Origin: Olsenella timonensis
Lineage (GTDB): Bacteria; Actinomycetota; Coriobacteriia; Coriobacteriales; Atopobiaceae
Reading direction: 5' to 3'
NCBI RefSeq assembly: GCF_900119915.1
Contig: NZ_LT635455.1
Location: 558,001 to 622,000 of the forward strand
DNA: 64,000 bases
In this document: one piece after another, positions 1 to 64,000 of the stretch
Position numbering within the stretch: position 1 is the stretch's first letter
Layout: the number at the start of each line of letters is the position of its first letter
Notes under the pieces: generated by a model
Databases searched by the model: none
What the model saw: the letters and a program-made list of their open reading frames with translations, nothing else
What the model was told of the DNA's origin: nothing
Made by a program: the position numbers and the translations under genes

Positions 1-1077
1 GAGAAGTACGCCGGGCCGGTGAGCGCCGAGCGCGCCGCGCAGGACATCGCCGCCTACCAGGAGCGGCTCTTCGCGCGCATCGACCGCGACGAGGTGACCC
101 AGATGACGGGCTCGGCCGTCTACGACCTCATGTTCCAGAGCTTCTCCGACGAGGAGGTCTACGAGCTCTACAACCCGTACTGGAGCTGGCTGCTGAGGCC
201 GTGGCGCGTCTCGGGCGAGGAGCCGGCCCAGACGGCGGCGCGCGTGACGCCCGAGATGGCGGCGGACTGGTACGGCGCGGTGGCTAAGCTTACCCAGCAG
301 GCGCTCGACGACGGCCAGGGTGGCATGTGGGAATACTCCGAGGCGGAGCGCGCCTACTGGACGGACCTGCGCGCTGGGATGCCGACGCCCGTTACCTACG
401 GCTACTCGGGCGGCTGGGACAACGTCGTCAACTGCGCGGCGTTTCTCGTCTTTGCGATCCTGGCGGTCTGCGTGACGCTGGCGCCCACGTTCTCCTTCGA
501 GTATGGCTCCGGCGCGGATGCGGTGGTGCTCGCCACCCGGCGCGGGCGCTCGTCGCTCGTGGTGGCCAAGGTCGTGGCGGCGCTTGCCTACGCCACGGCG
601 TACTTCGCGCTCTGCGCGGCCGTCATCGTGGGCGTATCGCTTGCCTTCTACGGGGCGGACGGCTTCGGGCTCTCCATCCAGAGCATGGCGCTCTCCTCGC
701 CCTACCCGCTCACGGCGGGCCAGGCCGCGCTCGCATGCGTGGGCCTCATGTACGCCGCGTGCATGGGCTTTGCGTGCCTCACGCTCGCTCTGTCCTCGCG
801 CACCCGCTCTACGCTCGCGGTCTTCTTGACAGATGTGGTGCTCGTGCTGCTCACGGGGCTCGTGCCCTCCGCCGGTGTGGGCGTCCTCGAGCGCGCGCTC
901 GCGCTCTTCCCGCTCAACTTTGCCAACTTCAGCGTGCCCTTCTCGGCGCTCGAGTCCTACCCGCTGGGGCCGGTCGTGCTCGACGTCATCAGCATGGTGC
1001 TTCTCGTCTACGCGGCGCTCGTGCTCGTGGCGACCCCGGTGGCCGCGGTCTCCTTCCGCCGGCACCAGGTGGCGTAG
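1..1077 (+). CDS. ABC-2-type transporter permease, 5' end outside the window
   Basis: The reading frame is open from base 1 and ends at a TAG at 1075-1077, so the gene starts upstream. The first ~135 visible residues are soluble and charged. They are followed by about six hydrophobic segments between 440 and 1060, alternating with short loops, ending in a basic tail (SFRRHQVA). This layout, a large extracytoplasmic stretch and then a C-terminal membrane block, is typical of ABC-2/antibiotic-exporter permeases. No ATPase partner is visible because the operon lies to the left. A strong terminator follows directly. The exact substrate cannot be told. The family call is by topology and sequence feel, not a motif. 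Confidence 0.6.
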   Translation, partial: EKYAGPVSAERAAQDIAAYQERLFARIDRDEVTQMTGSAVYDLMFQSFSDEEVYELYNPYWSWLLRPWRVSGEEPAQTAARVTPEMAADWYGAVAKLTQQALDDGQGGMWEYSEAERAYWTDLRAGMPTPVTYGYSGGWDNVVNCAAFLVFAILAVCVTLAPTFSFEYGSGADAVVLATRRGRSSLVVAKVVAALAYATAYFALCAAVIVGVSLAFYGADGFGLSIQSMALSSPYPLTAGQAALACVGLMYAACMGFACLTLALSSRTRSTLAVFLTDVVLVLLTGLVPSAGVGVLERALALFPLNFANFSVPFSALESYPLGPVVLDVISMVLLVYAALVLVATPVAAVSFRRHQVA

Positions 1078-1081
1078 GAAA

Positions 1082-1117
1082 GACCCAAAAAGAGACGGGC
1101 CTCTTTTTGGGTCAGTT
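1082..1117 (+). terminator. Intrinsic terminator, probably bidirectional
   Basis: A perfect 13-bp stem (1082-1094 with 1101-1113) has a 6-base loop and is followed by AGTTTTA. It lies between the rightward permease gene and the leftward ROK gene, so it can serve both. Confidence 0.85.
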
Positions 1118-1158
1118 TTACCCTATGTGACGCTATGCATTTCTATAATGCGCGCATG

Positions 1159-2067
1159 TCAGCGCGATTGCTCCATGGCGAGGAAGTGCTCGTAGGCGCC
1201 GATGAGGTTGGCATCGTTGAAGAACCGGCACGCCACGATGTCCGTCTCGGGGAAGGCGTTGTCGAACGAGGCGTTGAAGCGCCGGTGTGCGTCCCTCACG
1301 CCCTCCACGAAGAGCGGGTTCTGGCTGATGCCGCCGCCGAGGCAGACGCGCTCGGGGTCGAGCCAGCACTGGATGTTGTGAATCTGAAGGGCAATCTCGT
1401 CGCACACCCGATGGAACACGCTGGCGACGACCTCGTCCCCGCCCTCGAGCCAGCCGAAGAGTTGTCGTCCGTCGCAGCCGTCGATCCCCTTCGCTTGGGC
1501 AACGCGCTCGCATAGGGACTTCGTCGAGCAGGCAGACGACCAGAACCGGTCGTTCGCGATGGGGTCCCCGGGATTCTCGGGCCAAGCGGTGAGGACCTTC
1601 GATGCCTCGCCGGCAAAGAGGTGCGCACCCCGCAGGACCTTGCCGCCGGCGACGACTCCGCCGCCGATGCCCGTCCCGAACGCGAGCACCACGCCGCAGT
1701 CGACGCCCTGTAGATTGCCACGGGTGAGCTCGGCGATCGCCGAGCAGCGCGCGTCGTTCTCGACTTCGATCGTGAGGCCAAAGCGCCTCTCCCACTCCGT
1801 CACGTCGACGCCGTAGTTGTAGAGCAGCGCGCCGCCCGTCCGGACGTACTTCCGGCGCGCGTCGATCTCTCCGGGCATGGAGAGGGCCAGGCCCTCGACG
1901 TCGCCCATGCGGGCGAGGATGCCCTCGATGGCCTCGAGGAACGGCTCGGGGTCGTGACTCTCCCCGTCGGGGGTGGGCACCTCCCCCTTGCCCTCGAGGC
2001 CCGGTCCGCACATGGTGCAGTACTTGATCGCGGAGCCGCCTACGTCGAGAACCGCCAGCTTCTTCAT
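1159..2067 (-). CDS. ROK-family sugar kinase
   Basis: A 302-residue protein. The N-terminal phosphate-binding motif DVGGSAIK (residues 7-14), the sugar-binding and catalytic-base region ENDARCSAIAEL and the glycine-rich GTGIGGGVV are all present, as in ROK glucokinases and beta-glucoside kinases. The zinc-binding CxCGxxGCxE motif of many ROK proteins is not seen, which fits the beta-glucoside-kinase or N-acyl-sugar-kinase branches better than NagC-type repressors. There is no DNA-binding domain. It is the second gene of a leftward pair after a GntR/UTRA regulator and is divergent from a phospho-beta-glycosidase and PTS operon, so it probably phosphorylates a sugar released by that pathway. 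The start ATG at 2067 follows an AGGAGAAGGAC ribosome-binding stretch. Confidence 0.85.
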   Translation of the reverse strand: MKKLAVLDVGGSAIKYCTMCGPGLEGKGEVPTPDGESHDPEPFLEAIEGILARMGDVEGLALSMPGEIDARRKYVRTGGALLYNYGVDVTEWERRFGLTIEVENDARCSAIAELTRGNLQGVDCGVVLAFGTGIGGGVVAGGKVLRGAHLFAGEASKVLTAWPENPGDPIANDRFWSSACSTKSLCERVAQAKGIDGCDGRQLFGWLEGGDEVVASVFHRVCDEIALQIHNIQCWLDPERVCLGGGISQNPLFVEGVRDAHRRFNASFDNAFPETDIVACRFFNDANLIGAYEHFLAMEQSR

Positions 2068-2093
2068 GTCCTTCTCCTGTCCCTGCCTGCTGC

Positions 2094-2864
2094 CTATATG
2101 ACGTTCACGTCGCGCAGCTCGGAGCGCATGCCGTTGCTGCGCGCGACGGAGAACTCGAAGGGCGTTCCGTCGTCGAGGAAGCCGACCTGGGAGATCTCGA
2201 GCAGGGGGGTGCCCGCGTCGAGCCGCAGGCGCCCGGCCTCCTCCTCGGTCGCGCCCACGGCGCGGATGATGCGGTGGAAGCTCGAGATCTTGAGCCCGAG
2301 CGTGTCCTGGACGAACGAGTAGACGGAGTGGTAGAGCTGGTCGCGCTTGAGGCCGGGCGTTACGTCGATCGGCATGTACGTGTACTCGATCGTGATTGGC
2401 TCGCCCTCGAGGCAGCGCACCCGGCAGAAGTAGTAGGTGAAGTCGTCGGGGGAGATGCTCAGGTGCCGCGCGACGCTCTCGGGCGGGTTCGTGACCGAGA
2501 AGTCGTAGACCACCGAGCTCACGCTCCTCCCGCGCGCGCTGTGCGAGGCGGTGAAGCCGATCGGCTGGTCGGACCTGGTGAACCCGAACGTGTCCTCCCG
2601 CGTGCCGTCCTTGCCCACGAGCAGCGGGTCGACGCCCCCCGTGTCGAAGAGCTCCGTGGTGTTCTTCACGTAGGTGCCCGACCCGCGCTTGCTGGCGATG
2701 AGGCCCTTCTCGGTGAGGATCTCGAAGGCGCGCTTGACGGTGATCTTGCTCACGCCGTAGCGGTCGCAGAGGTCGACGACCGTCGGCAGCTTGTCGTTGG
2801 GGGCGAGGTCGCCGCTCTCGATGCGGCTCTGGATGTTCTGGGCAATCGTCTCGTACTTGAGCAT
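2094..2864 (-). CDS. GntR/HutC-family transcriptional regulator with UTRA domain
   Basis: A 256-residue protein. Residues 1-70 form a GntR winged helix-turn-helix (KLPTVVDLCDRYGVSKITVK, then a wing with GSGTYV). Residues ~95-245 match the UTRA effector domain, with its typical ending LLEISQVGFLDDGTPFEFS. Members of this branch are usually repressors relieved by a sugar phosphate. The start at 2864 is supported by a GAGGGAGG ribosome-binding site. It is divergent from the glycosidase/PTS operon and upstream of the ROK kinase, so it is the likely local regulator of both. The shared intergenic region contains repeated CTTTGTC/GACAAAG blocks that could be its operators. Confidence 0.9.
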   Translation of the reverse strand: MLKYETIAQNIQSRIESGDLAPNDKLPTVVDLCDRYGVSKITVKRAFEILTEKGLIASKRGSGTYVKNTTELFDTGGVDPLLVGKDGTREDTFGFTRSDQPIGFTASHSARGRSVSSVVYDFSVTNPPESVARHLSISPDDFTYYFCRVRCLEGEPITIEYTYMPIDVTPGLKRDQLYHSVYSFVQDTLGLKISSFHRIIRAVGATEEEAGRLRLDAGTPLLEISQVGFLDDGTPFEFSVARSNGMRSELRDVNVI

Positions 2865-3172
2865 GGCGGCCTCCCTCGTGCTTCCTGTGGTTCTTGGCGC
2901 GCTCCGCGAACGGTCTTGTTTTGCCCGTGAGCGGTTTGATTTTGCGGCCAGGCAAGAGGGCGCGGGTTCGTGCGCGTTGCGCCCCGTCGGGCTGGTCGGC
3001 TGCAAAACCCCAGCTCATCGACGTGGTTCTCGTCTGACGTAATCCATTATCTCCCTTTGTCCCCGTCTTTGTCGGCAATAAATCCGCTACATAGAGAAAA
3101 TAAGAGCGCTACAATTTAACCAACAAAGCGCGACAAAGAGCCGCGCGGGGCGAGAGAGGAAACGGAGGCGTC
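2865..3172. promoter_or_regulatory. Divergent control region between GntR regulator and bgl/PTS operon
   Basis: A 308-bp gene-free region. CTTTGTC occurs near 3055 and 3067 and its inverse GACAAAG at 3132-3138. CGCTACA is repeated at 3086 and 3107, the latter running into a -10-like TACAAT (3110-3115) for the rightward operon. The 3' half is clearly more AT-rich than its surroundings. Operator assignment is inference from symmetry and position. Confidence 0.5.
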
Positions 3173-4573
3173 ATGGCAGAACTGACCCTGCCCAAGGACT
3201 TCTTCTTCGGGGCGGCTATGTCCGGCCCGCAGACGGAAGGAGGCTGGAACGTAGGCGGCAAGCTCGAGAACGTGTGGGACACCTGGTCCAACGAGGACAT
3301 CGAGGCGTTTTACAACCGCGTGGGCTCCTACGTGGGCAATGACTTCATGCACCACTACAAGGAGGACCTTGCCATCCTCAAGGGGCTCGGGCTCGACAGC
3401 TTCCGCACGTCGATCCAGTGGAGCCGCCTGCTCGACGCGGACGGCAACGTCAACCCCGAAGGCGCGGCCTGGTACCACGAGCTCTTCCGCGCGGCGCGCG
3501 AAGAAGGGCTCGAGCCCTTCGTGACCCTCTACCACTTCGACCTCCCCACCTTCCTCTTCCGCCGCGGCGGCTGGGAGAACCGCGAGACCTGCGAGGCGTA
3601 CGCCAACTACGTCGAGAAGGCGCTCCACGAGTTCGGCAAGGAGATCCGGTACTGGTTCACGTTCAACGAGCCGAGCGTAGAGCCCGAGAACCGCTACTGG
3701 CACGGTGGCTGGTACCCGCAGCACCACAGCTTCCGCGAGGCCGTGGTGGCGCAGTACAACATCTCGATCGCGCACGCGCTCGGCGTCGCCCGATATCGTG
3801 CGGCACGCGAGGAGGGCTCGCTCCGTCCGGACGCGCGCATCGGCATCGTGTGCAACTTCAGTCCCTCCTACACCAAGAAGGACCCGAGCGAGGCGGACCT
3901 CGAGGCGCTGCGCATGAACGACGGCCTCACCACGCGCTGGTGGCTCGACCTCGCGACTAAGGGCAGCCTGCCCGCCGACGTGCTCGAGACCCTTGCCCGT
4001 CTCGGGACCCCGGTCCCGGCGCGCCCCGGTGACGAGGAGGTCCTGCGCTCTGGCGTCGTGGACTGGCTCGGCTGCAACTACTACCAGCCCTGCCGCGTGC
4101 AGGCGCCGAGTCGCGACCGCGACGAGTGGGGCAACCCGCTCTTCGCCGAGCCCTACGTCTGGCCCGAGCGCGTCATGAACGAGAGCCGCGGCTGGGAGAT
4201 CTACCCAAAGGGCATCTACGACTTCGGCATGAAGTGCCGCGACGAGTATCCCAACCTCGAGTGGTTCGTGTCCGAGAACGGCATCGGCATTGAGGGTGAG
4301 TACAAGAACCGCGGCGAGAGCGGCCAGATCCAGGACGACTACCGTGTCGACTTCGTACGTGACCACCTTTCCTGGATCGCCCGCGCAATCGACGACGGCG
4401 CCAAGTGCCGCGGCTACCACTACTGGGGTCTCATCGACAACTGGTCCTGGGCGAACGCCTTCAAGAACCGTTATGGCTTCGTCGAGGTCGACCTCATGGA
4501 GAACTACGAGCGCAGGCCCAAGAAGTCCGCGGCCTGGCTCAAGGAGGTCGCCACGACCCACGTTGTGAAGTAG
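3173..4573 (+). CDS. GH1 6-phospho-beta-glycosidase
   Basis: A 466-residue glycoside hydrolase family 1 enzyme of standard length. The acid/base motif TFNEP has E166 and the nucleophile motif VSENG has E368. The phosphate-site loop near the C terminus reads SWANAFKNRYG, with S425, W426, K431 and Y434. In the family, a serine, a lysine and a tyrosine in this loop bind the 6-phosphate. A tryptophan right after the serine is typical of 6-phospho-beta-galactosidases, while most 6-phospho-beta-glucosidases have a small residue there. The lysine is shifted one place from its usual position. The substrate could therefore be phospho-galactosides or phospho-glucosides; GH1 and a phosphorylated substrate are well supported by the PTS genes downstream. 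The ribosome-binding site is GGAGGCGTC before ATG. Confidence 0.9.
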   Translation: MAELTLPKDFFFGAAMSGPQTEGGWNVGGKLENVWDTWSNEDIEAFYNRVGSYVGNDFMHHYKEDLAILKGLGLDSFRTSIQWSRLLDADGNVNPEGAAWYHELFRAAREEGLEPFVTLYHFDLPTFLFRRGGWENRETCEAYANYVEKALHEFGKEIRYWFTFNEPSVEPENRYWHGGWYPQHHSFREAVVAQYNISIAHALGVARYRAAREEGSLRPDARIGIVCNFSPSYTKKDPSEADLEALRMNDGLTTRWWLDLATKGSLPADVLETLARLGTPVPARPGDEEVLRSGVVDWLGCNYYQPCRVQAPSRDRDEWGNPLFAEPYVWPERVMNESRGWEIYPKGIYDFGMKCRDEYPNLEWFVSENGIGIEGEYKNRGESGQIQDDYRVDFVRDHLSWIARAIDDGAKCRGYHYWGLIDNWSWANAFKNRYGFVEVDLMENYERRPKKSAAWLKEVATTHVVK

Positions 4574-4634
4574 GTCCTTGGGTCGAATCGGAAGGAACGG
4601 TCCCGGGCTCCCTCCCTTCGATTCGGTTGTCGGA

Positions 4635-4659
4635 CGCGCCCCTCTTGGGGAGGGGCGCG
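4635..4659 (+). terminator. Strong GC-rich hairpin between glycosidase and EIIC genes
   Basis: A perfect 10-bp stem (4635-4644 with 4650-4659) has a 5-base loop and no T-tract. It may stabilise the upstream mRNA or act as a partial terminator that lowers PTS expression relative to the hydrolase. Confidence 0.55.
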
Positions 4660-4699
4660 AAGGTACGGATTTTGATTCCAACAGTTAGGAGTGAAAGAC

Positions 4700-6094
4700 A
4701 TGGCCAAAGGACAAAGCTTCCTCGACAAGTTCGCGGAAGTCTCCGCCAAGGTCGGCAACCAGGTGCACCTGAGAAGCCTTCGCGATGGCTTTGCCACCAT
4801 CATGCCGATCTTCATCCTCGCAGGCATCGCTGCACTGCTCAACAACGTTGTCTTCACGTTCCTGTGGAGCGCGGACCCGAGCAGCCCCGGAATCTTCCCG
4901 AACGCCGATGTGCTCGCCACGGCCCAGTACTGGGGCAACGCGCTTACGCAGGGCGCGCTCTCCATCTCGGCAATCCTGCTGTGCGCCATGGTGGGCTACA
5001 GCTTTGCGAACAACAAGCGCTTCGACAACCCCGTCTCGTGCGTGGTGGTGGCGCTCGCGGTCTTCTTCATCATGATGCCGCAGACGGTGGCTGCCAACCT
5101 CTCCGCCTCGTCGCCGCTCTACGTGGCCGACGAGGTGACCACCGCCCAGGTCTCGAGCGCGTTCATCACGAACTACACCGGCACCAACGGCATGTTCACC
5201 GCCATCATCATCGGCCTGTTCGCGCCCACGCTCTTCATCAAGGTCTCGGGCATCGAGAAGCTGCGCATCAAGATGCCCGAGGGCGTGCCGCCCGCGGTCG
5301 AGAAGTCCTTCAACGTCCTGATCCCGATGCTGCTCACCCTGGGCGTCTTCGGCGTGCTCTCGATGGTTCTCTACGCTGGCTTCCAGACCGACATCACCGC
5401 CCTCATCAACACCTTCATCCAGACTCCGCTGCGCTCCCTTACCACCAACCCGGTCGGCCTCGTGGTGATCTACTCGCTCGGCGTGTTCCTGTTCACCCTC
5501 GGCATCCACCAGTCCACCATCAACGGCGTGCTCGTCGAGCCCATCCTCACCATCGTGCTCGTCGAGGCGACGAGCGTGTACAGCGCTGGCGGCATCGATG
5601 CGGTCATCGCCCGCCCGGACCTGTGGCTCAACATGAACGTCATCAACGTCTACGCGCTCATGGGAGGCTCGGGCTGCACGCTTGCCCTGCTTATCGCCAC
5701 CTTCATCTGGGGCAAGTGGCGACCCTCCCGCGAGGTGGCCAAGCTCGGCATCCTGCCCGCCGTCTTCAACATCAACGAGCCGGTCATCTACGGCTACCCG
5801 ATCGTGTTCAACATCCCGCTCATGGTCCCGTTCGTGCTGAACACCATCATCGGCATCCTCGTCGGCTACTTCGCCACGGTCATCGGCCTGGTCAACCCCA
5901 CCTGCATCCAGGTGCCCTGGACCACCCCGATCATCGCCTCGGGCATCCTGTCCACGGGCGGCGACATCCGCGCCGGCATCCTCCAGATCGTGCTGCTCGT
6001 GATCTTCACGCTGATCTACCTGCCCTTCATGAAGGCGTCTGAGACCGCGCAGCGCAAGCAGTTCGAGATGGCCTCCGAGGGCGCCGAGAGCTAG
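4700..6094 (+). CDS. PTS lactose/cellobiose-type EIIC permease
   Basis: A 464-residue membrane protein with about ten hydrophobic segments. It begins with the typical cytoplasmic amphipathic stretch (SFLDKFAEVSAKVGNQVHLR) followed by a first membrane segment from residue ~30. The conserved FNINEPVIYG motif at residues ~355-364 is the hallmark of the lactose/cellobiose EIIC family and contributes to sugar binding. A GTG at 4691 is possible, but the GGAG at 4687-4690 is correctly spaced for the ATG at 4700. It sits between the phospho-glycosidase and the EIIB and EIIA genes, so it imports and phosphorylates the disaccharide that the hydrolase then splits. Confidence 0.93.
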   Translation: MAKGQSFLDKFAEVSAKVGNQVHLRSLRDGFATIMPIFILAGIAALLNNVVFTFLWSADPSSPGIFPNADVLATAQYWGNALTQGALSISAILLCAMVGYSFANNKRFDNPVSCVVVALAVFFIMMPQTVAANLSASSPLYVADEVTTAQVSSAFITNYTGTNGMFTAIIIGLFAPTLFIKVSGIEKLRIKMPEGVPPAVEKSFNVLIPMLLTLGVFGVLSMVLYAGFQTDITALINTFIQTPLRSLTTNPVGLVVIYSLGVFLFTLGIHQSTINGVLVEPILTIVLVEATSVYSAGGIDAVIARPDLWLNMNVINVYALMGGSGCTLALLIATFIWGKWRPSREVAKLGILPAVFNINEPVIYGYPIVFNIPLMVPFVLNTIIGILVGYFATVIGLVNPTCIQVPWTTPIIASGILSTGGDIRAGILQIVLLVIFTLIYLPFMKASETAQRKQFEMASEGAES

Positions 6095-6338
6095 TCCCCC
6101 CCCGGCGTGCGCGGGGCCGCGGGCCTCGGCGACTCTCCCGGCAGCCCCTTTCCGGCCGCGCGCCTCGCGCGACCGCCGGATGCGGACTGCTCGCCAAAGG
6201 CTCGTCCCCGCGCACGCACCCCCGCTCCACCGTCGTTATCCAGCATGCCAAAGCTGGCCTGCTGGCCTCTGAAACCAAGCCGGATGCCCGAGCGTCCGGA
6301 ACGCAAGGCCGATCGCGCGCGGCCGGAAGGGAACCACC

Positions 6339-6641
6339 ATGAAGAAGATCATGCTTTGCTGCAACGCCGGAATGTCCACGAGCCTCCTCGTGCAGAAGAT
6401 GCAGAAGGAGGCCGCGAGCCGCGGCGAGGACGTCGAGATCGAGGCTCGCCCGATGAACGAGGCCATGGACCACATCAACGAGGCCGACGTCATCCTCCTT
6501 GGACCTCAGATCGGCTACGCGAAGGGCGATTTCGAGAAGGCCGTCGAGGGGCGTATCCCCGTCGCCGTCATCCCGATGGTCGACTACGGTCGCATGAATG
6601 CCGCCAAGATTCTCGATGACGTCAAGAAGATGCTCGGCTAG
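6339..6641 (+). CDS. PTS lactose/cellobiose-type EIIB phosphotransfer protein
   Basis: A 100-residue stand-alone EIIB of the usual length for CelA/LicB-type proteins. The P-loop CNAGMSTSLL carries the phosphorylated cysteine (Cys8; Cys7 next to it is extra). The rest matches the four-stranded alpha/beta fold, with LLGPQIGY in the middle and a C-terminal helix. It receives phosphate from the EIIA encoded immediately downstream and passes it to sugar bound in EIIC. The start is supported by GGAAGGGAACCACC. A 244-bp gap separates it from EIIC, with GC-rich inverted repeats just after the EIIC stop. Confidence 0.95.
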   Translation: MKKIMLCCNAGMSTSLLVQKMQKEAASRGEDVEIEARPMNEAMDHINEADVILLGPQIGYAKGDFEKAVEGRIPVAVIPMVDYGRMNAAKILDDVKKMLG

Positions 6642-6658
6642 TCAGCTAGGAGGCTGAG

Positions 6659-7003
6659 ATGGAAGACATGGACGAGCTCGAGCAGATCTGCTTCGAGATC
6701 ATCAGCTACGTGGGCACCGCAAAGTCCTGCTACGTCAACTCGATCGCCAAGGCCAAGGAGGGCGACTTTGCCACGGCGGCCGACCTGGTCAAGCAGGGCG
6801 ACGAGGCGTACAACGGCGGCCACGAGGTTCACATGAGGCTGCTCCAGGCCGAGGCGTCCGGCGCGGGCAAGAAGACGCTGCCGCTGCTCCTCCTCCACGC
6901 CGAGGACCAGATGGCGAGTGCCGAGACCTGCAAGCTCATGGCGCTGAACTTCGCTGACACCTATCGTGAGCTGCTCTCCCTTAAGGAGAAGCTCGGCGCG
7001 TAG
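6659..7003 (+). CDS. PTS lactose/cellobiose-type EIIA phosphotransfer protein
   Basis: A 114-residue helical EIIA. The phosphorylated histidine is His80 in LLLLHAEDQ, and Asp83 is the conserved metal-site aspartate of the LacA/CelC trimer family; the usual HAQDH is varied to HAEDQ. The gene starts 18 bp after the EIIB stop behind an AGGAGG ribosome-binding site. With the EIIB and EIIC genes it makes a complete split PTS. A terminator follows, so it closes the operon. Confidence 0.94.
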   Translation: MEDMDELEQICFEIISYVGTAKSCYVNSIAKAKEGDFATAADLVKQGDEAYNGGHEVHMRLLQAEASGAGKKTLPLLLLHAEDQMASAETCKLMALNFADTYRELLSLKEKLGA

Positions 7004-7025
7004 GCGTGACGAGGCGTGACCTGCG

Positions 7026-7062
7026 GGCCGGGGCTGCCAATGACGGCGGCCCCGGCCTATTT
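7026..7062 (+). terminator. Intrinsic terminator after PTS operon
   Basis: A stem of GGCCGGGGC (7026-7034) with GCCCCGGCC (7049-7057) has extra inner pairs and is followed by TATTT. Confidence 0.8.
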
Positions 7063-7113
7063 CTGTCTGGTAGCCTTTGGCAGGGCAATCCGTTTCCCTG
7101 ATTGGGGGCCGCC

Positions 7114-7497
7114 ATGGACTTTGCGAATGTCGACAAGCGCCTGCTCTCGCTTGCCGGCGCCACCAAGGCGCTTCACGAGAAGTGGGGCTGGATGGTGTAC
7201 TGGGTGGGTGGCCGGCAGTTTGCCTGCGAGCTCACGGTCGCGCCCGACGCCAAGGCTCCCTATGCCGGGCGTCACCTGCTCTCGCTCAAGTGCGATCCCG
7301 ACCGCATCCTGGAGCTGCGTGCCGAGTGGCCGGACGCGGTCCTGCCCGGCTACTACTCCGACGGGCGCACGTGGATCTCGGTGGACCTCGACGCCGACCT
7401 GCCTGAGGGGCTCGTGCTCGACCTCTGCGACCTGAGCTACAGGCTCGTTGTTGCCAAGCTGCCCAAGCGCGTGCAGCGTGAGCTTGCCAGGGGGTAG
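7114..7497 (+). CDS. MmcQ/YjbR-family protein
   Basis: A 127-residue protein of the MmcQ/YjbR fold (CyaY-like alpha/beta), recognised by the start YWVGGRQFACE and by LSLKCDPDRILELR, PGYYSDGRTWISVDL and the C-terminal SYRLVVAKLPKR. The family is often described as DNA-binding-like but has no firm biochemical role. A TTG at 7102 could extend it by four residues; the ATG at 7114 is preferred. A close paralogue lies at 39551-39934 on the other side of the mobile element. Confidence 0.85.
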   Translation: MDFANVDKRLLSLAGATKALHEKWGWMVYWVGGRQFACELTVAPDAKAPYAGRHLLSLKCDPDRILELRAEWPDAVLPGYYSDGRTWISVDLDADLPEGLVLDLCDLSYRLVVAKLPKRVQRELARG

Positions 7498-7579
7498 TCC
7501 GCGCAACGATCTGTTGCTTGGCTCTTGCGCCGCCCCCCGGACAATGGGGGAGAAGAATCCGGATGAGAGGAGACGTCCC

Positions 7580-8041
7580 ATGCTCATGCTCAAGGACGCG
7601 CTGTCCCTCCTGCGGCGCGAGCGAGAGCTCACGCAGGAGGAGCTGGCGCGAAGGCTCTACATAACCCGCCAGGCAGTCAGTCGCTGGGAGACCGGTGCCA
7701 CTGAGCCCGGCATTGACATGATCAAGCTCATTGCCCGCGAGCTTGACGTCCCCGTGACGGCACTCCTCGACATGCCGGAGCACTACTGCCAGAGCTGCGG
7801 CATGATGTTCGCCGCGCCCGGCCAGCACGGCCACGAGGCGGACGGCTCCGAGGTGGGTGACCTCTGCCGGTGGTGCTACGATGACGGCGCCTACGTCGAG
7901 GGCGTCACGATGGACGAGATGATCGAGGACTGCGCCCCGCGCATGGCCAAGGCGATGGGCTGGACGGCGGACGAGGCGGCGTCGCTGCTCGGCGCGGTGC
8001 TGCCCACGCTGCGCCGCTGGTATGGGGGCGAGGCGCGCTAA
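7580..8041 (+). CDS. XRE-type HTH regulator with C-terminal zinc ribbon
   Basis: A 153-residue protein. Residues 1-65 are a Cro/CI helix-turn-helix (LTQEELARRLYITRQAVSRWETG). Residues ~72-150 hold a putative zinc ribbon with cysteine pairs CQSCGM and CRWCYDDG and the typical EADGSE between them, as in the zf-ribbon_2 group of small regulators. The start ATG at 7580 follows GAGAGGAGACGTCCC. It ends 12 bp before the DUF188 gene, so the two are probably co-transcribed. The ligand is unknown. Confidence 0.85.
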   Translation: MLMLKDALSLLRRERELTQEELARRLYITRQAVSRWETGATEPGIDMIKLIARELDVPVTALLDMPEHYCQSCGMMFAAPGQHGHEADGSEVGDLCRWCYDDGAYVEGVTMDEMIEDCAPRMAKAMGWTADEAASLLGAVLPTLRRWYGGEAR

Positions 8042-8053
8042 GAGGAGGAGCGG

Positions 8054-8560
8054 GTGGCCCACAGTCGTACCCTCTACATTGACGCCGACGCGTGCCCGGT
8101 CACGCGCGAGGCCCTCGCCTGCGCGCGACGGGCGCGGGTGCCGGTGGTCATTGTGGGAAACACCACGCAGAACCTCGAGCGCCACGTCCGGCGCGACGAC
8201 CCGCGCGACGCCGCACACGCCCGCGGCGGTGACGCGACGCACTCCGGGTTCTGGGTGGACGTGCTCGACGTCTCCGTTGGCGCCGACAGCGCGGACTTTG
8301 CCATCGTGGAGCGCCTGCAACCGGACGACGTGGTGGTCACGCAGGACATCGGCCTCGCGAGCATGGTGCTGGGGCGCGGCGCGGCGGCCATAGGCGTGCG
8401 CGGCCGCGTGTACTCGAGGGCGACGATTGACATGGACCTCTTCATCCGTCACGAGGAGAAGAAGGTCCGTCGCGCCGGTGGGCGCACGCGCGGTCCGGCG
8501 GCCTTCACGGACGAGGACCGCGAGCGGTTCTCGCACAACCTCGCGGGGCTCTTGCGGTAG
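8054..8560 (+). CDS. YaiI/YqxD-family protein (DUF188, NYN-like nuclease fold)
   Basis: A 168-residue protein with the family signature LYIDADACPVTREAL at the N terminus, DVVVTQDIGLASMVLGRG in the middle and a C-terminal R..F...L block. The conserved acidic residues resemble those of PIN/NYN ribonucleases, but no activity has been shown for the family. It starts with GTG at 8054 behind AGAGGAGGAG and follows the HTH/zinc-ribbon gene closely. Confidence 0.9.
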   Translation: MAHSRTLYIDADACPVTREALACARRARVPVVIVGNTTQNLERHVRRDDPRDAAHARGGDATHSGFWVDVLDVSVGADSADFAIVERLQPDDVVVTQDIGLASMVLGRGAAAIGVRGRVYSRATIDMDLFIRHEEKKVRRAGGRTRGPAAFTDEDRERFSHNLAGLLR

Positions 8561-8607
8561 CCGGCCAATCTCTGCCGGAACGACCCATATACAATAAACA
8601 GGCCTGT

Positions 8608-8991
8608 TCACCCCTTTGTCTTGCGCCCGGTCTCGATGAACGCGATCAGCTCCTCGAGGTCGTCTATGTCGTCGTAGTCGCCGACGACGCCCTCGCGGTG
8701 ATAGACGACGCCGGCCGCCTCGTTGCGCGCGAGGCAGTCCAGGAGACGTCCCTCGCCGAACCTCCGAGCGAACTCGGTGAACGCATGGGGCTTGATTTTG
8801 GCGAGAATCCCCCTGCGGCAGGGCGCGGCGCACTCATAGCAGTGGGAGAGCCCCTTTGCTGCGGAGCACGCCCGCACCTCGCAGGTGGCGGCGTCCGGGC
8901 ACGACCCAGAGTCGCAGCCGTCGCACCCCTCGCTCTCCGAGCACAGGCAGCAGGCAAGCCCACAGCGCGCGATTCCCAGCTCTCGTCTCAT
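8608..8991 (-). CDS. DUF3795-type cysteine-rich protein
   Basis: A 127-residue protein with eleven cysteines in its first 60 residues (RCGLACCLC, GCDGCDSGSC and CYECAAPC among them), consistent with metal binding as in DUF3795 proteins. The C-terminal half is helical and acidic. It is divergent from the GyrI-like gene with 76 bp between the two starts. The function is unknown. Confidence 0.75.
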   Translation of the reverse strand: MRRELGIARCGLACCLCSESEGCDGCDSGSCPDAATCEVRACSAAKGLSHCYECAAPCRRGILAKIKPHAFTEFARRFGEGRLLDCLARNEAAGVVYHREGVVGDYDDIDDLEELIAFIETGRKTKG

Positions 8992-9067
8992 GGGTCATCT
9001 CCCTCTTGTATACGAACAAATGTTCCTCTACACTGATGCTATCACACCCCGAGGAGCGGAGGCCAGG

Positions 9068-9814
9068 ATGGCGTACGACTTCAAGCGCGAGTTCCGTGAC
9101 CTGTACCAGCCCAAGGCGCATCCCTCGCTCGTGGACGTTCCGGCGATGACCTTCGCCGCCGTCGCGGGAACGGGCGACCCAAACGAGGAGGGCGGTGCGT
9201 ACGGGCATGCGCTGGAGCTGCTCTACGCGTTCTCCTACGCCGTGAAGATGTCCAAGAAGGGCAACTGGCAGCCCGAGGGCTACTTCGACTACGTGGTGCC
9301 GCCGCTTGAGGGGCTGTGGTGGGGCGGCGAGGGCGCCTTCGACGGGGCGTCTATCGGCGACAAGAGCGCCCTCTCGTGGGTCTCGCTCATCCGCCAGCCC
9401 GACTTCGTGACGCCAGACGTGTTCTCGCGGGTCTGTGAGACGGTTGCCGAGAAGAGGCCCGCGCTCGCCGGGGCGCTCGCGTCCGGTGGCCTGCGTCTCG
9501 TTTGCTTTGCCGAGGGCCCCTGCGCACAGGTCATGCACGTCGGTCCCTATGACGACGAGCCTGCCACGATCGCCGCCCTCTCCTCGTTCATTGCCGAGAA
9601 GGACCTCGTGACGGACATCGCCGAGGGAGGGGAGTCGCCCGAGGGGCATCCGGCGACGCGAGCCTTTGACCCCGAGGCCCTTCTCGTCGCGCTCTGCGCC
9701 GACGGCGCGGTGCCGCCGATCCGCCTCCACCACGAGATCTACCTCGGGGACCCGCGCAGGACCAGCCCGGAGAGGCTCAGGACGGTGATTCGGCACCCGG
9801 TGCGGGAGCGGTAG
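9068..9814 (+). CDS. GyrI-like small-molecule-binding domain protein
   Basis: A 248-residue protein without a DNA-binding domain. The sequence DFKREFRDLYQPKAHPSLVDVPAMTF at the start and MHVGPYDDEPATIAAL further on are typical of the long stand-alone GyrI-like proteins of actinobacteria and firmicutes. The C-terminal LHHEIYLGDPRRTSPERLRTVIRHPV is the usual family ending. Such proteins may bind or hydrolyse small cyclic molecules. The ATG at 9068 follows a GGAGCGGAGGCCAGG ribosome-binding region. Confidence 0.85.
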   Translation: MAYDFKREFRDLYQPKAHPSLVDVPAMTFAAVAGTGDPNEEGGAYGHALELLYAFSYAVKMSKKGNWQPEGYFDYVVPPLEGLWWGGEGAFDGASIGDKSALSWVSLIRQPDFVTPDVFSRVCETVAEKRPALAGALASGGLRLVCFAEGPCAQVMHVGPYDDEPATIAALSSFIAEKDLVTDIAEGGESPEGHPATRAFDPEALLVALCADGAVPPIRLHHEIYLGDPRRTSPERLRTVIRHPVRER

Positions 9815-9825
9815 CGCGGGCGCGC

Positions 9826-10938
9826 TCAGACGAGCAGCTCGATGACGACGACAAAGGCGACGACTGCGGCCACGAAGAGGGCGACGAGACCCCATGAGCG
9901 AGGGTTGCCCCAGTTCATGGCCCAGCCCACGCCAAAGCGCCGGGGCACCACGACGGAGGGGTCCTCGCGGTTGACGTAGAAGAGGCCCAGGCGCCAGCTT
10001 GCGTCGTCGTCATAGTCCAGCTCGCCGGCAGCCCCCATGCGGCGCAGGAGGCGCGAGCCCGCCTGGCCGTACACCAGCGAGACGCCCACGTTGGGCACGA
10101 TGGCCGCCACGCAGATCACGAGCAGCGCGACGATTGACTGCCCCGGCGTCACCACGCCGGCAAACGAGAGCGGCATGAGCGCGATGGCCGTCACGATCAC
10201 GAGACCGGTGACGAGCAGCGTCAGGCTCTGTGCGCGCGCGAACATCCCGTAGGCGAGCGCGGACGCCGTGGGGTTCTCCGGTGCGAACGGTCGGCGGCTG
10301 CGCAGCATCTGCCAGTGCGCCGCCGCAAAGGAGAGAGCGAGAAACGCCTGCACCGCCACCGGCATCACGATGACCTGCCAGCCCTTTGCCAGGTAGTTGT
10401 CCGGTACACCGGCGGCGTCAAAGTGCACGGGCACGGGGTCCGGCATGGCGGGGTAGAGTGCCACGGTCACGGCGAGCGTGGCCAGGATGACGGGCGGGTA
10501 GAGGAGGTTCCAGGTGAGGGGGAGCGGCCTGGGCACGTTCTTCTCGGCCGCACCCGCCACGGCGGCGGCGCGCATGCCGCGCGCCTCCCAGCCCTCGTCA
10601 CGCTTGATCGCCCGCACGCGCGAGCGAAAGACGAGCATGAGGAGAAACCCGGCGAGCACGGGCGCACAGGCCAGGGCGGACAGGACGAGCGGGTCGGCGG
10701 CGAGCGAGAGCGCGTAGGTGCCCGCGGCGCACGCGAACGACACGGCGAGAAGGACCACGAGGTAGACGCGCCGCATCCGAGCGATGCGCGGGTCCGCCTG
10801 GGCGGACTCGGGAACCGTGACGGCAAAGGCCTCGCGGCGACGCGTGAGCCAGGGCACCACGGCGAGCAAGGATCCGGCGAGCAGGGTAACGAGCGCCATA
10901 GTGACGCCCGTGACCTGGGAGACGAGCTCAGCGGGCAT
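9826..10938 (-). CDS. DUF1648/DUF5808 multi-pass membrane protein
   Basis: A 370-residue membrane protein with about nine hydrophobic segments. The central DUF1648 motif reads PDPVPVHFDAAGVPDNY, followed by a membrane helix. The C-terminal DUF5808-like motif WRLGLFYVNREDPSVVVPRR precedes the last helix. Relatives are encoded beside GntR/YtrA regulators, as here; the regulator ends 11 bp inside this gene's start. It probably acts in cell-envelope stress physiology with the divergent ABC exporter, but its role is not known. Confidence 0.85.
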   Translation of the reverse strand: MPAELVSQVTGVTMALVTLLAGSLLAVVPWLTRRREAFAVTVPESAQADPRIARMRRVYLVVLLAVSFACAAGTYALSLAADPLVLSALACAPVLAGFLLMLVFRSRVRAIKRDEGWEARGMRAAAVAGAAEKNVPRPLPLTWNLLYPPVILATLAVTVALYPAMPDPVPVHFDAAGVPDNYLAKGWQVIVMPVAVQAFLALSFAAAHWQMLRSRRPFAPENPTASALAYGMFARAQSLTLLVTGLVIVTAIALMPLSFAGVVTPGQSIVALLVICVAAIVPNVGVSLVYGQAGSRLLRRMGAAGELDYDDDASWRLGLFYVNREDPSVVVPRRFGVGWAMNWGNPRSWGLVALFVAAVVAFVVVIELLV

Positions 10939-11413
10939 GGTCGGCCCCCTCCTCCGGCAGGCTGGCGGCAGCGCGCCCGGCTGCCTCGACAAACGCATCG
11001 CGCGTGCCGCCGCTCGCCTTGAACTCCACCGCGAGCTTCCCGAGCGCGGCCTCGAGGTCCGCCGCCCCCATGCCGGCCGCTGGGTCGGCGGGCGCGTCGG
11101 CGACGTAGGCCCCGCGTCGGCCGAGCATGATGACATAGCCCTCGTCGCGCAGCGTGGCGTAGGCCTTGTTGACGGTGTGCAGGTTGATGCCAAGGTCCTC
11201 GGCGAGCGAGCGAACGGAGGGCAGGGCGTCGCCGGGGCGTAGCTCGCCCGAGGCGATGCCGGCGATGACGGAGTCGCGCAGCTGCAGATAGAGTGGGGTC
11301 TCCGAGAGCTTGTCGACCGTGATGACCGTGGTTGTTGCCTCTCGTGCGTGAAGGAATTGTGTTCTATCTGAACTATAGCAGAGTGCGTGCCAAAGGGGTA
11401 TAGTAACCGCCAA
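10928..11413 (-). CDS. GntR-family regulator, YtrA type; true start uncertain
   Basis: The core is a GntR winged helix (PLYLQLRDSVIAGIASGELRPGD, then LPSVRSLAEDLGINLHTVNKAY) with the short C-terminal tail of the YtrA subfamily, whose members repress adjacent ABC transporters. Homology predicts a start near 11320 (ITVDKLSETPLY), but there is no in-frame ATG, GTG or TTG there; the only ATG is at 11413, upstream of the likely promoter and operator. The gene overlaps the DUF1648 gene and is divergent from the ABC operon at 11484. Two 20-bp near-identical sites upstream are probable operators. Confidence 0.8.
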   Translation of the reverse strand: MAVTIPLWHALCYSSDRTQFLHAREATTTVITVDKLSETPLYLQLRDSVIAGIASGELRPGDALPSVRSLAEDLGINLHTVNKAYATLRDEGYVIMLGRRGAYVADAPADPAAGMGAADLEAALGKLAVEFKASGGTRDAFVEAAGRAAASLPEEGADHAR

Positions 11414-11435
11414 CTGTTATAGAGCAACTATAGCA
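11361..11435. promoter_or_regulatory. Paired operators for the YtrA-type regulator and divergent ABC operon
   Basis: Two copies of a 20-bp site, GTTCTATCTGAACTATAGCA (11361-11380) and GTTATAGAGCAACTATAGCA (11416-11435), are 55 bp apart, i.e. about five helical turns. Each also contains a leftward TATAGT -10-like element on the complementary strand. YtrA-type regulators bind such AT-rich sites between themselves and their ABC genes; the assignment is inference. Confidence 0.65.
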
Positions 11436-11483
11436 GAGGCGCGCAAAGGGGACAGCCCCTTTTGCACATCCGAAGGAGGAGAG

Positions 11484-12227
11484 ATGGAAAACGTGCTCGA
11501 GGTGCGTCACTTCCGGAAGTCCTATCGGGGCAAGGTCGCGGTGCGCGACCTCTCGCTCTCGGTGGCCCCCGGGGAGATCTGCGGCTTCATCGGACACAAC
11601 GGCGCGGGGAAGACCACGCTCATCCGCTCGGTGGTGGGCGCGCAGCCGCCCACGTCGGGCGAGGTTCGCGTCTGCGGAATCGACGTCTGGCGGGAGCCCG
11701 TTGCCGCAAAGCGCCGCATGGCCTACGTGCCGGACAACCCCGACGTCTACGACTTCCTCACCGGCGCTCAGTACCTGGACCTCATCGCCGACGTCTTCGG
11801 CGTGGGCACGGAGGAGCGCCGGCGGCGCGCGGGCGAGCTCGCGGGGCGCCTGGAGCTCTCTGATGCGCTCGGCGACCCTGTCTCCGCGTACTCCCACGGC
11901 ATGCGCCAGAAGCTCGTGCTCGTGGGGGCGCTCCTGCACGACCCGGCGCTCCTCGTGCTCGACGAGCCCTTCGTGGGGCTCGACCCCTCGGCCTCCCACG
12001 AGCTCAAGGCCATCCTGCGCGAGCGCGCGGAGGCCGGAGGAGCGGTGTTCTTCTCGTCGCACGTGCTCGAGGTCGTGGAGCGGCTCTGCGACACCGTGGC
12101 GGTGATCCGGCGCGGCGAGCTCGTCGCCTCGGGCCCCACCGACGAGGTGCGCGGCTCGGAGTCGCTCGAGGATGTGTTCCTCGAGCTCGTGGACGAGAAG
12201 GACGGCGGCGCCCCGTCGTCCCGATAG
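11484..12227 (+). CDS. ABC transporter ATP-binding protein
   Basis: A 247-residue ATPase with Walker A GHNGAGKT (residues ~37-44), signature YSHGMRQKLVLVGALL, Walker B LLVLDEPFVGLD and the switch histidine in FFSSHVLEVVERL. The short form and GLDPSASHELKAIL are typical of ABC-2/bacitracin- or lantibiotic-type exporters. The start follows AGGAGGAGAG. It is the first gene of a rightward operon with a DUF1648 protein and a large permease, opposite a YtrA-type regulator, suggesting induction by cell-wall-active compounds. Confidence 0.93.
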   Translation: MENVLEVRHFRKSYRGKVAVRDLSLSVAPGEICGFIGHNGAGKTTLIRSVVGAQPPTSGEVRVCGIDVWREPVAAKRRMAYVPDNPDVYDFLTGAQYLDLIADVFGVGTEERRRRAGELAGRLELSDALGDPVSAYSHGMRQKLVLVGALLHDPALLVLDEPFVGLDPSASHELKAILRERAEAGGAVFFSSHVLEVVERLCDTVAVIRRGELVASGPTDEVRGSESLEDVFLELVDEKDGGAPSSR

Positions 12228-12257
12228 ATCCGTTTTCAAGCCCAAGGAGGAACAGTC

Positions 12258-12566
12258 ATGAAGTCCGTCAAGACCCACGTCATCGCTAGCACCGTCCTGT
12301 GCGCGCTCACCCTGGCAGTGACCCTCGCCGCCCGCGGCGCCCTGCCCGAGCAGGTCCCCATGCAATGGGGCCTCACGGGTGAGGCGAGCTCCTTCTGGCC
12401 GCGGGACGCTGTGGTGTTCGGCGTTCCCGCCGCCTGCGTCGCGATCAACCTCCTCGTCTCGGCGAGGCTCGCGGGCAGGGGCGAGGGGCGCGCCGCCATG
12501 TACTACGTAGCGCCCGCCGTCGCGCTCGTCGCCTGCGCCGTCATCGTATTCCTGGGGACAAGGTGA
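12258..12566 (+). CDS. Small DUF1648 membrane protein
   Basis: A 102-residue protein with three hydrophobic segments. The segment after the first helix, LPEQVPMQWGLTGEASSFWPR, is the DUF1648 signature, also found in SdpI-type immunity proteins and in the larger protein at 9826-10938. It lies between the ATPase and permease genes and overlaps the permease start by 4 bp, so it is translated with them and may be an accessory or immunity subunit. Confidence 0.8.
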   Translation: MKSVKTHVIASTVLCALTLAVTLAARGALPEQVPMQWGLTGEASSFWPRDAVVFGVPAACVAINLLVSARLAGRGEGRAAMYYVAPAVALVACAVIVFLGTR

Positions 12567-14239
12567 TTGCGATGTCCGATCTCGGCTCCGCCCGCGCGCT
12601 CCGCTCGTTGCTCTCCCTCCAGGCGCGCTCGTTCCTCTACGGGCTCGGCGTGCGGCGCGGGAGGGGCCGCGCGCGGCTGCTGGGCGCCGGGGCGCTCGCC
12701 GCCCTCCTCGCCGCCGTGGTGGTCGCCTACCTGTGGGCTCTCGGGTCGGGCATGGTAGCCGCCGGCGCCGCGGGCGCCATCCCCGCACTCGCCGCGCTCG
12801 CGGGCTCGCTCGCCGCGGTGGCGCTCGTGTTCGTCAAGGCGCCGGGCACGGTCTTCGGCTGCCGGGACTACGACCTCGTGGCGGCTCTGCCCGTCCCCGT
12901 GCGAACGGTGGTGCTCGCGCGGACGGCCCCGCTCTACGGCTTCGGCGTAGCGCTCTCGGCGCTGCTGTCGGCGCCGCTGTATGCGGCGTACTTCTCGGCG
13001 GTGCCTGAGACCGCGCCCGCCGTGGCGACGGCTGTGCTCTGCACCGTGCTGGCGCCGCTTGCTCCGGCGGCCGTGGCCACGCTCGTCTCGCTCGCCCTCA
13101 CGTCGGTCGCCGTGAGGTTCCGGCACGCGGGCGCGGTCCAGCTCGTCCTCTCGGCGCTGCTCGTCGCGGCCGTCGTCGCCGGGTCGCTCGCCCTCGGCCG
13201 TGCCTCGTCGGGGGTCGACGACGCGGTGGCCCTCGTGGCGATGGGCGACATGGCGGGCGTGCTCTCCGCGGCCGTGGCATCTGTCTACCCGCCGGCGGCG
13301 TGGGCGGCCGCTGCGGTTCGGGAGGGGTCCGTCGCGGGTCTTCTCGCCTTCGTGGCGCTTTCGCTTGCGCTCCCCGCGCTCGTGACGCTGGCCCTCGCGG
13401 CGTGCTATCCGTCGGTGAACGCCGCGGCGACCTCCGGACCCCGCCGCCGTGCGCGCTCCGTCGCGACCTCCCGCGCCGCCGCGAGCCCGCTTCGCTCCCT
13501 TACGGTCAAGGAGCTCCGCCGCATCGGCTCCATGCCCTTCTACGCGCTGAACGACTGCGCGGGGCTCATCCTCATGGTCGTGGCGGCGGTAGCGATCGCC
13601 CTCTTCGGCGTGGATGCGCTCCTCGCTTCCGGGGTCGTCAACGGCGTCCAGCTCGACGCGCGGGCCGTCGCGGCGATGCGCGCCCAGGTCGACGCGGCAC
13701 TGCCGTGGGTCTTCGGGTTCTGCGGCGCGATGTCGCTCACGGCGGGGCCCTCGGTCTCTCTCGAGGCGCGCGCGAGCTGGCTCATGCTCACGGCGCCGGT
13801 GGGCGCCGGGACCGTGCTCGGCTCCAAGCTCCTCGCCAACCTCGTGCTGGGCGGGGTCGCGGCGGCGGTTTCGGCCGTCGCATTGCTGGCGGGCGGCACC
13901 GCGCCGCTCCTGGTGCTCCAGTGCGTCACGGCCGCCGTCGGCATGCTCACGGGCTTCGCTTCGGTCGCGCTTGCGATCGACGCCTCGCGCCCCAACCTCT
14001 CCTGGACGTCCCCCTCCGAGGTCGTCAAGCGCGGCCTGCCGGTCATGGTGGGGTCGATCGGAGGGGTGCTCGCGTCGTTCGGTCTCGCCTTCCTCTCGGT
14101 AACGGCCGCCGGCGCCCTCGGGCCCGCAGCGTCGGCCGCGATCAACCTCGTCGCCCCCGCCGCCTGCGCGCTCGTCGGCCTCGCCGCCCTCCGCGCGGTC
14201 GCCCGCCGCGGGCTCCCGGGCCCCGGCTGGGGCGAGTGA
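12563..14239 (+). CDS. Large ABC transporter permease
   Basis: A 558-residue membrane protein with about 12-14 alanine- and valine-rich hydrophobic segments. A basic cytoplasmic loop in the middle (PRRRARSVATSRAAASPLRSLTVKELRR, positions ~13440-13520) divides it into two halves. The KEL-R--S-PFY after the loop is seen in actinobacterial ABC permeases encoded beside single ATPases. The GTG start at 12563 overlaps the preceding stop; an ATG at 12572 is an alternative. It completes the exporter with the ATPase at 11484. The substrate is unknown. Confidence 0.85.
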   Translation: MIAMSDLGSARALRSLLSLQARSFLYGLGVRRGRGRARLLGAGALAALLAAVVVAYLWALGSGMVAAGAAGAIPALAALAGSLAAVALVFVKAPGTVFGCRDYDLVAALPVPVRTVVLARTAPLYGFGVALSALLSAPLYAAYFSAVPETAPAVATAVLCTVLAPLAPAAVATLVSLALTSVAVRFRHAGAVQLVLSALLVAAVVAGSLALGRASSGVDDAVALVAMGDMAGVLSAAVASVYPPAAWAAAAVREGSVAGLLAFVALSLALPALVTLALAACYPSVNAAATSGPRRRARSVATSRAAASPLRSLTVKELRRIGSMPFYALNDCAGLILMVVAAVAIALFGVDALLASGVVNGVQLDARAVAAMRAQVDAALPWVFGFCGAMSLTAGPSVSLEARASWLMLTAPVGAGTVLGSKLLANLVLGGVAAAVSAVALLAGGTAPLLVLQCVTAAVGMLTGFASVALAIDASRPNLSWTSPSEVVKRGLPVMVGSIGGVLASFGLAFLSVTAAGALGPAASAAINLVAPAACALVGLAALRAVARRGLPGPGWGE

Positions 14240-14246
14240 CGCCGGT

Positions 14247-14287
14247 GGGAGGGGCCGCCACGAGAAGTCCCCACGGCGGCCCCTCCC
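14247..14287 (+). terminator. Strong hairpin after the ABC permease
   Basis: A perfect 13-bp stem (14247-14259 with 14275-14287) has a 15-base loop and lies 8 bp after the permease stop. It has no clear T-tract. Confidence 0.7.
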
Positions 14288-14432
14288 CGGCGCCTCCCGC
14301 GGGCGGCGCAGCTTCGACGGAAGACCCTGTTCCGCAGCTCAGGTGGCCTGTAAAGCACTTTATACTGCACCGTGGGCGCCCCTCGGCTACGTTGGGGTTG
14401 CAGGAGAGGCCGCGAGGAATGAGGAAGCGCGC

Positions 14433-14594
14433 ATGGACGTCGGCAACCAGATCAGGGAGCGCAGGCAACGGCTCGGGCTCTCCCAGGAGGAGCTCGCGCA
14501 GAGGCTCTACGTGAGCCGCGTCACGATCTCGCACTGGGAGACCGGCGTCAGGCAAAATGGTCTTACAGGGTTTTGCCCTGCGATGATACATTGA
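14433..14594 (+). pseudogene. 5' fragment of an HTH-membrane regulator gene split by the mobile element
   Basis: The first 38 codons encode an intact XRE helix-turn-helix (IRERRQRLGLSQEELAQRLY, VSRVTISHWETG). The reading then runs into mobile-element DNA after the GG at 14544-14545 and stops at 14594, giving a 53-residue HTH-only product. The missing remainder is at 35848-36559. Joining 14433-14545 to 35848-36559 gives exactly 275 codons with the normal WETG-R-TLPDVQS continuation, as in the intact homologues at 37969 and 40488. The truncated peptide may still be made. Confidence 0.9.
14519..14570. other. attL junction of the serine-recombinase element
   Basis: Host sequence ends and element sequence begins at the GG dinucleotide 14544-14545. 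The element side (14546-14570) is the inverted partner of 35821-35845 at the right end: 19 of 25 positions are complementary around the GG, including AGGCAAA with TTTGCCT. The crossover dinucleotide is inferred from this symmetry and from the reading frame of the split gene. Confidence 0.85.
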
Positions 14595-14613
14595 TGATAC
14601 AGTGAGACGATAC
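14582..14613. repeat. Phased direct repeats next to attL
   Basis: GATGATACA occurs at 14582 and 14593 and as a degenerate GACGATAC just after, at 11-bp spacing. Their position beside attL suggests binding sites for the excisionase-like protein or recombinase; this is inference. Confidence 0.45.
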
Positions 14614-14642
14614 GTGGTAACAGCGAAAAGTTGAAAACTCGC

Positions 14643-14671
14643 TTGTTCGCCAACGCAAACTGACCTAGAAT
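14643..14671 (+). promoter_or_regulatory. Candidate promoter of the excisionase-like gene
   Basis: TTGTTC (14643-14648) and TAGAAT (14666-14671) are separated by 17 bp in an AT-richer stretch. This would give a leader of about 200 nt ending in the hairpin at 14818-14878. Confidence 0.5.
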
Positions 14672-14817
14672 AAAGACGTGCGACAAGGCGTCCGTGCAAC
14701 CACGCACGCGCGGGCGTATCACATTGCGGTGGACCCGGACATTAGGTTAACCGGGCACAGCGCACCCGGGCGCGGGTGCTGCCTCCAAGAAATCGCACGC
14801 ATCGAGTCGAACTGCCC

Positions 14818-14878
14818 GCCCTCTCGAGAATCTGGCGAGTCCGCTCACGCGGACCTGATTCTCGAGGAGGGCGTTTTT
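14818..14878 (+). terminator. Leader hairpin with T-tract that also buries the next gene's ribosome-binding site
   Basis: A long stem of 14818-14832 with 14857-14872 (one bulge) encloses an inner GTCCG/CGGAC stem and is followed by TTTTT at 14874-14878. The GAGGAGGG ribosome-binding site of the gene starting at 14880 forms the 3' arm of the stem. The structure could act as an attenuator and as a translational lock. Confidence 0.7.
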
Positions 14879-14879
14879 C

Positions 14880-15179
14880 ATGGCCATTCCCATCACACCG
14901 ACCGAAGACGTCGAGTACGTTTCGCCGACCGAGGCGAGCGAGCGCGGCTACGGGTCGCGCGCGTCCATCCACCGCTGGGCACAGGAGGGTTCGATCCGCT
15001 CGATCACAGTGGCGGGTCGCCTCAGGGTCTGCGCCGAGGACTGCGAGGCCCGCATGCGCGAGAACCGTGTGATCCAGCCTCGCCGAGCCTACAACGCCGT
15101 CGCACAGCGCCTGGCGAAGGTGGCACCCGCGTTCACCCCCGAACAGAAGAAGCAGCTCGTCGAGCTGCTTTCGAACTAG
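14880..15179 (+). CDS. Small MerR/excisionase-like DNA-binding protein
   Basis: A 99-residue protein. Residues ~12-60 fit a winged helix of the MerR/excisionase kind (VSPTEASERGYGSRASIHRW, then an arginine-rich wing VAGRLRVCAEDCEARM). The C-terminal ~30 residues are helical. Such proteins at the end of an integrated element opposite the integrase are commonly recombination directionality factors; this role is inferred from position and fold only. Its ribosome-binding site is inside the leader hairpin, so expression is probably conditional. It is followed closely by the primase-helicase gene and may help switch on excision and replication together. Confidence 0.65.
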   Translation: MAIPITPTEDVEYVSPTEASERGYGSRASIHRWAQEGSIRSITVAGRLRVCAEDCEARMRENRVIQPRRAYNAVAQRLAKVAPAFTPEQKKQLVELLSN

Positions 15180-15197
15180 GGGGGGCGGGTGATTCGA

Positions 15198-18100
15198 ATG
15201 CCTGACGAGAAGCTTTCGACGGCGCAGAGGCCGCCCGAAATGGAAGAGGCCGCCCCCGCGCCTGCCAGCGCCCTCGGGACGGCCACAACTTCCAACGATG
15301 TCATCAACGATATTACCACACCGCATGGTGACGCTCAATCTATAACTGAGACGAATACCGCCGAAAGTCCGGCTCACCCGGGCGTGCCGGCACCCGAGAC
15401 GTCCGGTTCCGACGACGCGTGGCGCTACGCCTGCGCTCTCATCAACGAGTTCGCCTCTGAGGAGGACTACCGCTCGGGCGACTTCGGGCGCGAGTATGTG
15501 CGCGAGCCGGACCCATATGCGATCAATCAGGTCCCGGTCGTATGCTCACGCAAGAAGGACTGCGCGAGACGTGAGGGCGCCGCGTTCGCCGACCGGCTCG
15601 AGCACGTGTTCGACGAGCTGGATGACGAGATGCAGGCCGTCGTTCGCGACGGCTGGGCCGGTAGGGAGGCCGCGCGCGACCTCAGGTCCGGCGAGGGCTC
15701 CTGCGCCGAGCGCGCCTCCAGGTTCGCAGGCAGACTGTTCCACGAGCTCACGGGCGGCGAGGCGGGCAGCGACGACTGCGCGCGCGGCTTCATCGAGTGC
15801 GGGGACACGCTCCTCAACTGCTTCGACGCGGGCTGCTTCTCGCTCGGCGTCGCGCGCGTCTGCGGCGTCGACCTCGACCGGGCCGACCCGGACGAGGACG
15901 ACCGCCTCGGCCGCGCCCTCATGCGCTCGGGCTACGGGGCGGAAGATCACCGTGCCTACATCCCGGGCGACGCGAATCCGCACTCAGCGGCCGAGATCGA
16001 CGCCGATATCGAGGTCGAGTTCGCGATACTCGCGATCGACGAGCTGAGCCGGGACGATGGGCGCGGGTACGTCAGCGCCAAGGAGGCGGCCGCCAAGAAG
16101 CTCGCTGAGGATGAGCTCACGGCTTGTTACGAGCGCCTGCGGCAGGTGAGGCGCGACGCGCTCGTCGCCGCAGGCGAGCGCGTGTACGGCCGCGACGCCG
16201 ACCACGTGACGTCCCGGCCGCCCGAGGACGGCGAACCGCCGTTCGCCGTGCTCGGCCAGAAGCTGCGCCTCGACGCCGCGCGGCAGCGCGACGCGATCGA
16301 GGCGTTCCAGGTGCAGGCGGAGGCCCTGGTGCGGGCCCTCGCCGACGAGGCGGGTATCGAGGTGCAGGGCGAGGACGCGAACCTTGTCCGGGGCGCTGCC
16401 TTGAAGGGCATGCTCGTCGCCGCCTCCAGCGAGCGTCTTGACAAGCTCCCCTACGACCGGCCGGTCGAGATGAAAAGGCTGCTCCAACTCGTCGAGAGCG
16501 GACTGCCGGAGAGCTCGCCGCTGCGCGAGACGATCAAGCGGCACGGCGCCGTCCTGATCGGGGGCGACGAGGCGCTCAAGCGTGTGAAGTCGCGGATTAA
16601 GGCTGACCCGTGGAGCGTCGCACCCGACCTCGACCCGTTCCTTCGCGGCGACGACGGCGTCGTGTGCTGGATGACCGGCGCCGGAGGCCGCCTCTCGCTT
16701 TTGCTCCCCGCCGACACCGAGCGCGCCATCTTCCGCAAGCTCGAGGAGACGGTCCGCATGAAGGGCGTGCCGCTCAAGGACGACGGCGAGCCCGATCTCG
16801 CCGCGATGGCGCGGTTCTGGGTGAAGGCCGGCGAGCAGTACACAATCGAGTGGAACCAGGCGAAGGCACGCAAGCTGGGCAAGAACGACCCGTGCGCCAA
16901 GGAGAAGGACCCCGCCCTCGCCATCAAGTGGGACAAGTACCCGAACCCTGCGTGCGCGGCCCGCATCATCCGCCTCGCCCGCGACGCGGTGGGCCGCCCC
17001 GCCAAGCTCGTCGACGGCATCATCCAGTACGTCTCCGAGCAGGGCCTCGAGCTCGCCCAGAACGCGTCGAACGGCAAGTTCATCGAGGGGCCCTTACGTA
17101 ACTGGGCGCTCGAGATCAACCCGAGCGCCGACGAGCGCTGGATCGCGGCAACCCGCATCAACCTCTACACGACGCTTGAGCGGATCGACACGCGGGCCCT
17201 GGCCAAGCAGGGCAAGATCGACGTCAACGCCTGGCGCATCTGCGACGGGCAGTGGTACTTCACGAGCTCCGGGCCCCATGCCTTCAAGATGCGCCGCATC
17301 GACCCGACGCGCGTGAGCGACTGGGCGGCGCAGGTTGAGGACGGCGTCCACCTCAAGCCCGTCGGCGAGCCCGACGAGGAGGGCTGGTACGCGGTCGCCG
17401 AGCCCGAGGACAAGGAGATCATACTCCCCAACGAGAGCGGTGAGATGGTCGCGTGTCGGCCCTCCGACCTAGCTAAGACCTGGTTCCCCGAGGACCCCGA
17501 GGCCGGTCAGGACCTGCTCGACCAGCTCATCGCCTACCGAATCCGCCCGCGCAACATGCACCGCATGCAGGGCTTCGCCGTCCTTCGGGGCGACGGTGGC
17601 GACGGCAAGAGCTTGTTCCGCGAGATGAACCTCACGATGGCGCTCGGCAACCGGCGCGCCGCCGAGCGCGACGCGCACTTCTCGGGCGCGGGCCTTGAGG
17701 ACATGGACGACAACGACCTCGTGCTCTCCACGGTCGGTGCCTACGTGAACTGGCCCGCCGACGCCGCGCAGGACCCGGTGTGCTCGAGCAAGGGTTGGAA
17801 GTTCCTGAAGCCGATGAGCTGCGGCGAGTCCGTCACGTTCAAGGTCAAGTACGCCGAGGCGCTGACCACGAGCGCGGGCAGCATCCCGTGCATCTTCCCG
17901 GTGAACGGCACGCCGCGCTACCCCTCCTACGGCGCGTCTAAGAAGCGTCGCGTGTTCGACATCGAGTTCGCGCACCCGATTCCCGAGGGCAAGAAAATCC
18001 GCAGGCTCATGGACGTCGCGATGACCGACGAGGAATTCGTGACGTGGCCTTGGTGGCACTCGGTCAAGGCCTATTCCACCTTCGACGACGGCTTCCGCCC

Positions 18101-19619
18101 GAACCGCCTCTCCGACAAGGCGTCGAGGTCCGCCGAGGCCGAGTCCGACACCCTCGCGCAGATCGCCGCCGGTACGGTGCCCCTGCTCTGCGGCCACGCC
18201 TGGCCGCTCGACCTGGTCTACCAGCTTATGCAGCGCAGGGCCAAGACCCACATGCCCAACGCGCGCCTCGCCAACATGGGCCCGAAGCTCAAGCGCGAGC
18301 TCGATCGCGTCCTCGAGCCGTACGGGCTCCGCGTCCTGCCCAAGCGTCAGTTCCGCTGGAAGAGCTGGTACGACCCCAAGGTCATGAGGACGTCTGTGCA
18401 CAGCGTCTGCGAGCCGCTGATCCGCCGCGACCAGAACGGCCGCGAGATCGCCCGCGACTACAAGCCCGCTGAGCTTGCCAACTGGGTCGACGACGTCGAG
18501 CTCGCGACCCAGGGCCGCGAGAAGGTCTACGGCTGGGTGGTGCGCGCCGAGGACTGGGACCTGTTCGAGGCTACCGGTTCCAAGCAGTTCGACCAGCACG
18601 AGGTCGTCTGGCCCGACGCGCACCCGGAGGATGGCGACGAGCCGGTCGACGACGATGGCATCGAGGCCGACTCCGCGTACGACGCCTCGCTTTACAACGG
18701 CGTCTACCTGCCGGTTCTCGCCGGCCTCGCCAAGGCGGGCTGCATGGCGCTCTCCGGCGGCCCGGTTGCGGCCCTGTCCCTCGAGCGCTGGCTCGCCGCC
18801 GGCGGGCCCTGCGTGCCCGTCGCGCTCGGCGCCGGCGCGCTCAAGGACGGCGAGGCAGGGATGCTTGACGACAACCCCGAGCTTCAGCTCGGGGCGCCGC
18901 AGGCACTCTGCGGCAGCCCGAACGGCACGGTCGTCGTCCTTCTGCCGCGCCCGGCGACCGGTCTCCTCGCGCCCCGGGCGGACGACCCGTGGCTCGACCC
19001 GCTCGCGCTCATCGTCTCCGGCCGCGCCGAGATCGCGGCGGGCAACGCGCCTGCCGTGGCGCCTGACCCCGGCCCCGACGACGATCCGACGCCCGGCCCC
19101 GGCGGCGGCGCGCCCGAGACGCCGTCGATCGACCCGGCGCGCGATGCCGAGGCCCTGCGCGAGCGCGGCCTGACGGTCGAGGAGGCCGCGCCGACCTCGT
19201 CGGACGCCCCCGAGGGCGCGATAACGCCCGACGAAACCGCAGCTCAGGGCACATGCGACGTCTCAGCGCCCGCTGACGGCGCGCACGAGGCCCCCGCGCC
19301 CTCGGGTGAGGACCCGGCCGCGAACGGACCGTCAGCGCCCGCTGAGACGCCCGTTTCGGCCGCGCCGGCGGCCGTGGAGGGCGGTGACGCGGCCGAGGAG
19401 GCCCCGGGCGCGCCCGACCCGGGCTACGAGGCCTTCTGCGCCCACGCCAAGGGCGCCGTGGAGCACTCGGGCGGCTACGTCGTCTTTGACGGTGGGCCCG
19501 AGGGCGCGATGGTCTGTCGCGAGGTGATTCCCGAGGACGAGTGGGCCGCCTATGGACGCCCGACGCGCCTTCGCGGCACGGTCGAGGTCGACGGCGAGAG
19601 GTTGCCGCTGATCGACTGA
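15198..19619 (+). CDS. D5/P4-type primase-helicase replication protein
   Basis: About 1,473 residues (1,476 if a GTG at 15189 is used). Residues ~1-70 are low-complexity. The N-terminal ~500 residues have no motif I recognise but include a cysteine- and acidic-rich segment. Around residue 797 lies the Walker A motif GDGGDGKS of DUF5906/D5-like superfamily 3 helicases, followed by LEDMDDNDLVLSTVGAYVNW and, ~65 residues on, IPCIFPVNGTPRYP, as in phage and plasmid primase-helicases. The last ~230 residues are alanine-, proline- and acid-rich and look disordered, ending in a small folded block. It probably unwinds the element's origin during autonomous replication after excision or transfer. The product is unusually long for the family. 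Confidence 0.8.
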   Translation: MPDEKLSTAQRPPEMEEAAPAPASALGTATTSNDVINDITTPHGDAQSITETNTAESPAHPGVPAPETSGSDDAWRYACALINEFASEEDYRSGDFGREYVREPDPYAINQVPVVCSRKKDCARREGAAFADRLEHVFDELDDEMQAVVRDGWAGREAARDLRSGEGSCAERASRFAGRLFHELTGGEAGSDDCARGFIECGDTLLNCFDAGCFSLGVARVCGVDLDRADPDEDDRLGRALMRSGYGAEDHRAYIPGDANPHSAAEIDADIEVEFAILAIDELSRDDGRGYVSAKEAAAKKLAEDELTACYERLRQVRRDALVAAGERVYGRDADHVTSRPPEDGEPPFAVLGQKLRLDAARQRDAIEAFQVQAEALVRALADEAGIEVQGEDANLVRGAALKGMLVAASSERLDKLPYDRPVEMKRLLQLVESGLPESSPLRETIKRHGAVLIGGDEALKRVKSRIKADPWSVAPDLDPFLRGDDGVVCWMTGAGGRLSLLLPADTERAIFRKLEETVRMKGVPLKDDGEPDLAAMARFWVKAGEQYTIEWNQAKARKLGKNDPCAKEKDPALAIKWDKYPNPACAARIIRLARDAVGRPAKLVDGIIQYVSEQGLELAQNASNGKFIEGPLRNWALEINPSADERWIAATRINLYTTLERIDTRALAKQGKIDVNAWRICDGQWYFTSSGPHAFKMRRIDPTRVSDWAAQVEDGVHLKPVGEPDEEGWYAVAEPEDKEIILPNESGEMVACRPSDLAKTWFPEDPEAGQDLLDQLIAYRIRPRNMHRMQGFAVLRGDGGDGKSLFREMNLTMALGNRRAAERDAHFSGAGLEDMDDNDLVLSTVGAYVNWPADAAQDPVCSSKGWKFLKPMSCGESVTFKVKYAEALTTSAGSIPCIFPVNGTPRYPSYGASKKRRVFDIEFAHPIPEGKKIRRLMDVAMTDEEFVTWPWWHSVKAYSTFDDGFRPNRLSDKASRSAEAESDTLAQIAAGTVPLLCGHAWPLDLVYQLMQRRAKTHMPNARLANMGPKLKRELDRVLEPYGLRVLPKRQFRWKSWYDPKVMRTSVHSVCEPLIRRDQNGREIARDYKPAELANWVDDVELATQGREKVYGWVVRAEDWDLFEATGSKQFDQHEVVWPDAHPEDGDEPVDDDGIEADSAYDASLYNGVYLPVLAGLAKAGCMALSGGPVAALSLERWLAAGGPCVPVALGAGALKDGEAGMLDDNPELQLGAPQALCGSPNGTVVVLLPRPATGLLAPRADDPWLDPLALIVSGRAEIAAGNAPAVAPDPGPDDDPTPGPGGGAPETPSIDPARDAEALRERGLTVEEAAPTSSDAPEGAITPDETAAQGTCDVSAPADGAHEAPAPSGEDPAANGPSAPAETPVSAAPAAVEGGDAAEEAPGAPDPGYEAFCAHAKGAVEHSGGYVVFDGGPEGAMVCREVIPEDEWAAYGRPTRLRGTVEVDGERLPLID

Positions 19620-19670
19620 GAGGCGGCCGGCGCATTGACTGGACGAGATTACGAACGAGAGGAGTTAATC

Positions 19671-20063
19671 GTGAGTGGTGAGTTTGAGGAGCCGCACTAT
19701 CGTCAGTCGGTATACGCCCTTGAAGAGCGTGACGAATGTCTTAGTTTGTTCAACGGATGGGCCGACGACCTCTTCCATTTGGGAAACAATGACGCGTCGG
19801 TCCGCGGGTTTATTCGAAGCGCCCTCGCTGATGGGCGGACACCGACCATGTGCGATGTCGAAGGGTGGGTCCGGCATTACTACACGGCGCTCACGCCCAT
19901 CGAAGGCCAGTACTGCGACGGCACCGCCTGTAGCGAAGAAGAGCGCAACTGCAATGAGTGTCTTGGCGGCATGGCCGTTGAGAGCCACTGCTTCCTGTCC
20001 GAGTGGTTCATACGCAAGTTTGCAGTGCGCCTCTGCAAGGAAGAGGGCATCGCAGTCGAGTGA
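19671..20063 (+). CDS. Hypothetical cysteine-containing protein
   Basis: A 130-residue protein starting at a GTG with GAGGAG at 19657-19662; an earlier TTG at 19635 has no ribosome-binding site. The C-terminal half has a cluster of cysteines (YCDGTACSEEERNCNEC, then HCF and LCKEE), suggesting a metal site. The N-terminal half is acidic and aromatic. It lies between the primase-helicase and a coiled-coil protein in the same direction. I do not recognise the family. Confidence 0.65.
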   Translation: MSGEFEEPHYRQSVYALEERDECLSLFNGWADDLFHLGNNDASVRGFIRSALADGRTPTMCDVEGWVRHYYTALTPIEGQYCDGTACSEEERNCNECLGGMAVESHCFLSEWFIRKFAVRLCKEEGIAVE

Positions 20064-20192
20064 CGACCCCGCAGGTCTCACGACCTGCGTGTCGATACGT
20101 CCGTCCCGGGGCCCGCGCCGCGTCGCGCGGCCCCGCCGGCGGGCGGTGAGCGAGTAAGTGAGCGGAAACGACTTCGAAGGAGTGACGGAACG

Positions 20193-20531
20193 ATGAGCGA
20201 CGAGATGCACGAGAGCGCGGCAACCGTGAACGCGGAGGCTGCTGCCGACGGTCACGGCGACGCGCGCGCCGAGGCCTCGGACGCCGTCGACGGCGGCGCG
20301 TGGCGGGCCGAGGACGACGAGCGCGTGGCTGCGCTCGACGCGAAGATCGCTGAGGTCAAGCGCGTTCACCGCGCGCGGCTGAAGCGTCTGAACGCCGAGC
20401 GGGACGCGCTCGTGAAGGCGGTCGAGGGCGAGCACATGCGCGCCGAGCTCGAGCGCCTGCGCGCGGAGAACGCGAGCCTCCGGGCTCGCGGCTCCGATGC
20501 GCCGAGTGCGTCAGCGCCGTCGGGCGCGTGA
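20193..20531 (+). CDS. Small coiled-coil protein upstream of the relaxase
   Basis: A 112-residue, strongly charged protein. Residues ~1-35 are alanine- and acid-rich and probably disordered. Residues ~48-95 form a coiled coil (ALDAKIAEVKRVHRARLKRL, then LERLRAENASLRA). The start ATG at 20193 follows GAAGGAGTGACGG. Its place between the replication gene and the relaxase suggests a mobilization accessory role, but there is no motif to prove it. Confidence 0.6.
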   Translation: MSDEMHESAATVNAEAAADGHGDARAEASDAVDGGAWRAEDDERVAALDAKIAEVKRVHRARLKRLNAERDALVKAVEGEHMRAELERLRAENASLRARGSDAPSASAPSGA

Positions 20532-20974
20532 CGCACGTGGCCGGCGCCCGCGCGAGCCGAGCCGTCGACGCGGCCCCTCGGGGCCGCGAGCACGGCGAGG
20601 CGAGGGCGCGGTGCGTCCGGCCGGGCGCGGCGAGGCCGCAGGAGCCACAAGGCGACGACGGCCGCAGACGCGCCCAAGGGCACGCCTCGGGGCGTGCCGG
20701 GGGTGCCCCTCGCGGCGGGGCGTTAGCCCCGAGAGCGAGGCCCATCGGGGTTTGGAGGTGAGCGGCCCCTAGGCCGCGAGCCGGAAAACCCCTATGGGCA
20801 CCAACCTTAGGGCTTTACCGGGCGCCCTGTGCGCCCACCAGGCGACCGCTCGCGCATGCGAGCACTCGGCGCGCAGCGCCCGCCCCTTTTGGGGCGCATA
20901 GGCTCGGCGCCCTCTTGGGCGCGCACGGTCTGCCGCCCGCAGGTGCGGGCGCATGGACAGGAAGGAGGCGGCAC
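20532..20974. other. Gene-free region before the relaxase, candidate oriT
   Basis: 443 bp without a supported gene. A hairpin GCGGCC-CCTA-GGCCGC is at 20762-20777. CCCTA (20790-20794) and TAGGG lie either side of a 14-bp spacer, ending near 20812. A further stem CGCCCC-TTTT-GGGGCG is near 20880. MobV relaxases nick inverted-repeat sites just upstream of their own gene, so 20755-20830 is the best oriT candidate; the nick site cannot be fixed from sequence alone. Confidence 0.5.
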
Positions 20975-23233
20975 ATGCCGCAGGTGGGAGTCGGCGTGAG
21001 CGTGATGACGCTCACCAACAACGGCGCGTCGACGAAGTCGTCGATGCCGGTGCAGAAGGCCGCGCCGGAGTTCGGCGACGAGCGCGCGTCCAAGACGGCC
21101 CATATCGACAAGACGCGCTCGGCCGGGAACACCTACGACTTTCCGGCAGGCTGCGGCACGTCGGGCGAGGCGCTGGCCGACTGGTTCGTGCAGAAGTTCG
21201 AGGACTATTCGCTCGAACAGCAGAGGGCCGGCAAGCGCAAGCCGTCGTCGCTGACGGCGGTGGGCGTCGCGTGCGTCATCACGCCCGACGAGGAGGCCGT
21301 CGCGCAGTGGGACAAGCCGTTGCGCAAGAAGTTCATGCGCGACGCGCGCGAGGTCTACGAGACGTGGTTCGGCGCGCCGCTCGACGCGTGGGCGGTCCAC
21401 GTCGACGAGGGTGCCATGGAGGAGCGCGGGCTCACGCGCGACGACGAGCTCGGCGACGAGAGCCTGCACGGGCACGGTGTCGGGTGCATACCCGACAAGC
21501 TCCCCGACGACGAGCTCCTGGTCGAGGGGTTCGGCGAGGAGGGCGCAAAGAACTTCAAGAAGCGGTATCGCGGCAAGAACGACGGCTGTCTCTACCGCAC
21601 GGGCTCGATCCTGAACGGCGGGCGCCTCAAGCTGCTTCACAACATCTTTCCCATCGAGATGGCGAAGCGCGGCTGGCGCGAGCCCGTCGACGAGAACGAC
21701 CTCGAGGCCACGGGCTGGACGGTCAAGCCGCACCTGTCCTGGGGCGAGAAGAAGGCGATCGAGGAGAAGACCGGCGAGGTCTTCAAGGAGCCCGCGCAGT
21801 CGGCGAACAAGTATGCGCGCACGCAGCGCTGGCAGCGCAAGCAGCAGGAGAAGGCCGCGCGCAACGCCGCCGATGCCGCGCGCAACGCCGCCGACGCGGA
21901 GCGCAACGCCGACATGCGGCGGGTCATCTCCGAGAACGCGGCGTGGAACGAGGAGGAGGCGCGCGCCCTCGACCGGCGCGCCGACGAGCTCGAGCGCGAG
22001 GCGCGCGACGCCCGCGTCGAGATCTCGCACGAGCACCGGCGCCTCGCTGCGCGCGAGGACGAGGCCGACCGCATGCGCGCCCGCGCCGAGGTCGCGCTCC
22101 ACGGCTATACGCCCCCGGCGGGCGTGGAGCTCGTGCCGCCCGCCGCCATGCCGCCCGAGCTGCGCGCGCTGTGGCGCCTCACCGACGGCGACGAGGGCGA
22201 CGACGCGGCCGGTGACATCCCCGGTGACCTCTTGGGCGAGGACGGCGCGCCCGACCTGGACGCGGCCAACGAGCGCGTGGACGACCTCGCCGACGAGTTC
22301 GCCCGTGAGCGCGGCTACAGGGAGGCCTATGTGGGCAAGGAGGGCGCGTGGCTGGTCACCCTGCCGCTCGAGTTCGTTCGCCAGCAGCCCGGGTACGAGG
22401 ACGTGGAGAGCTTGGACGAGCTCGCCGACGCAGACAGGCAGTACTGGGAGGAGCGGCACTGGGACGAGGCCTCCCTCCGCATCGCGGACGCCCAGCTCCT
22501 CGGGCTCGACCCGACCGTGCCGCACCCTGGCATCGACGAGCGCGAGGCCGCCGTGGAGGCCGCCCGCGCCGACGTCGAGCGCCGCGACCGGGTCGTCGGC
22601 GAGCGCGAGGCGGCCTTCGAGCGCCTGGCGGGGAAGCGCCGTAGCGTGGTCGACGCGCTCGACGCCGAGATCGAGGCCAAGCGCGCGGAGGCGGCGCGTC
22701 TCGACGCCAAGACCGACGAGACGGTTCGCTGGCTCGAGGGCGCAGTCGAGCACGTCAGGGAGGCCGACGCCCGCGTCGAGCAGGCCAAGGCCGACGCCGA
22801 GGCGACGCGCAAGGCTGCCGAGGCCGACGCCGAGCGCACGCGCGAGCGGGCGCGGGTGGAGGCCCGGGAGGGCGTCAGCTCGGCCGTCGGCGACGCCGGC
22901 GCCAAGGTCTCACGCCTCGTCTCGGAGTTCACGTCGACGGTCGTCGGCAACGTGTGCCAGCTCGCGTTCGCGACGCTCAAGGCCATGCGGGACAACATGG
23001 CCCTCGGCGACGAGTTCGACCGGGCGGCGACGACGTGCATGGCCACGCTCCATCAGGTCGTGGAGCAGGACCGTGACGGGTCGATCGCCCGGGCCATCGA
23101 GGGTAGGGCGCGCGACGTGATGAACGCCGCGTTCAGCAAGCGAGCCCGCCGCGAGGTCGTGGAGCCCGTGGTCGCGGACGACTGGGAGCCGAGGCCGAGC
23201 GGCCGCTCCCGCGACGACGGGCCGGGTCTCTGA
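20975..23233 (+). CDS. MobV-family (Pre/Mob) relaxase
   Basis: A 752-residue protein. The N-terminal ~290 residues match MobV relaxases: RASKTAHIDKTRSAGN at 37-52, the metal and catalytic motif VHVDE at 141-145, and the second histidine pair in LHGHGV (His165, His167) followed by GCIP. The spacer between HVDE and HGH is longer than in classic Pre proteins. Residues ~290-380 and ~520-660 are long charged coiled coils. The enzyme nicks oriT and pilots the strand into a helper element's conjugation channel. The ATG at 20975 follows GAAGGAGG. No coupling protein is encoded in the element. Confidence 0.85.
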   Translation: MPQVGVGVSVMTLTNNGASTKSSMPVQKAAPEFGDERASKTAHIDKTRSAGNTYDFPAGCGTSGEALADWFVQKFEDYSLEQQRAGKRKPSSLTAVGVACVITPDEEAVAQWDKPLRKKFMRDAREVYETWFGAPLDAWAVHVDEGAMEERGLTRDDELGDESLHGHGVGCIPDKLPDDELLVEGFGEEGAKNFKKRYRGKNDGCLYRTGSILNGGRLKLLHNIFPIEMAKRGWREPVDENDLEATGWTVKPHLSWGEKKAIEEKTGEVFKEPAQSANKYARTQRWQRKQQEKAARNAADAARNAADAERNADMRRVISENAAWNEEEARALDRRADELEREARDARVEISHEHRRLAAREDEADRMRARAEVALHGYTPPAGVELVPPAAMPPELRALWRLTDGDEGDDAAGDIPGDLLGEDGAPDLDAANERVDDLADEFARERGYREAYVGKEGAWLVTLPLEFVRQQPGYEDVESLDELADADRQYWEERHWDEASLRIADAQLLGLDPTVPHPGIDEREAAVEAARADVERRDRVVGEREAAFERLAGKRRSVVDALDAEIEAKRAEAARLDAKTDETVRWLEGAVEHVREADARVEQAKADAEATRKAAEADAERTRERARVEAREGVSSAVGDAGAKVSRLVSEFTSTVVGNVCQLAFATLKAMRDNMALGDEFDRAATTCMATLHQVVEQDRDGSIARAIEGRARDVMNAAFSKRARREVVEPVVADDWEPRPSGRSRDDGPGL

Positions 23234-23388
23234 TGGCCGCGCGGGGCGCCTCGAGGGCGCTGACGGCGCGCTGGGAGCGCGGCCCGTAGTCCGGGAGAGC
23301 GCAGTAGGAAAACGGCCCGTCAGGGCGGGCAGAGCAGGGTCAAACGCGTTTCACGAGGTGGAACGTGCGTCGCTTAGGAGGAATCAGG

Positions 23389-23694
23389 ATGGTTGAGAAG
23401 AAGAGGCGCGGTCAGCGCAGCTACACTGAGGAGTTCAAGCGCGAGGCCGCGCAGCGGGTCGTCGCATCGGGCGAGCCGGTCAAGGTCTGCGCGCGGAAGC
23501 TGGACGTCCCGCCGACGACCCTCGACCGGTGGGTCAAGCGGTTTGGAAAGGCACTGGCCAAACCGTCTACGGCCGGCGGTGGAGGGAGCGACGCCGCCGC
23601 GCTCGAACGGCGCGTGGCCGAGCTCGAGGAGGAGAACGCGTTTCTTGGCAGGATGGTCGATTACCTTGTGAGGAAGATCCGAGAGCCCCATTAG
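23389..23694 (+). CDS. Orphan IS3-type transposase OrfA-like protein
   Basis: A 101-residue protein matching OrfA of IS3-family elements: an N-terminal helix-turn-helix (YTEEFKREAAQRVVASGE, LDVPPTTLDRWVKRF) and a C-terminal leucine zipper (LERRVAELEEENAFLGRMV). No OrfB integrase gene follows, and the A-rich GAAAAAG that could serve as a frameshift site lies after the stop. It has its own AGGAGG ribosome-binding site and is followed by a clean terminator, so it may be kept as a DNA-binding regulator and not as IS debris. Confidence 0.75.
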   Translation: MVEKKRRGQRSYTEEFKREAAQRVVASGEPVKVCARKLDVPPTTLDRWVKRFGKALAKPSTAGGGGSDAAALERRVAELEEENAFLGRMVDYLVRKIREPH

Positions 23695-23704
23695 CGAAAA
23701 AGAA

Positions 23705-23735
23705 GGGGGCGGGAGGCCCGTGGCCTCCCGCCCCC
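23705..23735. terminator. Perfect bidirectional terminator hairpin
   Basis: A 14-bp perfect stem (23705-23718 with 23722-23735) has a 3-base loop. The better T-tract (TTCTTTTTC) is on the minus strand, so it mainly ends the leftward operon, and also closes the OrfA gene. Confidence 0.85.
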
Positions 23736-23771
23736 TTGCGACGGAATGAATCTGATCATGCAACCACCTTC

Positions 23772-24116
23772 CTATCGACCGACCTCCCATGCGTCGGGCA
23801 TGACGTCGTGGATGTCCGTTTCAGAGCTCGCTATCCGTTCGAGCATCGCGACGGCGCACTGGGCCACCTCGAGCCCGACGTAGCGCGCCTTGACGTCCGT
23901 GCCGACCTCGTCCCACTCTGGCCACGTGCAGCCGTTCGGCTCTTCGGTCGAGGCGTTCCACGAGGCGGCGTAGCCGTCGAGGCTGTCCTCGATATTGAGC
24001 AGGTAACGCCTGACCAGGGCCGACGCGAGGCCGGTGACGTCCTCGAAGGGCGCGACGCGCTCGATGGCGTAACCCGCGGCCAGGCGCTTGAGCCTGGCCG
24101 TCTCCCCGGCGTTCAT
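23772..24116 (-). CDS. Hypothetical protein, last gene of a three-gene leftward operon
   Basis: A 114-residue protein beginning MNAGETARLKRLAAGYAIER. It has a helical N-terminal half and an acidic, tryptophan-containing middle (NGCTWPEWDEVG), then LEVAQCAVAMLERI. The start codon overlaps the stop of the gene upstream by 4 bp (ATGA), indicating translational coupling. Proteins of this kind accompany the two upstream genes in Gram-positive conjugative elements; no function is known to me. Confidence 0.65.
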   Translation of the reverse strand: MNAGETARLKRLAAGYAIERVAPFEDVTGLASALVRRYLLNIEDSLDGYAASWNASTEEPNGCTWPEWDEVGTDVKARYVGLEVAQCAVAMLERIASSETDIHDVMPDAWEVGR

Positions 24117-24445
24117 CGCATCCCGTCCTCTCCCGCGTCCGTGTAGTAGGCGAACTCCGGCTCGAAGGCCGGGCTCTCGAACAGGGCCTCGATCTGCTCG
24201 ACGGAAAGGCGGCCGACCATGTCGGCGCTGAACTGCCCGTTGTCCGCGAGCATCCAGGCCTTGGGCCACCACGCGGGGCGGCCCGCCCAGACGCGCTCCC
24301 AGTCCCCCTCGGATACGTACTCGCCGAGGTCGTTGATCCGGTAGACGCCCTCGAAGGGCTCGAAGCAGTCCTCGACGCAAGCCCTGAGCTCGTCGGTCAC
24401 TCCGAGGATGCGGTTCATGGTCGCCTCTCCGATTGCCTTGCTCAT
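24113..24445 (-). CDS. Conserved small acidic protein of mobile elements, paralogue A
   Basis: A 110-residue acidic protein. Its core is CFEPFEGVYRINDLGEYVS, followed by the tryptophan-rich WAGRPAWWPKAWMLADNG. It is closely similar over its whole length to the product of 31001-31333. Both its start and its stop overlap neighbouring genes by 4 bp. No catalytic motif is visible. The acidic character and its place near ssb make a DNA-mimic or anti-defence role conceivable, but that is speculation. Confidence 0.75.
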   Translation of the reverse strand: MSKAIGEATMNRILGVTDELRACVEDCFEPFEGVYRINDLGEYVSEGDWERVWAGRPAWWPKAWMLADNGQFSADMVGRLSVEQIEALFESPAFEPEFAYYTDAGEDGMR

Positions 24446-25083
24446 GCGCTGGCCCCCTTCGGTACGCGGCGCACGGTGGGCGTCGTGAGATAGTTGTTGG
24501 CGTTGTCCTCGGCCAGCATGTACTCGCTGTACATGTTCACGTAGGGCACGCCGGCGGTGTCGAGGCCGTTCACGACGCGGCCGTCGCCGACGCCGACGAC
24601 GGGGAACGCCTCGTAGCGTCCGTCGACCCGCCGCACGAATACCTCGTCGCCGGGGGCGACCTCTGTGACGGGCACCTTCTCGGCGTCGAGGTAGGCCCCG
24701 AGCCTCTGGTCCTCGGGCTGCGAGGCGTCGATCTCGCGCAGCATGGCGTCGAGTGGGTACTCGTTTTCCTCCTCGAACGGGGCGTAGGGGTACACGCGGT
24801 CGACGACCTCCCAGCCCCGGATGACGAAGATGCCGTTGTCGCCGGGGTCCATGGCCTTGTCGGTTGTGTAGCGGCTGATCCCGACGGAGAGGCCGGAGGC
24901 GCCCATGAAGTTCGCGACGACCTGGCAGAGCCTCGCCCACCCGTACTCGTCGGAGTCCGGCGGGCGGAACCCGCGCAGGTCGCAGTACTCGAGGAACGCC
25001 TCGACGCTGTCGCGCCCGCCGTTCCAGTGCAGATAGACTCCTAAGTCTCTTTTCTCGGTGGTGATGACGGCACGGTTGCCCAT
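24442..25083 (-). CDS. Conserved mobile-element protein of unknown function
   Basis: A 213-residue protein starting MGNRAVITTEKRDLGVYLHW with ribosome-binding site GAAAGGAAG. The N-terminal block (HWNGGRDSVEAFLEYC, ARLCQVVANFMGA, LSVGISRY) recurs in hypothetical proteins of conjugative elements in firmicutes and actinobacteria. The middle region (APGDEVFVRRVDGRYEAFPV) resembles a small beta-barrel. It is the first gene of the leftward operon that ends at 23772. Acidic overall; no enzymatic motif seen. Confidence 0.7.
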   Translation of the reverse strand: MGNRAVITTEKRDLGVYLHWNGGRDSVEAFLEYCDLRGFRPPDSDEYGWARLCQVVANFMGASGLSVGISRYTTDKAMDPGDNGIFVIRGWEVVDRVYPYAPFEEENEYPLDAMLREIDASQPEDQRLGAYLDAEKVPVTEVAPGDEVFVRRVDGRYEAFPVVGVGDGRVVNGLDTAGVPYVNMYSEYMLAEDNANNYLTTPTVRRVPKGASA

Positions 25084-25221
25084 GGTTTCTTCCTTTCAAT
25101 AATGAACTGCACGTTGCCGTTATAGGCGAGCGCCTGCCGCCGCTCTGCGGGTATAAGGTCGGTAATCGCCCGGACGCCCGTCTGGGCGAGTGCCCGATGC
25201 CGAGCAGCGATGGGAGCGCCC

Positions 25222-25860
25222 ATGGATGACGAGGTTGAGAAGCTTACAAAGACCGAGGTGAAGGAGCTCGGTTTCTCCGACAGGCTCATCGAGGCTCTGC
25301 TGCCCGAGCCGGAGCTGCGGGACAACCCGCGCTACCGGTACGCGGGGGCACCCATGAAGCTGTGGCTCAAGTCGGACGTCGACCGCGCCATGGAGACCGA
25401 CGAGTTCAAGGAGCACCTCAAGGTGCGCGAGAAGCGCTCCCTCGCCGCGAGGAAGGCGGCGGAGACGAGGCGTGCGAAAACGCTTGCGCGTGCCCGGGAG
25501 CGCGCCCCTTTGATTGAGGTCATTCAGGGATGGTCCGAGGACGAGATCAGGGAATCGGCGCTCAGGAGCCACTATGAGTGGGAGGTGCAGAAGGGCAACT
25601 ACTGGGACGACTCGTATCGCTGCGACGACGAGCGGACGGTATCCCGCTGGATGGTGAACTTCGTCCGCCATGAGCTCACTGATTATGACCACGAGCTCTA
25701 TGAGATGAGCGGCAGGACCGGCATCGGAGAGGTGCACCGCCTCTACCACGACGCAGTGCTGCGCGAAATAGCGAAGGCCTATCCGTTCCTCGAGGGCGAG
25801 TGCAAGCGCCAGATGATCGGGCCCTCGGATGCCGGGGAGCAGGGGGAGGGCGGCGCCTAG
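25222..25860 (+). CDS. Hypothetical protein with helical DNA-binding-like N terminus
   Basis: A 212-residue protein; an upstream ATG at 25210 would add four residues. The N terminus (LTKTEVKELGFSDRLIEALL, PEPELRDNPRYRYAGAPMKL, WLKSDVDRAM) is a repeated theme in plasmid and phage proteins where a helical region precedes a variable part. A basic helix follows (KRSLAARKAAETRRAKTLAR). The C-terminal half is rich in aromatics and histidine (SHYEWEVQ, FVRHELTDYDHELY). It is transcribed against its neighbours. Function unknown. Confidence 0.65.
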   Translation: MDDEVEKLTKTEVKELGFSDRLIEALLPEPELRDNPRYRYAGAPMKLWLKSDVDRAMETDEFKEHLKVREKRSLAARKAAETRRAKTLARARERAPLIEVIQGWSEDEIRESALRSHYEWEVQKGNYWDDSYRCDDERTVSRWMVNFVRHELTDYDHELYEMSGRTGIGEVHRLYHDAVLREIAKAYPFLEGECKRQMIGPSDAGEQGEGGA

Positions 25861-25916
25861 CCCGCCCACCCCGGTCGACTGCGCGCCAGCGCAGGTGGGG
25901 CGCGATCGTCGCGCCT

Positions 25917-26261
25917 TCACCCCTCCCTCATGTCGAGGCCGAGGTCGAACCGGGCTGCCCAAGCGAGCTGCCCGAAGCGGCCGTAGGGCAGGGCGCGGCC
26001 GACCTCGGCGAGTCCCTGAGCCTCGAGGGCGCGGGCGTAGGGAAGGCTGTCCTCGGGGACGAACGCCCAGTCGTCGCCAGGGAGGCCGTACTGCGGCAGG
26101 TTCACGGTGAGGTCGCGCCAAATGCCGTCGTCGCCCTCCTCGAGCTCGACCTCGCAGAGCTCGATGGCGAGGCGCCCGTTGCAGCCGTAGCGGTCGACGA
26201 CGGGCACGAGCAGCGGTGTGTCCTCGAGCTTGATGCAGGCGGATGTGACGACTCGCCTCAT
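25917..26261 (-). CDS. DUF4313-like protein, paralogue A
   Basis: A 114-residue acidic protein. The block WRDLTVNLPQYGLPGDDWAF followed by a helix and GRFGQLAWAARFDL fits the DUF4313 family found in conjugative elements. It is paralogous to 31713-32054. The start overlaps the ssb stop by 4 bp, so the two are coupled. Association with ssb suggests action in the early phase after transfer; function unknown. Confidence 0.7.
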   Translation of the reverse strand: MRRVVTSACIKLEDTPLLVPVVDRYGCNGRLAIELCEVELEEGDDGIWRDLTVNLPQYGLPGDDWAFVPEDSLPYARALEAQGLAEVGRALPYGRFGQLAWAARFDLGLDMREG

Positions 26262-26656
26262 TCCGCGCCCCCTCGCCCCGCGGCCGCGCGGAATGCTACC
26301 GGCGTCTCGGCCGGAATCTCCCCAGAGCGCTTGGTACGCCACTCGATCTCCTCGACCATGACCTCGACCTTGCTGCGGCGTTGCCCCTGGCGGTCGTTGT
26401 AGACGATCTGCCTCAGGTGTCCCTGGACCATGGCGAGCGAGCCCTTCGCGAGGTAGCGGGAGAGCGCGTCGGCGCGCCTCCCGAAGACCGCGCAGTCGAT
26501 GTAGCTCGGCCGCTCCTCGAACGCGCCGTCGGCGCCCTTGACGCGCTCCGTGACGGCCACGGTGAAGTTGAGGACCATCGTCCCGCTCTTCGTCGAGCGA
26601 AGCACCGCGTCGTCGACGAGGTTGCCGGAGATGGCGACGCTGTTGATGGTTGACAT
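26258..26656 (-). CDS. ssb: Single-stranded DNA-binding protein
   Basis: A 132-residue OB-fold SSB. Residues 1-105 show the usual pattern: NSVAISGNLVDDAVLRST, NFTVAVTERV, YIDCAVFGRRADALSRYLAKG and the C-terminal beta strand KVEVMVEEIEW. The tail after ~110 is short (GEIPAETPVAFRAAAGRGGAE) and lacks the acidic DDDIPF-type tip that recruits host replication proteins, as in many plasmid-borne SSBs. It probably coats incoming or replicating single strands of the element. It is co-translated with the DUF4313-like gene. Confidence 0.93.
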   Translation of the reverse strand: MSTINSVAISGNLVDDAVLRSTKSGTMVLNFTVAVTERVKGADGAFEERPSYIDCAVFGRRADALSRYLAKGSLAMVQGHLRQIVYNDRQGQRRSKVEVMVEEIEWRTKRSGEIPAETPVAFRAAAGRGGAE

Positions 26657-26964
26657 TCGGAATCCCCCTTCCATTGCAGCTCGGGCATCTCGCCCGCTTC
26701 GAGGGGGTCCCCGTGGGAGGCGCGGCTTGACGCGGCCCCGAAGTAGGTCAGATTGGAATTGATTCCCGAGAGGATCACGCGCCTTCATCGGAGGTGGCGG
26801 GAGGATTCCTGTGTCATTCCCAATTGTGTTCGCAGATGACGTATTTGCTTTCCTGTTGTAATATTCGTCTGTTCCTGGTTCAAAATAGTTTCTCCTCTCT
26901 GATACTGATTTTATCAATGATATTTCGCAATAGCCAGCAATGAACGCTTGCATTGCGCAAGACG
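26657..26964. other. Junction region between IME backbone and low-GC tet(W) segment
   Basis: 308 bp without a supported gene. Composition changes from GC-rich (to about 26750) to AT-rich (from about 26800), marking the downstream edge of the tet(W) insert. I find no IS ends or target duplication by eye. Confidence 0.5.
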
Positions 26965-28884
26965 TTACATTATCTTCTGAAACATATAGCGCACCTTGTC
27001 CAGGCGGCTGTTTGGACGGCGGGGCTGGATGACTGGCTTGCCGACAGCGGCCTGATACCCTTTCAGTTCTGTAAGGCATACGCTCTGCCCGTTGGTGTAA
27101 AAGGCCAGATCAGTACGGTATGCCTGTATACAGCGGGCGGGAATCTCGCCAGTAAAGACAACTTCATCCTTTTTTACCTGGACCGTTTCGATGGTGGCAC
27201 AGTATTTCGGTGCATCATGATAAGCCCTGGAAAGATATTCCCGGGGCGCATAGAGGGTGAAGGAGAGATAAGGTTCCAGCAGTTGCGTCCCTGATTCCTT
27301 CAATGCCTGTTCCAATACAATCGGGGCCAATGAGCGGAAGTCCGCCGGCGTGCTGACCGGACTGTAATAAAGCCCGTATTCAAAGCAAATCTTACAGTCC
27401 GTTACGTTCCAGCCGAACAAGCCCTGCTCCAGCCCGTAACGGATACCATCCCTGACAGCGTTTTGAAAACTCTGGTTCAAGTATCCCAGCGAAACCCGGC
27501 TCTCGTATTGTACACCGGAGCCAAGCGGGAGTGGTGTAACAGACAGTCCGATGGATGCCCAAAACGGGTTGGGCGGCACCTCGATATGGATGGTGTGGCT
27601 GGCTGCTTTGAGCGGCCGCTCCATATAAATGACGGTGGGTTCCTTTACCACTGTTTCAAGCTTGTATTTTTCCGACAGCAAAGCGGAAACAACCTCCAAC
27701 TGCACCCGGCCCAAAAAAGAAAGAATGATCTCATGGGTGATGGAATCCACCTCGCAGCGCAAAAGCGGGTCAGTATCCGCAAGTTGCGTAAGAGCGTCCA
27801 GCAGCCGTTCTCTTTGCGCTGCCGTTTTCGGCGCAATCGACGTCCGCAGCATGGGGAGGGGGTCCTCACGCCACCTTTTACGAGGGAGCCGGGTTGGGTC
27901 CCCTAATACATCGTTTAACCTCACGCTGTCGCTGGGAAGGATAACAATTTCACCCGGATAAGCGGTGTCTGTCCGAACAATTTCCCCTTTGGATGGAATA
28001 CGCATCTCTGTGATTTTCAGCTTTTCTCTCCCGGCCAGGGCCACCGTATCCCGCAGGCGCAGCGTTCCGCTGTATAGCCGTAGATAGACACGCCGCTGGC
28101 CGCAATCTGTATACTCCACCTTGAAAACGCTGCCGCATAGGGCGGCGCTCCCCTGTTCCCCAATCGGTTGGAACAGCCCTGTCACCGCATCCATCAACGG
28201 TTGAATGCCAAGGCCCTTTTTGGCGCTGCCATAATAGACCGGGAACAGGGAGGCGTCTTGAACCCGCCGCTGTTCCTCCCGCACAAGTTTTTCCCGGCTG
28301 ATTGGTTCTCCTGCGATATACTTTTCCAAAAATTTATCGTTATTTTCGATGACCGCATCCCATGCTTCTATGTCGGTATTTTCCTCCAGGACTATTTCCG
28401 GGGACAGCGACACCGTCTGCTTGATGATAATATCGGCGGAGAGCTTATCCCGAACAGACTGAACCACGCTCTGCAAATCAACGCCAGCCTGGTCGATCTT
28501 GTTGATAAAGATAACGGTGGGAATGTTCATTTTCCGCAGGGCATGGAACAGAATACGGGTCTGGGCCTGCACGCCATCTTTAGCGGAGATCACCAAGATG
28601 GCCCCATCTAAAACAGCCAAAGAGCGGTACACCTCCGCCAAAAAATCCATGTGGCCGGGCGTATCCACAATGTTGACTTTACATCTGTGCCACTGGAAGG
28701 AAGTGACTGCCGCTTGAATGGTAATCCCACGCTGCCGCTCCAAAAACATGGTGTCCGTCCTCGTTGTCCCTTTTTCGACGCTCCCCGGTTCTGAAATGGC
28801 TCCGCTGGCATATAGCAGGCTCTCCGTCAAGGTCGTCTTTCCAGCGTCTACATGGGCAAGAATTCCAATATTGATTATTTTCAT
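26965..28884 (-). CDS. tet(W): Tet(W) tetracycline-resistance ribosomal protection protein
   Basis: A 639-residue translational GTPase of the Tet(M)/Tet(O)/Tet(W) class. G1 is AHVDAGKTT (residues 10-18), G3 is DTPGHMDF and G4 is NKID; EF-G-like domains follow. The sequence agrees with Tet(W) throughout as I remember it (for example [13 protein letters not shown] near the start and [20 protein letters not shown] at the end), with only scattered substitutions, so I see no sign of a mosaic with Tet(O) or Tet(32). It removes tetracycline from the ribosome. Codon use and GC content are far from the host's, showing recent transfer. It is intact and has its complete leader. Confidence 0.97.
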
Positions 28885-28919
28885 GTGATTGTCCTCCCTT
28901 TACTGCCCCGAAGGGCATA

Positions 28920-28962
28920 AAAATCCCCAGCAGTAAAATACTTTTACCACTGGGGATGATAA
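28920..28962 (-). terminator. tet(W) leader attenuator hairpin
   Basis: On the minus strand, ATCCCCAG...CTGGGGAT forms the hairpin (28922-28959) with an inner TAAAA/TTTTA pairing, followed by TTTTT just before the tet(W) ribosome-binding site GGGAGG. It is a rho-independent terminator inside the leader, as known for tet(M)-class genes. Confidence 0.8.
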
Positions 28963-29110
28963 TTTGCGGACATACACCTGTTTGTGAGTGCTGTTTTTGG
29001 GGATATGTCAAAATTGATAAGGCAAAAGTATTCTTAAATTGGGTACAAAAAACTAAGCCCCTACAAAAGGAGCTATCATAATCCTTTGTTCCCACTATTT
29101 GATTATAGTT

Positions 29111-29134
29111 TTATTTAAGAATACCTTGCCGCAT
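29111..29134 (-). CDS. tet leader peptide MRQGILK
   Basis: A 7-codon open frame behind AAAGGAG on the minus strand. Its GTATTCTTAAA coding stretch is complementary to TTTAAGAATAC further down the leader (near 29030), so ribosome stalling or speed can decide whether the terminator forms. This is the classic ribosomal-protection leader arrangement. Confidence 0.75.
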   Translation of the reverse strand: MRQGILK

Positions 29135-29162
29135 ATTTTTTACTCCTTTTCTGGACTAAATC

Positions 29163-29191
29163 ATTGTATCACATCAGTTTTAGGAAAGCAA
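29163..29191 (-). promoter_or_regulatory. tet(W) promoter
   Basis: On the minus strand, TTGCTT (29186-29191) and TACAAT (29163-29168) are exactly 17 bp apart, 28 bp upstream of the leader-peptide start. Confidence 0.75.
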
Positions 29192-29548
29192 GTACCTAAA
29201 AGAAATTTTTCTTCCCCTTATATGTAACAATCATACCGGCTTCCTAGCGTTCAGAATGTTTTCTGCTGTCTGCTGTGGTGTTTGGTTGGAATTGTCCAAC
29301 CAAAAGCCGATCCGTGGTGTTGTCTGCATTTTACTAAATACAAATTCAATGTATACAGAAAGATATAAGGAGTGGGAGGGATTCCGCCGTAGTTGGCATT
29401 GTAGGAAAATCCAAAAGTTTAGATTTTCTCAAAATGCTTATCTTTTGGTCTTTGGTTCGGAATAGTGTAGTGCTGGCGGTCTATCTATTGTTTTCGGTTG
29501 CTTGCTTCTTTACCGTACATGAGCATTCTATCTGGGGTTGTTGCAGCT
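29192..29548. other. Low-GC flank of tet(W), no supported gene
   Basis: AT-rich DNA continuing to about 29540, where GC content rises abruptly a few bases before the next gene's ATG. A 69-codon open frame at 29256-29465 has no ribosome-binding site and no recognisable content. This is the upstream edge of the tet(W) insert. Confidence 0.5.
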
Positions 29549-29770
29549 ATGAGGTCGGCAGAGGCGATAAGGCGGATTCTCGATGCGCAGGGGCGCTCGC
29601 AGCGCTCGCTCGCTATCGGGCTCGACGTGACGCCGCAGGCGCTTGACCAGCGTCTTCGTTCCAAGACGATGAAGGTCGAAACATTGTGCGAGATGGCGTC
29701 CGAGCTCGGGTACCGGCTCGTGCTCGAGCCTGTCGAGGAGTCTGCCGAGAAGATCGAAATCGAGGGATGA
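29549..29770 (+). CDS. Small XRE-like HTH protein
   Basis: A 73-residue protein with a single helix-turn-helix (RRILDAQGRSQRSLAIGLDV, TPQALDQRLRSKTMKVETLC) of the phage-repressor/antitoxin type and a short tail. GC-rich like the element backbone. The tet(W) segment abuts its start: there is no normal ribosome-binding site before the ATG (GTTGTTGCAGCT), so the insertion may have replaced its native promoter. The next gene starts 4 bp after its stop. Confidence 0.7.
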   Translation: MRSAEAIRRILDAQGRSQRSLAIGLDVTPQALDQRLRSKTMKVETLCEMASELGYRLVLEPVEESAEKIEIEG

Positions 29771-29774
29771 CGGC

Positions 29775-30023
29775 ATGCGCGTCAAGCACACCACGGAGGG
29801 TACGTATACCCTGACCTGCGACGAGAGCGAGCTCTCGCTCATAGCCGAGGGCCTGTATGCCGTACAGGACACCGGCAGACGCTGTCTCGAGGCCGGCATC
29901 CCTGACGAGTTTGACGCGCCGGTGCTCGAGAACGAGCTGAGGCAAATCACGCGAATGCGACTCGCGCTCATGCTGGCGCTGGGAGAGGAGCCCGTGTTCC
30001 GCATCATCGACGGTGGGCGGTAG
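29775..30023 (+). CDS. Hypothetical small protein paired with the HTH gene
   Basis: An 82-residue protein beginning MRVKHTTEGTYTLTCDESEL, with a predicted beta hairpin and then helices, ending EEPVFRIIDGGR. It starts 4 bp after the HTH gene and is clearly co-transcribed. The pairing of a small HTH protein and a small partner is reminiscent of toxin-antitoxin or repressor-antirepressor modules, but no toxin family is recognisable. Confidence 0.6.
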   Translation: MRVKHTTEGTYTLTCDESELSLIAEGLYAVQDTGRRCLEAGIPDEFDAPVLENELRQITRMRLALMLALGEEPVFRIIDGGR

Positions 30024-30088
30024 CTTTTCCAGCGTGTGCGGTTGAGTGCATACCACGAGCGTAATCGGGCATAATGGCATACAACGGG

Positions 30089-30137
30089 GATACCACCCGC
30101 TCATAGTCTATCTATGGGCAGGTGGTATCTTTTTTTA
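30089..30137 (+). terminator. Intrinsic terminator or leader attenuator
   Basis: A stem of 30089-30097 with 30121-30129 (9 bp perfect) has an inner stem GCTCATAG/CTATGGGC and is followed by seven T. It ends 19 bp before the next gene, so it terminates the HTH pair and may attenuate the gene at 30156. Confidence 0.85.
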
Positions 30138-30155
30138 TCGAGAACGGGAGGCGCT

Positions 30156-30716
30156 ATGGCGTGGTGGGGCAGGAAGATGCACGACGAGGACGAGTCCAGG
30201 GCCGAGGATTCGGCTGAGGGCCGGGTGGAGATGCAGAAAAAGCCGTCCGTTAGGGAGCGGATCGGTGCGTTCGTCGAACGCCACCCGGTCGCCTGTCGGG
30301 TTGGCGTTGGCGTGACCACCTTTTTGGCCTGTTTCATCGCTGTCTCAGTCTTCGGCTCTGACGATGACGAGGCGATTTCGGAGGGTGAGCAGAATCAGAA
30401 CACCTACGACGAGCCTGAACCGACGTTCAGAGGCCTCGGCCACGACCGGCTTCTCGAGGTGGGCAAGTACGACGGTGACTACAGACTGCTCGACGTGGAC
30501 ATCCCCTGCGACGACGTCGTTGACCTCACGATTCGTTCTAACAGCGGGCACTCAATGCCGACCACGGTGAGGCTGCGCGCCGTTGGTGACGGTATAGAGC
30601 GCTACGAGGGGGTTTACTGTCCCTGCAACTCGTCCCACGCGCCACGACACATTGCGCAGGCGATCATCGAGGCTACGCCCGATTACTCGAACGACACGGT
30701 GCGGGACGACGAGTAG
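30156..30716 (+). CDS. Hypothetical single-pass membrane protein
   Basis: A 186-residue protein starting MAWWGRKMHDED behind GGGAGGCGCT. A charged cytoplasmic N terminus (~50 residues) is followed by one membrane helix (VGVGVTTFLACFIAVSVFG) and a ~110-residue acidic domain outside with two close cysteines (YCPCNSSH). No family recognised. Monocistronic, with terminators before and after. Confidence 0.65.
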   Translation: MAWWGRKMHDEDESRAEDSAEGRVEMQKKPSVRERIGAFVERHPVACRVGVGVTTFLACFIAVSVFGSDDDEAISEGEQNQNTYDEPEPTFRGLGHDRLLEVGKYDGDYRLLDVDIPCDDVVDLTIRSNSGHSMPTTVRLRAVGDGIERYEGVYCPCNSSHAPRHIAQAIIEATPDYSNDTVRDDE

Positions 30717-30730
30717 GCCCGAAACGAATA

Positions 30731-30766
30731 AAGCCCCTGCTCAGGTACGCGCCTGAACAGGGGCTT
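30731..30766. terminator. Bidirectional terminator between converging genes
   Basis: A stem of 15 bp with one mismatch (30731-30745 with 30752-30766) lies between the rightward membrane-protein gene and the leftward small gene at 30770. Confidence 0.8.
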
Positions 30767-30769
30767 CGT

Positions 30770-30934
30770 CTACCGTTCGCTCTCCCTCTCGCCCTCGAGC
30801 GCGTACTGCGCCGCCGTGGCGACGCCCGCGACGTAGCCGCGCAGCCACGCCGGGTCGAAGGCGTCGCGCTCCTCGCCGCTCGTGACGTGGGCCAGGTCCT
30901 CGAGCAAATGCGAAACGTAGGTTTTAGCGTCCAT
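30770..30934 (-). CDS. Small acidic hypothetical protein
   Basis: A 54-residue protein, MDAKTYVSHLLEDLAHVTSG at the start, probably helical, with ribosome-binding site GGGAGGTGAG. It is the last gene of the second leftward gene set (32054 to 30770). Confidence 0.6.
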   Translation of the reverse strand: MDAKTYVSHLLEDLAHVTSGEERDAFDPAWLRGYVAGVATAAQYALEGERESER

Positions 30935-31000
30935 GGTCTCACCTCCCCTCGGTCGCGCACGAGCGTAGCGCCCCGGGCGCGGCCGAGGTGAAACCATGGT

Positions 31001-31333
31001 TTACATCATGCCGTCCTCGCCCGCCTCGGTGTAGAACGCGTACTCCGGCTCGAAGGCCGGGTCGTCATACGCCGCCTCGATCTCCTCGACGCTCATGCGG
31101 CTGACCTCGTCTGACGTGAACTGCCCGTTGTCGGCGAGCATCCACGCCTTCGGCCACCAGCTCGGACGGTCGGCCCAGACGTTCAGCCAGTCCTCCTCGC
31201 TCACGTACTCGCCCATGTCGTTGATGCGGTACACGCCCTCGAACGGCTCGAACTCGTCGCGGACGCACGCCCTGAGCTCGTCGGTCACGTCGAGGACCCG
31301 GCCCATGGCCTCGGACCCTATTGCGTTGCCCAT
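31001..31333 (-). CDS. Conserved small acidic protein of mobile elements, paralogue B
   Basis: A 110-residue protein closely similar to the product of 24113-24445: both share VTDELRACV, FEPFEGVYRIND, GEYVSE, WWPKAWMLADNGQF and the YTEAGEDGM/YTDAGEDGM tail. The ATG at 31333 is correctly spaced from AGGAGGG; an ATG two codons earlier is too close. Function unknown. The two copies have diverged, so they are not a recent duplication. Confidence 0.75.
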   Translation of the reverse strand: MGNAIGSEAMGRVLDVTDELRACVRDEFEPFEGVYRINDMGEYVSEEDWLNVWADRPSWWPKAWMLADNGQFTSDEVSRMSVEEIEAAYDDPAFEPEYAFYTEAGEDGMM

Positions 31334-31335
31334 GG

Positions 31336-31707
31336 TCATCCCTCCTGACCTCGTGAGACGATTCTCTTGATGCGGTGCGCCGCCTGGAAGCAGGCCCGCG
31401 CCTGCGTGTCCAGCCACTCCTCGGCCGCGTTCGGCCGGCGCTCGCCGCCTCTCGTGCGGCGCAGCTCGCTCGGGCAGCACAGGCGCTCGGCGATGTCTCG
31501 GTCGTAGATGAGGGCGCACCCGCCCCACGAGTAGTCGTGCCACGTGGGCGCGCCGTCGAGCAGGGTCCTCTCGACGGTCGACGCGGTGAGCTCGGCGTCC
31601 CCGTCGAGGTCGGCGAGCATGTCAAGCGCGTATCGCGTGACGCCCCGGTCCCAGGCCGACCGGTCGCGGCGGGACCCGAGGGCGGCGACGACGTCGCTGA
31701 CCAGCAT
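31336..31707 (-). CDS. Conserved mobile-element protein of unknown function
   Basis: A 123-residue protein. Its central part, WHDYSWGGCALIYDRDIAER, then LCCPSELRRTRGGERRPN and EEWLDTQARACFQAA, recurs in hypothetical proteins of conjugative elements from gut firmicutes and actinobacteria. It starts 6 bp after the DUF4313-like gene ends and is followed at once by the paralogue-B gene. No enzymatic motif recognised. Confidence 0.7.
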   Translation of the reverse strand: MLVSDVVAALGSRRDRSAWDRGVTRYALDMLADLDGDAELTASTVERTLLDGAPTWHDYSWGGCALIYDRDIAERLCCPSELRRTRGGERRPNAAEEWLDTQARACFQAAHRIKRIVSRGQEG

Positions 31708-31712
31708 CCCCG

Positions 31713-32054
31713 TCACCCCCTCACGATGAGCGCGGGCGCGAGATGCGCCATGACCGCGAGCTGGCCGAACGACCCGTAGCGGGCGGCGCCGCCCATCTCG
31801 GCGAGACCCTGGCGCTCGAGCGCGCGCAGGTACTTTAGGTTGTCCGTGGGAACGAACGCCCAGTCGTCGCCGGGGAGCGCCTGCTCGGGCAGGTTGACCG
31901 TGAGGTCGCACCACAGACCGTCGTCGAGCTCGTCCTCGGGCTCGACCTCGTAGAGCAGGACCGCAGGGCGGCCGTTGGCCTCGTAGCGGCCGAGTGCGGG
32001 CGTGAGCGCGGGGGCGCCCGGGACCCGGATCTGAATCGTGGTGAATGTGAGCAT
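31713..32054 (-). CDS. DUF4313-like protein, paralogue B
   Basis: A 113-residue acidic protein with WCDLTVNLPEQALPGDDWAF and a C-terminal YGSFGQLAVMAHL, paralogous to 25917-26261. First gene of the leftward set. The start is preceded by AGAGAGGAGCCAGCC. The family is common next to relaxase and ssb genes in Gram-positive elements; its role is not known. Confidence 0.7.
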   Translation of the reverse strand: MLTFTTIQIRVPGAPALTPALGRYEANGRPAVLLYEVEPEDELDDGLWCDLTVNLPEQALPGDDWAFVPTDNLKYLRALERQGLAEMGGAARYGSFGQLAVMAHLAPALIVRG

Positions 32055-32126
32055 GGCTGGCTCCTCTCTCCGATTGCCGTCGAGGGTCCGTCTGTGGCCG
32101 CGCGTGATCGCGTGGCCCTCGTGGAC

Positions 32127-32388
32127 GTTGAAGGGGCGGTTGGGAGCCGTTGAATGGACGCGGCGGCGGCACGGGGCGGGCGTCGCCGTTCAATGGTCGT
32201 TTGGCGGGCGCCCGAGGGGCCTTTGGGCGGACGCGAGGGGCGCGGGGCGGGGCCGAGGGGCCTTTGGGCGGACGCGAGGGGCGCGGGGCGGGGCGTGTCC
32301 TTTGATAGGCGTTTTGACGGACGCCCAACGGCGCTTTGGCGAGGGGTGGACTTTGAAGGGCCGTTTGCGGGGCGTTTGACGGGACGCG
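32127..32388. repeat. Iteron-like repeats upstream of parA, including a 41-bp tandem duplication
   Basis: At least six imperfect copies of a motif like CTTTGRNGGNCGTTTGRCGGACGC occur at about 32127, 32188, 32215, 32256, 32298 and 32350. Units 3 and 4 lie in an exact 41-bp tandem repeat (32213-32253 and 32254-32294). Position before a ParA-type gene suggests a partition centromere or replication iterons; inference. Confidence 0.6.
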
Positions 32389-32396
32389 ACTGAAAA

Positions 32397-32476
32397 CCGG
32401 ATATTTACCGGATATCTGGTTTGAGGAAGAAACAAATATCCGACGAATATCTAAATAGCGCCGCTTATGCTACAAT
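32397..32476 (+). promoter_or_regulatory. parA promoter and operator region
   Basis: CCGGATAT is repeated at 32397 and 32408, with ATATCCG and CGAATATC nearby in inverse orientation (32436-32451). A -10-like TACAAT is at 32471-32476. This AT-rich stretch in GC-rich DNA looks like an autoregulated promoter of a par operon. Confidence 0.5.
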
Positions 32477-32514
32477 AATAGCAGGTAAACGGCTATATTT
32501 GGCGGTGACTGACG

Positions 32515-33102
32515 ATGCCAAAAAGGCGACATAAGAAGACGGTCACAGTAGTCAACCGCAAGGGCGGCGTCGGTAAGTCGTTCATCGCTGACGAGATCGC
32601 CTGGGCGCTCGAACGCGACGGCGTCGCGTGCGCGTTCTGGGACTTCGACGGCCAGGGAGGCACGGGGCACGAGACGAGCGATGCCGAGGAGCGCGAGGCG
32701 GCCGAGGTCTACGTCGTGGACACGCCCGGTGCGATAACCCGGCAGATGCGCGACCTTCTCAAGCAGACCGACGTGGCGGTCGTGCCCGTGACGCCCGTTG
32801 GCAGCGACGTCTCGGCGACCGAGTACACGATGGACGTGGTCGAGTCGGCGTGCCCGAAGGCGGCCAAGATCGTCGTCGTGAACGCCTGGACGCGGTTCCG
32901 CACGGCCCGGGCGTTCGAGGAGTGCGCGGACGCGTGGCGCTCTCGCGGCTGGGAGGTGCGCTACGTGCCGCACGCCGAGGCGGTGAGGCGGGCGCGCGAC
33001 GCCGGGAGGAGCGTCTGCGACGTCGACCGGCGCTGCAAGGCCGCAAGGGCCGTCTCGGAGCTTTGCGAGCGCGTCGAGGGGCTGGTGAGCGCCTGTGACT
33101 GA
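32515..33102 (+). CDS. ParA/MinD-type partition ATPase
   Basis: A 195-residue short ParA with the deviant Walker A KGGVGKS (residues 16-22), a DFDGQGG switch region, VYVVDTPG as Walker B/A' and a C-terminal helix. The small size without an N-terminal HTH is like type Ib plasmid ParA proteins. It overlaps the next gene by 8 bp. It suggests that the excised circle is actively segregated or that ParA assists mobilization. Confidence 0.88.
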   Translation: MPKRRHKKTVTVVNRKGGVGKSFIADEIAWALERDGVACAFWDFDGQGGTGHETSDAEEREAAEVYVVDTPGAITRQMRDLLKQTDVAVVPVTPVGSDVSATEYTMDVVESACPKAAKIVVVNAWTRFRTARAFEECADAWRSRGWEVRYVPHAEAVRRARDAGRSVCDVDRRCKAARAVSELCERVEGLVSACD

Positions 33103-33322
33103 CATCGTGCAGAACCTGTTCAACGACCATGAGCGCGACGCCGCCGAGCTTGACCGCTCGGCGAAGGGAAGCACGGCCAAGCGTAAGTGGCTCGCCTGCA
33201 TGAGCGAGCGCGACTACCTCGACCTCAAGAGGTGGGCCGCCGAGGACGGCGTCACAATGGCTGAGGTGCAGAGCCGCATGATCGCCTACGAGCGCAGGCG
33301 CAGGAGGCGGAGGGCGAAGTAG
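33095..33322 (+). CDS. Small ParA partner, ribbon-helix-helix-like
   Basis: A 75-residue basic protein starting with GTG inside the end of parA. The N terminus is acidic and flexible; residues ~33-60 (CMSERDYLDLKRWAAEDGVT, MAEVQSRMI) fit a ribbon-helix-helix pattern; the tail is a run of arginines. In type Ib par systems the second gene encodes such a centromere-binding protein, here probably for the repeats at 32127-32388. Confidence 0.7.
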   Translation: MTDIVQNLFNDHERDAAELDRSAKGSTAKRKWLACMSERDYLDLKRWAAEDGVTMAEVQSRMIAYERRRRRRRAK

Positions 33323-33332
33323 GCGTGCAACA

Positions 33333-33371
33333 GGGCGCCCGTTCCGGCACGGCCGGGGCGGGCGCCCTTTT
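33333..33371 (+). terminator. par operon terminator
   Basis: A perfect 9-bp GGGCGCCCG/CGGGCGCCC stem (33333-33341 with 33359-33367) with inner pairing is followed by TTTT. Confidence 0.8.
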
Positions 33372-33548
33372 CCGTGGCGTCGGCGCGGCGGTCGCGGCGG
33401 CCCGTCTCCGGGTGCTGCGGCCGCCGCCCGCTGCGCGGGCGGGCCGCCGGTGAGGGATGACGCAAGGTGGTGCGGGTGCGGGGAGGTGTTCCGGGAGACG
33501 GGCCCTTGAATCGTTTCCTTGAGCCGAATCCAGAAGCTAGAACTAACG

Positions 33549-33908
33549 TTCGTGGCTACGATGGCTGAACATGGCTGAACTTGGCTGAGAAAAGTTTAGC
33601 CATACTTTTTTGGGTGTCTACCTGCGAAAACTCTCTCTATTTTCTTCTATGGCTACAATGGCTGAACTTCATAAGAAGTATCGCGTGTATGGAAAAACGC
33701 TTCGGATTGTCAGGGAGACACGCGTCTAGGGGCGTATGCTTGGGTCATTCACTCGCGTGTGTTTTAGTGAGTCGCTGCCTGTTCGAAAAGTTCAGCCATT
33801 GTAGCCATACCCCGGAAATAACCCCTAAAAATGACCATCTACCTGCGGAAACGGTATGGCTGAAACCCGTTTAGCCAAGTTCAGCCATCAATAGCCATCT
33901 CAGCCACG
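33549..33908. repeat. Inverted/direct repeat tract built from TGGCTGAAC units
   Basis: About twelve copies of (A)TGGCTGAAC or variants (GGCTAC, GTTTAGCCAT) occur in both orientations over 360 bp. They include direct copies at 33561, 33571 and 33581, and an exact 21-bp inverted repeat (33649-33669 with 33788-33808). The outer ends GTTCGTGGCT and AGCCACGAAC are also inverse. The tract is much more AT-rich than its surroundings. It is probably a replication origin or regulatory site of the element; no gene is supported here. Confidence 0.65.
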
Positions 33909-34131
33909 AACACATGTTCTCTTAGAACGACGCGGGAAACGGGATCCTGGAAGCGCCTTCGGGGCGCGGTTCGGGAATCCGTGCCCGGGGGGACTCGCTG
34001 CACGCCTCATCACTGCGTCATCCCTCTCGAGCGGCCCGAGGCGCGCAGCGCCTCGGCGGCCGCAGGACGGGAAAGGGCGCCCGCTCCCCGTCCCCGGGAA
34101 ACGAGCGCCCTCACGTGCCGCTGCCGCCGCG

Positions 34132-35751
34132 TCAGCCCTCTGCGGGCGCGGCGCCGGTCTTCCACCGGAACTCGACCGCCTTCGAGGGGTCGAGCCCGGC
34201 GCCCCGCGCGTTTCTCCGCGCGTTTTCCGACCGGTCGGTCTTGGTGAGGTAGACGTCGCACAGGAGGTCGACGACGGCGCGCTTCGCGTCGAGGTCGGCC
34301 TCGCGGAACGCCTCGGCGGGCGCGACCTCGCGCACGATCGCCGGCGGCTCCGGCATGTCGGCGAGCGCGCGCAGGCGCGCCTCCGCCTCGCGTATGGCCG
34401 CCTCGGCGACGTCGCGGGCGCGCTTCAGGTCCTCGGCGCGGATGAGGTCGCGGGCGTAGTCGGCCTCGGCGCGCTCGATGCGCCCGCGCTGGCGCGCGAC
34501 CTCGGCCTCGATGTCCTTCACCTCGCCGGCGTCGCCCTCGCGGCGCACGCACACGAGGCTCGCGAGGTCGGGGCGGGAGAGCACCGCCTCCATGACGCTC
34601 TCGACGTAGGCGTCCACGAGGTCGGCCTTGCGCGCGACGTGGCCGGTGCACGTGTAGCAGACCCCCTGCAGGTGCACGCGGCCGCCGCAGGCGGGGCAGC
34701 GGAAGAGCCCGCTGCCCAGGTGCGTGCGCGCCGCCGCCGGCCCCTTGCCCGAGATCTTCGGGCGCCGGTCGGGGTCGTCGAGCACCGCCTGCACGCGCTC
34801 CCAGTCCTCGGCGGGCACGATGGGCTCCCACTGCCCGCGCACCCACTCGCCGGTCCCCTCGTCGCGCACACGCCGGTTGTGCCAGGGCGCGCTCTTGTCG
34901 CCGTTCTTGCCGACCTCGGTGGGGATGTAGGTCGCGAAGCCGGCGTAGCGCGGGTTCCTGAGCATCTTCAGTACGGCCGAGCTGTTCCAGGGCTGCTCGG
35001 CGGGCAGCTCGTGCGGCGGGCGGTCGGGGTGGCGCTCGTTCCACTCGACGGCCGCGCGGTAGCTCGGTCGCGGCAGCGTGGGCACGCCTGCGGTCAGCTC
35101 GTCCCTCTCGCCCGAGAGCGCCCGGGCGATGGCCTTGAGCGACGCCCCCGCGAGGAAGGCGGCGAACACGGCGCGCACGGCCTCGGCCTCGTCCTCGATC
35201 ACCTCGCCGGCGTGGGTGTATCCGGTCGGGCGGTTGCCGACGGGCACGCGCCCGATGCGCGCCCGCTGGCGGTTGGCCGCCCTCTGGCGCTCGCCCTTGT
35301 GCTGGGATTCGTTCTCGGCGACGGCGACGCGGATGCGGGCGACGAGCAGGTCGCCCGAGCGCGAGAGGTCGAGATCCATTCCGTGCGCCTCGACGACGTG
35401 GCAAAGACCTGCTTTGGCGAGCTTGACCCATTGGTCGAGCTGCCCGGGCTGGCGCGTGAGGCGGTCGAGGTCCCACACGTAGACGCGACCGACCTCGCCG
35501 GCGCACACGTCCGCAAGCAGACGCTCGTAGTCGGGGCGGCGCTTGCGGGCGTCGGCCGCCGAGATCGACAGGTCCGAGTAGACGCGCTCGGCGCTCACCT
35601 CGACGCCGTCTCTGGCCGCGCGGTCGCGACACTCCTTCTCCTGGCGGTCGAGCGCGAGCTCGCCCATACCCTGGTCGAGCGAGATGCGGACGTAGATCGC
35701 CGCGTCTCGGTCTACTGGTTTAGTTGTCTCGTTGCTGGATTTCCGCCCCAC
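34132..35751 (-). CDS. Large serine recombinase (integrase) of the element
   Basis: A 539-residue serine integrase. The resolvase-like catalytic domain starts AAIYVRISLDQGMGELALDR with Ser24 as nucleophile, then YSDLSISAADARKRRPDYERLL and VYVWDLDRLTRQPGQL. The recombinase domain follows (IGRVPVGNRPTGYTHAG, AVLKMLRNPRYAGFATY), then a zinc ribbon (RCPACGGRVHL with CYTC) and a coiled coil at ~410-460, as in large serine recombinases. It starts with GTG at 35751, 94 bp from the right crossover point. It directs unidirectional attP x attB integration into the HTH gene. Confidence 0.95.
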   Translation of the reverse strand: MGRKSSNETTKPVDRDAAIYVRISLDQGMGELALDRQEKECRDRAARDGVEVSAERVYSDLSISAADARKRRPDYERLLADVCAGEVGRVYVWDLDRLTRQPGQLDQWVKLAKAGLCHVVEAHGMDLDLSRSGDLLVARIRVAVAENESQHKGERQRAANRQRARIGRVPVGNRPTGYTHAGEVIEDEAEAVRAVFAAFLAGASLKAIARALSGERDELTAGVPTLPRPSYRAAVEWNERHPDRPPHELPAEQPWNSSAVLKMLRNPRYAGFATYIPTEVGKNGDKSAPWHNRRVRDEGTGEWVRGQWEPIVPAEDWERVQAVLDDPDRRPKISGKGPAAARTHLGSGLFRCPACGGRVHLQGVCYTCTGHVARKADLVDAYVESVMEAVLSRPDLASLVCVRREGDAGEVKDIEAEVARQRGRIERAEADYARDLIRAEDLKRARDVAEAAIREAEARLRALADMPEPPAIVREVAPAEAFREADLDAKRAVVDLLCDVYLTKTDRSENARRNARGAGLDPSKAVEFRWKTGAAPAEG

Positions 35752-35819
35752 GACTGCATCACCCCGAAGGTCGATTCGGTTACAAAGTCGCAGGGATTTG
35801 GCTATATTTTAGCTTTTCA

Positions 35820-35872
35820 GCCATGTAAGGTCAATTTGCCTACCGGGTAGGACCCTGCCCGACGTCCAGAGC
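35820..35872. other. attR junction of the serine-recombinase element
   Basis: Element sequence ends and host gene resumes at GG 35846-35847. The element side (35821-35845) is the inverted partner of 14546-14570. The host side continues TAGGACCCTGCCC, coding R-T-L-P of the split regulator. Confidence 0.85.
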
Positions 35873-36559
35873 ATGCTCCTCCTCGCGAACCTCTTCGGCA
35901 CCACGATTGACGAGATGGTGAGAGGGGACGTGGACGAGATGCGCGAGATGGTCGAGAAGGACGAGCGGCGGACGAGGACTCTCGCGGTGGCGCTGGCCGC
36001 GGTCGAGGTTGTCGCGGTCACGGCGCTCGCCGTGACGGCGGTCGCTGGGCGCGAGTACCTGGAGCCGGCGCTGCGCCTGCTGCTCGCGGTGCTGGCGCTG
36101 GCGTTCTCGGTGGCTGTGCTGGCGTCGCGGCGCGGGCGGGGCGACGAGGGCGCGAGGAGCGCGGCCGAGCTTCTCGGCGCGGCCACGGGCGAGCCCGTGG
36201 AGGCCGCCCGCGCGAGCGGCGCCGCCCTGGGGATGCGGGTCGTCCTGCAGGTCTTTGTGGGCCTCGCCGTGGGCATTGGCGTGCTCGTGGCGGCAGATGT
36301 CCTCCTCGACCCCGCGACGTTCCGCAAGCTGGCGGTCGTGCTCGCCGTCGCTGCCACGCTCGCAGGTTCCTTCGCCTTGGGGCGCCTCGCCCGCCCGACG
36401 TGGGCGGCCGCCGTCCTGCCTGCGCTCTGGGTCGCGGGCGCCGTCGCCCTTGGCGCGGCGACGGGCGGCCTCGGCTCTCCTCGCGACTGGTTCGCCGTCG
36501 CGGGCGGAGCGGTCGTGCTCCTCGCCTTCTGGGCGATCGGCCGGCGGCATCGGGGGTAG
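35846..36559 (+). pseudogene. 3' fragment of the HTH-membrane regulator split by the element
   Basis: The frame continues the HTH of 14433-14545: R-TLPDVQSMLLLANLFGTT completes the DNA-binding domain, then a linker (VRGDVDEMREMVEKDERR) and about six membrane helices up to residue ~270. The region has no start codon in the right place and no promoter of its own; an internal ATG at 35873 lacks a ribosome-binding site. Intact paralogues of the same design lie nearby (37969-38355 and 40488-41117). Confidence 0.9.
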
Positions 36560-36696
36560 GCGCGGCGTCGCCGGAACCGACGAGGCCACCGGGCGTCCCG
36601 AGGGAGCCTCCCACGGGGCGCCTTCACGTTTCCGTGCATCCATGCGCCCCTCTGCGGGTAGAATCACCCCAATCGTCCCCTCCCGAGGAGGCACGC

Positions 36697-36714
36697 ATGA
36701 CGACAGACCTCTAG
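36697..36714 (+). CDS. Possible 5-codon leader peptide MTTDL
   Basis: ATG-ACG-ACA-GAC-CTC-TAG has a strong ribosome-binding site (CGAGGAGGCACGC), 44 bp before the GNAT-nucleotidyltransferase start. CCGAT and ATCGG around the gap could pair. A TAGAAT at 36659 may be the -10. A regulatory role is inference. Confidence 0.4.
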   Translation: MTTDL

Positions 36715-36757
36715 CCGATGACGCCTGAAGCTTTCGCTATCGGATGGAGGGACTGCT

Positions 36758-37873
36758 ATGTCGAGAATCAGGGAGATGCTGCCCGGTGAGTACGGGCTGC
36801 TGGACGAGTTCCTGTACCAGGCGATCCACACCGAGCCGGGCGAGCCGCGCCCGCCGCGCTCCGTGACCGCGGGCCCGGCGCTGCGCGCCTACGTCGAGGG
36901 CTTCGGCCGAACCGGCGACGTTGCCGTCTGCGCCGAGGAGGGCGGCGAGGTCGTGGGGGCCGCCTGGGCGCGCCTCATGCGCGGCTACGGCTTCGCGGGG
37001 GACGGCGTGCCGGAGCTCGCCGTCTCCGTCCTGCCGGGCCATCGCGGCCGCGGGGTGGGGACCGCCCTGCTCTCCTCCCTCGTCGAGCGGTGCTCAGAGC
37101 TCGGCCGCCCCGCGCTGTCGCTCTCGGTGCAGCGCTCCAACCCGGCCGTGCGCCTCTACGAGCGGCTCGGCTTCCGGGAGGTCTCCGGCGACGACGGGGA
37201 GGCCGTGATGGCGCTCCCGCTCGGCGGCCGCGACGAGGGCGCCCGAGGGGGAAGCCCCTTCGAGCGGGCGTGCGCGGCCGCCCTGCGGGTGCTGGCCGCC
37301 CCCTGCCTCGCCGGGAGGGCATACCTCCAGGGAGGCCTCGTCCCCTGGGTCGCCTCCGGGCGCGACTCCGGGAGGCCCCATGGCGACGTGGACGTCTCGG
37401 TGCGCCTGGGCGACATGCCGGCCGTGCGCGCCTGGCTCGCCGCGGAGGGCCTGTACGACCCCGCGCTCGACTCGCTCGGCCTGGGATGCAACGGGGGCCG
37501 CGACGACTTCGGTGCCCACGCGCTCGTCGACGGCGTGCTCGTGAGCTTCTGCCCGTTCCTCCTCGAGGGAAACGACCTCCGCCAGCGCAGCGCCGCGCTC
37601 GCGGCGACCGACGGCTTCGACGCCCTGCTCGAGGCGGTCGTCCCCGGCGTCGCGGAGGGCGACCTCTTCGAGGGGCGCGCGCTGCCGTGCGGCGCCGTCG
37701 TCGGCTGCGCCACGCTCGAGTCCGTTCGCGCCGCCAAGGTCGCGAGCGGGCGCGAGAAGGACGCGCGCGACGTCGCCGAGATCGACCGCATCGGGTACGA
37801 CCCCGCGCGCTACGCCCGCGTTGCCGCCGCCTACGCCGCCATGCGCATCGAGTGCGTCGCCCACGGGGAGTAG
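36758..37873 (+). CDS. GNAT acetyltransferase fused to a nucleotidyltransferase-like domain
   Basis: A 371-residue fusion. Residues 1-150 are a GNAT domain: the acetyl-CoA loop lies in VSVLPGHRGRGVGTALL, followed by RSNPAVRLYERLGFREV. Residues ~165-371 resemble the MNT/aminoglycoside-nucleotidyltransferase fold, with LQGGLVPWVASGR and the metal-binding HGDVDVSV, then a helical tail with KDARDVAEI. Each half on its own has relatives that modify aminoglycosides or lincosamides, but a resistance phenotype cannot be claimed. The fusion could act on a native small molecule. It follows the possible MTTDL leader. Confidence 0.8.
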   Translation: MSRIREMLPGEYGLLDEFLYQAIHTEPGEPRPPRSVTAGPALRAYVEGFGRTGDVAVCAEEGGEVVGAAWARLMRGYGFAGDGVPELAVSVLPGHRGRGVGTALLSSLVERCSELGRPALSLSVQRSNPAVRLYERLGFREVSGDDGEAVMALPLGGRDEGARGGSPFERACAAALRVLAAPCLAGRAYLQGGLVPWVASGRDSGRPHGDVDVSVRLGDMPAVRAWLAAEGLYDPALDSLGLGCNGGRDDFGAHALVDGVLVSFCPFLLEGNDLRQRSAALAATDGFDALLEAVVPGVAEGDLFEGRALPCGAVVGCATLESVRAAKVASGREKDARDVAEIDRIGYDPARYARVAAAYAAMRIECVAHGE

Positions 37874-37968
37874 GCGGGCAATCTGAAGGTGGGGGGTGCG
37901 GGTCGCCGCCGCGGCCCGCACCCCCGATTGGCCCGGCGTCGTGCCCCGCGCGCCCCCGCCGCCGGCTC

Positions 37969-38355
37969 CTACCTCACGAAGAGGCCCCCGCTGAGAACCC
38001 CGTAGGCCACCACCAGCGCGAAGAGCGCCAGGACGACGCAGCCGACGACGAGGAACGCCCGCCAGGCCCTGAGCACCGCCTCCTTGCCCCGCTCGACGTC
38101 GGAGTAGATCGACGAGATCTGCTTCTCGGACTCGTTGAGCGCGCGCACGTCGCCCACGTCGACGCCCCTCACGAGCTCGTCGAGGCTCATCTCGTAGTAG
38201 TCGGACAGCAGAACGAGCCTCTGGAAGTCGGGGTAGGACTGCCCGAGCTCCCACTTCGACACCGTCTGCCTCGAGACGCCGAGCTCATAGCCGAGTTGCT
38301 CCTGCGAGAGCCCGCGTTTTCTTCTGAGGTCGGCGAGCCTGTCGTTGAAGTTCAT
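37969..38355 (-). CDS. XRE-type HTH regulator with one membrane helix
   Basis: A 128-residue protein. The N-terminal 60 residues are a helix-turn-helix (RLADLRRKRGLSQEQLGYEL, GVSRQTVSKWELGQSYPDFQ). A linker with VRGVDVGDVRALNESEKQ precedes one membrane helix (FLVVGCVVLALFALVVAYGV) at the C terminus. It belongs to the same design as the regulator disrupted by the mobile element. The ATG at 38355 has GAAAGGAACG upstream. Confidence 0.9.
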   Translation of the reverse strand: MNFNDRLADLRRKRGLSQEQLGYELGVSRQTVSKWELGQSYPDFQRLVLLSDYYEMSLDELVRGVDVGDVRALNESEKQISSIYSDVERGKEAVLRAWRAFLVVGCVVLALFALVVAYGVLSGGLFVR

Positions 38356-38506
38356 GGTCGTTCCTTTCGGTCGGTTCTGCAGTCCGCACCGCGTGGGTGC
38401 AAGACCATGGAACCGCGCTGCGGGCCCTGGCGCCACCAACGACGGTTGGCAATTTGTCAACCAAGGGAGGCATTGGGCGAGGTTGCGGCCCTGCCAGCCT
38501 CTGCAC

Positions 38507-39022
38507 TCACAGGTAGCGGCGCGTGCGACCCATGTACGCCTCGTAGGGATCTCCGAAGCGCTCGCGGCACCATCGCTCCTCGGTGAGCACGAGTCTGTGT
38601 CCCGCCGCCTGGAAGCCGAGCGCGAGTGCGAGCATGGCCGGCGATGCGGCAAGTGTCGCGATGCCGAGAAGCACGAGCAGGTAGGAGACGTACATCGGGT
38701 TGCGCGAGACGCGGTAGAGCCCGTTGCCGGCGAAGCCGTGAGGGCCCGGGCGGCAGAAGTCCCACGCTGCCTTCGTCTCGAGTGCGAGGCCTGCCGCGTA
38801 GAGCGCGGCGCCCGCAGCGAGGAGTGCGCCCTCCGCGCGGACCGTGAGGACGAGGGGCAGCAGGATGACGGCGGAGGTCAGGAGGTTGTAGGAGATTCGT
38901 GCCGCGCCGTTCTTCTCGCCGAAGGCATCGTGGGCTGCTCGCACCGACCCGTCGCCCCCGGCGAGGGCAGGTGCGACGTGGCGCACGGCGAGCCAGGGGA
39001 CGACGAGAGGAAAGGCGCTCAT
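38507..39022 (-). CDS. Isoprenylcysteine/phospholipid methyltransferase-like membrane protein
   Basis: A 171-residue membrane protein with about five helices. The conserved C-terminal region GLYRVSRNPMYVSYLLVLLG, followed by EERWCRERFGDPYEAYMGRTRRYL, is the ICMT/PEMT signature, where S-adenosylmethionine binds. It overlaps the DUF3788 gene by 4 bp. Bacterial members have unknown lipid or protein substrates. Confidence 0.88.
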   Translation of the reverse strand: MSAFPLVVPWLAVRHVAPALAGGDGSVRAAHDAFGEKNGAARISYNLLTSAVILLPLVLTVRAEGALLAAGAALYAAGLALETKAAWDFCRPGPHGFAGNGLYRVSRNPMYVSYLLVLLGIATLAASPAMLALALGFQAAGHRLVLTEERWCRERFGDPYEAYMGRTRRYL

Positions 39023-39438
39023 GCGGGCTTCACGCGGTTCGGCCGCCGCTTGAGCGCGAGCAGCCTGAGGTAGTCGCCGAACTCGGAGCCGTCCGTCGGC
39101 TCGAACATCACCCACTTGCCGTCGCGGTAGGTCCGAGCGTCGTCGTACGCCCTGATGACGGACTCGGAGAGCTCACCCCGGATGCTCTCGACCTTCTCCC
39201 GCTCGTTCCTCCCGAAGACGACCATGAAGCCCATTTGGCCCGGGGCGGCGTAGAGCGCGCAGAGCGTCTTGCCACCCCTGCGGTACTTGTATTCGATGTC
39301 CCACTGCTTTCCGCCCGGCCCCCAGGCGCGCTCCATCTCGTAGCGCTCCTCGATGGCGGAGCAGAGCCCCCTCCACACCTCGGCGAGCGAAAGCCCGAGC
39401 AGCTCGGCGAGCCTCTCCTGGCAGGCGTCGGCGATCAT
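39019..39438 (-). CDS. DUF3788-type protein
   Basis: A 139-residue protein beginning MIADACQERLAELLGLSLAE. It contains WDIEYKYRRGGKTLCALYAA and MGFMVVFGRNEREKVE, then a tail with DGKWVMFEPTD, all of which fit DUF3788 (YjbR-like fold). AAGGGAG precedes the ATG. It is translationally coupled to the methyltransferase-like gene downstream. Confidence 0.8.
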   Translation of the reverse strand: MIADACQERLAELLGLSLAEVWRGLCSAIEERYEMERAWGPGGKQWDIEYKYRRGGKTLCALYAAPGQMGFMVVFGRNEREKVESIRGELSESVIRAYDDARTYRDGKWVMFEPTDGSEFGDYLRLLALKRRPNRVKPA

Positions 39439-39550
39439 GGGTACTCCCTTCGTCCGGGCTCCGATCGCTCCCATTATCCCATGGGTGCGCCGGGACCGGC
39501 GGCGCGCCCGGTATAATCGGGAGAGTGAGCCCGACCAGAGGAGATGCGCC

Positions 39551-39934
39551 ATGGACCTCTCGCGCATAGACGCCCGCCTGCTCTCGCGCCCCGGCGCCAC
39601 GAAGGCCCTCCACGAGAAGTGGGGCTGGATGGTCTACTGGGTCGGCGGCAGGCAGTTCGCCTGCGAGTTCACGGTCTCTCCCGAAGCTAGGCCGCCCTAC
39701 GCGGGGCGTCACCTGCTCTCGCTCAAGTGCGACCCCGACCGCATCCTGGAGCTGCGCACCGAGCATCCGGGCGAGGTGCTGCCCGGCTACTACTCCGACG
39801 GGCGCACGTGGGTCTCCATCGACCTGAGCTCCGATCTGTCCGAGGGGCTCGTGCTCGACCTGTGCGACATGAGCTACGAGCTCGTCTTTGCCAAGCTGCC
39901 CAAGCGCGCGCGGCAGGAGATCGCCGGCGAGTAG
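39551..39934 (+). CDS. MmcQ/YjbR-family protein, second paralogue
   Basis: A 127-residue protein very similar to that at 7114-7497 (shared GATKALHEKWGWMVYWVGGR, HLLSLKCDPDRILELR and LPGYYSDGRTW). The short upstream region with AGAGGAGATGCGCC also resembles the first copy's. A native duplication separated by the later insertion of the mobile element. Confidence 0.87.
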   Translation: MDLSRIDARLLSRPGATKALHEKWGWMVYWVGGRQFACEFTVSPEARPPYAGRHLLSLKCDPDRILELRTEHPGEVLPGYYSDGRTWVSIDLSSDLSEGLVLDLCDMSYELVFAKLPKRARQEIAGE

Positions 39935-39937
39935 CCG

Positions 39938-40438
39938 CTACCCCGCGAGCGCGCGCAGCGAGTCGGCGGCGGCCCGCGAGGAGAGATGGAGCCTGAGACC
40001 GATGGGGCTCACCTCGAGCTCCACGACGGGCGACCCCTCGTAGGTGGTGACCTCGAGCACCTTGACCTCGTCGAGGTCGGCCGCGTCCTGGCCCGCCTTC
40101 TGCGTCTCGGGCTGCCACAGCTCGAAGGCGTACTCGGCGTCCCCCTCCGGCTCCGAGGCGAGGCCGTTCTCGCCGGAGAGCGACTCGAAGGCGCCCTCGA
40201 TCTGGGCCTGGTCTGTCAGCTCGCGCACGACCTCGCCGGTCTGGGCGTCTCTCACGACGAGTCGGGAGACCTTGCCCCACTCGACGCCCGAGAGCGTGTC
40301 GGCGAGCTCCTGCGCCTGGGAGGCGAAGTCCTCCGCCTGGTCGGCGACGTCGCCGAGCCCGGGCAGGCCGAAGCACCCCGCGAGGGGCAGCGCGATCGTT
40401 GCGGCGAGCAGTGCGGTGATGGCGGTGCGGGCTCTCAT
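39938..40438 (-). CDS. Predicted lipoprotein
   Basis: A 166-residue protein with a clear lipoprotein signal peptide: MRARTAITALLAATIALPLAGC, lipobox LAGC and Cys22. The mature part has a coiled acidic segment (VADQAEDFASQAQELADTL) and a beta-rich domain with VSRLVVRDAQTGEVVRELTD. The function is unknown; it is probably anchored to the outer face of the membrane. Confidence 0.85.
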   Translation of the reverse strand: MRARTAITALLAATIALPLAGCFGLPGLGDVADQAEDFASQAQELADTLSGVEWGKVSRLVVRDAQTGEVVRELTDQAQIEGAFESLSGENGLASEPEGDAEYAFELWQPETQKAGQDAADLDEVKVLEVTTYEGSPVVELEVSPIGLRLHLSSRAAADSLRALAG

Positions 40439-40487
40439 GGGACTCCTTCCGATGTGGTCCTCGCCCATTCTACCCCCGGTGCCGTCC

Positions 40488-41117
40488 CTATCCGAGCAGC
40501 GTATCCGCGAGCGCGGCTCCGCCGTAGCCCACGAACGCGCCGACGGCCATCGCGAGGAGCGTCATGCCGACGGTGCGGATGGCCTTCATCCAGCTGGGGA
40601 TCATGCGCTCGCGCCGCCCGCGCTCCGTGTTGCGGTCCACCGCCTCGCCCTTCCAGTAGGCGAGGATCTCACCGTAGGTGACGAGGTCGTGCGACTTCTT
40701 GATGCGATCCACCCAGCAGGCGGCGAACATCGCGACGCCCCAGAGCACGAGGGCGAGCACGAAGGTGGGCACGGTCTGCTCGAGCGGCCAGTCCCAGGCA
40801 AACGCCTGCAGGCAGACCCATATCATCGCGGCAATCATGAGCAGCAGGAATCCGAGCATCACGTAGCTCAGGCGCTTCATGGTCTTGACGTCGCGGTCGA
40901 TGGTCTCGTTCATGGTCTCCACGTCTCCTTTGATGAGAGAGTCCACGGACGCGCCGAAGATCTCGGAGAGCAGGAGCAGGCTCTGGACGTCGGGGTAGGT
41001 CTTGCCGTTCTCCCACGAGCTGATCGTCTGGCGGCTCACGTACACGCGTGCCGCGAGGTCGTCCTGCGACATGTCCGCCGCAGCGCGCAGCTCGCGTATC
41101 CTTCCGCCGACCTCCAT
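40488..41117 (-). CDS. XRE-type HTH regulator with four membrane helices
   Basis: A 209-residue protein. The HTH (IRELRAAADMSQDDLAARVY, VSRQTISSWENGKTYPDVQS) is followed by a linker KGDVETMNETIDRDVKTMKR and about four hydrophobic segments (YVMLGFLLLMIAAMIWVCL, VPTFVLALVLWGVAMFAACW and two near the C terminus). Same architecture as the regulator disrupted at 14433/35848. The codons for WENGKTYPDVQ resemble the element's attB. Confidence 0.9.
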   Translation of the reverse strand: MEVGGRIRELRAAADMSQDDLAARVYVSRQTISSWENGKTYPDVQSLLLLSEIFGASVDSLIKGDVETMNETIDRDVKTMKRLSYVMLGFLLLMIAAMIWVCLQAFAWDWPLEQTVPTFVLALVLWGVAMFAACWVDRIKKSHDLVTYGEILAYWKGEAVDRNTERGRRERMIPSWMKAIRTVGMTLLAMAVGAFVGYGGAALADTLLG

Positions 41118-41424
41118 GCCCGCTCCTCCTCCGTTCTCCTCGGCGCGGCCCCTTACGGGCCAGACCATGGCACGTCTTGCGGAATCGTACCATCAAAGGG
41201 TCCCGACACCGGGCGCCACGGGGCGAGAAGCGCGCGTCAAGAGTTCTTTACGTAGCGTCTACCTGCGGATTTCCGGGGCGTATGCGACCTGGCCGACGGA
41301 CGCAGGCCGAAACGGGAGATACGAGCCGAGACAGGGGCGCGGGCGACTCCTTCCGCCCGCCTAGTTGTTGTGTGCCAATATGTTGCTCACGTCGACGACG
41401 CGCGACATGGGCGGCAGACCCCCG
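41118..41424. other. Gene-free stretch
   Basis: 307 bp between the HTH regulator start and the end of the VTT-protein gene. I see no supported gene, strong hairpin or repeat; it must hold the promoter of the HTH gene. Confidence 0.5.
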
Positions 41425-42108
41425 CTACGCCGCCGTCTCGCGGCGCCTGACGGCTCCGTACGCCGCGGCCCCCGCCCCGGCGAGCGCTACGGTCGCGACG
41501 AGGGTGACACCGGCCGCGGCCCAGTTGCCGCTCGAGGCAAACCCGGCGGCAAGCGTCGAGGTCACGATCGAGGGGATCCTGCCGACCGTGGCGATGGCAG
41601 CGATGCGCCACCAAGGGCGCGTGGTGAGTCCCGCCGCGTAGGTCAGGACGTCCTTCGGGGTGCCGGGGATGAGGAACACGATGAGCATGACGAGCTCGAA
41701 TCGCCTTGAGTCGCGCAGCCAGGCGACCCCGTCGAGCTGCTCCGCCGAGAAGAACGCCCGCACGATGCGCATCCCGAGGACCCTCACCAGCACGGTCACC
41801 GCGACCGTGCCGACGAGGCTTCCCGCCAGGCAGATTGCCGTACCCTCCCAGAACCCAAAGAGATAGCCCGCCGCGAGCTCGACGGGCTCGCCGGGCAGCA
41901 CCGCGACCGCGATCTGCGCCACGACGAGCCCGGCCATGGCCACGGGCGCGAGCGGCCCCTGCGCGTCGACCCACGCCTTGACCGCCTTGCCGTCCGAGAA
42001 GAACGCCCAGAGCCGGGGGCCAAACGCCACGGCGGCTGCCAGGACGGCGAGGGCCACGGCGACGGTGGCTACGGCGGCGACCCAGCGCGGCATCGTTCTT
42101 CTCGGCAT
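41425..42108 (-). CDS. VTT-domain (TVP38/TMEM64, DedA-like) membrane protein
   Basis: A 227-residue membrane protein with about six helices. The family core has VLPGEPVELAAGYLFGFWEG with the re-entrant motif, then GSLVGTVAVTVLVRVLG, the conserved FLIPGTPKDVLTYAAGLT and GRIPSIVTSTLAAG. The family moves or scrambles lipids or supports membrane energetics. Monocistronic. Confidence 0.9.
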   Translation of the reverse strand: MPRRTMPRWVAAVATVAVALAVLAAAVAFGPRLWAFFSDGKAVKAWVDAQGPLAPVAMAGLVVAQIAVAVLPGEPVELAAGYLFGFWEGTAICLAGSLVGTVAVTVLVRVLGMRIVRAFFSAEQLDGVAWLRDSRRFELVMLIVFLIPGTPKDVLTYAAGLTTRPWWRIAAIATVGRIPSIVTSTLAAGFASSGNWAAAGVTLVATVALAGAGAAAYGAVRRRETAA

Positions 42109-42203
42109 CTCGGCTCCCTTCGCGTGCCTCCTTTCAGAGGATTCTAGGGGGAGAAGGTAAAATAACCCTCAACACAAGATGGCGTTTTCGTCATGTTGCC
42201 GCC

Positions 42204-43736
42204 TCAGTTTGACTCCGGGCTGCCTTGAGCCACCGGTGCGGAGAGCGTCGCGCGCGCGATCGCGCCGCCGCCCGGACCGTTGGCCACCTCGAGCCCTCCG
42301 CCGTGCTTCTCGGCGAGCAGACGAGAGACGTAGAGCCCGAGGCCGAGGTGACCGCCCCCGCCCTTTGACTCCCCCCAGAAGGGCTCGGTGGCGCGCGCGA
42401 GGGCGGCGTCGGCGAAGCCCGGCCCGTCGTCGGCGACCGCGAGCTCGAGCCCCCCGCTCTCCCACGCGAGCGACATGCGCACCTCGGAGCGGGCGTAGCG
42501 CGCGGCGTTGGCGACGAGGTTGTCGGCGATGCGCGCGAGGGCGCGGGGGTCCGCCATGACGAGCTGCGGCAGGCCCCTGCCATCCACGCGGAGCGCGACG
42601 CCTGCGGCGCGAACGGCCTCGCGCGCGTCGTCGGCGGCATCTGCCAGCCACGCGCCCGGGTCCATCGGCGCCGGCGCCACCTCCGCCGCCTCGAGCGTGT
42701 CGAGCCCGCGCATCGAATCGGCAAAGGCGCTGAGTCGCTCCGCCTGGCGCACGATGGCCGTCGCGGCGCCGCGCACGTCGTCCCTCTCGGCCATGCGCCC
42801 GATGAGCTCGGCCTGGCCCCGGATCACGGTGAGCGGCGTGCGCAGGTCGTGCGCGAAGGCGGCGTTGACCCGGCGGCGGTTCTCGGCCGCGCGCCAGAGC
42901 TCGCCCTCGGTGCGTGCGAGCTCGGCGCGCATGGCCTCGAACTGCTCGCAGAGCCTCCCGAGCTCGTCGGCGCGCTGGGGCTCGACGGAGAAGTCGAGGT
43001 CGCTCGCCGCGATGCGCCGCGCCGCCCCGTCCATGACGGCTATGGGCCCCGCGAGCCGGGCGCGGTAGAAGCGGCGCCCCGCCACCACGAGGCATGCCAC
43101 GAAGACCAGCGGCACCGACGCCACGGCCGTCCACGCGAGCGCCCGGTAGGGGCTGGGGTCCCCGGGGTAGGGGAGGTAGTAGCCGACGTTGGAGACGATG
43201 GGCCGCTCGCCCTCCGCGTTGGCGGGCAGCTCCGCGGAAAGGGCGGCCGCCGCGTCCGTCCCGGGGCGTGCGGCGGAGGCTGCCTCGTCGTAGGAGGCAA
43301 GCTCGCCGAGGCCGAGAGACGGTCCCTCGATGTCATCGGTCATGGTCGCGAGGTCCGTAACCGCATCCACGCCGGCGGGAGGGTCGTCCAGCGAGACGCT
43401 CTCGCGCTCGGAGCTCGCCTTTGACGCCACGTAGAGCACGACGGCGTCCTCGCTCGCGGCGTTGTCCTCGACGACGGCGTCGTAGGCGGCCATCTCGTAC
43501 CAGGAGAGCGCCTCGGCGGGCACGAGCTGGCCCCTCTCGGCGTCGAGGACATAGACGCCGGAGTGGGCGTAGGGGCTCTCAGGCAGCGTCGACTCGGCGA
43601 GCAGCCCGAGAAGCCCGGTGGAGACGAACGAGAGCGCGATGGCGACGAGGATGGCCGCGGCGGCGTAGAGCGCAAAGGCGGTGCGAACGGAGCAGTCGCG
43701 GGCGAGCTCCCGCAGGCGTCGAAGCGCCGCCCTCAC
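42204..43736 (-). CDS. Sensor histidine kinase of two-component system 1
   Basis: About 510 residues. Two membrane helices (~17-40 and ~255-280) enclose a ~215-residue extracytoplasmic sensor domain. HAMP follows (ARLAGPIAVMDGAARRIAAS), then the DHp box FAHDLRTPLTVIRGQAELIG with the phosphorylated His, and an ATPase with DNLVANAARYA, DDGPGF and GLGLYVSRLLAEKHGG. The start overlaps the regulator's stop as GTGA; an earlier in-frame GTG is at 43745. The ligand is unknown. Confidence 0.92.
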   Translation of the reverse strand: MRAALRRLRELARDCSVRTAFALYAAAAILVAIALSFVSTGLLGLLAESTLPESPYAHSGVYVLDAERGQLVPAEALSWYEMAAYDAVVEDNAASEDAVVLYVASKASSERESVSLDDPPAGVDAVTDLATMTDDIEGPSLGLGELASYDEAASAARPGTDAAAALSAELPANAEGERPIVSNVGYYLPYPGDPSPYRALAWTAVASVPLVFVACLVVAGRRFYRARLAGPIAVMDGAARRIAASDLDFSVEPQRADELGRLCEQFEAMRAELARTEGELWRAAENRRRVNAAFAHDLRTPLTVIRGQAELIGRMAERDDVRGAATAIVRQAERLSAFADSMRGLDTLEAAEVAPAPMDPGAWLADAADDAREAVRAAGVALRVDGRGLPQLVMADPRALARIADNLVANAARYARSEVRMSLAWESGGLELAVADDGPGFADAALARATEPFWGESKGGGGHLGLGLYVSRLLAEKHGGGLEVANGPGGGAIARATLSAPVAQGSPESN

Positions 43737-44434
43737 GCGCGCCACGAGTACCCCACGCCCCACACGGTCGTCACGGGCTCGGTCTCGCACCCGGCCTCGG
43801 CGAGCGCGCGGCGGATGCGCCGGACGTGCTCGGTCACGACGGAGGAGTCGCCGGGCTCGCCCCACACGCGCTCGTAGATCATGTCGCGGCCAAAGACCTG
43901 GCCGGGCCGCTTGGCGAGAAGCGCCACGATGTCAAAGTCCTTGCGCGCGAGCTGGGCGACCCTCTCGCCCACGCGGACCTCGCGCCGTGCGAGGTCGACG
44001 CTCACGCCGCCGGGGAAGCGCACCGTCGCCCGCCCCGACGAGCGGCGCTCGCGCGCGAGCCGGGCGCGCACGCGGGCCCCCAGGGCCTCGAGCGAGAAGG
44101 GCTTGGTGACGTAGTCGTCCCCGCCCGCGGCGAAGCCCGAGAGCGCGTCGGCGTCCTCGACGCGCGCGGTGAGGAAGATGATGGGGCAGGCGACGAGCCC
44201 GCGCACCTCTCGGCAGACGGAGAAGCCGTCGGCGTCCGGCAGGTTCACGTCGAGCAGGATCGCGTCCGGCGAGCGGTGCGCGGCAGTGAGGGCCCCGGCG
44301 GCGTCGTGCGCCACGATGGTGCGGTACCCCTCCAGGCGGAAGTACGATTCGAGCATGTCGGCGATGTCCCGCTCGTCGTCGACGATGAGGATGAGCGGTG
44401 CGTCGTCGCGCCCGTCTGCGGCAGCGTGGTCCAT
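43733..44434 (-). CDS. OmpR-type response regulator of two-component system 1
   Basis: A 233-residue regulator. The receiver has DDERD, the phosphorylated Asp in AILLDVNLPDADGFSVC, FLTAR and the KPF lysine. The winged-helix domain ends VTEHVRRIRRALAEAGCE, TVWGVGYSW. The start at MDHAAADGRDD (44434) is chosen over an upstream ATG at 44485. Translationally coupled to its kinase. Targets are unknown; the ABC immunity genes nearby are candidates. Confidence 0.93.
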   Translation of the reverse strand: MDHAAADGRDDAPLILIVDDERDIADMLESYFRLEGYRTIVAHDAAGALTAAHRSPDAILLDVNLPDADGFSVCREVRGLVACPIIFLTARVEDADALSGFAAGGDDYVTKPFSLEALGARVRARLARERRSSGRATVRFPGGVSVDLARREVRVGERVAQLARKDFDIVALLAKRPGQVFGRDMIYERVWGEPGDSSVVTEHVRRIRRALAEAGCETEPVTTVWGVGYSWRA

Positions 44435-44492
44435 GTGGCCTCCGATCCGATGCGGAACCCGTCCATGGTAGCCGGGGGAGGTCAAGAAAGTC

Positions 44493-45959
44493 TCAACTCG
44501 CGGCGGACGGGCCCTGCCGGGGCGTGCCGGCGCTGGGTCGCGGGCCCGGTCGCGAGGTGAGCGGGATGCGCAGCGTGACGACGGCCCCGTCCCCCGGCCG
44601 GTTGGCGAGGGTCACGGAGCCCCCGTGGGCGCGGGCCGCCTCGGCGGTGGTGAAGAGGCCGAGACCGTAGTGCCGCGACCCGTCGCGGGCGGAGCGCGAG
44701 GCGTCGTCGGTGAAGAGGCGCTCGCAGCCATGCTCGAGCGCGGCGGGCGAGAAGCCCGGCCCGTCGTCGGCGACCTCGACGACGAGACTTCCGTCGGCGG
44801 CCGAGCAGGAGACCTCGACGCGCGAGCGGGCATGCTCGGCGGCGTTGGAGACGAGGTTGGCCGCCGCCCGCGTCAGGGTGACGCGGTCCAGCTCGGGGCG
44901 CTCGGCGTCGCCGACGGCGGGGTCGACCGAGGCGACGAGCTCGAGTCCCCGCGCGCGGACGACCGGGCCCGCCTCGGCGACGACTTGCCGGCACAGCTCG
45001 CCGGGGGAGACCCGCTCCCCCGCGCCCCCGTTCGCCCCGTTCGAGGCCTCGATGAGGAGGCGCACGTAGGCGTCCAGGCGCTCGGTTCCGTCGGCGATGT
45101 CCCGGGCGGCGGCGACGAGCTCCCCCGCGCCCCCTCCGCGCTCCTCCGTGCCGGCGAGCTCCTCGGAAACGAAGTCCGCGTTCGCCCGCAGCACGGTGAG
45201 CGGCGTCTTGAGGTCGTGGGCGAGCGAGGCGATCTGCTCGCGCTGGGCGCGCTCCGCCTCCCAGCGGGCCTCGAGCGAGGCGGCGAGCGAGGAGCGCATG
45301 GCGTCCATCGCCGCGAGGACGTCGTTCACCTCGCGCACGTTGGTGCGGCCCACCGAGAAGTCGAGCCTCTCCTGCCCCACGCGCTCGGCAGCCTCGACGA
45401 GCGGCGCCATCTTGCGCGCGATGACGCGGCTCGCGCGACGTGCGACGAGCGCGAGGCCGGCGGCGCTTCCCAGGGCACCGACGGCGAGCATGAGGTTCTG
45501 CGGGTTGGGGAGGGCGCGCGCCAGGTCGTGGGAGACCCACTGCGGCAGGTACTCCGACACGAGCGCGCACGCGCCCCCTTGAGAGAGCGCGAACGAGGCG
45601 TAGGTGAGGCCCCCGCCCCCGCCCTCGATCGTCACGTCACCGGGATCTGCCGAGAGCGCGGCGCACGCCGCCTCGATGGCGGCCTCGAGGCGCGTCCCCT
45701 CGAGGTCGGTTTCCGCTATGGTGCCGTCGGCACCGACGACCACGTAGCGGTACGCCGTGGGGACGTCCTCCCTGCCGAGGTCCCCCTCCTCGGAGAGCCG
45801 CGCGCCGACCTCGGCCGCGTTCGCGGGGCCCCAGCTCGCCTCGTACACCCATCCCATGTTGATGGCGGAGGAGAGGAGCAGGAACGCTACGACCCAGGCG
45901 AGCGCGACGGCCGCGAACGCATAGGCGAAGTAGCGCGCAATCACAAAGGAGAGCGGCAT
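44493..45959 (-). CDS. Sensor histidine kinase of two-component system 2
   Basis: A 488-residue kinase with two membrane helices (residues ~7-30 and ~140-165), a ~110-residue sensor domain between them, a HAMP-like linker (ASRVIARKMAPLVEAAERVG), the DHp box SLAHDLKTPLTVLRANADFV and an ATPase with NLVSNAAEHA, DDGPGF and HYGLGLFTTAEAARAHGG. This layout resembles the lantibiotic/cell-wall sensing kinases. The start follows AAGGGCGGC, 32 bp after the regulator gene ends. Confidence 0.92.
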   Translation of the reverse strand: MPLSFVIARYFAYAFAAVALAWVVAFLLLSSAINMGWVYEASWGPANAAEVGARLSEEGDLGREDVPTAYRYVVVGADGTIAETDLEGTRLEAAIEAACAALSADPGDVTIEGGGGGLTYASFALSQGGACALVSEYLPQWVSHDLARALPNPQNLMLAVGALGSAAGLALVARRASRVIARKMAPLVEAAERVGQERLDFSVGRTNVREVNDVLAAMDAMRSSLAASLEARWEAERAQREQIASLAHDLKTPLTVLRANADFVSEELAGTEERGGGAGELVAAARDIADGTERLDAYVRLLIEASNGANGGAGERVSPGELCRQVVAEAGPVVRARGLELVASVDPAVGDAERPELDRVTLTRAAANLVSNAAEHARSRVEVSCSAADGSLVVEVADDGPGFSPAALEHGCERLFTDDASRSARDGSRHYGLGLFTTAEAARAHGGSVTLANRPGDGAVVTLRIPLTSRPGPRPSAGTPRQGPSAAS

Positions 45960-45991
45960 GCCGCCGCCCTTCTCGCCCGTCCGTCGGGTCC

Positions 45992-46654
45992 CTAGGGCTG
46001 CCACTTGTACCCCATCCCCCACACGGTTGCTATCGGGTCGGCCCCCGCTGCGGCGAGTTTTCTGCGTGCGCGACTGACCTGCATGGATATGGCCGCGTCA
46101 TCGGCGTCGCTGTCCCAGCCGAGGACCGCCTCGCGAATCTGCGACCGGCTCATCACCTGGTTGGGCCTTCTGGCGAGGAGCTCGCAGATCGCGTACTCGG
46201 TCGGCGAGAGCGCGACCGCCTCCTCGCCCACCAGGAGCTCGCGCGCCCCGAGGTCGAGGCGGACCCGTCCGAAGGAGAGGGCGTGCGTGTGCGGCCGGCG
46301 CTCGCGCCTCAGATGGGCGGCCACCTTGGCGCGCAGCTCGGCGGCTCCGAAGGGCTTGCGGACGTAGTCGTCGGCGCCGAGGCCGTAGCCGGTGACGGCG
46401 TCCTCCTCGGACACCTTGGCGGTGAGGAAGATGATGGGGCCGTCAAAGGAGGGGCGGACGCGGCGGACGAGCTCGAAGCCGTCGAGGTCCGGCATCATGA
46501 CGTCGCAGAGCAGGAGGTCGTAGCGTGCGAGGTCCATCCCCGGCACCTGGGTGGGGTCGCTGATGCGCATGACCTCGTGGCCGTCCCTTCCGAGCACCCG
46601 CGCGAGCGCGTCGAGGATCGCCCGCTCGTCGTCCACCGCCAGGATGCGCGCCAT
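45992..46654 (-). CDS. OmpR-type response regulator of two-component system 2
   Basis: A 220-residue regulator with receiver residues DDE, the phosphorylated Asp in YDLLLCDVMMPDLDGFELV, FLTAK and KPF. The wHTH domain includes LSPTEYAICELLARRPNQVM, SMQVSRARRKLA and TVWGMGYKWQP. The start MARIL at 46654 is preferred over an ATG 39 bp earlier. It closely resembles SpaR/NisR- and VanR-like regulators, consistent with the immunity-type ABC genes at 48.5-50.8 kb. Confidence 0.92.
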   Translation of the reverse strand: MARILAVDDERAILDALARVLGRDGHEVMRISDPTQVPGMDLARYDLLLCDVMMPDLDGFELVRRVRPSFDGPIIFLTAKVSEEDAVTGYGLGADDYVRKPFGAAELRAKVAAHLRRERRPHTHALSFGRVRLDLGARELLVGEEAVALSPTEYAICELLARRPNQVMSRSQIREAVLGWDSDADDAAISMQVSRARRKLAAAGADPIATVWGMGYKWQP

Positions 46655-46803
46655 CACGTCCCCATCCGCTCGTCGTCCTTCTCGTCCCGCCATGATACGC
46701 GCGATTTCTAACGAAGTGCTAACGGCGGTGGGGCCCGTGGCGCCGCCCTCCGTGCCCCTTCTCGCTTCCGCGCGTCGACTGATGACGAAAGTAAATGTTT
46801 TTT

Positions 46804-46855
46804 GCTTCCACTATTTCAAAATAGCGGAAGTGAATAGTGATTCACTTCCGCTATT
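46804..46855. promoter_or_regulatory. Palindromic operator array before the Fic gene
   Basis: A perfect 15-bp inverted repeat (46820-46834 with 46841-46855, arm AATAGCGGAAGTGAA) has a 6-bp spacer. A third arm CTTCCACTATTT at 46805-46816 pairs with the middle arm with one mismatch, and a degenerate fourth GGAAGTGAG at 46867. The tract is AT-rich and directly upstream of the fic start. Confidence 0.7.
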
Positions 46856-46880
46856 CTGTGAGCACGGGAAGTGAGTGGCG

Positions 46881-48095
46881 ATGAAACGAGGTGGCGCCAT
46901 GTGGCCAAGCGTGTCCTATGAGGAAGTGACGTGGCATCTCGACCCCGACGAGCGCCAGCTCATCCCCAAGAGCGCCCGGCGCAAGATTGCGCCGACGTAT
47001 CGGGCGGCGATTCCCGCACCCATCTCGTCAGCCTCGCTGAGCGTGCCAGAGACGCTGTCTGCGCGCATCTCGGAACTGCTGGTGAGCCTCACGCGCTTTG
47101 ACGGGGAGCAGGGCGCGCGCGGCTACGACCTTCCCGCGCTCCTGCTGCGCAGCGAGTCCGCCGCCAGCTCGCAGATAGAGCGTCTCACGTCGAGCGTGCG
47201 CAACGTCGCCCTCGCTGAGCTTACGGACGACGCGCCGGCCAACGCGCGCATCGTCCAGGGGAACGTTGCCGCCATGCGTTTGGCACTCTCCCTGCCGCCC
47301 GAGGTGTCCAAGCGGCGAATCTGCGCCGTGCATGAGGCGCTGATCGGCCCCACGGGGGAGTCGTTTGGCGGACTGATTAGAAACGAGCAGGTTTGGGTTG
47401 GCGGAACTCCGTACAGCCCGCACGGGGCGCTGTTCGTGCCGCCCGTTCCGAGCCGCATCGAAGCCTGTCTTGACGATCTTGTGGCCTTTGCCCAGCGCGA
47501 TGACGTGAACGCAATCGCAAAGGCCGCGATCGTCCATGCACAGTTCGAGACCATCCATCCGTTCATCGACGGCAACGGCCGCACGGGACGGGTCCTTCTC
47601 CACCGCATTCTGAGCCAGGAGGACGTCCTCAAGTGGAGCACGCTTCCCGTCTCGGCCGGTCTGCTGCACGACGTGGACGCGTACATGACGGCGATACGGG
47701 CGTACCAGCAGGGCGATTCGCTGCCGATCGTCGAGAGCGTGGTGGGTGCGCTCGAGCTCGCCTTAGTCATCGGGCGGCGAGTGGCGGTTGCCATCGATGA
47801 GGTGATGGACGGTTGGCGTGCGTCCATCGTCGAGCGTGCTGGCTCGGCGATCTGGCAGCTGCCCCAGCTGCTAGCGGAGCAGCCCGTGGTCACGGTCCCC
47901 TTTGTGGCCGATCGGCTCGGCATTACCCCGCGCGCCGCGTCGAGCCTCGTCGCGCGCGCGTGCGAGTACGGCATGCTGCGTCCGCTGGGGGCACGGCGGC
48001 GGGGCGACTTCTACCAAAGCGACGAGCTGCTGGACCTGCTCGAGGAGGTCTCGAGCATGCCGGGCATCAGGAGGGTGCTCGCGGGTCGGCCGTGA
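46881..48095 (+). CDS. Fic-domain protein (class II) with C-terminal winged HTH
   Basis: About 404 residues. The Fic motif IHPFIDGNGRTGRVL (near residue 226) has the catalytic His and the full (F/Y)xDGNGRxxR. An N-terminal helix with ASSQIERL resembles the class-II inhibitory motif [S/T]xxxE[G/N], but the G/N is an Arg. The C-terminal ~70 residues (VPFVADRLGITPRAASSLVA and beyond) are a winged helix. Fic enzymes transfer AMP to protein hydroxyls. The upstream palindromes suggest that the protein represses its own gene. A GTG at 46875 and an ATG at 46899 are alternative starts. Confidence 0.9.
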   Translation: MKRGGAMWPSVSYEEVTWHLDPDERQLIPKSARRKIAPTYRAAIPAPISSASLSVPETLSARISELLVSLTRFDGEQGARGYDLPALLLRSESAASSQIERLTSSVRNVALAELTDDAPANARIVQGNVAAMRLALSLPPEVSKRRICAVHEALIGPTGESFGGLIRNEQVWVGGTPYSPHGALFVPPVPSRIEACLDDLVAFAQRDDVNAIAKAAIVHAQFETIHPFIDGNGRTGRVLLHRILSQEDVLKWSTLPVSAGLLHDVDAYMTAIRAYQQGDSLPIVESVVGALELALVIGRRVAVAIDEVMDGWRASIVERAGSAIWQLPQLLAEQPVVTVPFVADRLGITPRAASSLVARACEYGMLRPLGARRRGDFYQSDELLDLLEEVSSMPGIRRVLAGRP

Positions 48096-48492
48096 GCACC
48101 GCGCGGGCGGCCTGGGGGACGTCGGCCTCGTCGCACGGGGCGTAGCGCACGCCCGAGCCGCCGCGCGCCTCGATTTGAAGCCAGCCGGTGCCGCACGACT
48201 CGCGCCCGAAGAAGATGAGCTGGAGCTCGCGGGTGGCGCCGCTCTCGTCTGCCGCCTCTACGAGGTAGGCGTAGTTGGTGCCCGCGCCCGTGGCGTCGAC
48301 GTAGGAGCTCACGTGGCTTCCCGGCTCAGGCGAGGGCGCCCACATGGTCACCTCCGGGTTGGGCAGGATGCGGTCGGTCACGGAGCGCAGGGCCGGGCCC
48401 CAGCCGCTGTCCGCCAACGCACGCCCGGCAAGGACGAGCGCCCCGGCGAGAAGAACGAGCACGGCGGCGCGCGCAATGCGCCTGCTAGGCAT
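48067..48492 (-). CDS. YxeA-family (DUF1093-like) exported protein
   Basis: A 141-residue protein with an N-terminal hydrophobic signal or anchor (RIARAAVLVLLAGALVLAGR) and a small beta domain containing TNYAYLVEAADESGATRELQ and a cysteine pair (ESCGTG, YAPCDE). YxeA-like proteins often accompany lantibiotic-immunity ABC transporters, as here. It overlaps the permease gene upstream by 8 bp, and its 3' end overlaps the convergent fic gene by 29 bp. Confidence 0.75.
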   Translation of the reverse strand: MPSRRIARAAVLVLLAGALVLAGRALADSGWGPALRSVTDRILPNPEVTMWAPSPEPGSHVSSYVDATGAGTNYAYLVEAADESGATRELQLIFFGRESCGTGWLQIEARGGSGVRYAPCDEADVPQAARAVLTADPRAPS

Positions 48493-49285
48493 CAGGTCTC
48501 CCTCCCTCGAAGCGGCGGAACCAGAGCGCGAGCGCCGCCGCTGCCGCGAGCGAGAGCGCGGCCGCGGGGAGTGCGGCGGCGAGAAGGGCGGGCGTCGCGT
48601 GGGTCGCGTCGATGAAGACCTCCACGCCGAGCGAGCCTAGCCGTGCGGGCCACGCGAGCGGCACCCAGGAGAGCGGGCTTGCCAGCGCGCCCGTGAGCTC
48701 GCCTGTCATGAGCCCGTGCGCGAGGCCCCCAACGGAGAAGAACGCGAGCAGCGTTCCCGCCGCGCCCACCCCGACTGCGACGTTGCGTCCAAGCCGCAGC
48801 GCCAGGGCGAGGCCGAGCGCGTAGAGCGGGAGGCTTCCGAGGGCGGCGCCAGCCCAGGAGAGTGCGAGGGGGGCCGGGCCCAGGGGCAGCCTTCCGGCGC
48901 AGGCGAGCGCCGTCCCGAAGACCGCGAACGCCACCGCCAGCGCCCCGGCTCCCATGAGGGTGAGGGCGAGCCACTTGGCGAGCACCGCCCTGCCGCGCGA
49001 GGGGAGCGCCGTAAGGTTGGCGAGCCGCCCCGCGGCGCGCTCCTCGTCAACGGCGAGCCCGCAGGCGATGCCAGACATGAGCGGCATGAGGGCTCCGAGG
49101 AACTGGGCGTAGGCGTCGGCACCGAGCGCGGGGTCCCAGCGGGCGACGGAGAAGTACGCGCCGCAGGCGAGGCCGCCCGCGAGGCCGCAGGCGAGGTGCG
49201 CCACGACGAGCGGCGAGCGCGCGAGGCGGGCGAGCTCCGAGCGGAGGGCGCGCGGCAGGGTCATGCGCGGGGAGCCTGTCCTCAT
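48485..49285 (-). CDS. Lantibiotic-immunity-type ABC permease (MutG-like)
   Basis: A 266-residue membrane protein with six helices. RALRSELARLARSPLVVAHL at the N terminus precedes the first helix, and there is a FxxSPLSWVPLAWP loop. Size, topology and gene order (ATPase, MutE-like, this) match the third gene of mutacin/epidermin self-protection transporters. It starts 5 bp from the end of the MutE-like gene. Such complexes expel lantibiotics from the membrane. Confidence 0.8.
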   Translation of the reverse strand: MRTGSPRMTLPRALRSELARLARSPLVVAHLACGLAGGLACGAYFSVARWDPALGADAYAQFLGALMPLMSGIACGLAVDEERAAGRLANLTALPSRGRAVLAKWLALTLMGAGALAVAFAVFGTALACAGRLPLGPAPLALSWAGAALGSLPLYALGLALALRLGRNVAVGVGAAGTLLAFFSVGGLAHGLMTGELTGALASPLSWVPLAWPARLGSLGVEVFIDATHATPALLAAALPAAALSLAAAAALALWFRRFEGGRPDA

Positions 49286-49290
49286 GGCGA

Positions 49291-50058
49291 TCACCTCTCC
49301 TCGGAGCGCACGAACCAGGCGGCCCCCGCCGCCGTGAGCGCGGCGAACGCGAGCGCGCAGACGACGAGCCCCGCGACGGTGAGCGCCCCGCTCGCAGCGA
49401 GGGCCCCGCCAAGCACCGTGTCCGCCGCGAGCGGCTCTCCGCTCGGCAGCACGGGGATGAAGCTCGTGGGGATGACCATGGACGCCGAGGGCGGGAAGAG
49501 CTGTGGCAGCGGCACCACGCTCCAGGCGAAGCCGCCCACGAGCTGCACGGCGAGCGGGACGAAGATGCCCGCGAGCATGCCGAGCCGCGCCGTGAGGAAG
49601 AGGCCGGCGGGGATCATCCACGCCGTGGTCACGGTGTTCACGCCCGCGCACGCGAGCATCGTGAGCGTTCCAGCCATCGTGAGGCCCTGCGCCGTGAACG
49701 CGGACCCCACGAGGTAGACCGCGAGTACCACAAGGTTCGAGAGGGCGAGCAGGGCAAGGCACCAGAGCGCCTTTGCCCACCAGGCGCGCCCGAGCGGGAC
49801 GCCCTGGCCCAGGAGCGGCCGCATCCTGAGCCGCGCGTCGGCCTGCGCGACGCAGGCGACCACGAGCGAGAGCGCCACGGGAAGGAAGAGCGAGTACCAG
49901 TAGTTCCATGCGGAGAACGACTGGTAGCCGTGGACGGGCATCGCCCCCAGGAGCGGCATCGGCAGCGCCATGGCCACGGCCAGGCGGACGGGGGCAGCGT
50001 GGCGCGACTTGAGCGACTCGGCACGCAGGCACGCGAGCAGGGTGCTCTTCTCGCTCAT
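49291..50058 (-). CDS. Lantibiotic-immunity-type ABC permease (MutE/EpiE-like)
   Basis: A 255-residue membrane protein with six helices. LLACLRAESLKSRHAAPVRL at the start, WNYWYSLFLPVALSLVVACV, and the C-terminal WSVVPLPQLFPPSA followed by LPSGEPL fit the MutE/EpiE family, whose members have a conserved W.vPl and PNG-type loop. ATGA overlap with the ATPase gene. No lanthipeptide synthetase or precursor gene is in the window, so this is probably a resistance-only or orphan immunity transporter. Confidence 0.85.
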   Translation of the reverse strand: MSEKSTLLACLRAESLKSRHAAPVRLAVAMALPMPLLGAMPVHGYQSFSAWNYWYSLFLPVALSLVVACVAQADARLRMRPLLGQGVPLGRAWWAKALWCLALLALSNLVVLAVYLVGSAFTAQGLTMAGTLTMLACAGVNTVTTAWMIPAGLFLTARLGMLAGIFVPLAVQLVGGFAWSVVPLPQLFPPSASMVIPTSFIPVLPSGEPLAADTVLGGALAASGALTVAGLVVCALAFAALTAAGAAWFVRSEER

Positions 50059-50783
50059 GCTGCCACCTCCCCGCGGGCGCGCCGCCCTTCTCGGCAGACG
50101 CTCATGAAGAGCTCCTCGAGGTCCTGGTTCTTGCGCAGGCGGTCCTCGTAGGCGAGCCTCCCGCGGTAGATGATGCCCACGGAGTCGGCCATCTGCTGCA
50201 CCTCGGAGAGGATGTGGCTGGAGACGAGCACCGTGGTGCCGGACGCCGCGAAGCCGCGGACCTGGTCGCGCAGCTCCTCGATGCCGATGGGGTCGAGCCC
50301 GTTGGTGGGCTCGTCGAGCACGAGCAGTCGCGGGCGGGCGAGAAGCGCCAGCGCGAGACCCAGACGCTGCCGCATGCCCATCGAGAAGCGCCCGGCACGC
50401 TTCCTGCCGGTGTCGGTGAGGCCCACGGCCTCGAGCGCCTCGTCGATGCGGCGCTCGGGCAGGCCGAGAAGCGTCGTGCGGACGCGGAGGTTCTCTCGGG
50501 CGGTGAGGTTGGGGTAGAGCGGCGCCTCCTCGATGAGCGAGCCGATGGCGTAGAGGTCGTCGCGACGCCAGGGGCGCCCGCCGAACAGCATCTCGCCCGA
50601 GGTCGGGCGGAGCATGCCGCAGATCATCTTGAGCGTGGTGGACTTGCCCGCGCCGTTGGGGCCGAGCAGACCGTACACCTCTCCCTCCTGGATGTGCAGG
50701 CTCACGTCGGCGACGGCCGTCTGCGCGTCCGCGCCTCGGCCGAAGCGCTTGGTGAGCGCGCGCGTCTCGAGCATGGTGCCCAT
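50055..50783 (-). CDS. Lantibiotic-immunity-type ABC ATPase (MutF-like)
   Basis: A 242-residue ATPase with Walker A GPNGAGKST, signature FSMGMRQRLGLALALLARP, Walker B LLVLDEPTNGLDPIG and H-loop VSSHILSEVQQMADSVG. This is the pattern of the bacitracin/lantibiotic-immunity class. MGTMLETRALTKRFG at 50783 is chosen because AAAGGACGTCCC precedes it. First gene of a leftward four-gene set, probably controlled by one of the two nearby two-component systems. Confidence 0.92.
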   Translation of the reverse strand: MGTMLETRALTKRFGRGADAQTAVADVSLHIQEGEVYGLLGPNGAGKSTTLKMICGMLRPTSGEMLFGGRPWRRDDLYAIGSLIEEAPLYPNLTARENLRVRTTLLGLPERRIDEALEAVGLTDTGRKRAGRFSMGMRQRLGLALALLARPRLLVLDEPTNGLDPIGIEELRDQVRGFAASGTTVLVSSHILSEVQQMADSVGIIYRGRLAYEDRLRKNQDLEELFMSVCREGRRARGEVAA

Positions 50784-50890
50784 GGGACGTCCTTTCTCTC
50801 GGTTGCGTTGGGACGTCACCCATGGTGGGGGAGGAGTCTAACGAAGGCGTAACGGTCGTGCCCGACGCCAGGACGACCGGGGCGCAGCGG

Positions 50891-51937
50891 CTAGGAGACC
50901 GTGACCGAGTGCCCCCCGCGCTCGACGGCGCCGCCGATGACCGCGGCGGGGAGCCCCTCGTCGCGCAGGGCGCCCACGAGGCGCTCCGCGTCCTTCTCGC
51001 CCAGCGCGAGGAGCAGGCCGCCGGAGGTCTGCGGGTCGAAGAGCACGTCGGCGAGGTCGAGCGGGAGCGCGTCCGCCATCGCCACGCGCGGGCCGAAGAA
51101 GTCCCGGTTGCGATAGGCGCCGGCGGGGACGAGGCCGAGCGCCGCCATCTCGCGGGCGCGCGCCATGACGGGCACGGCCGTGGCGTCGACGGCGAGCGTC
51201 ACGCCGGACGCCTCCGCCATCTCGCAGGCGTGGCCCATGAGCGAGAAGCCCGTGACGTCGGTGGCGGCGTGCGGCCAGACGCCCAGCTCGCGGGCGAGGC
51301 GGATCGGCGCCTCGTTGAGGGTGGTCATGGAGTCCGTGGCCACGGCGAGGCCCGCCTCGTCGAGCAGGCCTCCCTTGTGCGCCGTCGTGAGGATTCCCGT
51401 CCCGAGCGCCTTCGTGAGCACGAGGGCGTCGCCGACCTGCGCCCCGCCGTTCTCCAGGCGCCGGTCGAGCGCCACGAAGCCCGTCACGGCGAGGCCGTAC
51501 TTGGGCTCGTGGTCGTTGATCGAGTGGCCCCCCGCGACCACGCACCCGGCGCGGCGGCACGTCTCTGCCCCGCCGGCAAGGATCTGGCCGGCCACCTCGA
51601 TTCCTAGGCAGTTGGGAAAGCACAGGAGGTTGAGCGCGAGCGCGGGCGTCCCGCCCATGGCGTAGACGTCGGAGAGGGCGTTGGTGGCAGCGACCTGGCC
51701 AAACAGGAACGGGTCGTCCACCATCGGCGGGAAGAAGTCCGTCGTGGCAACGAGCCCGCGCCCGTCCCCGAGGTCCCAGACGCAGGCGTCGTCCGAGGCG
51801 TCGAAGCCCACCACGAGCTCCGGCGCCGCGAGGCGGGGCAGGTCGGCCAGCACGCCCGCGAGCTCGCCGGGCGCGATCTTCGCCGCGCACCCCGCCGCCT
51901 CCACGAGCTCGGTGAGGCGAATTCCCGTCATGTCCAT
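50891..51937 (-). CDS. selD: Selenide, water dikinase
   Basis: A 348-residue selenophosphate synthetase. The glycine-rich N-terminal loop has the catalytic Cys17 and Lys20 in AAGCAAKIAPGEL, in the E. coli numbering positions; the second cysteine common in this loop (Cys19) is alanine. ATP-site motifs include DDACVWDLGDGRGLVATTDF, ATNALSDVYAMGGTPALALN and GGHSIND. It makes selenophosphate for selenoproteins, selenouridine tRNA or a labile selenium cofactor. No selA, selB, selC or selU gene is seen here. The ATG at 51937 has GGGAGAGACC upstream. Confidence 0.96.
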   Translation of the reverse strand: MDMTGIRLTELVEAAGCAAKIAPGELAGVLADLPRLAAPELVVGFDASDDACVWDLGDGRGLVATTDFFPPMVDDPFLFGQVAATNALSDVYAMGGTPALALNLLCFPNCLGIEVAGQILAGGAETCRRAGCVVAGGHSINDHEPKYGLAVTGFVALDRRLENGGAQVGDALVLTKALGTGILTTAHKGGLLDEAGLAVATDSMTTLNEAPIRLARELGVWPHAATDVTGFSLMGHACEMAEASGVTLAVDATAVPVMARAREMAALGLVPAGAYRNRDFFGPRVAMADALPLDLADVLFDPQTSGGLLLALGEKDAERLVGALRDEGLPAAVIGGAVERGGHSVTVS

Positions 51938-51961
51938 GGTCTCTCCCGTCTTCACAAGGGC

Positions 51962-51991
51962 GCCCCGGACGTGTTCGGGGGCGTCCGGGGC
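51962..51991 (-). terminator. Perfect GC-rich hairpin upstream of selD
   Basis: A 10-bp perfect stem (51962-51971 with 51982-51991) lies between the YegP-like gene and selD, 25 bp before the selD start. It has no T-tract; it may separate transcription or regulate selD. Confidence 0.6.
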
Positions 51992-52021
51992 GTGCCGAGT
52001 CTGGCCTGTGTGCGAGGGCGG

Positions 52022-52393
52022 CTAGTTCTCGTCCGCCGCGAGGGAGGAGTCGCACTCCGCGCGCGTGCGCTCGATGCGCCGCAGGAGGCTCTCCTTGTGC
52101 TCGTAGGTGTGCGAGCGGGCGATGTCTCCCGCCTCATGCGTGATGAAGCGGAAGAAGTAGTGCCCGTCAAAGTCCTCGTAGATGCGGAACTTGGGGGTCT
52201 CCTCGCGGTCGAAGGCGTCGATCGTGCTGTCCTCGATCTCCGCGTTCTCGGCGGAGGCGCGTACGCACTCGATGCCGTGCAGGCACTCGTCCTTGGACGG
52301 GAAGATGATGGACGACATGAGGATGTGCCCGTTGGAGGCGCAGAGGTTAAAGCAGTAGCGGCCCTCGTTCTCAACCACGACGTACTGACCCAT
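52022..52393 (-). CDS. YegP-like protein with two DUF1508 repeats
   Basis: A 123-residue protein made of two ~50-residue DUF1508 repeats: YVVVENEGRYCFNLCASNGH then SKDECLHGIECVR, and FRIYEDFDGHYFFRFITHEA then KESLLRRIERTR. Each repeat folds as a small beta-alpha unit. The biological role is unknown. A GTG four codons upstream (52405) is an alternative start. Confidence 0.85.
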   Translation of the reverse strand: MGQYVVVENEGRYCFNLCASNGHILMSSIIFPSKDECLHGIECVRASAENAEIEDSTIDAFDREETPKFRIYEDFDGHYFFRFITHEAGDIARSHTYEHKESLLRRIERTRAECDSSLAADEN

Positions 52394-52945
52394 GGGAATC
52401 ACCACCGTAACATCGGAGCGAACAGTTCTCTCCTTACACTACCGTGACACGACGCGCCGCCCCGTCACGAGTACGTGGGCGGTCGGATTTGCTCGGGGAG
52501 GTGGCTGTGGGGCCAGAAACTCCCCTGCGACCGGCAGGCACGTCCTGACGTCTGTGACCATGGGCGCCGAGCCTAACATGTCCGACATGCAACGTGTCGG
52601 ACACTACTCGGACGTTTTGGGGTACCATTTCATTACATCCCCCGAACAGACGGGTCGGCGTGGTCGGGGGACGCGCCGGCCCACCAGGACGCAACGACCC
52701 CGGCTGCCTCGGCGGCCGGGGTCACGTCATGCGTACGGAGGGCGTCCTTCTCGCCGGTTGGGCGTCCTTCTCGCCGGTTGGGCGTCCTGAAAAATGAAGC
52801 TGTGGCACGCCTTGTTTTTCTCGAGCTGCGGTTTTGTGGAGAGGCGTCCTGAAAATGGGGGCTGTGGCAACCTTGTTGTGCCACAGCCCCCATTTTCAGG
52901 ACAACGAGCAGTGCGCCGGGCGAGAAGAGCCTCGCGCAGCCGTCC
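52394..52945. other. Long intergenic region rich in hairpins and repeats
   Basis: 552 bp without a supported gene. It holds: an 8-bp inverted repeat GTCCGACA/TGTCGGAC (52580-52602); a hairpin (52696-52704 with 52715-52723); a tandem GGGCGTCCTTCTCGCCGGTT (two full copies and a partial third, 52740-52788); and a perfect 24-bp inverted repeat (52846-52869 with 52879-52902). A related degenerate half is at 52783-52815. Confidence 0.75.
52846..52902. repeat. Perfect 24-bp inverted repeat
   Basis: Arms 52846-52869 and 52879-52902 have a 9-base loop and core TGGGGGCTGTGGCA. It ends 44 bp from the end of iorB and may be its terminator or a REP-type element. A degraded half-copy lies just upstream. 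Confidence 0.8.
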
Positions 52946-53566
52946 CTACCGAGCCTCCCCGCGAAGGGCCGCGTCGCGTCCGGCGTCGAAGGCGGCGAGG
53001 TTGGCCTCGACGGTCGCGGGCGGCACGCAGGCGCGCACGGCGTCGCGCCAGAGCTCCACGTCGAAGGGCAGCGCCGTGGAGAGCGCGCCCACGAGCACCA
53101 CGTTGGTCGAGCGCGGCGTGCCCAGCCCGCGCGCGATGACGCCGGCGTCCAGCAGGTGGGCGCCCAGCTCGCGCAGGCGCTCGCCCACGCGCTCGGGCAT
53201 CTGGAAGTTGCCGATGTTCACGGAGACCGGCGTGATCTGCTCGTCGTTCACGAACATGCGGCCCCCCTCGGCGAGGTAGTGCTGAGCGCGCAGCGCCTCC
53301 ACCGCCTCGAAGGCCACGACCACGTCGGCGCAGCCGTCGTCGCACACCATCGTGGCGACGTGCTCTCCGAGGCGGATGACCGTGCTCACGGAGCCGCCGC
53401 GCTGGCTCATGCCGTGGATCTCGGAGACCTTGACGTCGAGGCCCGCCCCGGCCGCCACCGTCGCGAGGAGCTTGCCCGCGAGGATCGTGCCCTGGCCGCC
53501 CACGCCCACGAGGAGGATGGTCTTGGTTCCGTCAACAACGGCGCCGCTCTTCTCGGTATCTGCCAT
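52946..53566 (-). CDS. iorB: Indolepyruvate:ferredoxin oxidoreductase, beta subunit
   Basis: A 206-residue gamma-type domain protein (ILLVGVGGQGTILAGKLLAT; SEIHGMSQRGGSV; NVVLVGALSTALP). It begins 4 bp after the iorA stop (TAAGTCATG). Together with IorA it oxidatively decarboxylates aryl pyruvates from tryptophan, phenylalanine and tyrosine to aryl-acetyl-CoA, reducing ferredoxin. It carries no iron-sulfur motif, as expected. Confidence 0.95.
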   Translation of the reverse strand: MADTEKSGAVVDGTKTILLVGVGGQGTILAGKLLATVAAGAGLDVKVSEIHGMSQRGGSVSTVIRLGEHVATMVCDDGCADVVVAFEAVEALRAQHYLAEGGRMFVNDEQITPVSVNIGNFQMPERVGERLRELGAHLLDAGVIARGLGTPRSTNVVLVGALSTALPFDVELWRDAVRACVPPATVEANLAAFDAGRDAALRGEAR

Positions 53567-53569
53567 GAC

Positions 53570-55339
53570 TTACTCCTTCGTGATGCAGCCGAACGGGCAG
53601 GACTGGACGCACTGGTCGCACCCGACGCACTGGGTGGGGTCGATCACGGCCGTGCCGTCCTTGGCGCGCCCGAGCGCGGGGCAGCCGATCTTGACGCACT
53701 GGCCGCACGCGCGGCAGTTGCGGATCGTGGGCTCCTTGCCGCGGCTGCGGTCGATGAGGCGGCACGGCGCCTTGAAGACGATGACGGAGAGCTGCTCGGT
53801 GTTGGCCACGGCGGCCCTGAGCGCGGAGCGCACGGCCTGGAGGTCCTGGGCGTCGACCTCCGCCACGTCTTCCACGCCCATCGCGCGGCACAGGGCGAGA
53901 AGGTCGAGCGCCTTGCCGCTCGGATTGTCCAGCGGGCCGATCTTGTGGGAGCTGTCCGTGAGGGTGACGCCGTTCACGGGGTTGCCCTGCGTGCCGGTCA
54001 TGGCCGTCGTGCGGTTGTCCAGGATGCAGAGGGTGCCGGTGCCGCCGTTGTAGATCGTGCCGAGCATGCTCGTGATGCCGGAGTGCGCGAAGGTGGAGTC
54101 GCCGATGACGCCCACGACGGGGCGCCCGGTGCGCTCGGGCGCGCCGGCGAGCTCCATGCCGTGCGCCATCGAGAGCGAGGCGCCCATGTCGATGACCGTG
54201 TGGCACGCGCCGTAGGGCGCGACGGCGCCGAGCGTGTAGCAGCCGATGTCGCCGGTGACGATGGCCTTGAGGCGGCGCAGCTCGGTAAAGACCAGGCGGT
54301 GCGGGCAGCCCGGGCAGAACGCCGGCGGGCGCGGCGGCAGGTCCGTGGCGGGTGCGAGGTGCGCGGGCTGCTCGACGCCAAAGGCAGCACGGATGAGCTC
54401 GGGCTTGAGCTCGCCGGCCACGGGCAGCGGGGCGGCGGGCGGCTCGGCGAGCGCGATGCCGAGGGCGCGGACGTGCGAGGAGAAGTAGTCGCTCGCCTCC
54501 TCCACGACGTAGCACGCGTCCACGGACGCCGCGAAGTCCGCGAGCGCGCGGGCGGGCAGCGGCCAGGCGAGGCCCAGCTTGAACGTGGAGGCCTCGGGCA
54601 GCGCCTCGCGGACGTGCTGGTAGACGGCTCCGGCGCAGATGACGCCGATCTTCTCGTCCCGCATCTCCACCACGTTGTACGGGCAGGTCTCCGCATAGGC
54701 CTCGAGCTCGGCCTGGCGCTCGTCCACCACGGCGCGGCGCTTGACGGCGTTGGCGGGCATCATGACGTACTTGGGGATGTCGTCGGCGTAGTCGCGCGGG
54801 GCCACGGCCTCGCGCTCGCCGGACGGCGAGACGAGCGTGCGGGTGTGCGCGATGCGCATGGTCTCGTGCAGCATGACCGGCGTGTCAAAGCGCTCCGAGA
54901 GCGCAAAGGCGGCGCGCGCCATCTCGTAGCAGTCAGCCGAGTCGGCGACGTCGAGGCAGGGGATGCGGCCGAAGGCGGCGTAGAAGCGCGAGTCCTGCTC
55001 GTTCTGGGACGAGTAGCAGGATGGGTCGTCGGCGGCGAGAAGGACGAGGCCGGCGTTGACGCCGGTGGAGGCGGCGGCCATGAAGGGGTCCGCCGCGACG
55101 TTGACGCCCACGTGCTTCATCGTGACGAGCGCGCGGACGCCGGCGATGGCGGCACCCAGGCCCACCTCGAAGGCGACCTTCTCGTTGGGCGACCACTCGC
55201 AGTAGACGTCGTCCTTGCGCACGAGGGCCTCGAGCGTCTCGGTGGACGGCGTGCCGGGGTAGCCCACGCCGACGGCGACGCCGGCCTCCCAGGCGCCCTG
55301 GGCGATGGCCTCGTTTCCGGACATGAGGTTCTTGTCCAT
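53570..55339 (-). CDS. iorA: Indolepyruvate:ferredoxin oxidoreductase, alpha subunit
   Basis: A 589-residue protein. The pyrimidine-binding domain begins MSGNEAIAQGAWEAGVAVGVGYPGTPSTET. The TPP-binding part has FCPGCPHR, GDIGCYTLG and VIGDSTFAHSG. The C terminus has two ferredoxin-like [4Fe-4S] motifs (CRACGQCVKIGCPALG and CVGCDQCVQSCPFGC). The ATG at 55339 follows AGGAGAGGAGAG. Its clustering with an AMP-forming ligase suggests amino-acid fermentation to aryl acetates. Confidence 0.96.
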   Translation of the reverse strand: MDKNLMSGNEAIAQGAWEAGVAVGVGYPGTPSTETLEALVRKDDVYCEWSPNEKVAFEVGLGAAIAGVRALVTMKHVGVNVAADPFMAAASTGVNAGLVLLAADDPSCYSSQNEQDSRFYAAFGRIPCLDVADSADCYEMARAAFALSERFDTPVMLHETMRIAHTRTLVSPSGEREAVAPRDYADDIPKYVMMPANAVKRRAVVDERQAELEAYAETCPYNVVEMRDEKIGVICAGAVYQHVREALPEASTFKLGLAWPLPARALADFAASVDACYVVEEASDYFSSHVRALGIALAEPPAAPLPVAGELKPELIRAAFGVEQPAHLAPATDLPPRPPAFCPGCPHRLVFTELRRLKAIVTGDIGCYTLGAVAPYGACHTVIDMGASLSMAHGMELAGAPERTGRPVVGVIGDSTFAHSGITSMLGTIYNGGTGTLCILDNRTTAMTGTQGNPVNGVTLTDSSHKIGPLDNPSGKALDLLALCRAMGVEDVAEVDAQDLQAVRSALRAAVANTEQLSVIVFKAPCRLIDRSRGKEPTIRNCRACGQCVKIGCPALGRAKDGTAVIDPTQCVGCDQCVQSCPFGCITKE

Positions 55340-55388
55340 GTCTCTCCTCTCCTGAGACAAAGGTCAATCGGGGACGGTCCCCCCCTAG

Positions 55389-55423
55389 ATGGGTCAAAAG
55401 GGGACTGTCCCCTTTTGACCCAT
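55389..55423. repeat. Perfect 16-bp inverted repeat of the GGGGAC-GTCCCC type
   Basis: Arms 55389-55404 and 55408-55423 have a 3-base loop and core AAAAGGGGA/TCCCCTTTT. A shorter relative GGGGACGGTCCCC lies at 55370-55382, and another at 11443-11465. It follows the ligase gene stop and is a likely terminator as well as a repeat family. Confidence 0.75.
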
Positions 55424-55429
55424 CACTTC

Positions 55430-57064
55430 CTAGCGGCGCGTCTCGCGTGCGACGAGGGCGTCGGCCCCGTACTTGGCGCGCAGCGCCGGCTTCTCTATCT
55501 TGCCCGTGGGGTTTCTCGGCACGGGCGCGAAGATGACCTTGCGCGGCCGCTTGTAGCGCGGCAGCTTCTTGCAGAACGTCGCGACGTCGTCCTCGTCGAG
55601 CGCGGCGCCCGCCTTGAGCTCGATGACCGCGGCCGGGATTTCTCCCAGGCGCTCGTCGGGGAGGCCGATCACCGCCACGTCCTTGATCGCCGGGTGCCCC
55701 ATGAGGAAGTCCTCGACCTCCACGGGGTAGATGTTCTCGCCGCCCATGATGACGACGTCCTTCTTGCGGTCCACCAGCCAGTAGAAGCCGTCCGCGTCCT
55801 GGCGGGCCATGTCGCCGGTGTGGAGCCAGCCGTCCACGAGCGTCTCGGCCGTGGCCTCCGGGTCCTTGTAGTAGCACTCCATGAGGCCGGGGCCCTTGAC
55901 GCAGAGCTCGCCGACCTCGCCGGGCGCGACCTCGGCGCCATCCTCGCCCACGATCCTGCAGCTCCAGCGGTAGCCGGGCACGCCGATCGCGCCCACGTGG
56001 TCGATGTTCTCCAGGCCGAGGTGCACGCAGCCCGGGCCCATCGACTCCGAGAGCCCGTAGTTGGTGTCGTAGGCATGGTGAGGGAAGACCTCGCGCCAGC
56101 GCCGGATCAGGCTCTCCGGCACCGGCTGGGCGCCGATGTGCATGAGGCGCCACTGGTCCAGATGGTAGTTCTCGAGCCGGACCGTGCCCTCCTCCAGGGC
56201 GACGAGGATGTCCTGCGCCCACGGCACGAGCAGCCACACGATCGTGCAGCGCTCGCTGGAGACGGTCTCGAGCACGGTCTTGGGCGAGACGCCGCGCAGC
56301 AGCACGCCGCGCCCGCCCACGAGCAGGCTGCCCATCCAGTGCATGCAGGCGCCCGTGTGGTAGAGCGGCGGGATGCACAGGAACACGTCGTCGTGCGTCT
56401 GCCCGTGGTGCGCCTGCTCCATCTCGGCCGCCTGCGTGAGGCTCTCGTGGTGGTGCAGGATCGCCTTGGGGAAGCCCGTGGTGCCGCTGGAGAAGTAGAT
56501 CGCGGCGTCCTCGTCGGCGGAGAGCGGCACGCGCGGGTCCGCCGAGGAGCACAGGCTCGCCAGCTCGCGGTAGCTCTCCGCCCAGGTGGGGCAGTCGTCG
56601 CCCACGAAGAAGAGCAGGCGCCCCGCCTGGATGCGGTCCACGATCTCCTCAACGCGCCCGATGAACTCCGGGCCAAAGACGAGGATGTCCACGTCGGCCT
56701 TGTCCAGGCAGTAGGCGATCTCGTCCGCGGAGTAGCGGAAGTTCAGCGGCACCACCGTGGCGCCCGACTTGAGCACGCCAAAGTAGAGCGGGAGCCACTC
56801 GATGCAGTTGTAGAGCAGGATGGCGACCTTGTCGTCCTTGCGGACGCCGCGGCTGAGCAGCAGGTTGGCAAAGCGGTTGGCCTTCTCGTCAAAGACGGAC
56901 CAGGTCATCTCGCGGCGGAACGGCTCGTCGTCGGTGGTCTCCACCAGGTCGTAGTCGCGCCAGGTGATGTGGCGGTTCTCGCGCCGCTCGGGGTTGACCT
57001 CCACGAGGGCCACCTCGCTGGGGTACTTCTCGGCGTTGGCGCGCAGCATGTCGACGATGGTCAT
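55430..57064 (-). CDS. AMP-forming acyl-CoA (aryl-acid) ligase
   Basis: A 544-residue ANL-superfamily enzyme. The P-loop YFSSGTTGFPKAILHHH, the A5 motif YGLSESMGPG, the A7 hinge DGWLHTGDMARQDADGFYWL with VDRKKDVVIMGGENIYPVEVE, and the A10 lysine in RNPTGKIEKPALR are all present. Upstream of iorAB in the same direction, it could make or use aryl-acetyl-CoA, or activate another carboxylate; specificity cannot be read. It is monocistronic or loosely linked to iorA through the palindrome at 55389. Confidence 0.92.
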   Translation of the reverse strand: MTIVDMLRANAEKYPSEVALVEVNPERRENRHITWRDYDLVETTDDEPFRREMTWSVFDEKANRFANLLLSRGVRKDDKVAILLYNCIEWLPLYFGVLKSGATVVPLNFRYSADEIAYCLDKADVDILVFGPEFIGRVEEIVDRIQAGRLLFFVGDDCPTWAESYRELASLCSSADPRVPLSADEDAAIYFSSGTTGFPKAILHHHESLTQAAEMEQAHHGQTHDDVFLCIPPLYHTGACMHWMGSLLVGGRGVLLRGVSPKTVLETVSSERCTIVWLLVPWAQDILVALEEGTVRLENYHLDQWRLMHIGAQPVPESLIRRWREVFPHHAYDTNYGLSESMGPGCVHLGLENIDHVGAIGVPGYRWSCRIVGEDGAEVAPGEVGELCVKGPGLMECYYKDPEATAETLVDGWLHTGDMARQDADGFYWLVDRKKDVVIMGGENIYPVEVEDFLMGHPAIKDVAVIGLPDERLGEIPAAVIELKAGAALDEDDVATFCKKLPRYKRPRKVIFAPVPRNPTGKIEKPALRAKYGADALVARETRR

Positions 57065-57373
57065 GGGTCACGGGCCTTTCGGTCTTGTCGCAGTGCCCCC
57101 ATGATAGCCGTGCGTGCCGGGAGCGTGTCGGGGTTGTTACACGCGCGTGACGCGGCGGCGCGACGCCCTTCTCGCCCCGGGTCCGCGCCCGCAGATACGC
57201 GACTTCCAACGTTTTAGGGGCCGATTCCGTGCGAAGTCGCGTACTGAGCTTTGACGGTACGCGATTTCCAACGTTTTGACTGCCCATAACGTTTGAAGTC
57301 GCGTATCTCGGGATGCGCCCCGACCCGTGTGCTAACCTCGTGCCGAGAAGAACCGCGGACTCGGGAGGCCCCC
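57065..57373. promoter_or_regulatory. Divergent control region with four TACGCGA-type half-sites
   Basis: 309 bp. Four half-sites alternate in orientation: TACGCGACTTCCAACGTTTT (57196), GAAGTCGCGTA (57233), TACGCGATTTCCAACGTTTT (57258) and GTTTGAAGTCGCGTA (57292). Each inverted pair could form a stem. It is placed between the ligase and the BceR-like regulator. Confidence 0.65.
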
Positions 57374-58045
57374 ATGCGACGACTGCTCGTGGTCGAGGAC
57401 GACGCGCGCCTGCGCGACGAGCTCTGCGTGCTGCTCAGGCGCAACGGCTACGAGGCGGAGGCGCTCGCGAGCTTTGACGACGCTGCCGCGCAGATCCTGG
57501 CCGCCGCGCCCGACCTGGTGCTGCTGGACCTCAACCTGCCCGGCGTCGACGGCACCTACGTCTGCCGCGAGGTGCGCCGCGCGAGCCCCGTGCCCATCGT
57601 CGTGGTCACCTCCCGCGACAACGACATGGACGAGCTGCTGACGCTCTCCTTCGGCGCCGACGACTTCATCCCCAAGCCCTACAACGACCAGGTCCTTCTC
57701 GCCCACGTGGCGACGGTCCTCAAGCGCAGCTACGGCGAGGGGGCCGCCTCGGCGGAGATCAGCTACGCCGGCGTCACGCTCGACACGGCGCGCTGCCGCG
57801 TGAGCTTCCAGGGGCGCGCGGCCGAGCTCACCAAGAACGAGCTGAGGATCCTCGCCCTGCTCATGCGCAACGCCGGTGCGGTGGTGAGTCGCCAGCGCAT
57901 CCAGGAGGAGCTGTGGGCCTCCGACGAGTTCGTCGACGACAACACGCTCACGGTGAACGTGAGCCACCTGCGCGCCACGCTCGCCAAGATCGGCGTCGAG
58001 GGCTTCGTGCGCACCAAGCGCGGCATGGGCTACCTGGTGGAATAG
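57374..58045 (+). CDS. BceR-like response regulator
   Basis: A 223-residue OmpR-family regulator. The receiver has VVEDDARL, the phosphorylated Asp in LVLLDLNLPGVDGTYV, VVTSRDND and KPY. The wHTH domain has LTKNELRILALLMRNAGAVV and VNVSHLRATLAKIG. KPYNDQVLLAHV is typical of regulators for BceAB-type transporters. ATG at 57374 behind GGGAGGCCCCC. Operon with a matching kinase, ATPase and permease. Confidence 0.92.
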   Translation: MRRLLVVEDDARLRDELCVLLRRNGYEAEALASFDDAAAQILAAAPDLVLLDLNLPGVDGTYVCREVRRASPVPIVVVTSRDNDMDELLTLSFGADDFIPKPYNDQVLLAHVATVLKRSYGEGAASAEISYAGVTLDTARCRVSFQGRAAELTKNELRILALLMRNAGAVVSRQRIQEELWASDEFVDDNTLTVNVSHLRATLAKIGVEGFVRTKRGMGYLVE

Positions 58046-58060
58046 GGGGGCGAGAAGGAC

Positions 58061-59086
58061 GTGGGCTTTGGTGCCTACCTCGCGGACCGGCTGGTCCCGC
58101 TCGCCGTGCGCGCGGTCGCACTCGCGTTTGCCGCGCTGGTGATGACCGTCTACGGCCTGGACGGCGCGGCGGTGGTCTTTGTCTGCGGCGTGCTCGTGCT
58201 CGCGGCGACGCTGGCGCTCGTGCTGGACTGGCTGCACCGTCGTTCGTTCTACCTGCGGCTGACCGACGCGCTCGACGCCCTGGACGAGACCTACCTCGCC
58301 ACCGAGCTCACCGAGCGCCCGTCGTCTCTGGAGGGCCAGATCTTCTACGACGCGCTCGACCGCGAGTCCAAGGCCATGCGCGACCGCATCGCCGCCGCGC
58401 GCCGCCGCTCGCGCGAGTACCGCGAGTACGTGGAGACCTGGGTCCACGAGATCAAGACGCCGATCGCCGCGGCCCGGCTCGTCGCCCGCAACAACCCATC
58501 GCCGGCCACGGACTCGATGGACGCCGAGCTGGACCAGATCGAGGGCTACGTCGAGCAGGCCCTCTACTACTCGCGCGGCACCTCGCTGGAGCGCGACTTC
58601 CAGATCCGCCAGGTCGTGCTCGCCGACGTGGTGCGCGACGCGCTGCGCCACAAGGCCCGCACGCTGATCGGCGCGCACCTGGCGCCCGAGCTGGGCGAGC
58701 TCGACCTCACGGTGCGCGCCGACCCCAAGTGGCTGTCGTTCGTGATCGGCCAGGTGCTCGTCAACGCGGCCAAGTACCGGGGCGAGAAGGACGGCGGGGT
58801 CGTGCGCGTCTGGGCCGAGCGCCAGGAGACGGGCCTCGACGCCTGGGAGACGCGGCTCGCCATCGCCGACGACGGAATCGGCATCCCGGACGCCGACGTC
58901 GGGCGCGTCTTTGACAAGGGCTTCACCGGCGAGAACGGCCGGCGCTTCGCCCGCTCCACCGGCATGGGTCTCTACCTCGTGCGCGAGCTCTGCGAGAAGA
59001 TGGGCGTCTCGGCGTGGCTGGAGTCCGAGCAGGGCGTGGGCACCACGGTCTACCTCGCCTTTCCCGACATGGTCGACCGCGCGTAG
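58061..59086 (+). CDS. BceS-like intramembrane-sensing histidine kinase
   Basis: A 341-residue kinase with two membrane helices in its first 60 residues and almost no extracellular loop, typical of kinases that sense through a BceAB transporter. The DHp box is VETWVHEIKTPIAAARL and the ATPase has GQVLVNAAKYRG, IADDGIGIP and TGMGLYLVRELCEKMG. It starts with GTG at 58061, 15 bp after the regulator, behind GGGGGGCGAGAAGGAC. Confidence 0.92.
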   Translation: MGFGAYLADRLVPLAVRAVALAFAALVMTVYGLDGAAVVFVCGVLVLAATLALVLDWLHRRSFYLRLTDALDALDETYLATELTERPSSLEGQIFYDALDRESKAMRDRIAAARRRSREYREYVETWVHEIKTPIAAARLVARNNPSPATDSMDAELDQIEGYVEQALYYSRGTSLERDFQIRQVVLADVVRDALRHKARTLIGAHLAPELGELDLTVRADPKWLSFVIGQVLVNAAKYRGEKDGGVVRVWAERQETGLDAWETRLAIADDGIGIPDADVGRVFDKGFTGENGRRFARSTGMGLYLVRELCEKMGVSAWLESEQGVGTTVYLAFPDMVDRA

Positions 59087-59222
59087 CCGCGCGGCGGGCG
59101 AGGGGGTCCCGCCCGGAGAACCTTGCGAAAGCGTAAGGTGGCGATAAGCGCGTTCGATGGCGCCGTCCTTCTCCCCGGGCGAGTATGGTCGTGTACCAGA
59201 AGGCCAGACGAGAGGATCAGCA

Positions 59223-60002
59223 ATGGCACCCGCTCACACCAGACCCGTTTTGTCCTGCCAGGACGTCGAGAAGATCTACGGAAGCCGCGACAACGTCACC
59301 CGCGCGCTCGACGGCGTCTCCTTCGACGTCGCCGCGGGGGAGTACCTCGCCGTCATGGGTCCGTCCGGCTCGGGCAAGACCACGATGCTCAACTGCGTCT
59401 CCACGATCGACCGTCCCACGTCCGGCCACATCTACGTGGACGGTCAGGACATCACCGCCCTGCGCGCGGGGCAGCTCTCCAAGTTCCGCCGCGAGCGCCT
59501 GGGCTTTGTCTTCCAGGACTCCAACCTGCTCGACACCCTCACCGCGCGCGAGAACATAGCCCTCGCGCTCACGATCAACCACGTGCCGGCCAAGGAGGTC
59601 GTCGCGCGCGTCACCGGCGTCGCGCAGCGGCTCGGCGTCTCCGAGGTGCTCGACAAGTTCCCGCACGAGATGTCCGGCGGCCAGAAGCAGCGCGTGGCGG
59701 CGGCCCGTGCGATCGTCACCGACCCGTCCCTCGTGCTGGCCGACGAGCCCACCGGCGCGCTCGACTCGCGCAACTCGCGCCTCCTGCTGGAGAGCCTCGA
59801 GGACCTGAACAACGCCGGGGCGACCATCATCATGGTCACGCACGACTCCTTCGCCGCGAGCTACGCCCGTCGCGCGCTCTTCCTCAAGGACGGCCGCGTC
59901 TGGAACGAGCTCGTCCGCGGGTCCAAGACGCGCAAGCAGTTCTTCAACGAGATCATGGACGTCGTGTCCTTCCTGGGAGGGGAGGGCGCAGATGTACGCT
60001 AA
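59223..60002 (+). CDS. BceA-like ABC transporter ATPase
   Basis: A 259-residue ATPase with Walker A GPSGSGKTT, the Q-loop VFQDSNLLDTLTARENIALA typical of BceA/LolD-type proteins, signature MSGGQKQRVAAARAIV, Walker B LVLADEPTGALD and MVTHDSFAASYARRAL. It overlaps the permease gene by 11 bp. With the permease it probably frees lipid II-cycle targets from peptide antibiotics. Confidence 0.94.
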   Translation: MAPAHTRPVLSCQDVEKIYGSRDNVTRALDGVSFDVAAGEYLAVMGPSGSGKTTMLNCVSTIDRPTSGHIYVDGQDITALRAGQLSKFRRERLGFVFQDSNLLDTLTARENIALALTINHVPAKEVVARVTGVAQRLGVSEVLDKFPHEMSGGQKQRVAAARAIVTDPSLVLADEPTGALDSRNSRLLLESLEDLNNAGATIIMVTHDSFAASYARRALFLKDGRVWNELVRGSKTRKQFFNEIMDVVSFLGGEGADVR

Positions 60003-62088
60003 GATCGCGCTCGGCAACGTCCGCAAGTCCTTCCGCGACTTCTCCGTGTTCTTCCTGACGCTCGCCTTTGGCGTCTGCGTGTTCTACGCCTTCGGGTCCA
60101 TCACCGACCAGGCGGCCGTGATCCAGATGGCGGAGGACCAGCGCCGCATGGTGCAGGCGCTCGCGGACATCCTCACCGGACTCTCGGTCTTCGTAGTCGT
60201 CATCCTCGGGTTTCTCGTCGTCTATGCCAACCGGTTCCTCATCCGGCGGCGCAAGCGGGAGTTTGGCATCTACCTCACGCTGGGCATGGACATCCGGCAC
60301 GTGTCGCTCATCGTCGTCATAGAGACGCTCACGGTGGGCGTGGTCGCCCTCGGCGCGGGGCTGCTGCTGGGCGTCGCGCTCTCGCAGGTCATGATGTACG
60401 TGACGGCGGGGCTCTTCGAGGCCACGATCCAGGGCTTCGTCTTCGCGTTCTCGCCGTCGGCGTGCCTGGCGACCGTCGCGTGCTTCACGGGCATCTTCGT
60501 CGTGACGCTCGTCTTCAACGTGTCCACGGTCAGCCGCTACAGGCTGATCGACCTCATCAACGCCGACAAGGTGAGCGAGAAGGTCCGCCTGCGCAGCCTG
60601 CCGCTCTCCGTGGTGCTCTTCGTGGCGTCGCTCGCGCTCATCGGCGTGGCGTACAAGACGCTGCTGGAGCACGGCATGATGGAGGAGGGCCCGTACTTCG
60701 CCCTCGCCACGGGGCTCGTCACGGTGGGCACGCTGCTGTTCTTCTTCTCGATCTCGGGCTTTCTGCTGCGCGCGCTCCAGGCGAGCCCGCGCGCCTACCT
60801 CTCCGGCCTCAACATGTTCGTGATGCGCCAGCTCAACAGCCGCATCAACACCGCCTGGCTCTCCATCAGCCTCGTGTGCGCGATGCTCTTCCTCGCGATC
60901 TGCGGCGTGTGCACGGGCTTCTCGGTGGCCACGGGCATGAACGAGAGCCTGATCGCGGGCACGACCTACGACATGTCGCTCATGAGCTACCCCACGGGCA
61001 TGATCGGCGAGCGCGACGCCAGCGGCCCGGCGGCCGCGGACGACTACGACGCCCTCGCGCGCCTGCGCGCCGACATCCCGGAGTTTGACGAGCTCTTCCG
61101 CTCCGCCGTGCAGGTCAACCAGTACGACCTCGACGCGAGCGGCCAGCCGCTCGTGAGCACCACGGTAGAGGAGATCTTCTCCAACGCGGACTACTCGGGC
61201 AACGCCACCGTCGAGACGCTGCTCCAGGGCAACGCCGAGACGCTCGTCACGCTGGTCCCGCTCTCCGAGTACAACGCCCTGCGCGAGATGGCGGGCGAGG
61301 AGCCCGTGGAGCTCGCCGACGGCGAGTGCCTGGTCTGGAACGACATGGCGTCCCTGGACGAGTTCTGGCAGCAGGCGTGCGAGCAGACCCCGGAGGTCGA
61401 GGCCTGCGGGCAGGCCCTGCGCTTCGCCGAGGACCCCGTCGTGGGCGTCCCCTTCTCGGACTCGGGCGCCTCCGGGACGGTCTCGGGCGCGCTCATCGTG
61501 AACGACGACGTGATCCCCGAGGGGATCGGGCCGTCCGCCACGGTGGTGAACCTCATGTACAACGGCGACCGCACCGAGATGAACGAGGCGGCAACGTCCG
61601 CGATCGACGAGGCCTACGGCGACATCATGGGCCAGGGCTCCACGCTCGACGCCTGGCCGGTCTGGAACGCCGTGAGTGCCCAGACGCTTCTCGACCAGTC
61701 CTCCGGGACCACCGTCGTGGTCACCTACCTCGCCATCTACATCGGCGTGGTCCTGCTCGTGTGCTGTGCGACGGTGCTCGCCCTGCAGCAGCTCTCCGAG
61801 GCGGCGGACAACGTGGGCCGCTACCGCGTGCTCTCCGAGCTCGGCGCCGAGAGGGGCATGATCAACCGCGCCCTGCTCGCCCAGATCGGCGTGTACTTCC
61901 TGTTCCCGCTGGTGGTGGCCGTGGCGCACGCGGCGGTGGCACTCTCCGTGGTCAACGACATCGTGGCGCTGCTCACGGGGTTCCAGATCGGGACGGCGCT
62001 CGTGGGGACGGTCTGCTTCGTGGTGGCGCTCTACGGCGGCTACTTCCTCGTGACCTACCTCACCTCGCGGAGCATGCTCGCCCGGTAA
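59992..62088 (+). CDS. BceB-like ABC transporter permease
   Basis: A 698-residue permease with the FtsX-like plan of BceB: a first helix, a group of helices up to ~residue 295, a ~220-residue extracellular domain (positions ~60950-61680) and three C-terminal helices. The start MYAKIALGNVRKSFRDFSVF and RYRLIDLINADKVSE after the fourth helix are typical. The large loop is the sensor for peptide antibiotics such as bacitracin or lantibiotics. Confidence 0.93.
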   Translation: MYAKIALGNVRKSFRDFSVFFLTLAFGVCVFYAFGSITDQAAVIQMAEDQRRMVQALADILTGLSVFVVVILGFLVVYANRFLIRRRKREFGIYLTLGMDIRHVSLIVVIETLTVGVVALGAGLLLGVALSQVMMYVTAGLFEATIQGFVFAFSPSACLATVACFTGIFVVTLVFNVSTVSRYRLIDLINADKVSEKVRLRSLPLSVVLFVASLALIGVAYKTLLEHGMMEEGPYFALATGLVTVGTLLFFFSISGFLLRALQASPRAYLSGLNMFVMRQLNSRINTAWLSISLVCAMLFLAICGVCTGFSVATGMNESLIAGTTYDMSLMSYPTGMIGERDASGPAAADDYDALARLRADIPEFDELFRSAVQVNQYDLDASGQPLVSTTVEEIFSNADYSGNATVETLLQGNAETLVTLVPLSEYNALREMAGEEPVELADGECLVWNDMASLDEFWQQACEQTPEVEACGQALRFAEDPVVGVPFSDSGASGTVSGALIVNDDVIPEGIGPSATVVNLMYNGDRTEMNEAATSAIDEAYGDIMGQGSTLDAWPVWNAVSAQTLLDQSSGTTVVVTYLAIYIGVVLLVCCATVLALQQLSEAADNVGRYRVLSELGAERGMINRALLAQIGVYFLFPLVVAVAHAAVALSVVNDIVALLTGFQIGTALVGTVCFVVALYGGYFLVTYLTSRSMLAR

Positions 62089-62109
62089 CCGAATCGGCTC
62101 GCTGACGGA

Positions 62110-62144
62110 CGGTCCTTCTCGCCTACCATGGGCGAGAAGGACCG
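62110..62144 (+). terminator. Hairpin after the BceAB-like operon
   Basis: A perfect 14-bp stem (62110-62123 with 62131-62144) has a 7-base loop. The arm contains GTCCTTCTCGCC, a 12-mer that recurs in several intergenic regions of the window. No T-tract. Confidence 0.65.
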
Positions 62145-62179
62145 CGCCGCGGCGCGCACTCGGAAAAGGGAGGCCCACC

Positions 62180-62749
62180 ATGGGACTGTTCGACAGGATT
62201 CGCAGCAAGATGCTCTCCGGTGACGGCAAGGCTCTGCCGGCGTCCGCCTCGTTCGCCACTCGCTCGGACGTCGTGTACGCGCCGGTCTCGGGCATGCTCG
62301 TCAGCCTCAAGGAGGTCAAGGACGAGGTCCTGCCCGTGGCCCTGCTCGGCGACGGCTACGGCATCCTGCCCACCACCAACACCGGCGTCGTCTACGCGCC
62401 CGTCGACGGCGTGATCGGCGCCACCACGATGACCAACCACTCGATCGTCATCGCGGCCGAGGGCGGCATGGAGGTCCTGATCCACATTGGCATCGGCACC
62501 GTCAACATGGGCGGCAAGGGCTTCTCGCGCTTCGTCGAGACCGGCGACACCGTGCGTGCCGGCCAGCCGATCATGACCTTCAACGACGACTCCATCAAGC
62601 TCGCCGGCTACGAGGACGTGGTCTGCTGCACCGTCTCTAACCCGGACGAGTTTGCCCAGATCGACCACGTGGGCGACACCGGCACGCTGCTCGACGGTCG
62701 CCCGCTCGTCAAGATCGGCGACCCGCTGCTCGTGGCGCGCCGCGCGTAG
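62180..62749 (+). CDS. PTS glucose-type EIIA (Crr-like)
   Basis: A 189-residue single-domain EIIA of the glucose family. The two active-site histidines are His87 (TNHSIVIAAEGG) and the phosphorylated His102 (EVLIHIGIGTVNMGGKGF). VYAPVSGMLVSLKEVKDEV at the start is the usual entry strand. It gives phosphate to EIIB domains of glucose- or N-acetylglucosamine-type permeases and may also regulate. Monocistronic, with GGGAGGCCCACC before ATG. Confidence 0.95.
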   Translation: MGLFDRIRSKMLSGDGKALPASASFATRSDVVYAPVSGMLVSLKEVKDEVLPVALLGDGYGILPTTNTGVVYAPVDGVIGATTMTNHSIVIAAEGGMEVLIHIGIGTVNMGGKGFSRFVETGDTVRAGQPIMTFNDDSIKLAGYEDVVCCTVSNPDEFAQIDHVGDTGTLLDGRPLVKIGDPLLVARRA

Positions 62750-62825
62750 GGGCGCGGGGGTCCTTGCGCCCGGCTCGGGGACCTCGTCCTGGGCCCTCGT
62801 CCTGGGCCCCACCATCGATTAACAC

Positions 62826-62886
62826 GCAGAATCCGGGTTTCTCGTCGCACGCTCCTGTGGATATACGAGACGAAACCGGATTCTGC
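62826..62886. repeat. Long imperfect palindrome
   Basis: GCAGAATCCGG (62826-62836) and CCGGATTCTGC (62876-62886) are perfect arms, with further weaker pairing (GTTTCTCGTC with GACGAAAC) inside. It lies between convergent genes. Confidence 0.6.
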
Positions 62887-62916
62887 ATGTTGTTGCGCCA
62901 CATGACGCCCTCGCGC

Positions 62917-62952
62917 AAAAAAGGGGCCGGCACCCGTCAGAGTGCCGGCCCC
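62917..62952 (-). terminator. Intrinsic terminator of the 62980 gene
   Basis: An 11-bp perfect stem (62923-62933 with 62942-62952) is followed on the minus strand by six T. Confidence 0.9.
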
Positions 62953-62979
62953 GCCGTGTGAGCTGCGTGGGAGCCGCGG

Positions 62980-63288
62980 CTATGCGTCCTTCTCGCCCGC
63001 GAGCGAGGCGTAGAACGTGGCGTGGTCAAAGACGTCCTTGATGGTCTGGCCGTTGACGAAGGGGAGCGCGAGGAACTCGTCGACCGTGGGGACGAGCTCG
63101 GAGCAGTCGACGAAGTGGTTCTTCTCGTTGCGGCGGCTCGTGTCCTGCGCGCGCCAGGACTCATAGTTGCAATCCGTGAGGTAATAGACGCTCGATCCGA
63201 TCTTCATGTAGACGGAGTGATTGCAGTGCAGGTACTCGACCAGACCCTCGTAGTTGATGTCGAGAGCCTCGGCTGCCTTCTTTCCCAT
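62980..63288 (-). CDS. Hypothetical small protein
   Basis: A 102-residue protein starting MGKKAAEALDINYEGLVEYL. It has a helical N terminus, a beta-like centre (VYMKIGSSVYYLTDCNYESW) with two cysteines, and an acidic tail. GAAAGGGGATCGCC precedes the ATG and a clean terminator follows, so the gene is real. No family recognised. Confidence 0.7.
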   Translation of the reverse strand: MGKKAAEALDINYEGLVEYLHCNHSVYMKIGSSVYYLTDCNYESWRAQDTSRRNEKNHFVDCSELVPTVDEFLALPFVNGQTIKDVFDHATFYASLAGEKDA

Positions 63289-63392
63289 GGCGATCCCCTT
63301 TCGTCGGAGGCCAATCGGACGTTAGGAAGAGTGTAACCCGCGGCACGGACGGTTATGCAGATGTTCGCGAATTGTTAGGTGGGCGGTACGCC

Positions 63393-64000
63393 CTAGGCGC
63401 CGAGAAGAACGCGCTCCAGCTCAGCGGGTGTGTTCACGAAGGTGGTCGCCCCGGCGGCGAGAAGGTCGTCCACGCTGCGGAATCCCCAGGTGCAGCTTAT
63501 GCACGGGCAGCCCACGCTCGCCGCGGTCTGGACGTCCACCTCTGAGTCGCCTATGTAGACCATGCCGTCGCGGTCGGCGCCCATGCGCGCGAGCGCCGCC
63601 TCCACCATGTCCGGCGCCGGCTTCTTGCGGATGCCGGCGGCCTCGTTCTCCCCGAGGATCGCGTCGAAGGCGCCGGGGAACTGGCGCGCCACGAGCTCCT
63701 GCACGGCAAAGTCTCCCTTGTTGGAGACCACGGCAAGGCGCACGCCGGCGGCGCGAAGGCGTGCAAGGAGCTCGAGGATGCCGGGGTAGGGGCCGGTGTT
63801 GTCCTCGCAGTGGGCGGCGTAGTGGGCGCAGAAGTCCTCGTAGACGGCCTCCTGCTCGGCGGCGCCGGTGCCCGCGGGCACCGCGCGCTCCACGAGCTTG
63901 CGGATGCCGTTGCCCACGAAGCGGCGGACCTCCTCGAGACTGCGCGCGGGCAGGCCGTGCTCGGCGAGGACGGCGTTGGTGGAGAGGTGCAGGTCCTCGA
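63393..64000 (-). CDS. HAD-family phosphoglycolate phosphatase-like protein, 5' end outside the window
   Basis: The frame is open to base 64000. Visible are the cap region (LHLSTNAVLAEHGLPARSLE, RRFVGNGIRKLVERA), motif II VVSNKGDF, the motif III lysine in KKPAPDMVEAAL, and motif IV GDSEVDVQTAASVG. Motif I (DxDGT) must lie just beyond the window edge. LHLSTNAVLAEHG and the NG-rich cap are typical of Gph. An internal GTG at 63917 is not the true start. Confidence 0.9.
   Translation of the reverse strand, partial: EDLHLSTNAVLAEHGLPARSLEEVRRFVGNGIRKLVERAVPAGTGAAEQEAVYEDFCAHYAAHCEDNTGPYPGILELLARLRAAGVRLAVVSNKGDFAVQELVARQFPGAFDAILGENEAAGIRKKPAPDMVEAALARMGADRDGMVYIGDSEVDVQTAASVGCPCISCTWGFRSVDDLLAAGATTFVNTPAELERVLLGA

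Follow-up and report, generated by a model that had tools for sequence, protein, structure and literature searches.

What does a dense, gene-free tract of short repeats do inside an integrative mobile element of Olsenella timonensis? The window analysed here is the whole 64-kb stretch at positions 558001-622000 of a 2.18-Mb single-contig genome, and the tract occupies its positions 33549-33908, 14 kb from the gene of a primase-helicase (15189-19619, plus strand). A sequence-only reading had proposed a double-strand origin bound by that protein, or an incompatibility or copy-control site. Judging from sequence comparison of the tract, its flanks and the proposed initiator among related elements, we consider it probable that the tract is an iteron replication origin of the element, with an exchangeable specificity that is read by the primase-helicase.

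Units and layout of the tract

The tract holds 14 TGGCTR units (TGGCTA or TGGCTG, on both strands) in 356 bp (33553-33906), which bears out a dense repeat in both orientations and raises the earlier count of about twelve. The whole window contains 45 such units, and its densest 360-bp stretch is the tract. The 9-mer TGGCTGAAC, with up to one mismatch, has 17 matches in the window against 10.8 expected, a number reached in 5 of 100 shuffles; it is thus not clearly over-represented window-wide, and the clustering of the units is the exceptional part.

Seven units run forward and seven reverse, and all of them fall into mirror pairs (7 of 7) about a single axis at about 33730, with a tolerance of 2 bp. 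Among 20,000 random layouts of the same unit number and span, the maximum was five pairs and seven never occurred. The left outer cluster (33553-33602; forward units at 33553, 33562, 33572 and 33582, reverse unit at 33597) mirrors the right outer cluster (33857-33906; forward unit at 33857, reverse units at 33872, 33882, 33892 and 33901), and the left inner unit pair TGGCTACAATGGCTGAAC (33650-33667, plus strand) has its exact inverse in the right inner pair (33790-33807, minus strand) across a central spacer (33668-33789, GC 49%). The inner pairs lie within an inverted repeat that is exact, as first described, and 22 bp long instead of 21 (33648-33669 and 33788-33809), and the outer ends of the tract are indeed inverse, with 72-nt arms at 72% identity. 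A CRISPR array was rejected since the units occur in both orientations and at uneven spacing; the spacing is irregular, as had been noted, but the layout is more ordered than the earlier description allowed.

The tract is AT-rich in relation to its surroundings (GC 47.5% vs 65.9% for 14475-35899) but not, as had been written, in absolute terms. Its most AT-rich 40 bp (33638-33677, 67% AT) are those over the left inner pair of units. As a single strand of DNA the tract folds 10 SD more stably than its 100 shuffles, as expected because of its mirror symmetry. Against an origin, the cumulative GC skew has a local maximum here, not a minimum. The only listed ORF within it is 97 aa from a TTG, the longest frame without a stop in 33401-34050 has 101 codons, and no gene is supported, in agreement with the first description.

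That description overlooked two direct copies of a core, TCTACCTGCGRAAAC, which begin 221 bp apart: copy 1 (TCTACCTGCGAAAAC) at 33617-33631 and copy 2 (TCTACCTGCGGAAAC) at 33838-33852, both on the plus strand. Being direct, the two copies break the mirror symmetry of the tract.

Exchange of tract and primase-helicase among related elements

A search with the primase-helicase at E-values up to 1e-20 matched 7 of 297 Coriobacteriales genomes, the own genome included, giving six relatives of the element: G016, G021, G028, G105, G013 (Thermophilibacter provencensis) and G167 (Collinsella provencensis). Four relatives with tracts unlike the window's share its left flank (33333-33493) at 89-98% identity: G016 (89%), G021 (90%), G105 (94%) and G028 (98%, over 99 bp only, up to a contig end). 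The right flank (33988-34131) is 93-96% identical in G021 (93%, from 33988), G016 (95%, from 34011) and G028 (96%, from 34013), the two flanks of G028 lying on two contigs; that of G105 gave no match, and G167 gave short, weak matches to the flanks. A flank search of 395 genomes returned five strong matches (own, G016, G021, G105 and G028), one of lesser strength in G013 and numerous weak, GC-rich ones, and a search with the tail in 65 genomes found G105 and G167.

Between these flanks the tract is exchanged. Four unit types were found: TGGCTR (window), TGTAAY (G021 and G105), TGTCCCA (G016 and G028) and GAGAC (G013 and G167). Tracts of one type are 87% (G021-G105), 96% (G016-G028) and 98.5% (G013-G167) identical, and tracts of different types cannot be aligned except, in the window, G021 and G013/G167 types, over 24-28 nt at the core; in the window, the part aligning with G013/G167-type tracts is the stretch around core copy 2. 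The two-core layout with its 221-bp spacing recurs, with a different unit, in C. provencensis and T. provencensis, and the G016 and G028 tracts have no clear core, at most a degenerate one. Mirror pairs were counted in six tracts (window, G021, G105, G016, G028 and G013); the five tracts from relatives have 5, 5, 4, 4 and 4 pairs, numbers matched by 1, 1, 47, 40 and 101 of 20,000 random layouts, respectively. The first three types follow the same left flank; near the fourth there are a tRNA-Met gene, at about 0.4 kb, and an SSB gene, at 0.4-0.5 kb.

The two-core pattern had 15 matches in genome contigs, two of which (L219, T. provencensis, and L230, C. provencensis) are these elements; the other 13 belong to other organisms by title and were set aside. 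Viral contigs gave one match to the pattern and none to the primase. No tract occurs within 1.5 kb on either side of the related recombinases of G011 (48%) and G242 (42%), and two Collinsella plasmids with a ParA match have no two-core tract. The Collinsella plasmid NZ_OY725718.1 carries one exact single core (4495-4509) just past the 3' end of a relaxase gene.

The primase-helicase is exchanged in a similar fashion. Its first 75 and last 144 residues are kept in the relatives (60-83% and 78-91% identity, respectively; the G167 record is incomplete there), and its middle (aa 76-1332; 15414-19184, plus strand) changes with the tract type. The proteins fall into four classes: the window alone, G021-G105 (87%) and G016-G028 (82%), both over the whole protein, and G013-G167 (96% over 611 aligned residues, the G167 record having gaps). 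Between classes there are long alignments at 20-46% identity or short matches at the conserved ends. The window middle has no match at all in four of the six relatives, and the window protein is 46% identical to that of G013 over 1013 aa.

Unit type and primase version correspond one to one in all seven elements, across the four types. Primase and tract share a contig in the window, G021, G105 and G167 and lie on separate draft contigs in G016, G028 and G013, where one element is assumed. Three unit types have two members each and the window type has one, so that its pairing rests on the others. From its G016-class primase the G028 tract was predicted before being read, and the contig then showed five TGTCCCA units and five inverse ones. 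With independent sorting of primase and tract, the two partitions would coincide in 1 of 105 cases, an optimistic figure given the shared ancestry within pairs. The mosaicism of the window and G021 is, as far as sequence can tell, the stronger argument: nine compared genes are 89-100% identical (the recombinase 96%), and what differs or is missing is the primase middle, the tract, ParA, a small protein and the genes at 20193, 20915, 29775 and 30114. Of the 18 genes or parts of genes from the window that were compared, only the middle of the primase is both type-specific and present with the tract in all seven elements. The sequence-only reading had named a tract absent or unrelated beside a retained replication gene as grounds for giving up the origin; among the relatives a changed tract goes with a changed replication gene, and the proposal survives.

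The primase-helicase is accordingly the best candidate for the protein that would read the unit. The large serine recombinase (34132-35751, minus strand) was excluded from this role, since three tract types share it at 96% identity and it was found in no other. The genes at 20193 and 20915 were excluded as well, at 75-81% identity between two types. Gene 30114 had no match in any relative examined, and family and structure searches with gene 20915-23233 gave nothing convincing.

The recombinase gene lies 0.2 kb from the tract, as might be expected if the tract were its attachment or accessory site, or a transfer origin (oriT). We hold either role to be highly improbable: the recombinase keeps its 96% identity in three elements with tracts of other types, and no match to it turned up in the regions covered of G105, G013 and G167, which carry tracts. 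In addition, none of the genes scanned was recognisable as a relaxase, and gene 20915-23233 is conserved at 81% identity in G016, an element of another unit type.

The main rival to the primase-helicase as unit reader is the partition gene pair beside the tract, a ParA-like ATPase (32515-33102, plus strand) followed by a 75-aa protein (33095-33322, plus strand). The tract would then be a centromere (parS/parC), with the 75-aa protein binding the units and ParA moving the excised element to daughter cells. The pair adjoins the tract (the small gene ends at 33322, the tract begins at 33549), and ParA varies with the tract type in three types (99% for G021-G105 and 99.5% for G016-G028, against 46-54% between types). 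A related small gene (40-41%) follows ParA in G016 and G028, and the tract contig of G013 encodes, about 9 kb from the tract, a protein related to the small one (51% over 35 aa). For the fourth type, however, which has tracts, neither a ParA homologue nor a ParA-type Walker A motif was found in 68 kb of contiguous G167 DNA or in the two G013 contigs examined, so the tract would also occur without its ParA. Beside ParA in G021 and G105, no relative of the small protein was detected. The par genes moreover have type-specific repeats of their own directly upstream (by eye), and the conserved 160-bp flank separates them from the tract. In the window those upstream repeats are CGGATAT copies at 11-bp spacing (32396-32451), perhaps the par operator or centromere. 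On this evidence a centromere appears unlikely.

Repeats of CAAACGCC type adjoin a relative of the 75-aa protein in G013 as well (L009, 1741-2050; by eye), a possible centromere with its binding protein. Elsewhere in the window, the element carries a gene for tetracycline resistance by ribosomal protection (TetM/TetW/TetO/TetS family; 26965-28884, minus strand) and seemingly two related blocks of DUF4313 proteins and neighbours (24119-26216 and 31002-32119). Both align with one and the same stretch of G021 and of G167, the first of the two identities being about 74-78% and the second 87-89%, and in G021 a block like 23752-26806 is located elsewhere, inverted.

The core sequence in chromosomes

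Exact TCTACCTGCGRAAA was present in 32 of 60 genomes searched, the own genome included, and a reversed-pattern control occurred once, in the own genome. After sites with less than 70 bp of flank and duplicates were dropped, 71 core sites were counted, including both from the tract; of these, 31 are centred in a symmetric inverted repeat of at least 11 bp, compared with 2 of 582 control windows, and some of the 71 are orthologous or duplicated and hence not independent. The arms of the palindromes around the core vary between sites. In viral contigs the core occurred in at least 120 stretches, which by our own estimate is near chance for a 15-mer and was not used as evidence. The tract and nine other core sites had no match in Rfam at E-values up to 1.

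The own genome holds a family of REPIN-like palindromes of about 130 bp with ends CATTATCTGGGTACTTTTT and no evident target duplication (by eye), found in 12 places (G000:C1, e.g. 209577, 357236, 902228, 1239998, 1581502, 1593658, 1670948, 1851069 and 1965198); ten are intact palindromes, and seven of the ten have a central ACCTGC in either direction (by eye). Core-like sequences also lie within promoter-like stretches, including an exact single core in G161 (L342, 1503-1517; both by eye). In G034 (L017), two copies of one core palindrome, with arms like TGTCACTTACAGGTGCC, stand 552 bp apart, perhaps by local duplication. A dense tract of mixed orientation in G063 (L043, about 1380-1640; by eye) has the window's core surrounded by units of GGTAGCCA and GGGGAGTAAAT and is possibly the origin of a different element. 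A hairpin with GGGGTCGGGTCCGTTTTCGCA (L011, 1349-1434) had three Rfam matches, to human miRNA models and below the cut-offs, presumably by chance or as an artefact.

The recurrence of the core in chromosomal palindromes raises the question of what binds it, and a host factor is our best guess. Tentatively, and with the odds against it, the core may be the site of a conserved Coriobacteriales host factor that partners many site-specific DNA-binding proteins, giving a constant core with exchangeable arms. Just as speculative is a two-part code, in which the partner would be the primase-helicase in the origins of mobile elements and other proteins at chromosomal palindromes. The G016 and G028 tracts, with their degenerate core at most, count against a host factor. 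If constant core and exchangeable arms are real, they would make up a new kind of DNA site common to mobile origins and chromosomes, and a true two-part code would account for elements that swap arms and initiator and mostly keep the core. What tract and palindromes share is a puzzle that these sites make testable.

Single-core palindromes with other arms, scattered over chromosomes and hardly all origins, would also suit a regulator of the host or the element (copy control, incompatibility or silencing) that binds the units and makes the tract a regulatory site, not a replication start. Co-exchange with the middle of a primase encoded 14 kb away is unexpected for a general regulator, however, and a tract search of 392 genomes of the order (391 and the own) returned the own copy and two core-only matches, with no similar tract elsewhere. 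A purely regulatory site thus seems quite unlikely to us. The iterons of an origin often serve incompatibility or copy control as well.

The tract might also be a REPIN- or MITE-like repeat insertion without function for the element, given that the core is common to REPIN-like chromosomal palindromes and that RAYT transposases occur in 40 of 60 genomes, the own one included. An exchanged tract nevertheless sits at the same place in all four flank-matching relatives, and among the RAYT matches listed, the exact core was found at 0 of 30 loci (up to about 3.4 kb each), with one match at two mismatches. We find such an insertion scarcely credible. The core as a RAYT/REP tag was rejected on its absence from the 30 RAYT loci read.

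The proposed origin and known systems

A profile built from five primase sequences (one truncated) matches PDB 7ola (DNA primase, 797 aa), which we take to be SaPI5 Rep, at E 3.4e-21, and weakly also other SF3/D5 helicases. TIGR01613 ('P4 family') matches the primases of three relatives (2.4e-18, 1.4e-9 and 2.9e-6), below its curated cut-off, and these three also match PHROG DNA primases. The window protein has a weak PHROG DNA primase match (E 0.0013) and the Walker A motif GDGGDGKS; neither Pfam, at E-values up to 1, nor NCBIfam has a match for it. AlphaFold modelling of aa 651-1184 from the single sequence reached a pLDDT of 33, and the model was not used. Profile comparison thus places the primases in the P4/SaPI5-Rep/D5 helicase group, members of which start replication at iterons. 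The 7ola profile points to an initiator with a Primase_Cterm/SF3-D5 helicase domain, and short iterons lie in the same element.

We propose that, once the element is excised and circular, the primase-helicase, as a self-loading initiator of SF3 type, would recognise the TGGCTGAAC units through its exchangeable middle. It would assemble on the two mirror-image half-sites of seven units each, probably as two facing hexamers, and melt the DNA near a core, possibly at the AT-rich 33638-33677, which begins 7 bp after core copy 1. The opened DNA would then recruit the host replisome. The core beside each half-site may be bound by something that stays the same when the unit changes, probably a host factor. 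The centre of the tract, at 51% AT, is not strikingly AT-rich, which counts against an origin. Co-variation across the seven elements supports the pairing with the primase-helicase that had been suggested at the outset, but not the 'double-strand' part of that suggestion: nothing was found for rolling-circle replication, and an iteron origin opened by a self-loading helicase would fit better than a rolling-circle double-strand origin.

If this is right, related elements carry four interchangeable initiator/origin pairs, and origin recognition of the P4/SaPI5 type can be tested by swaps. The tract would also be a candidate replicon for Coriobacteriales, and an element of this group with a resistance gene of the Tet(M)/Tet(W) type may replicate by itself.

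The literature searched, with few subscription journals and parts of PMC3733652, PMC7145576 and PMC12904643 among it, gave no description of the tract or core. REPINs and GTAG-tagged REPs resemble the chromosomal relatives of the core, which lie between inverted, hairpin-forming arms (PMC3733652, in the part available), but the core was not beside the RAYT genes read, and here the arms vary and the core stays.

In satellite phage P4, the alpha protein combines primase, helicase and origin recognition in one protein. The likeness to alpha (ori1/crr) lies in the three relatives that match TIGR01613 below the curated cut-off; P4 differs in its units and layout, and the window protein has no TIGR01613 match.

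According to the sections of PMC6092414 available, the origins of phage-inducible chromosomal islands (PICIs) lie immediately 3' of the gene for the initiator and consist of two iteron sets with an AT-rich region between them, segments with these origins drive autonomous replication, and E. coli PICIs have four allelic Pri-Rep proteins. Two iteron sets around a central region, as in EcCICFT073 and other E. coli PICIs, recur here as mirrored sets. The window candidate is not immediately 3' of the initiator gene, where no repeat or iteron array was found (19550-21000), and has no evident AT-rich centre; the tract was not classed as a PICI origin because the defining position 3' of the initiator gene was tested and found to differ.

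The Rep of SaPIs and the Cch2 of SCCmec both recognise iterons (PMC7581432, in the part available). SCCmec resembles the window in a serine recombinase gene beside the iteron region and in a D5-type helicase that binds iterons specifically; it differs in having only three direct 5-nt iterons and an origin beside the helicase gene. The likeness to SaPI Rep/ori consists of an integrative element and a helicase of the same group (7ola, E 3.4e-21; Primase_Cterm primase-helicase). SaPI origins lie directly downstream of rep, unlike the tract, and the window adds units in mirror order and an accompanying shared core; replication here is a proposal. As an account of these likenesses and differences, the best explanation would be a tract that works like the origins of SaPIs and P4, but far (14 kb) from the gene of its initiator.
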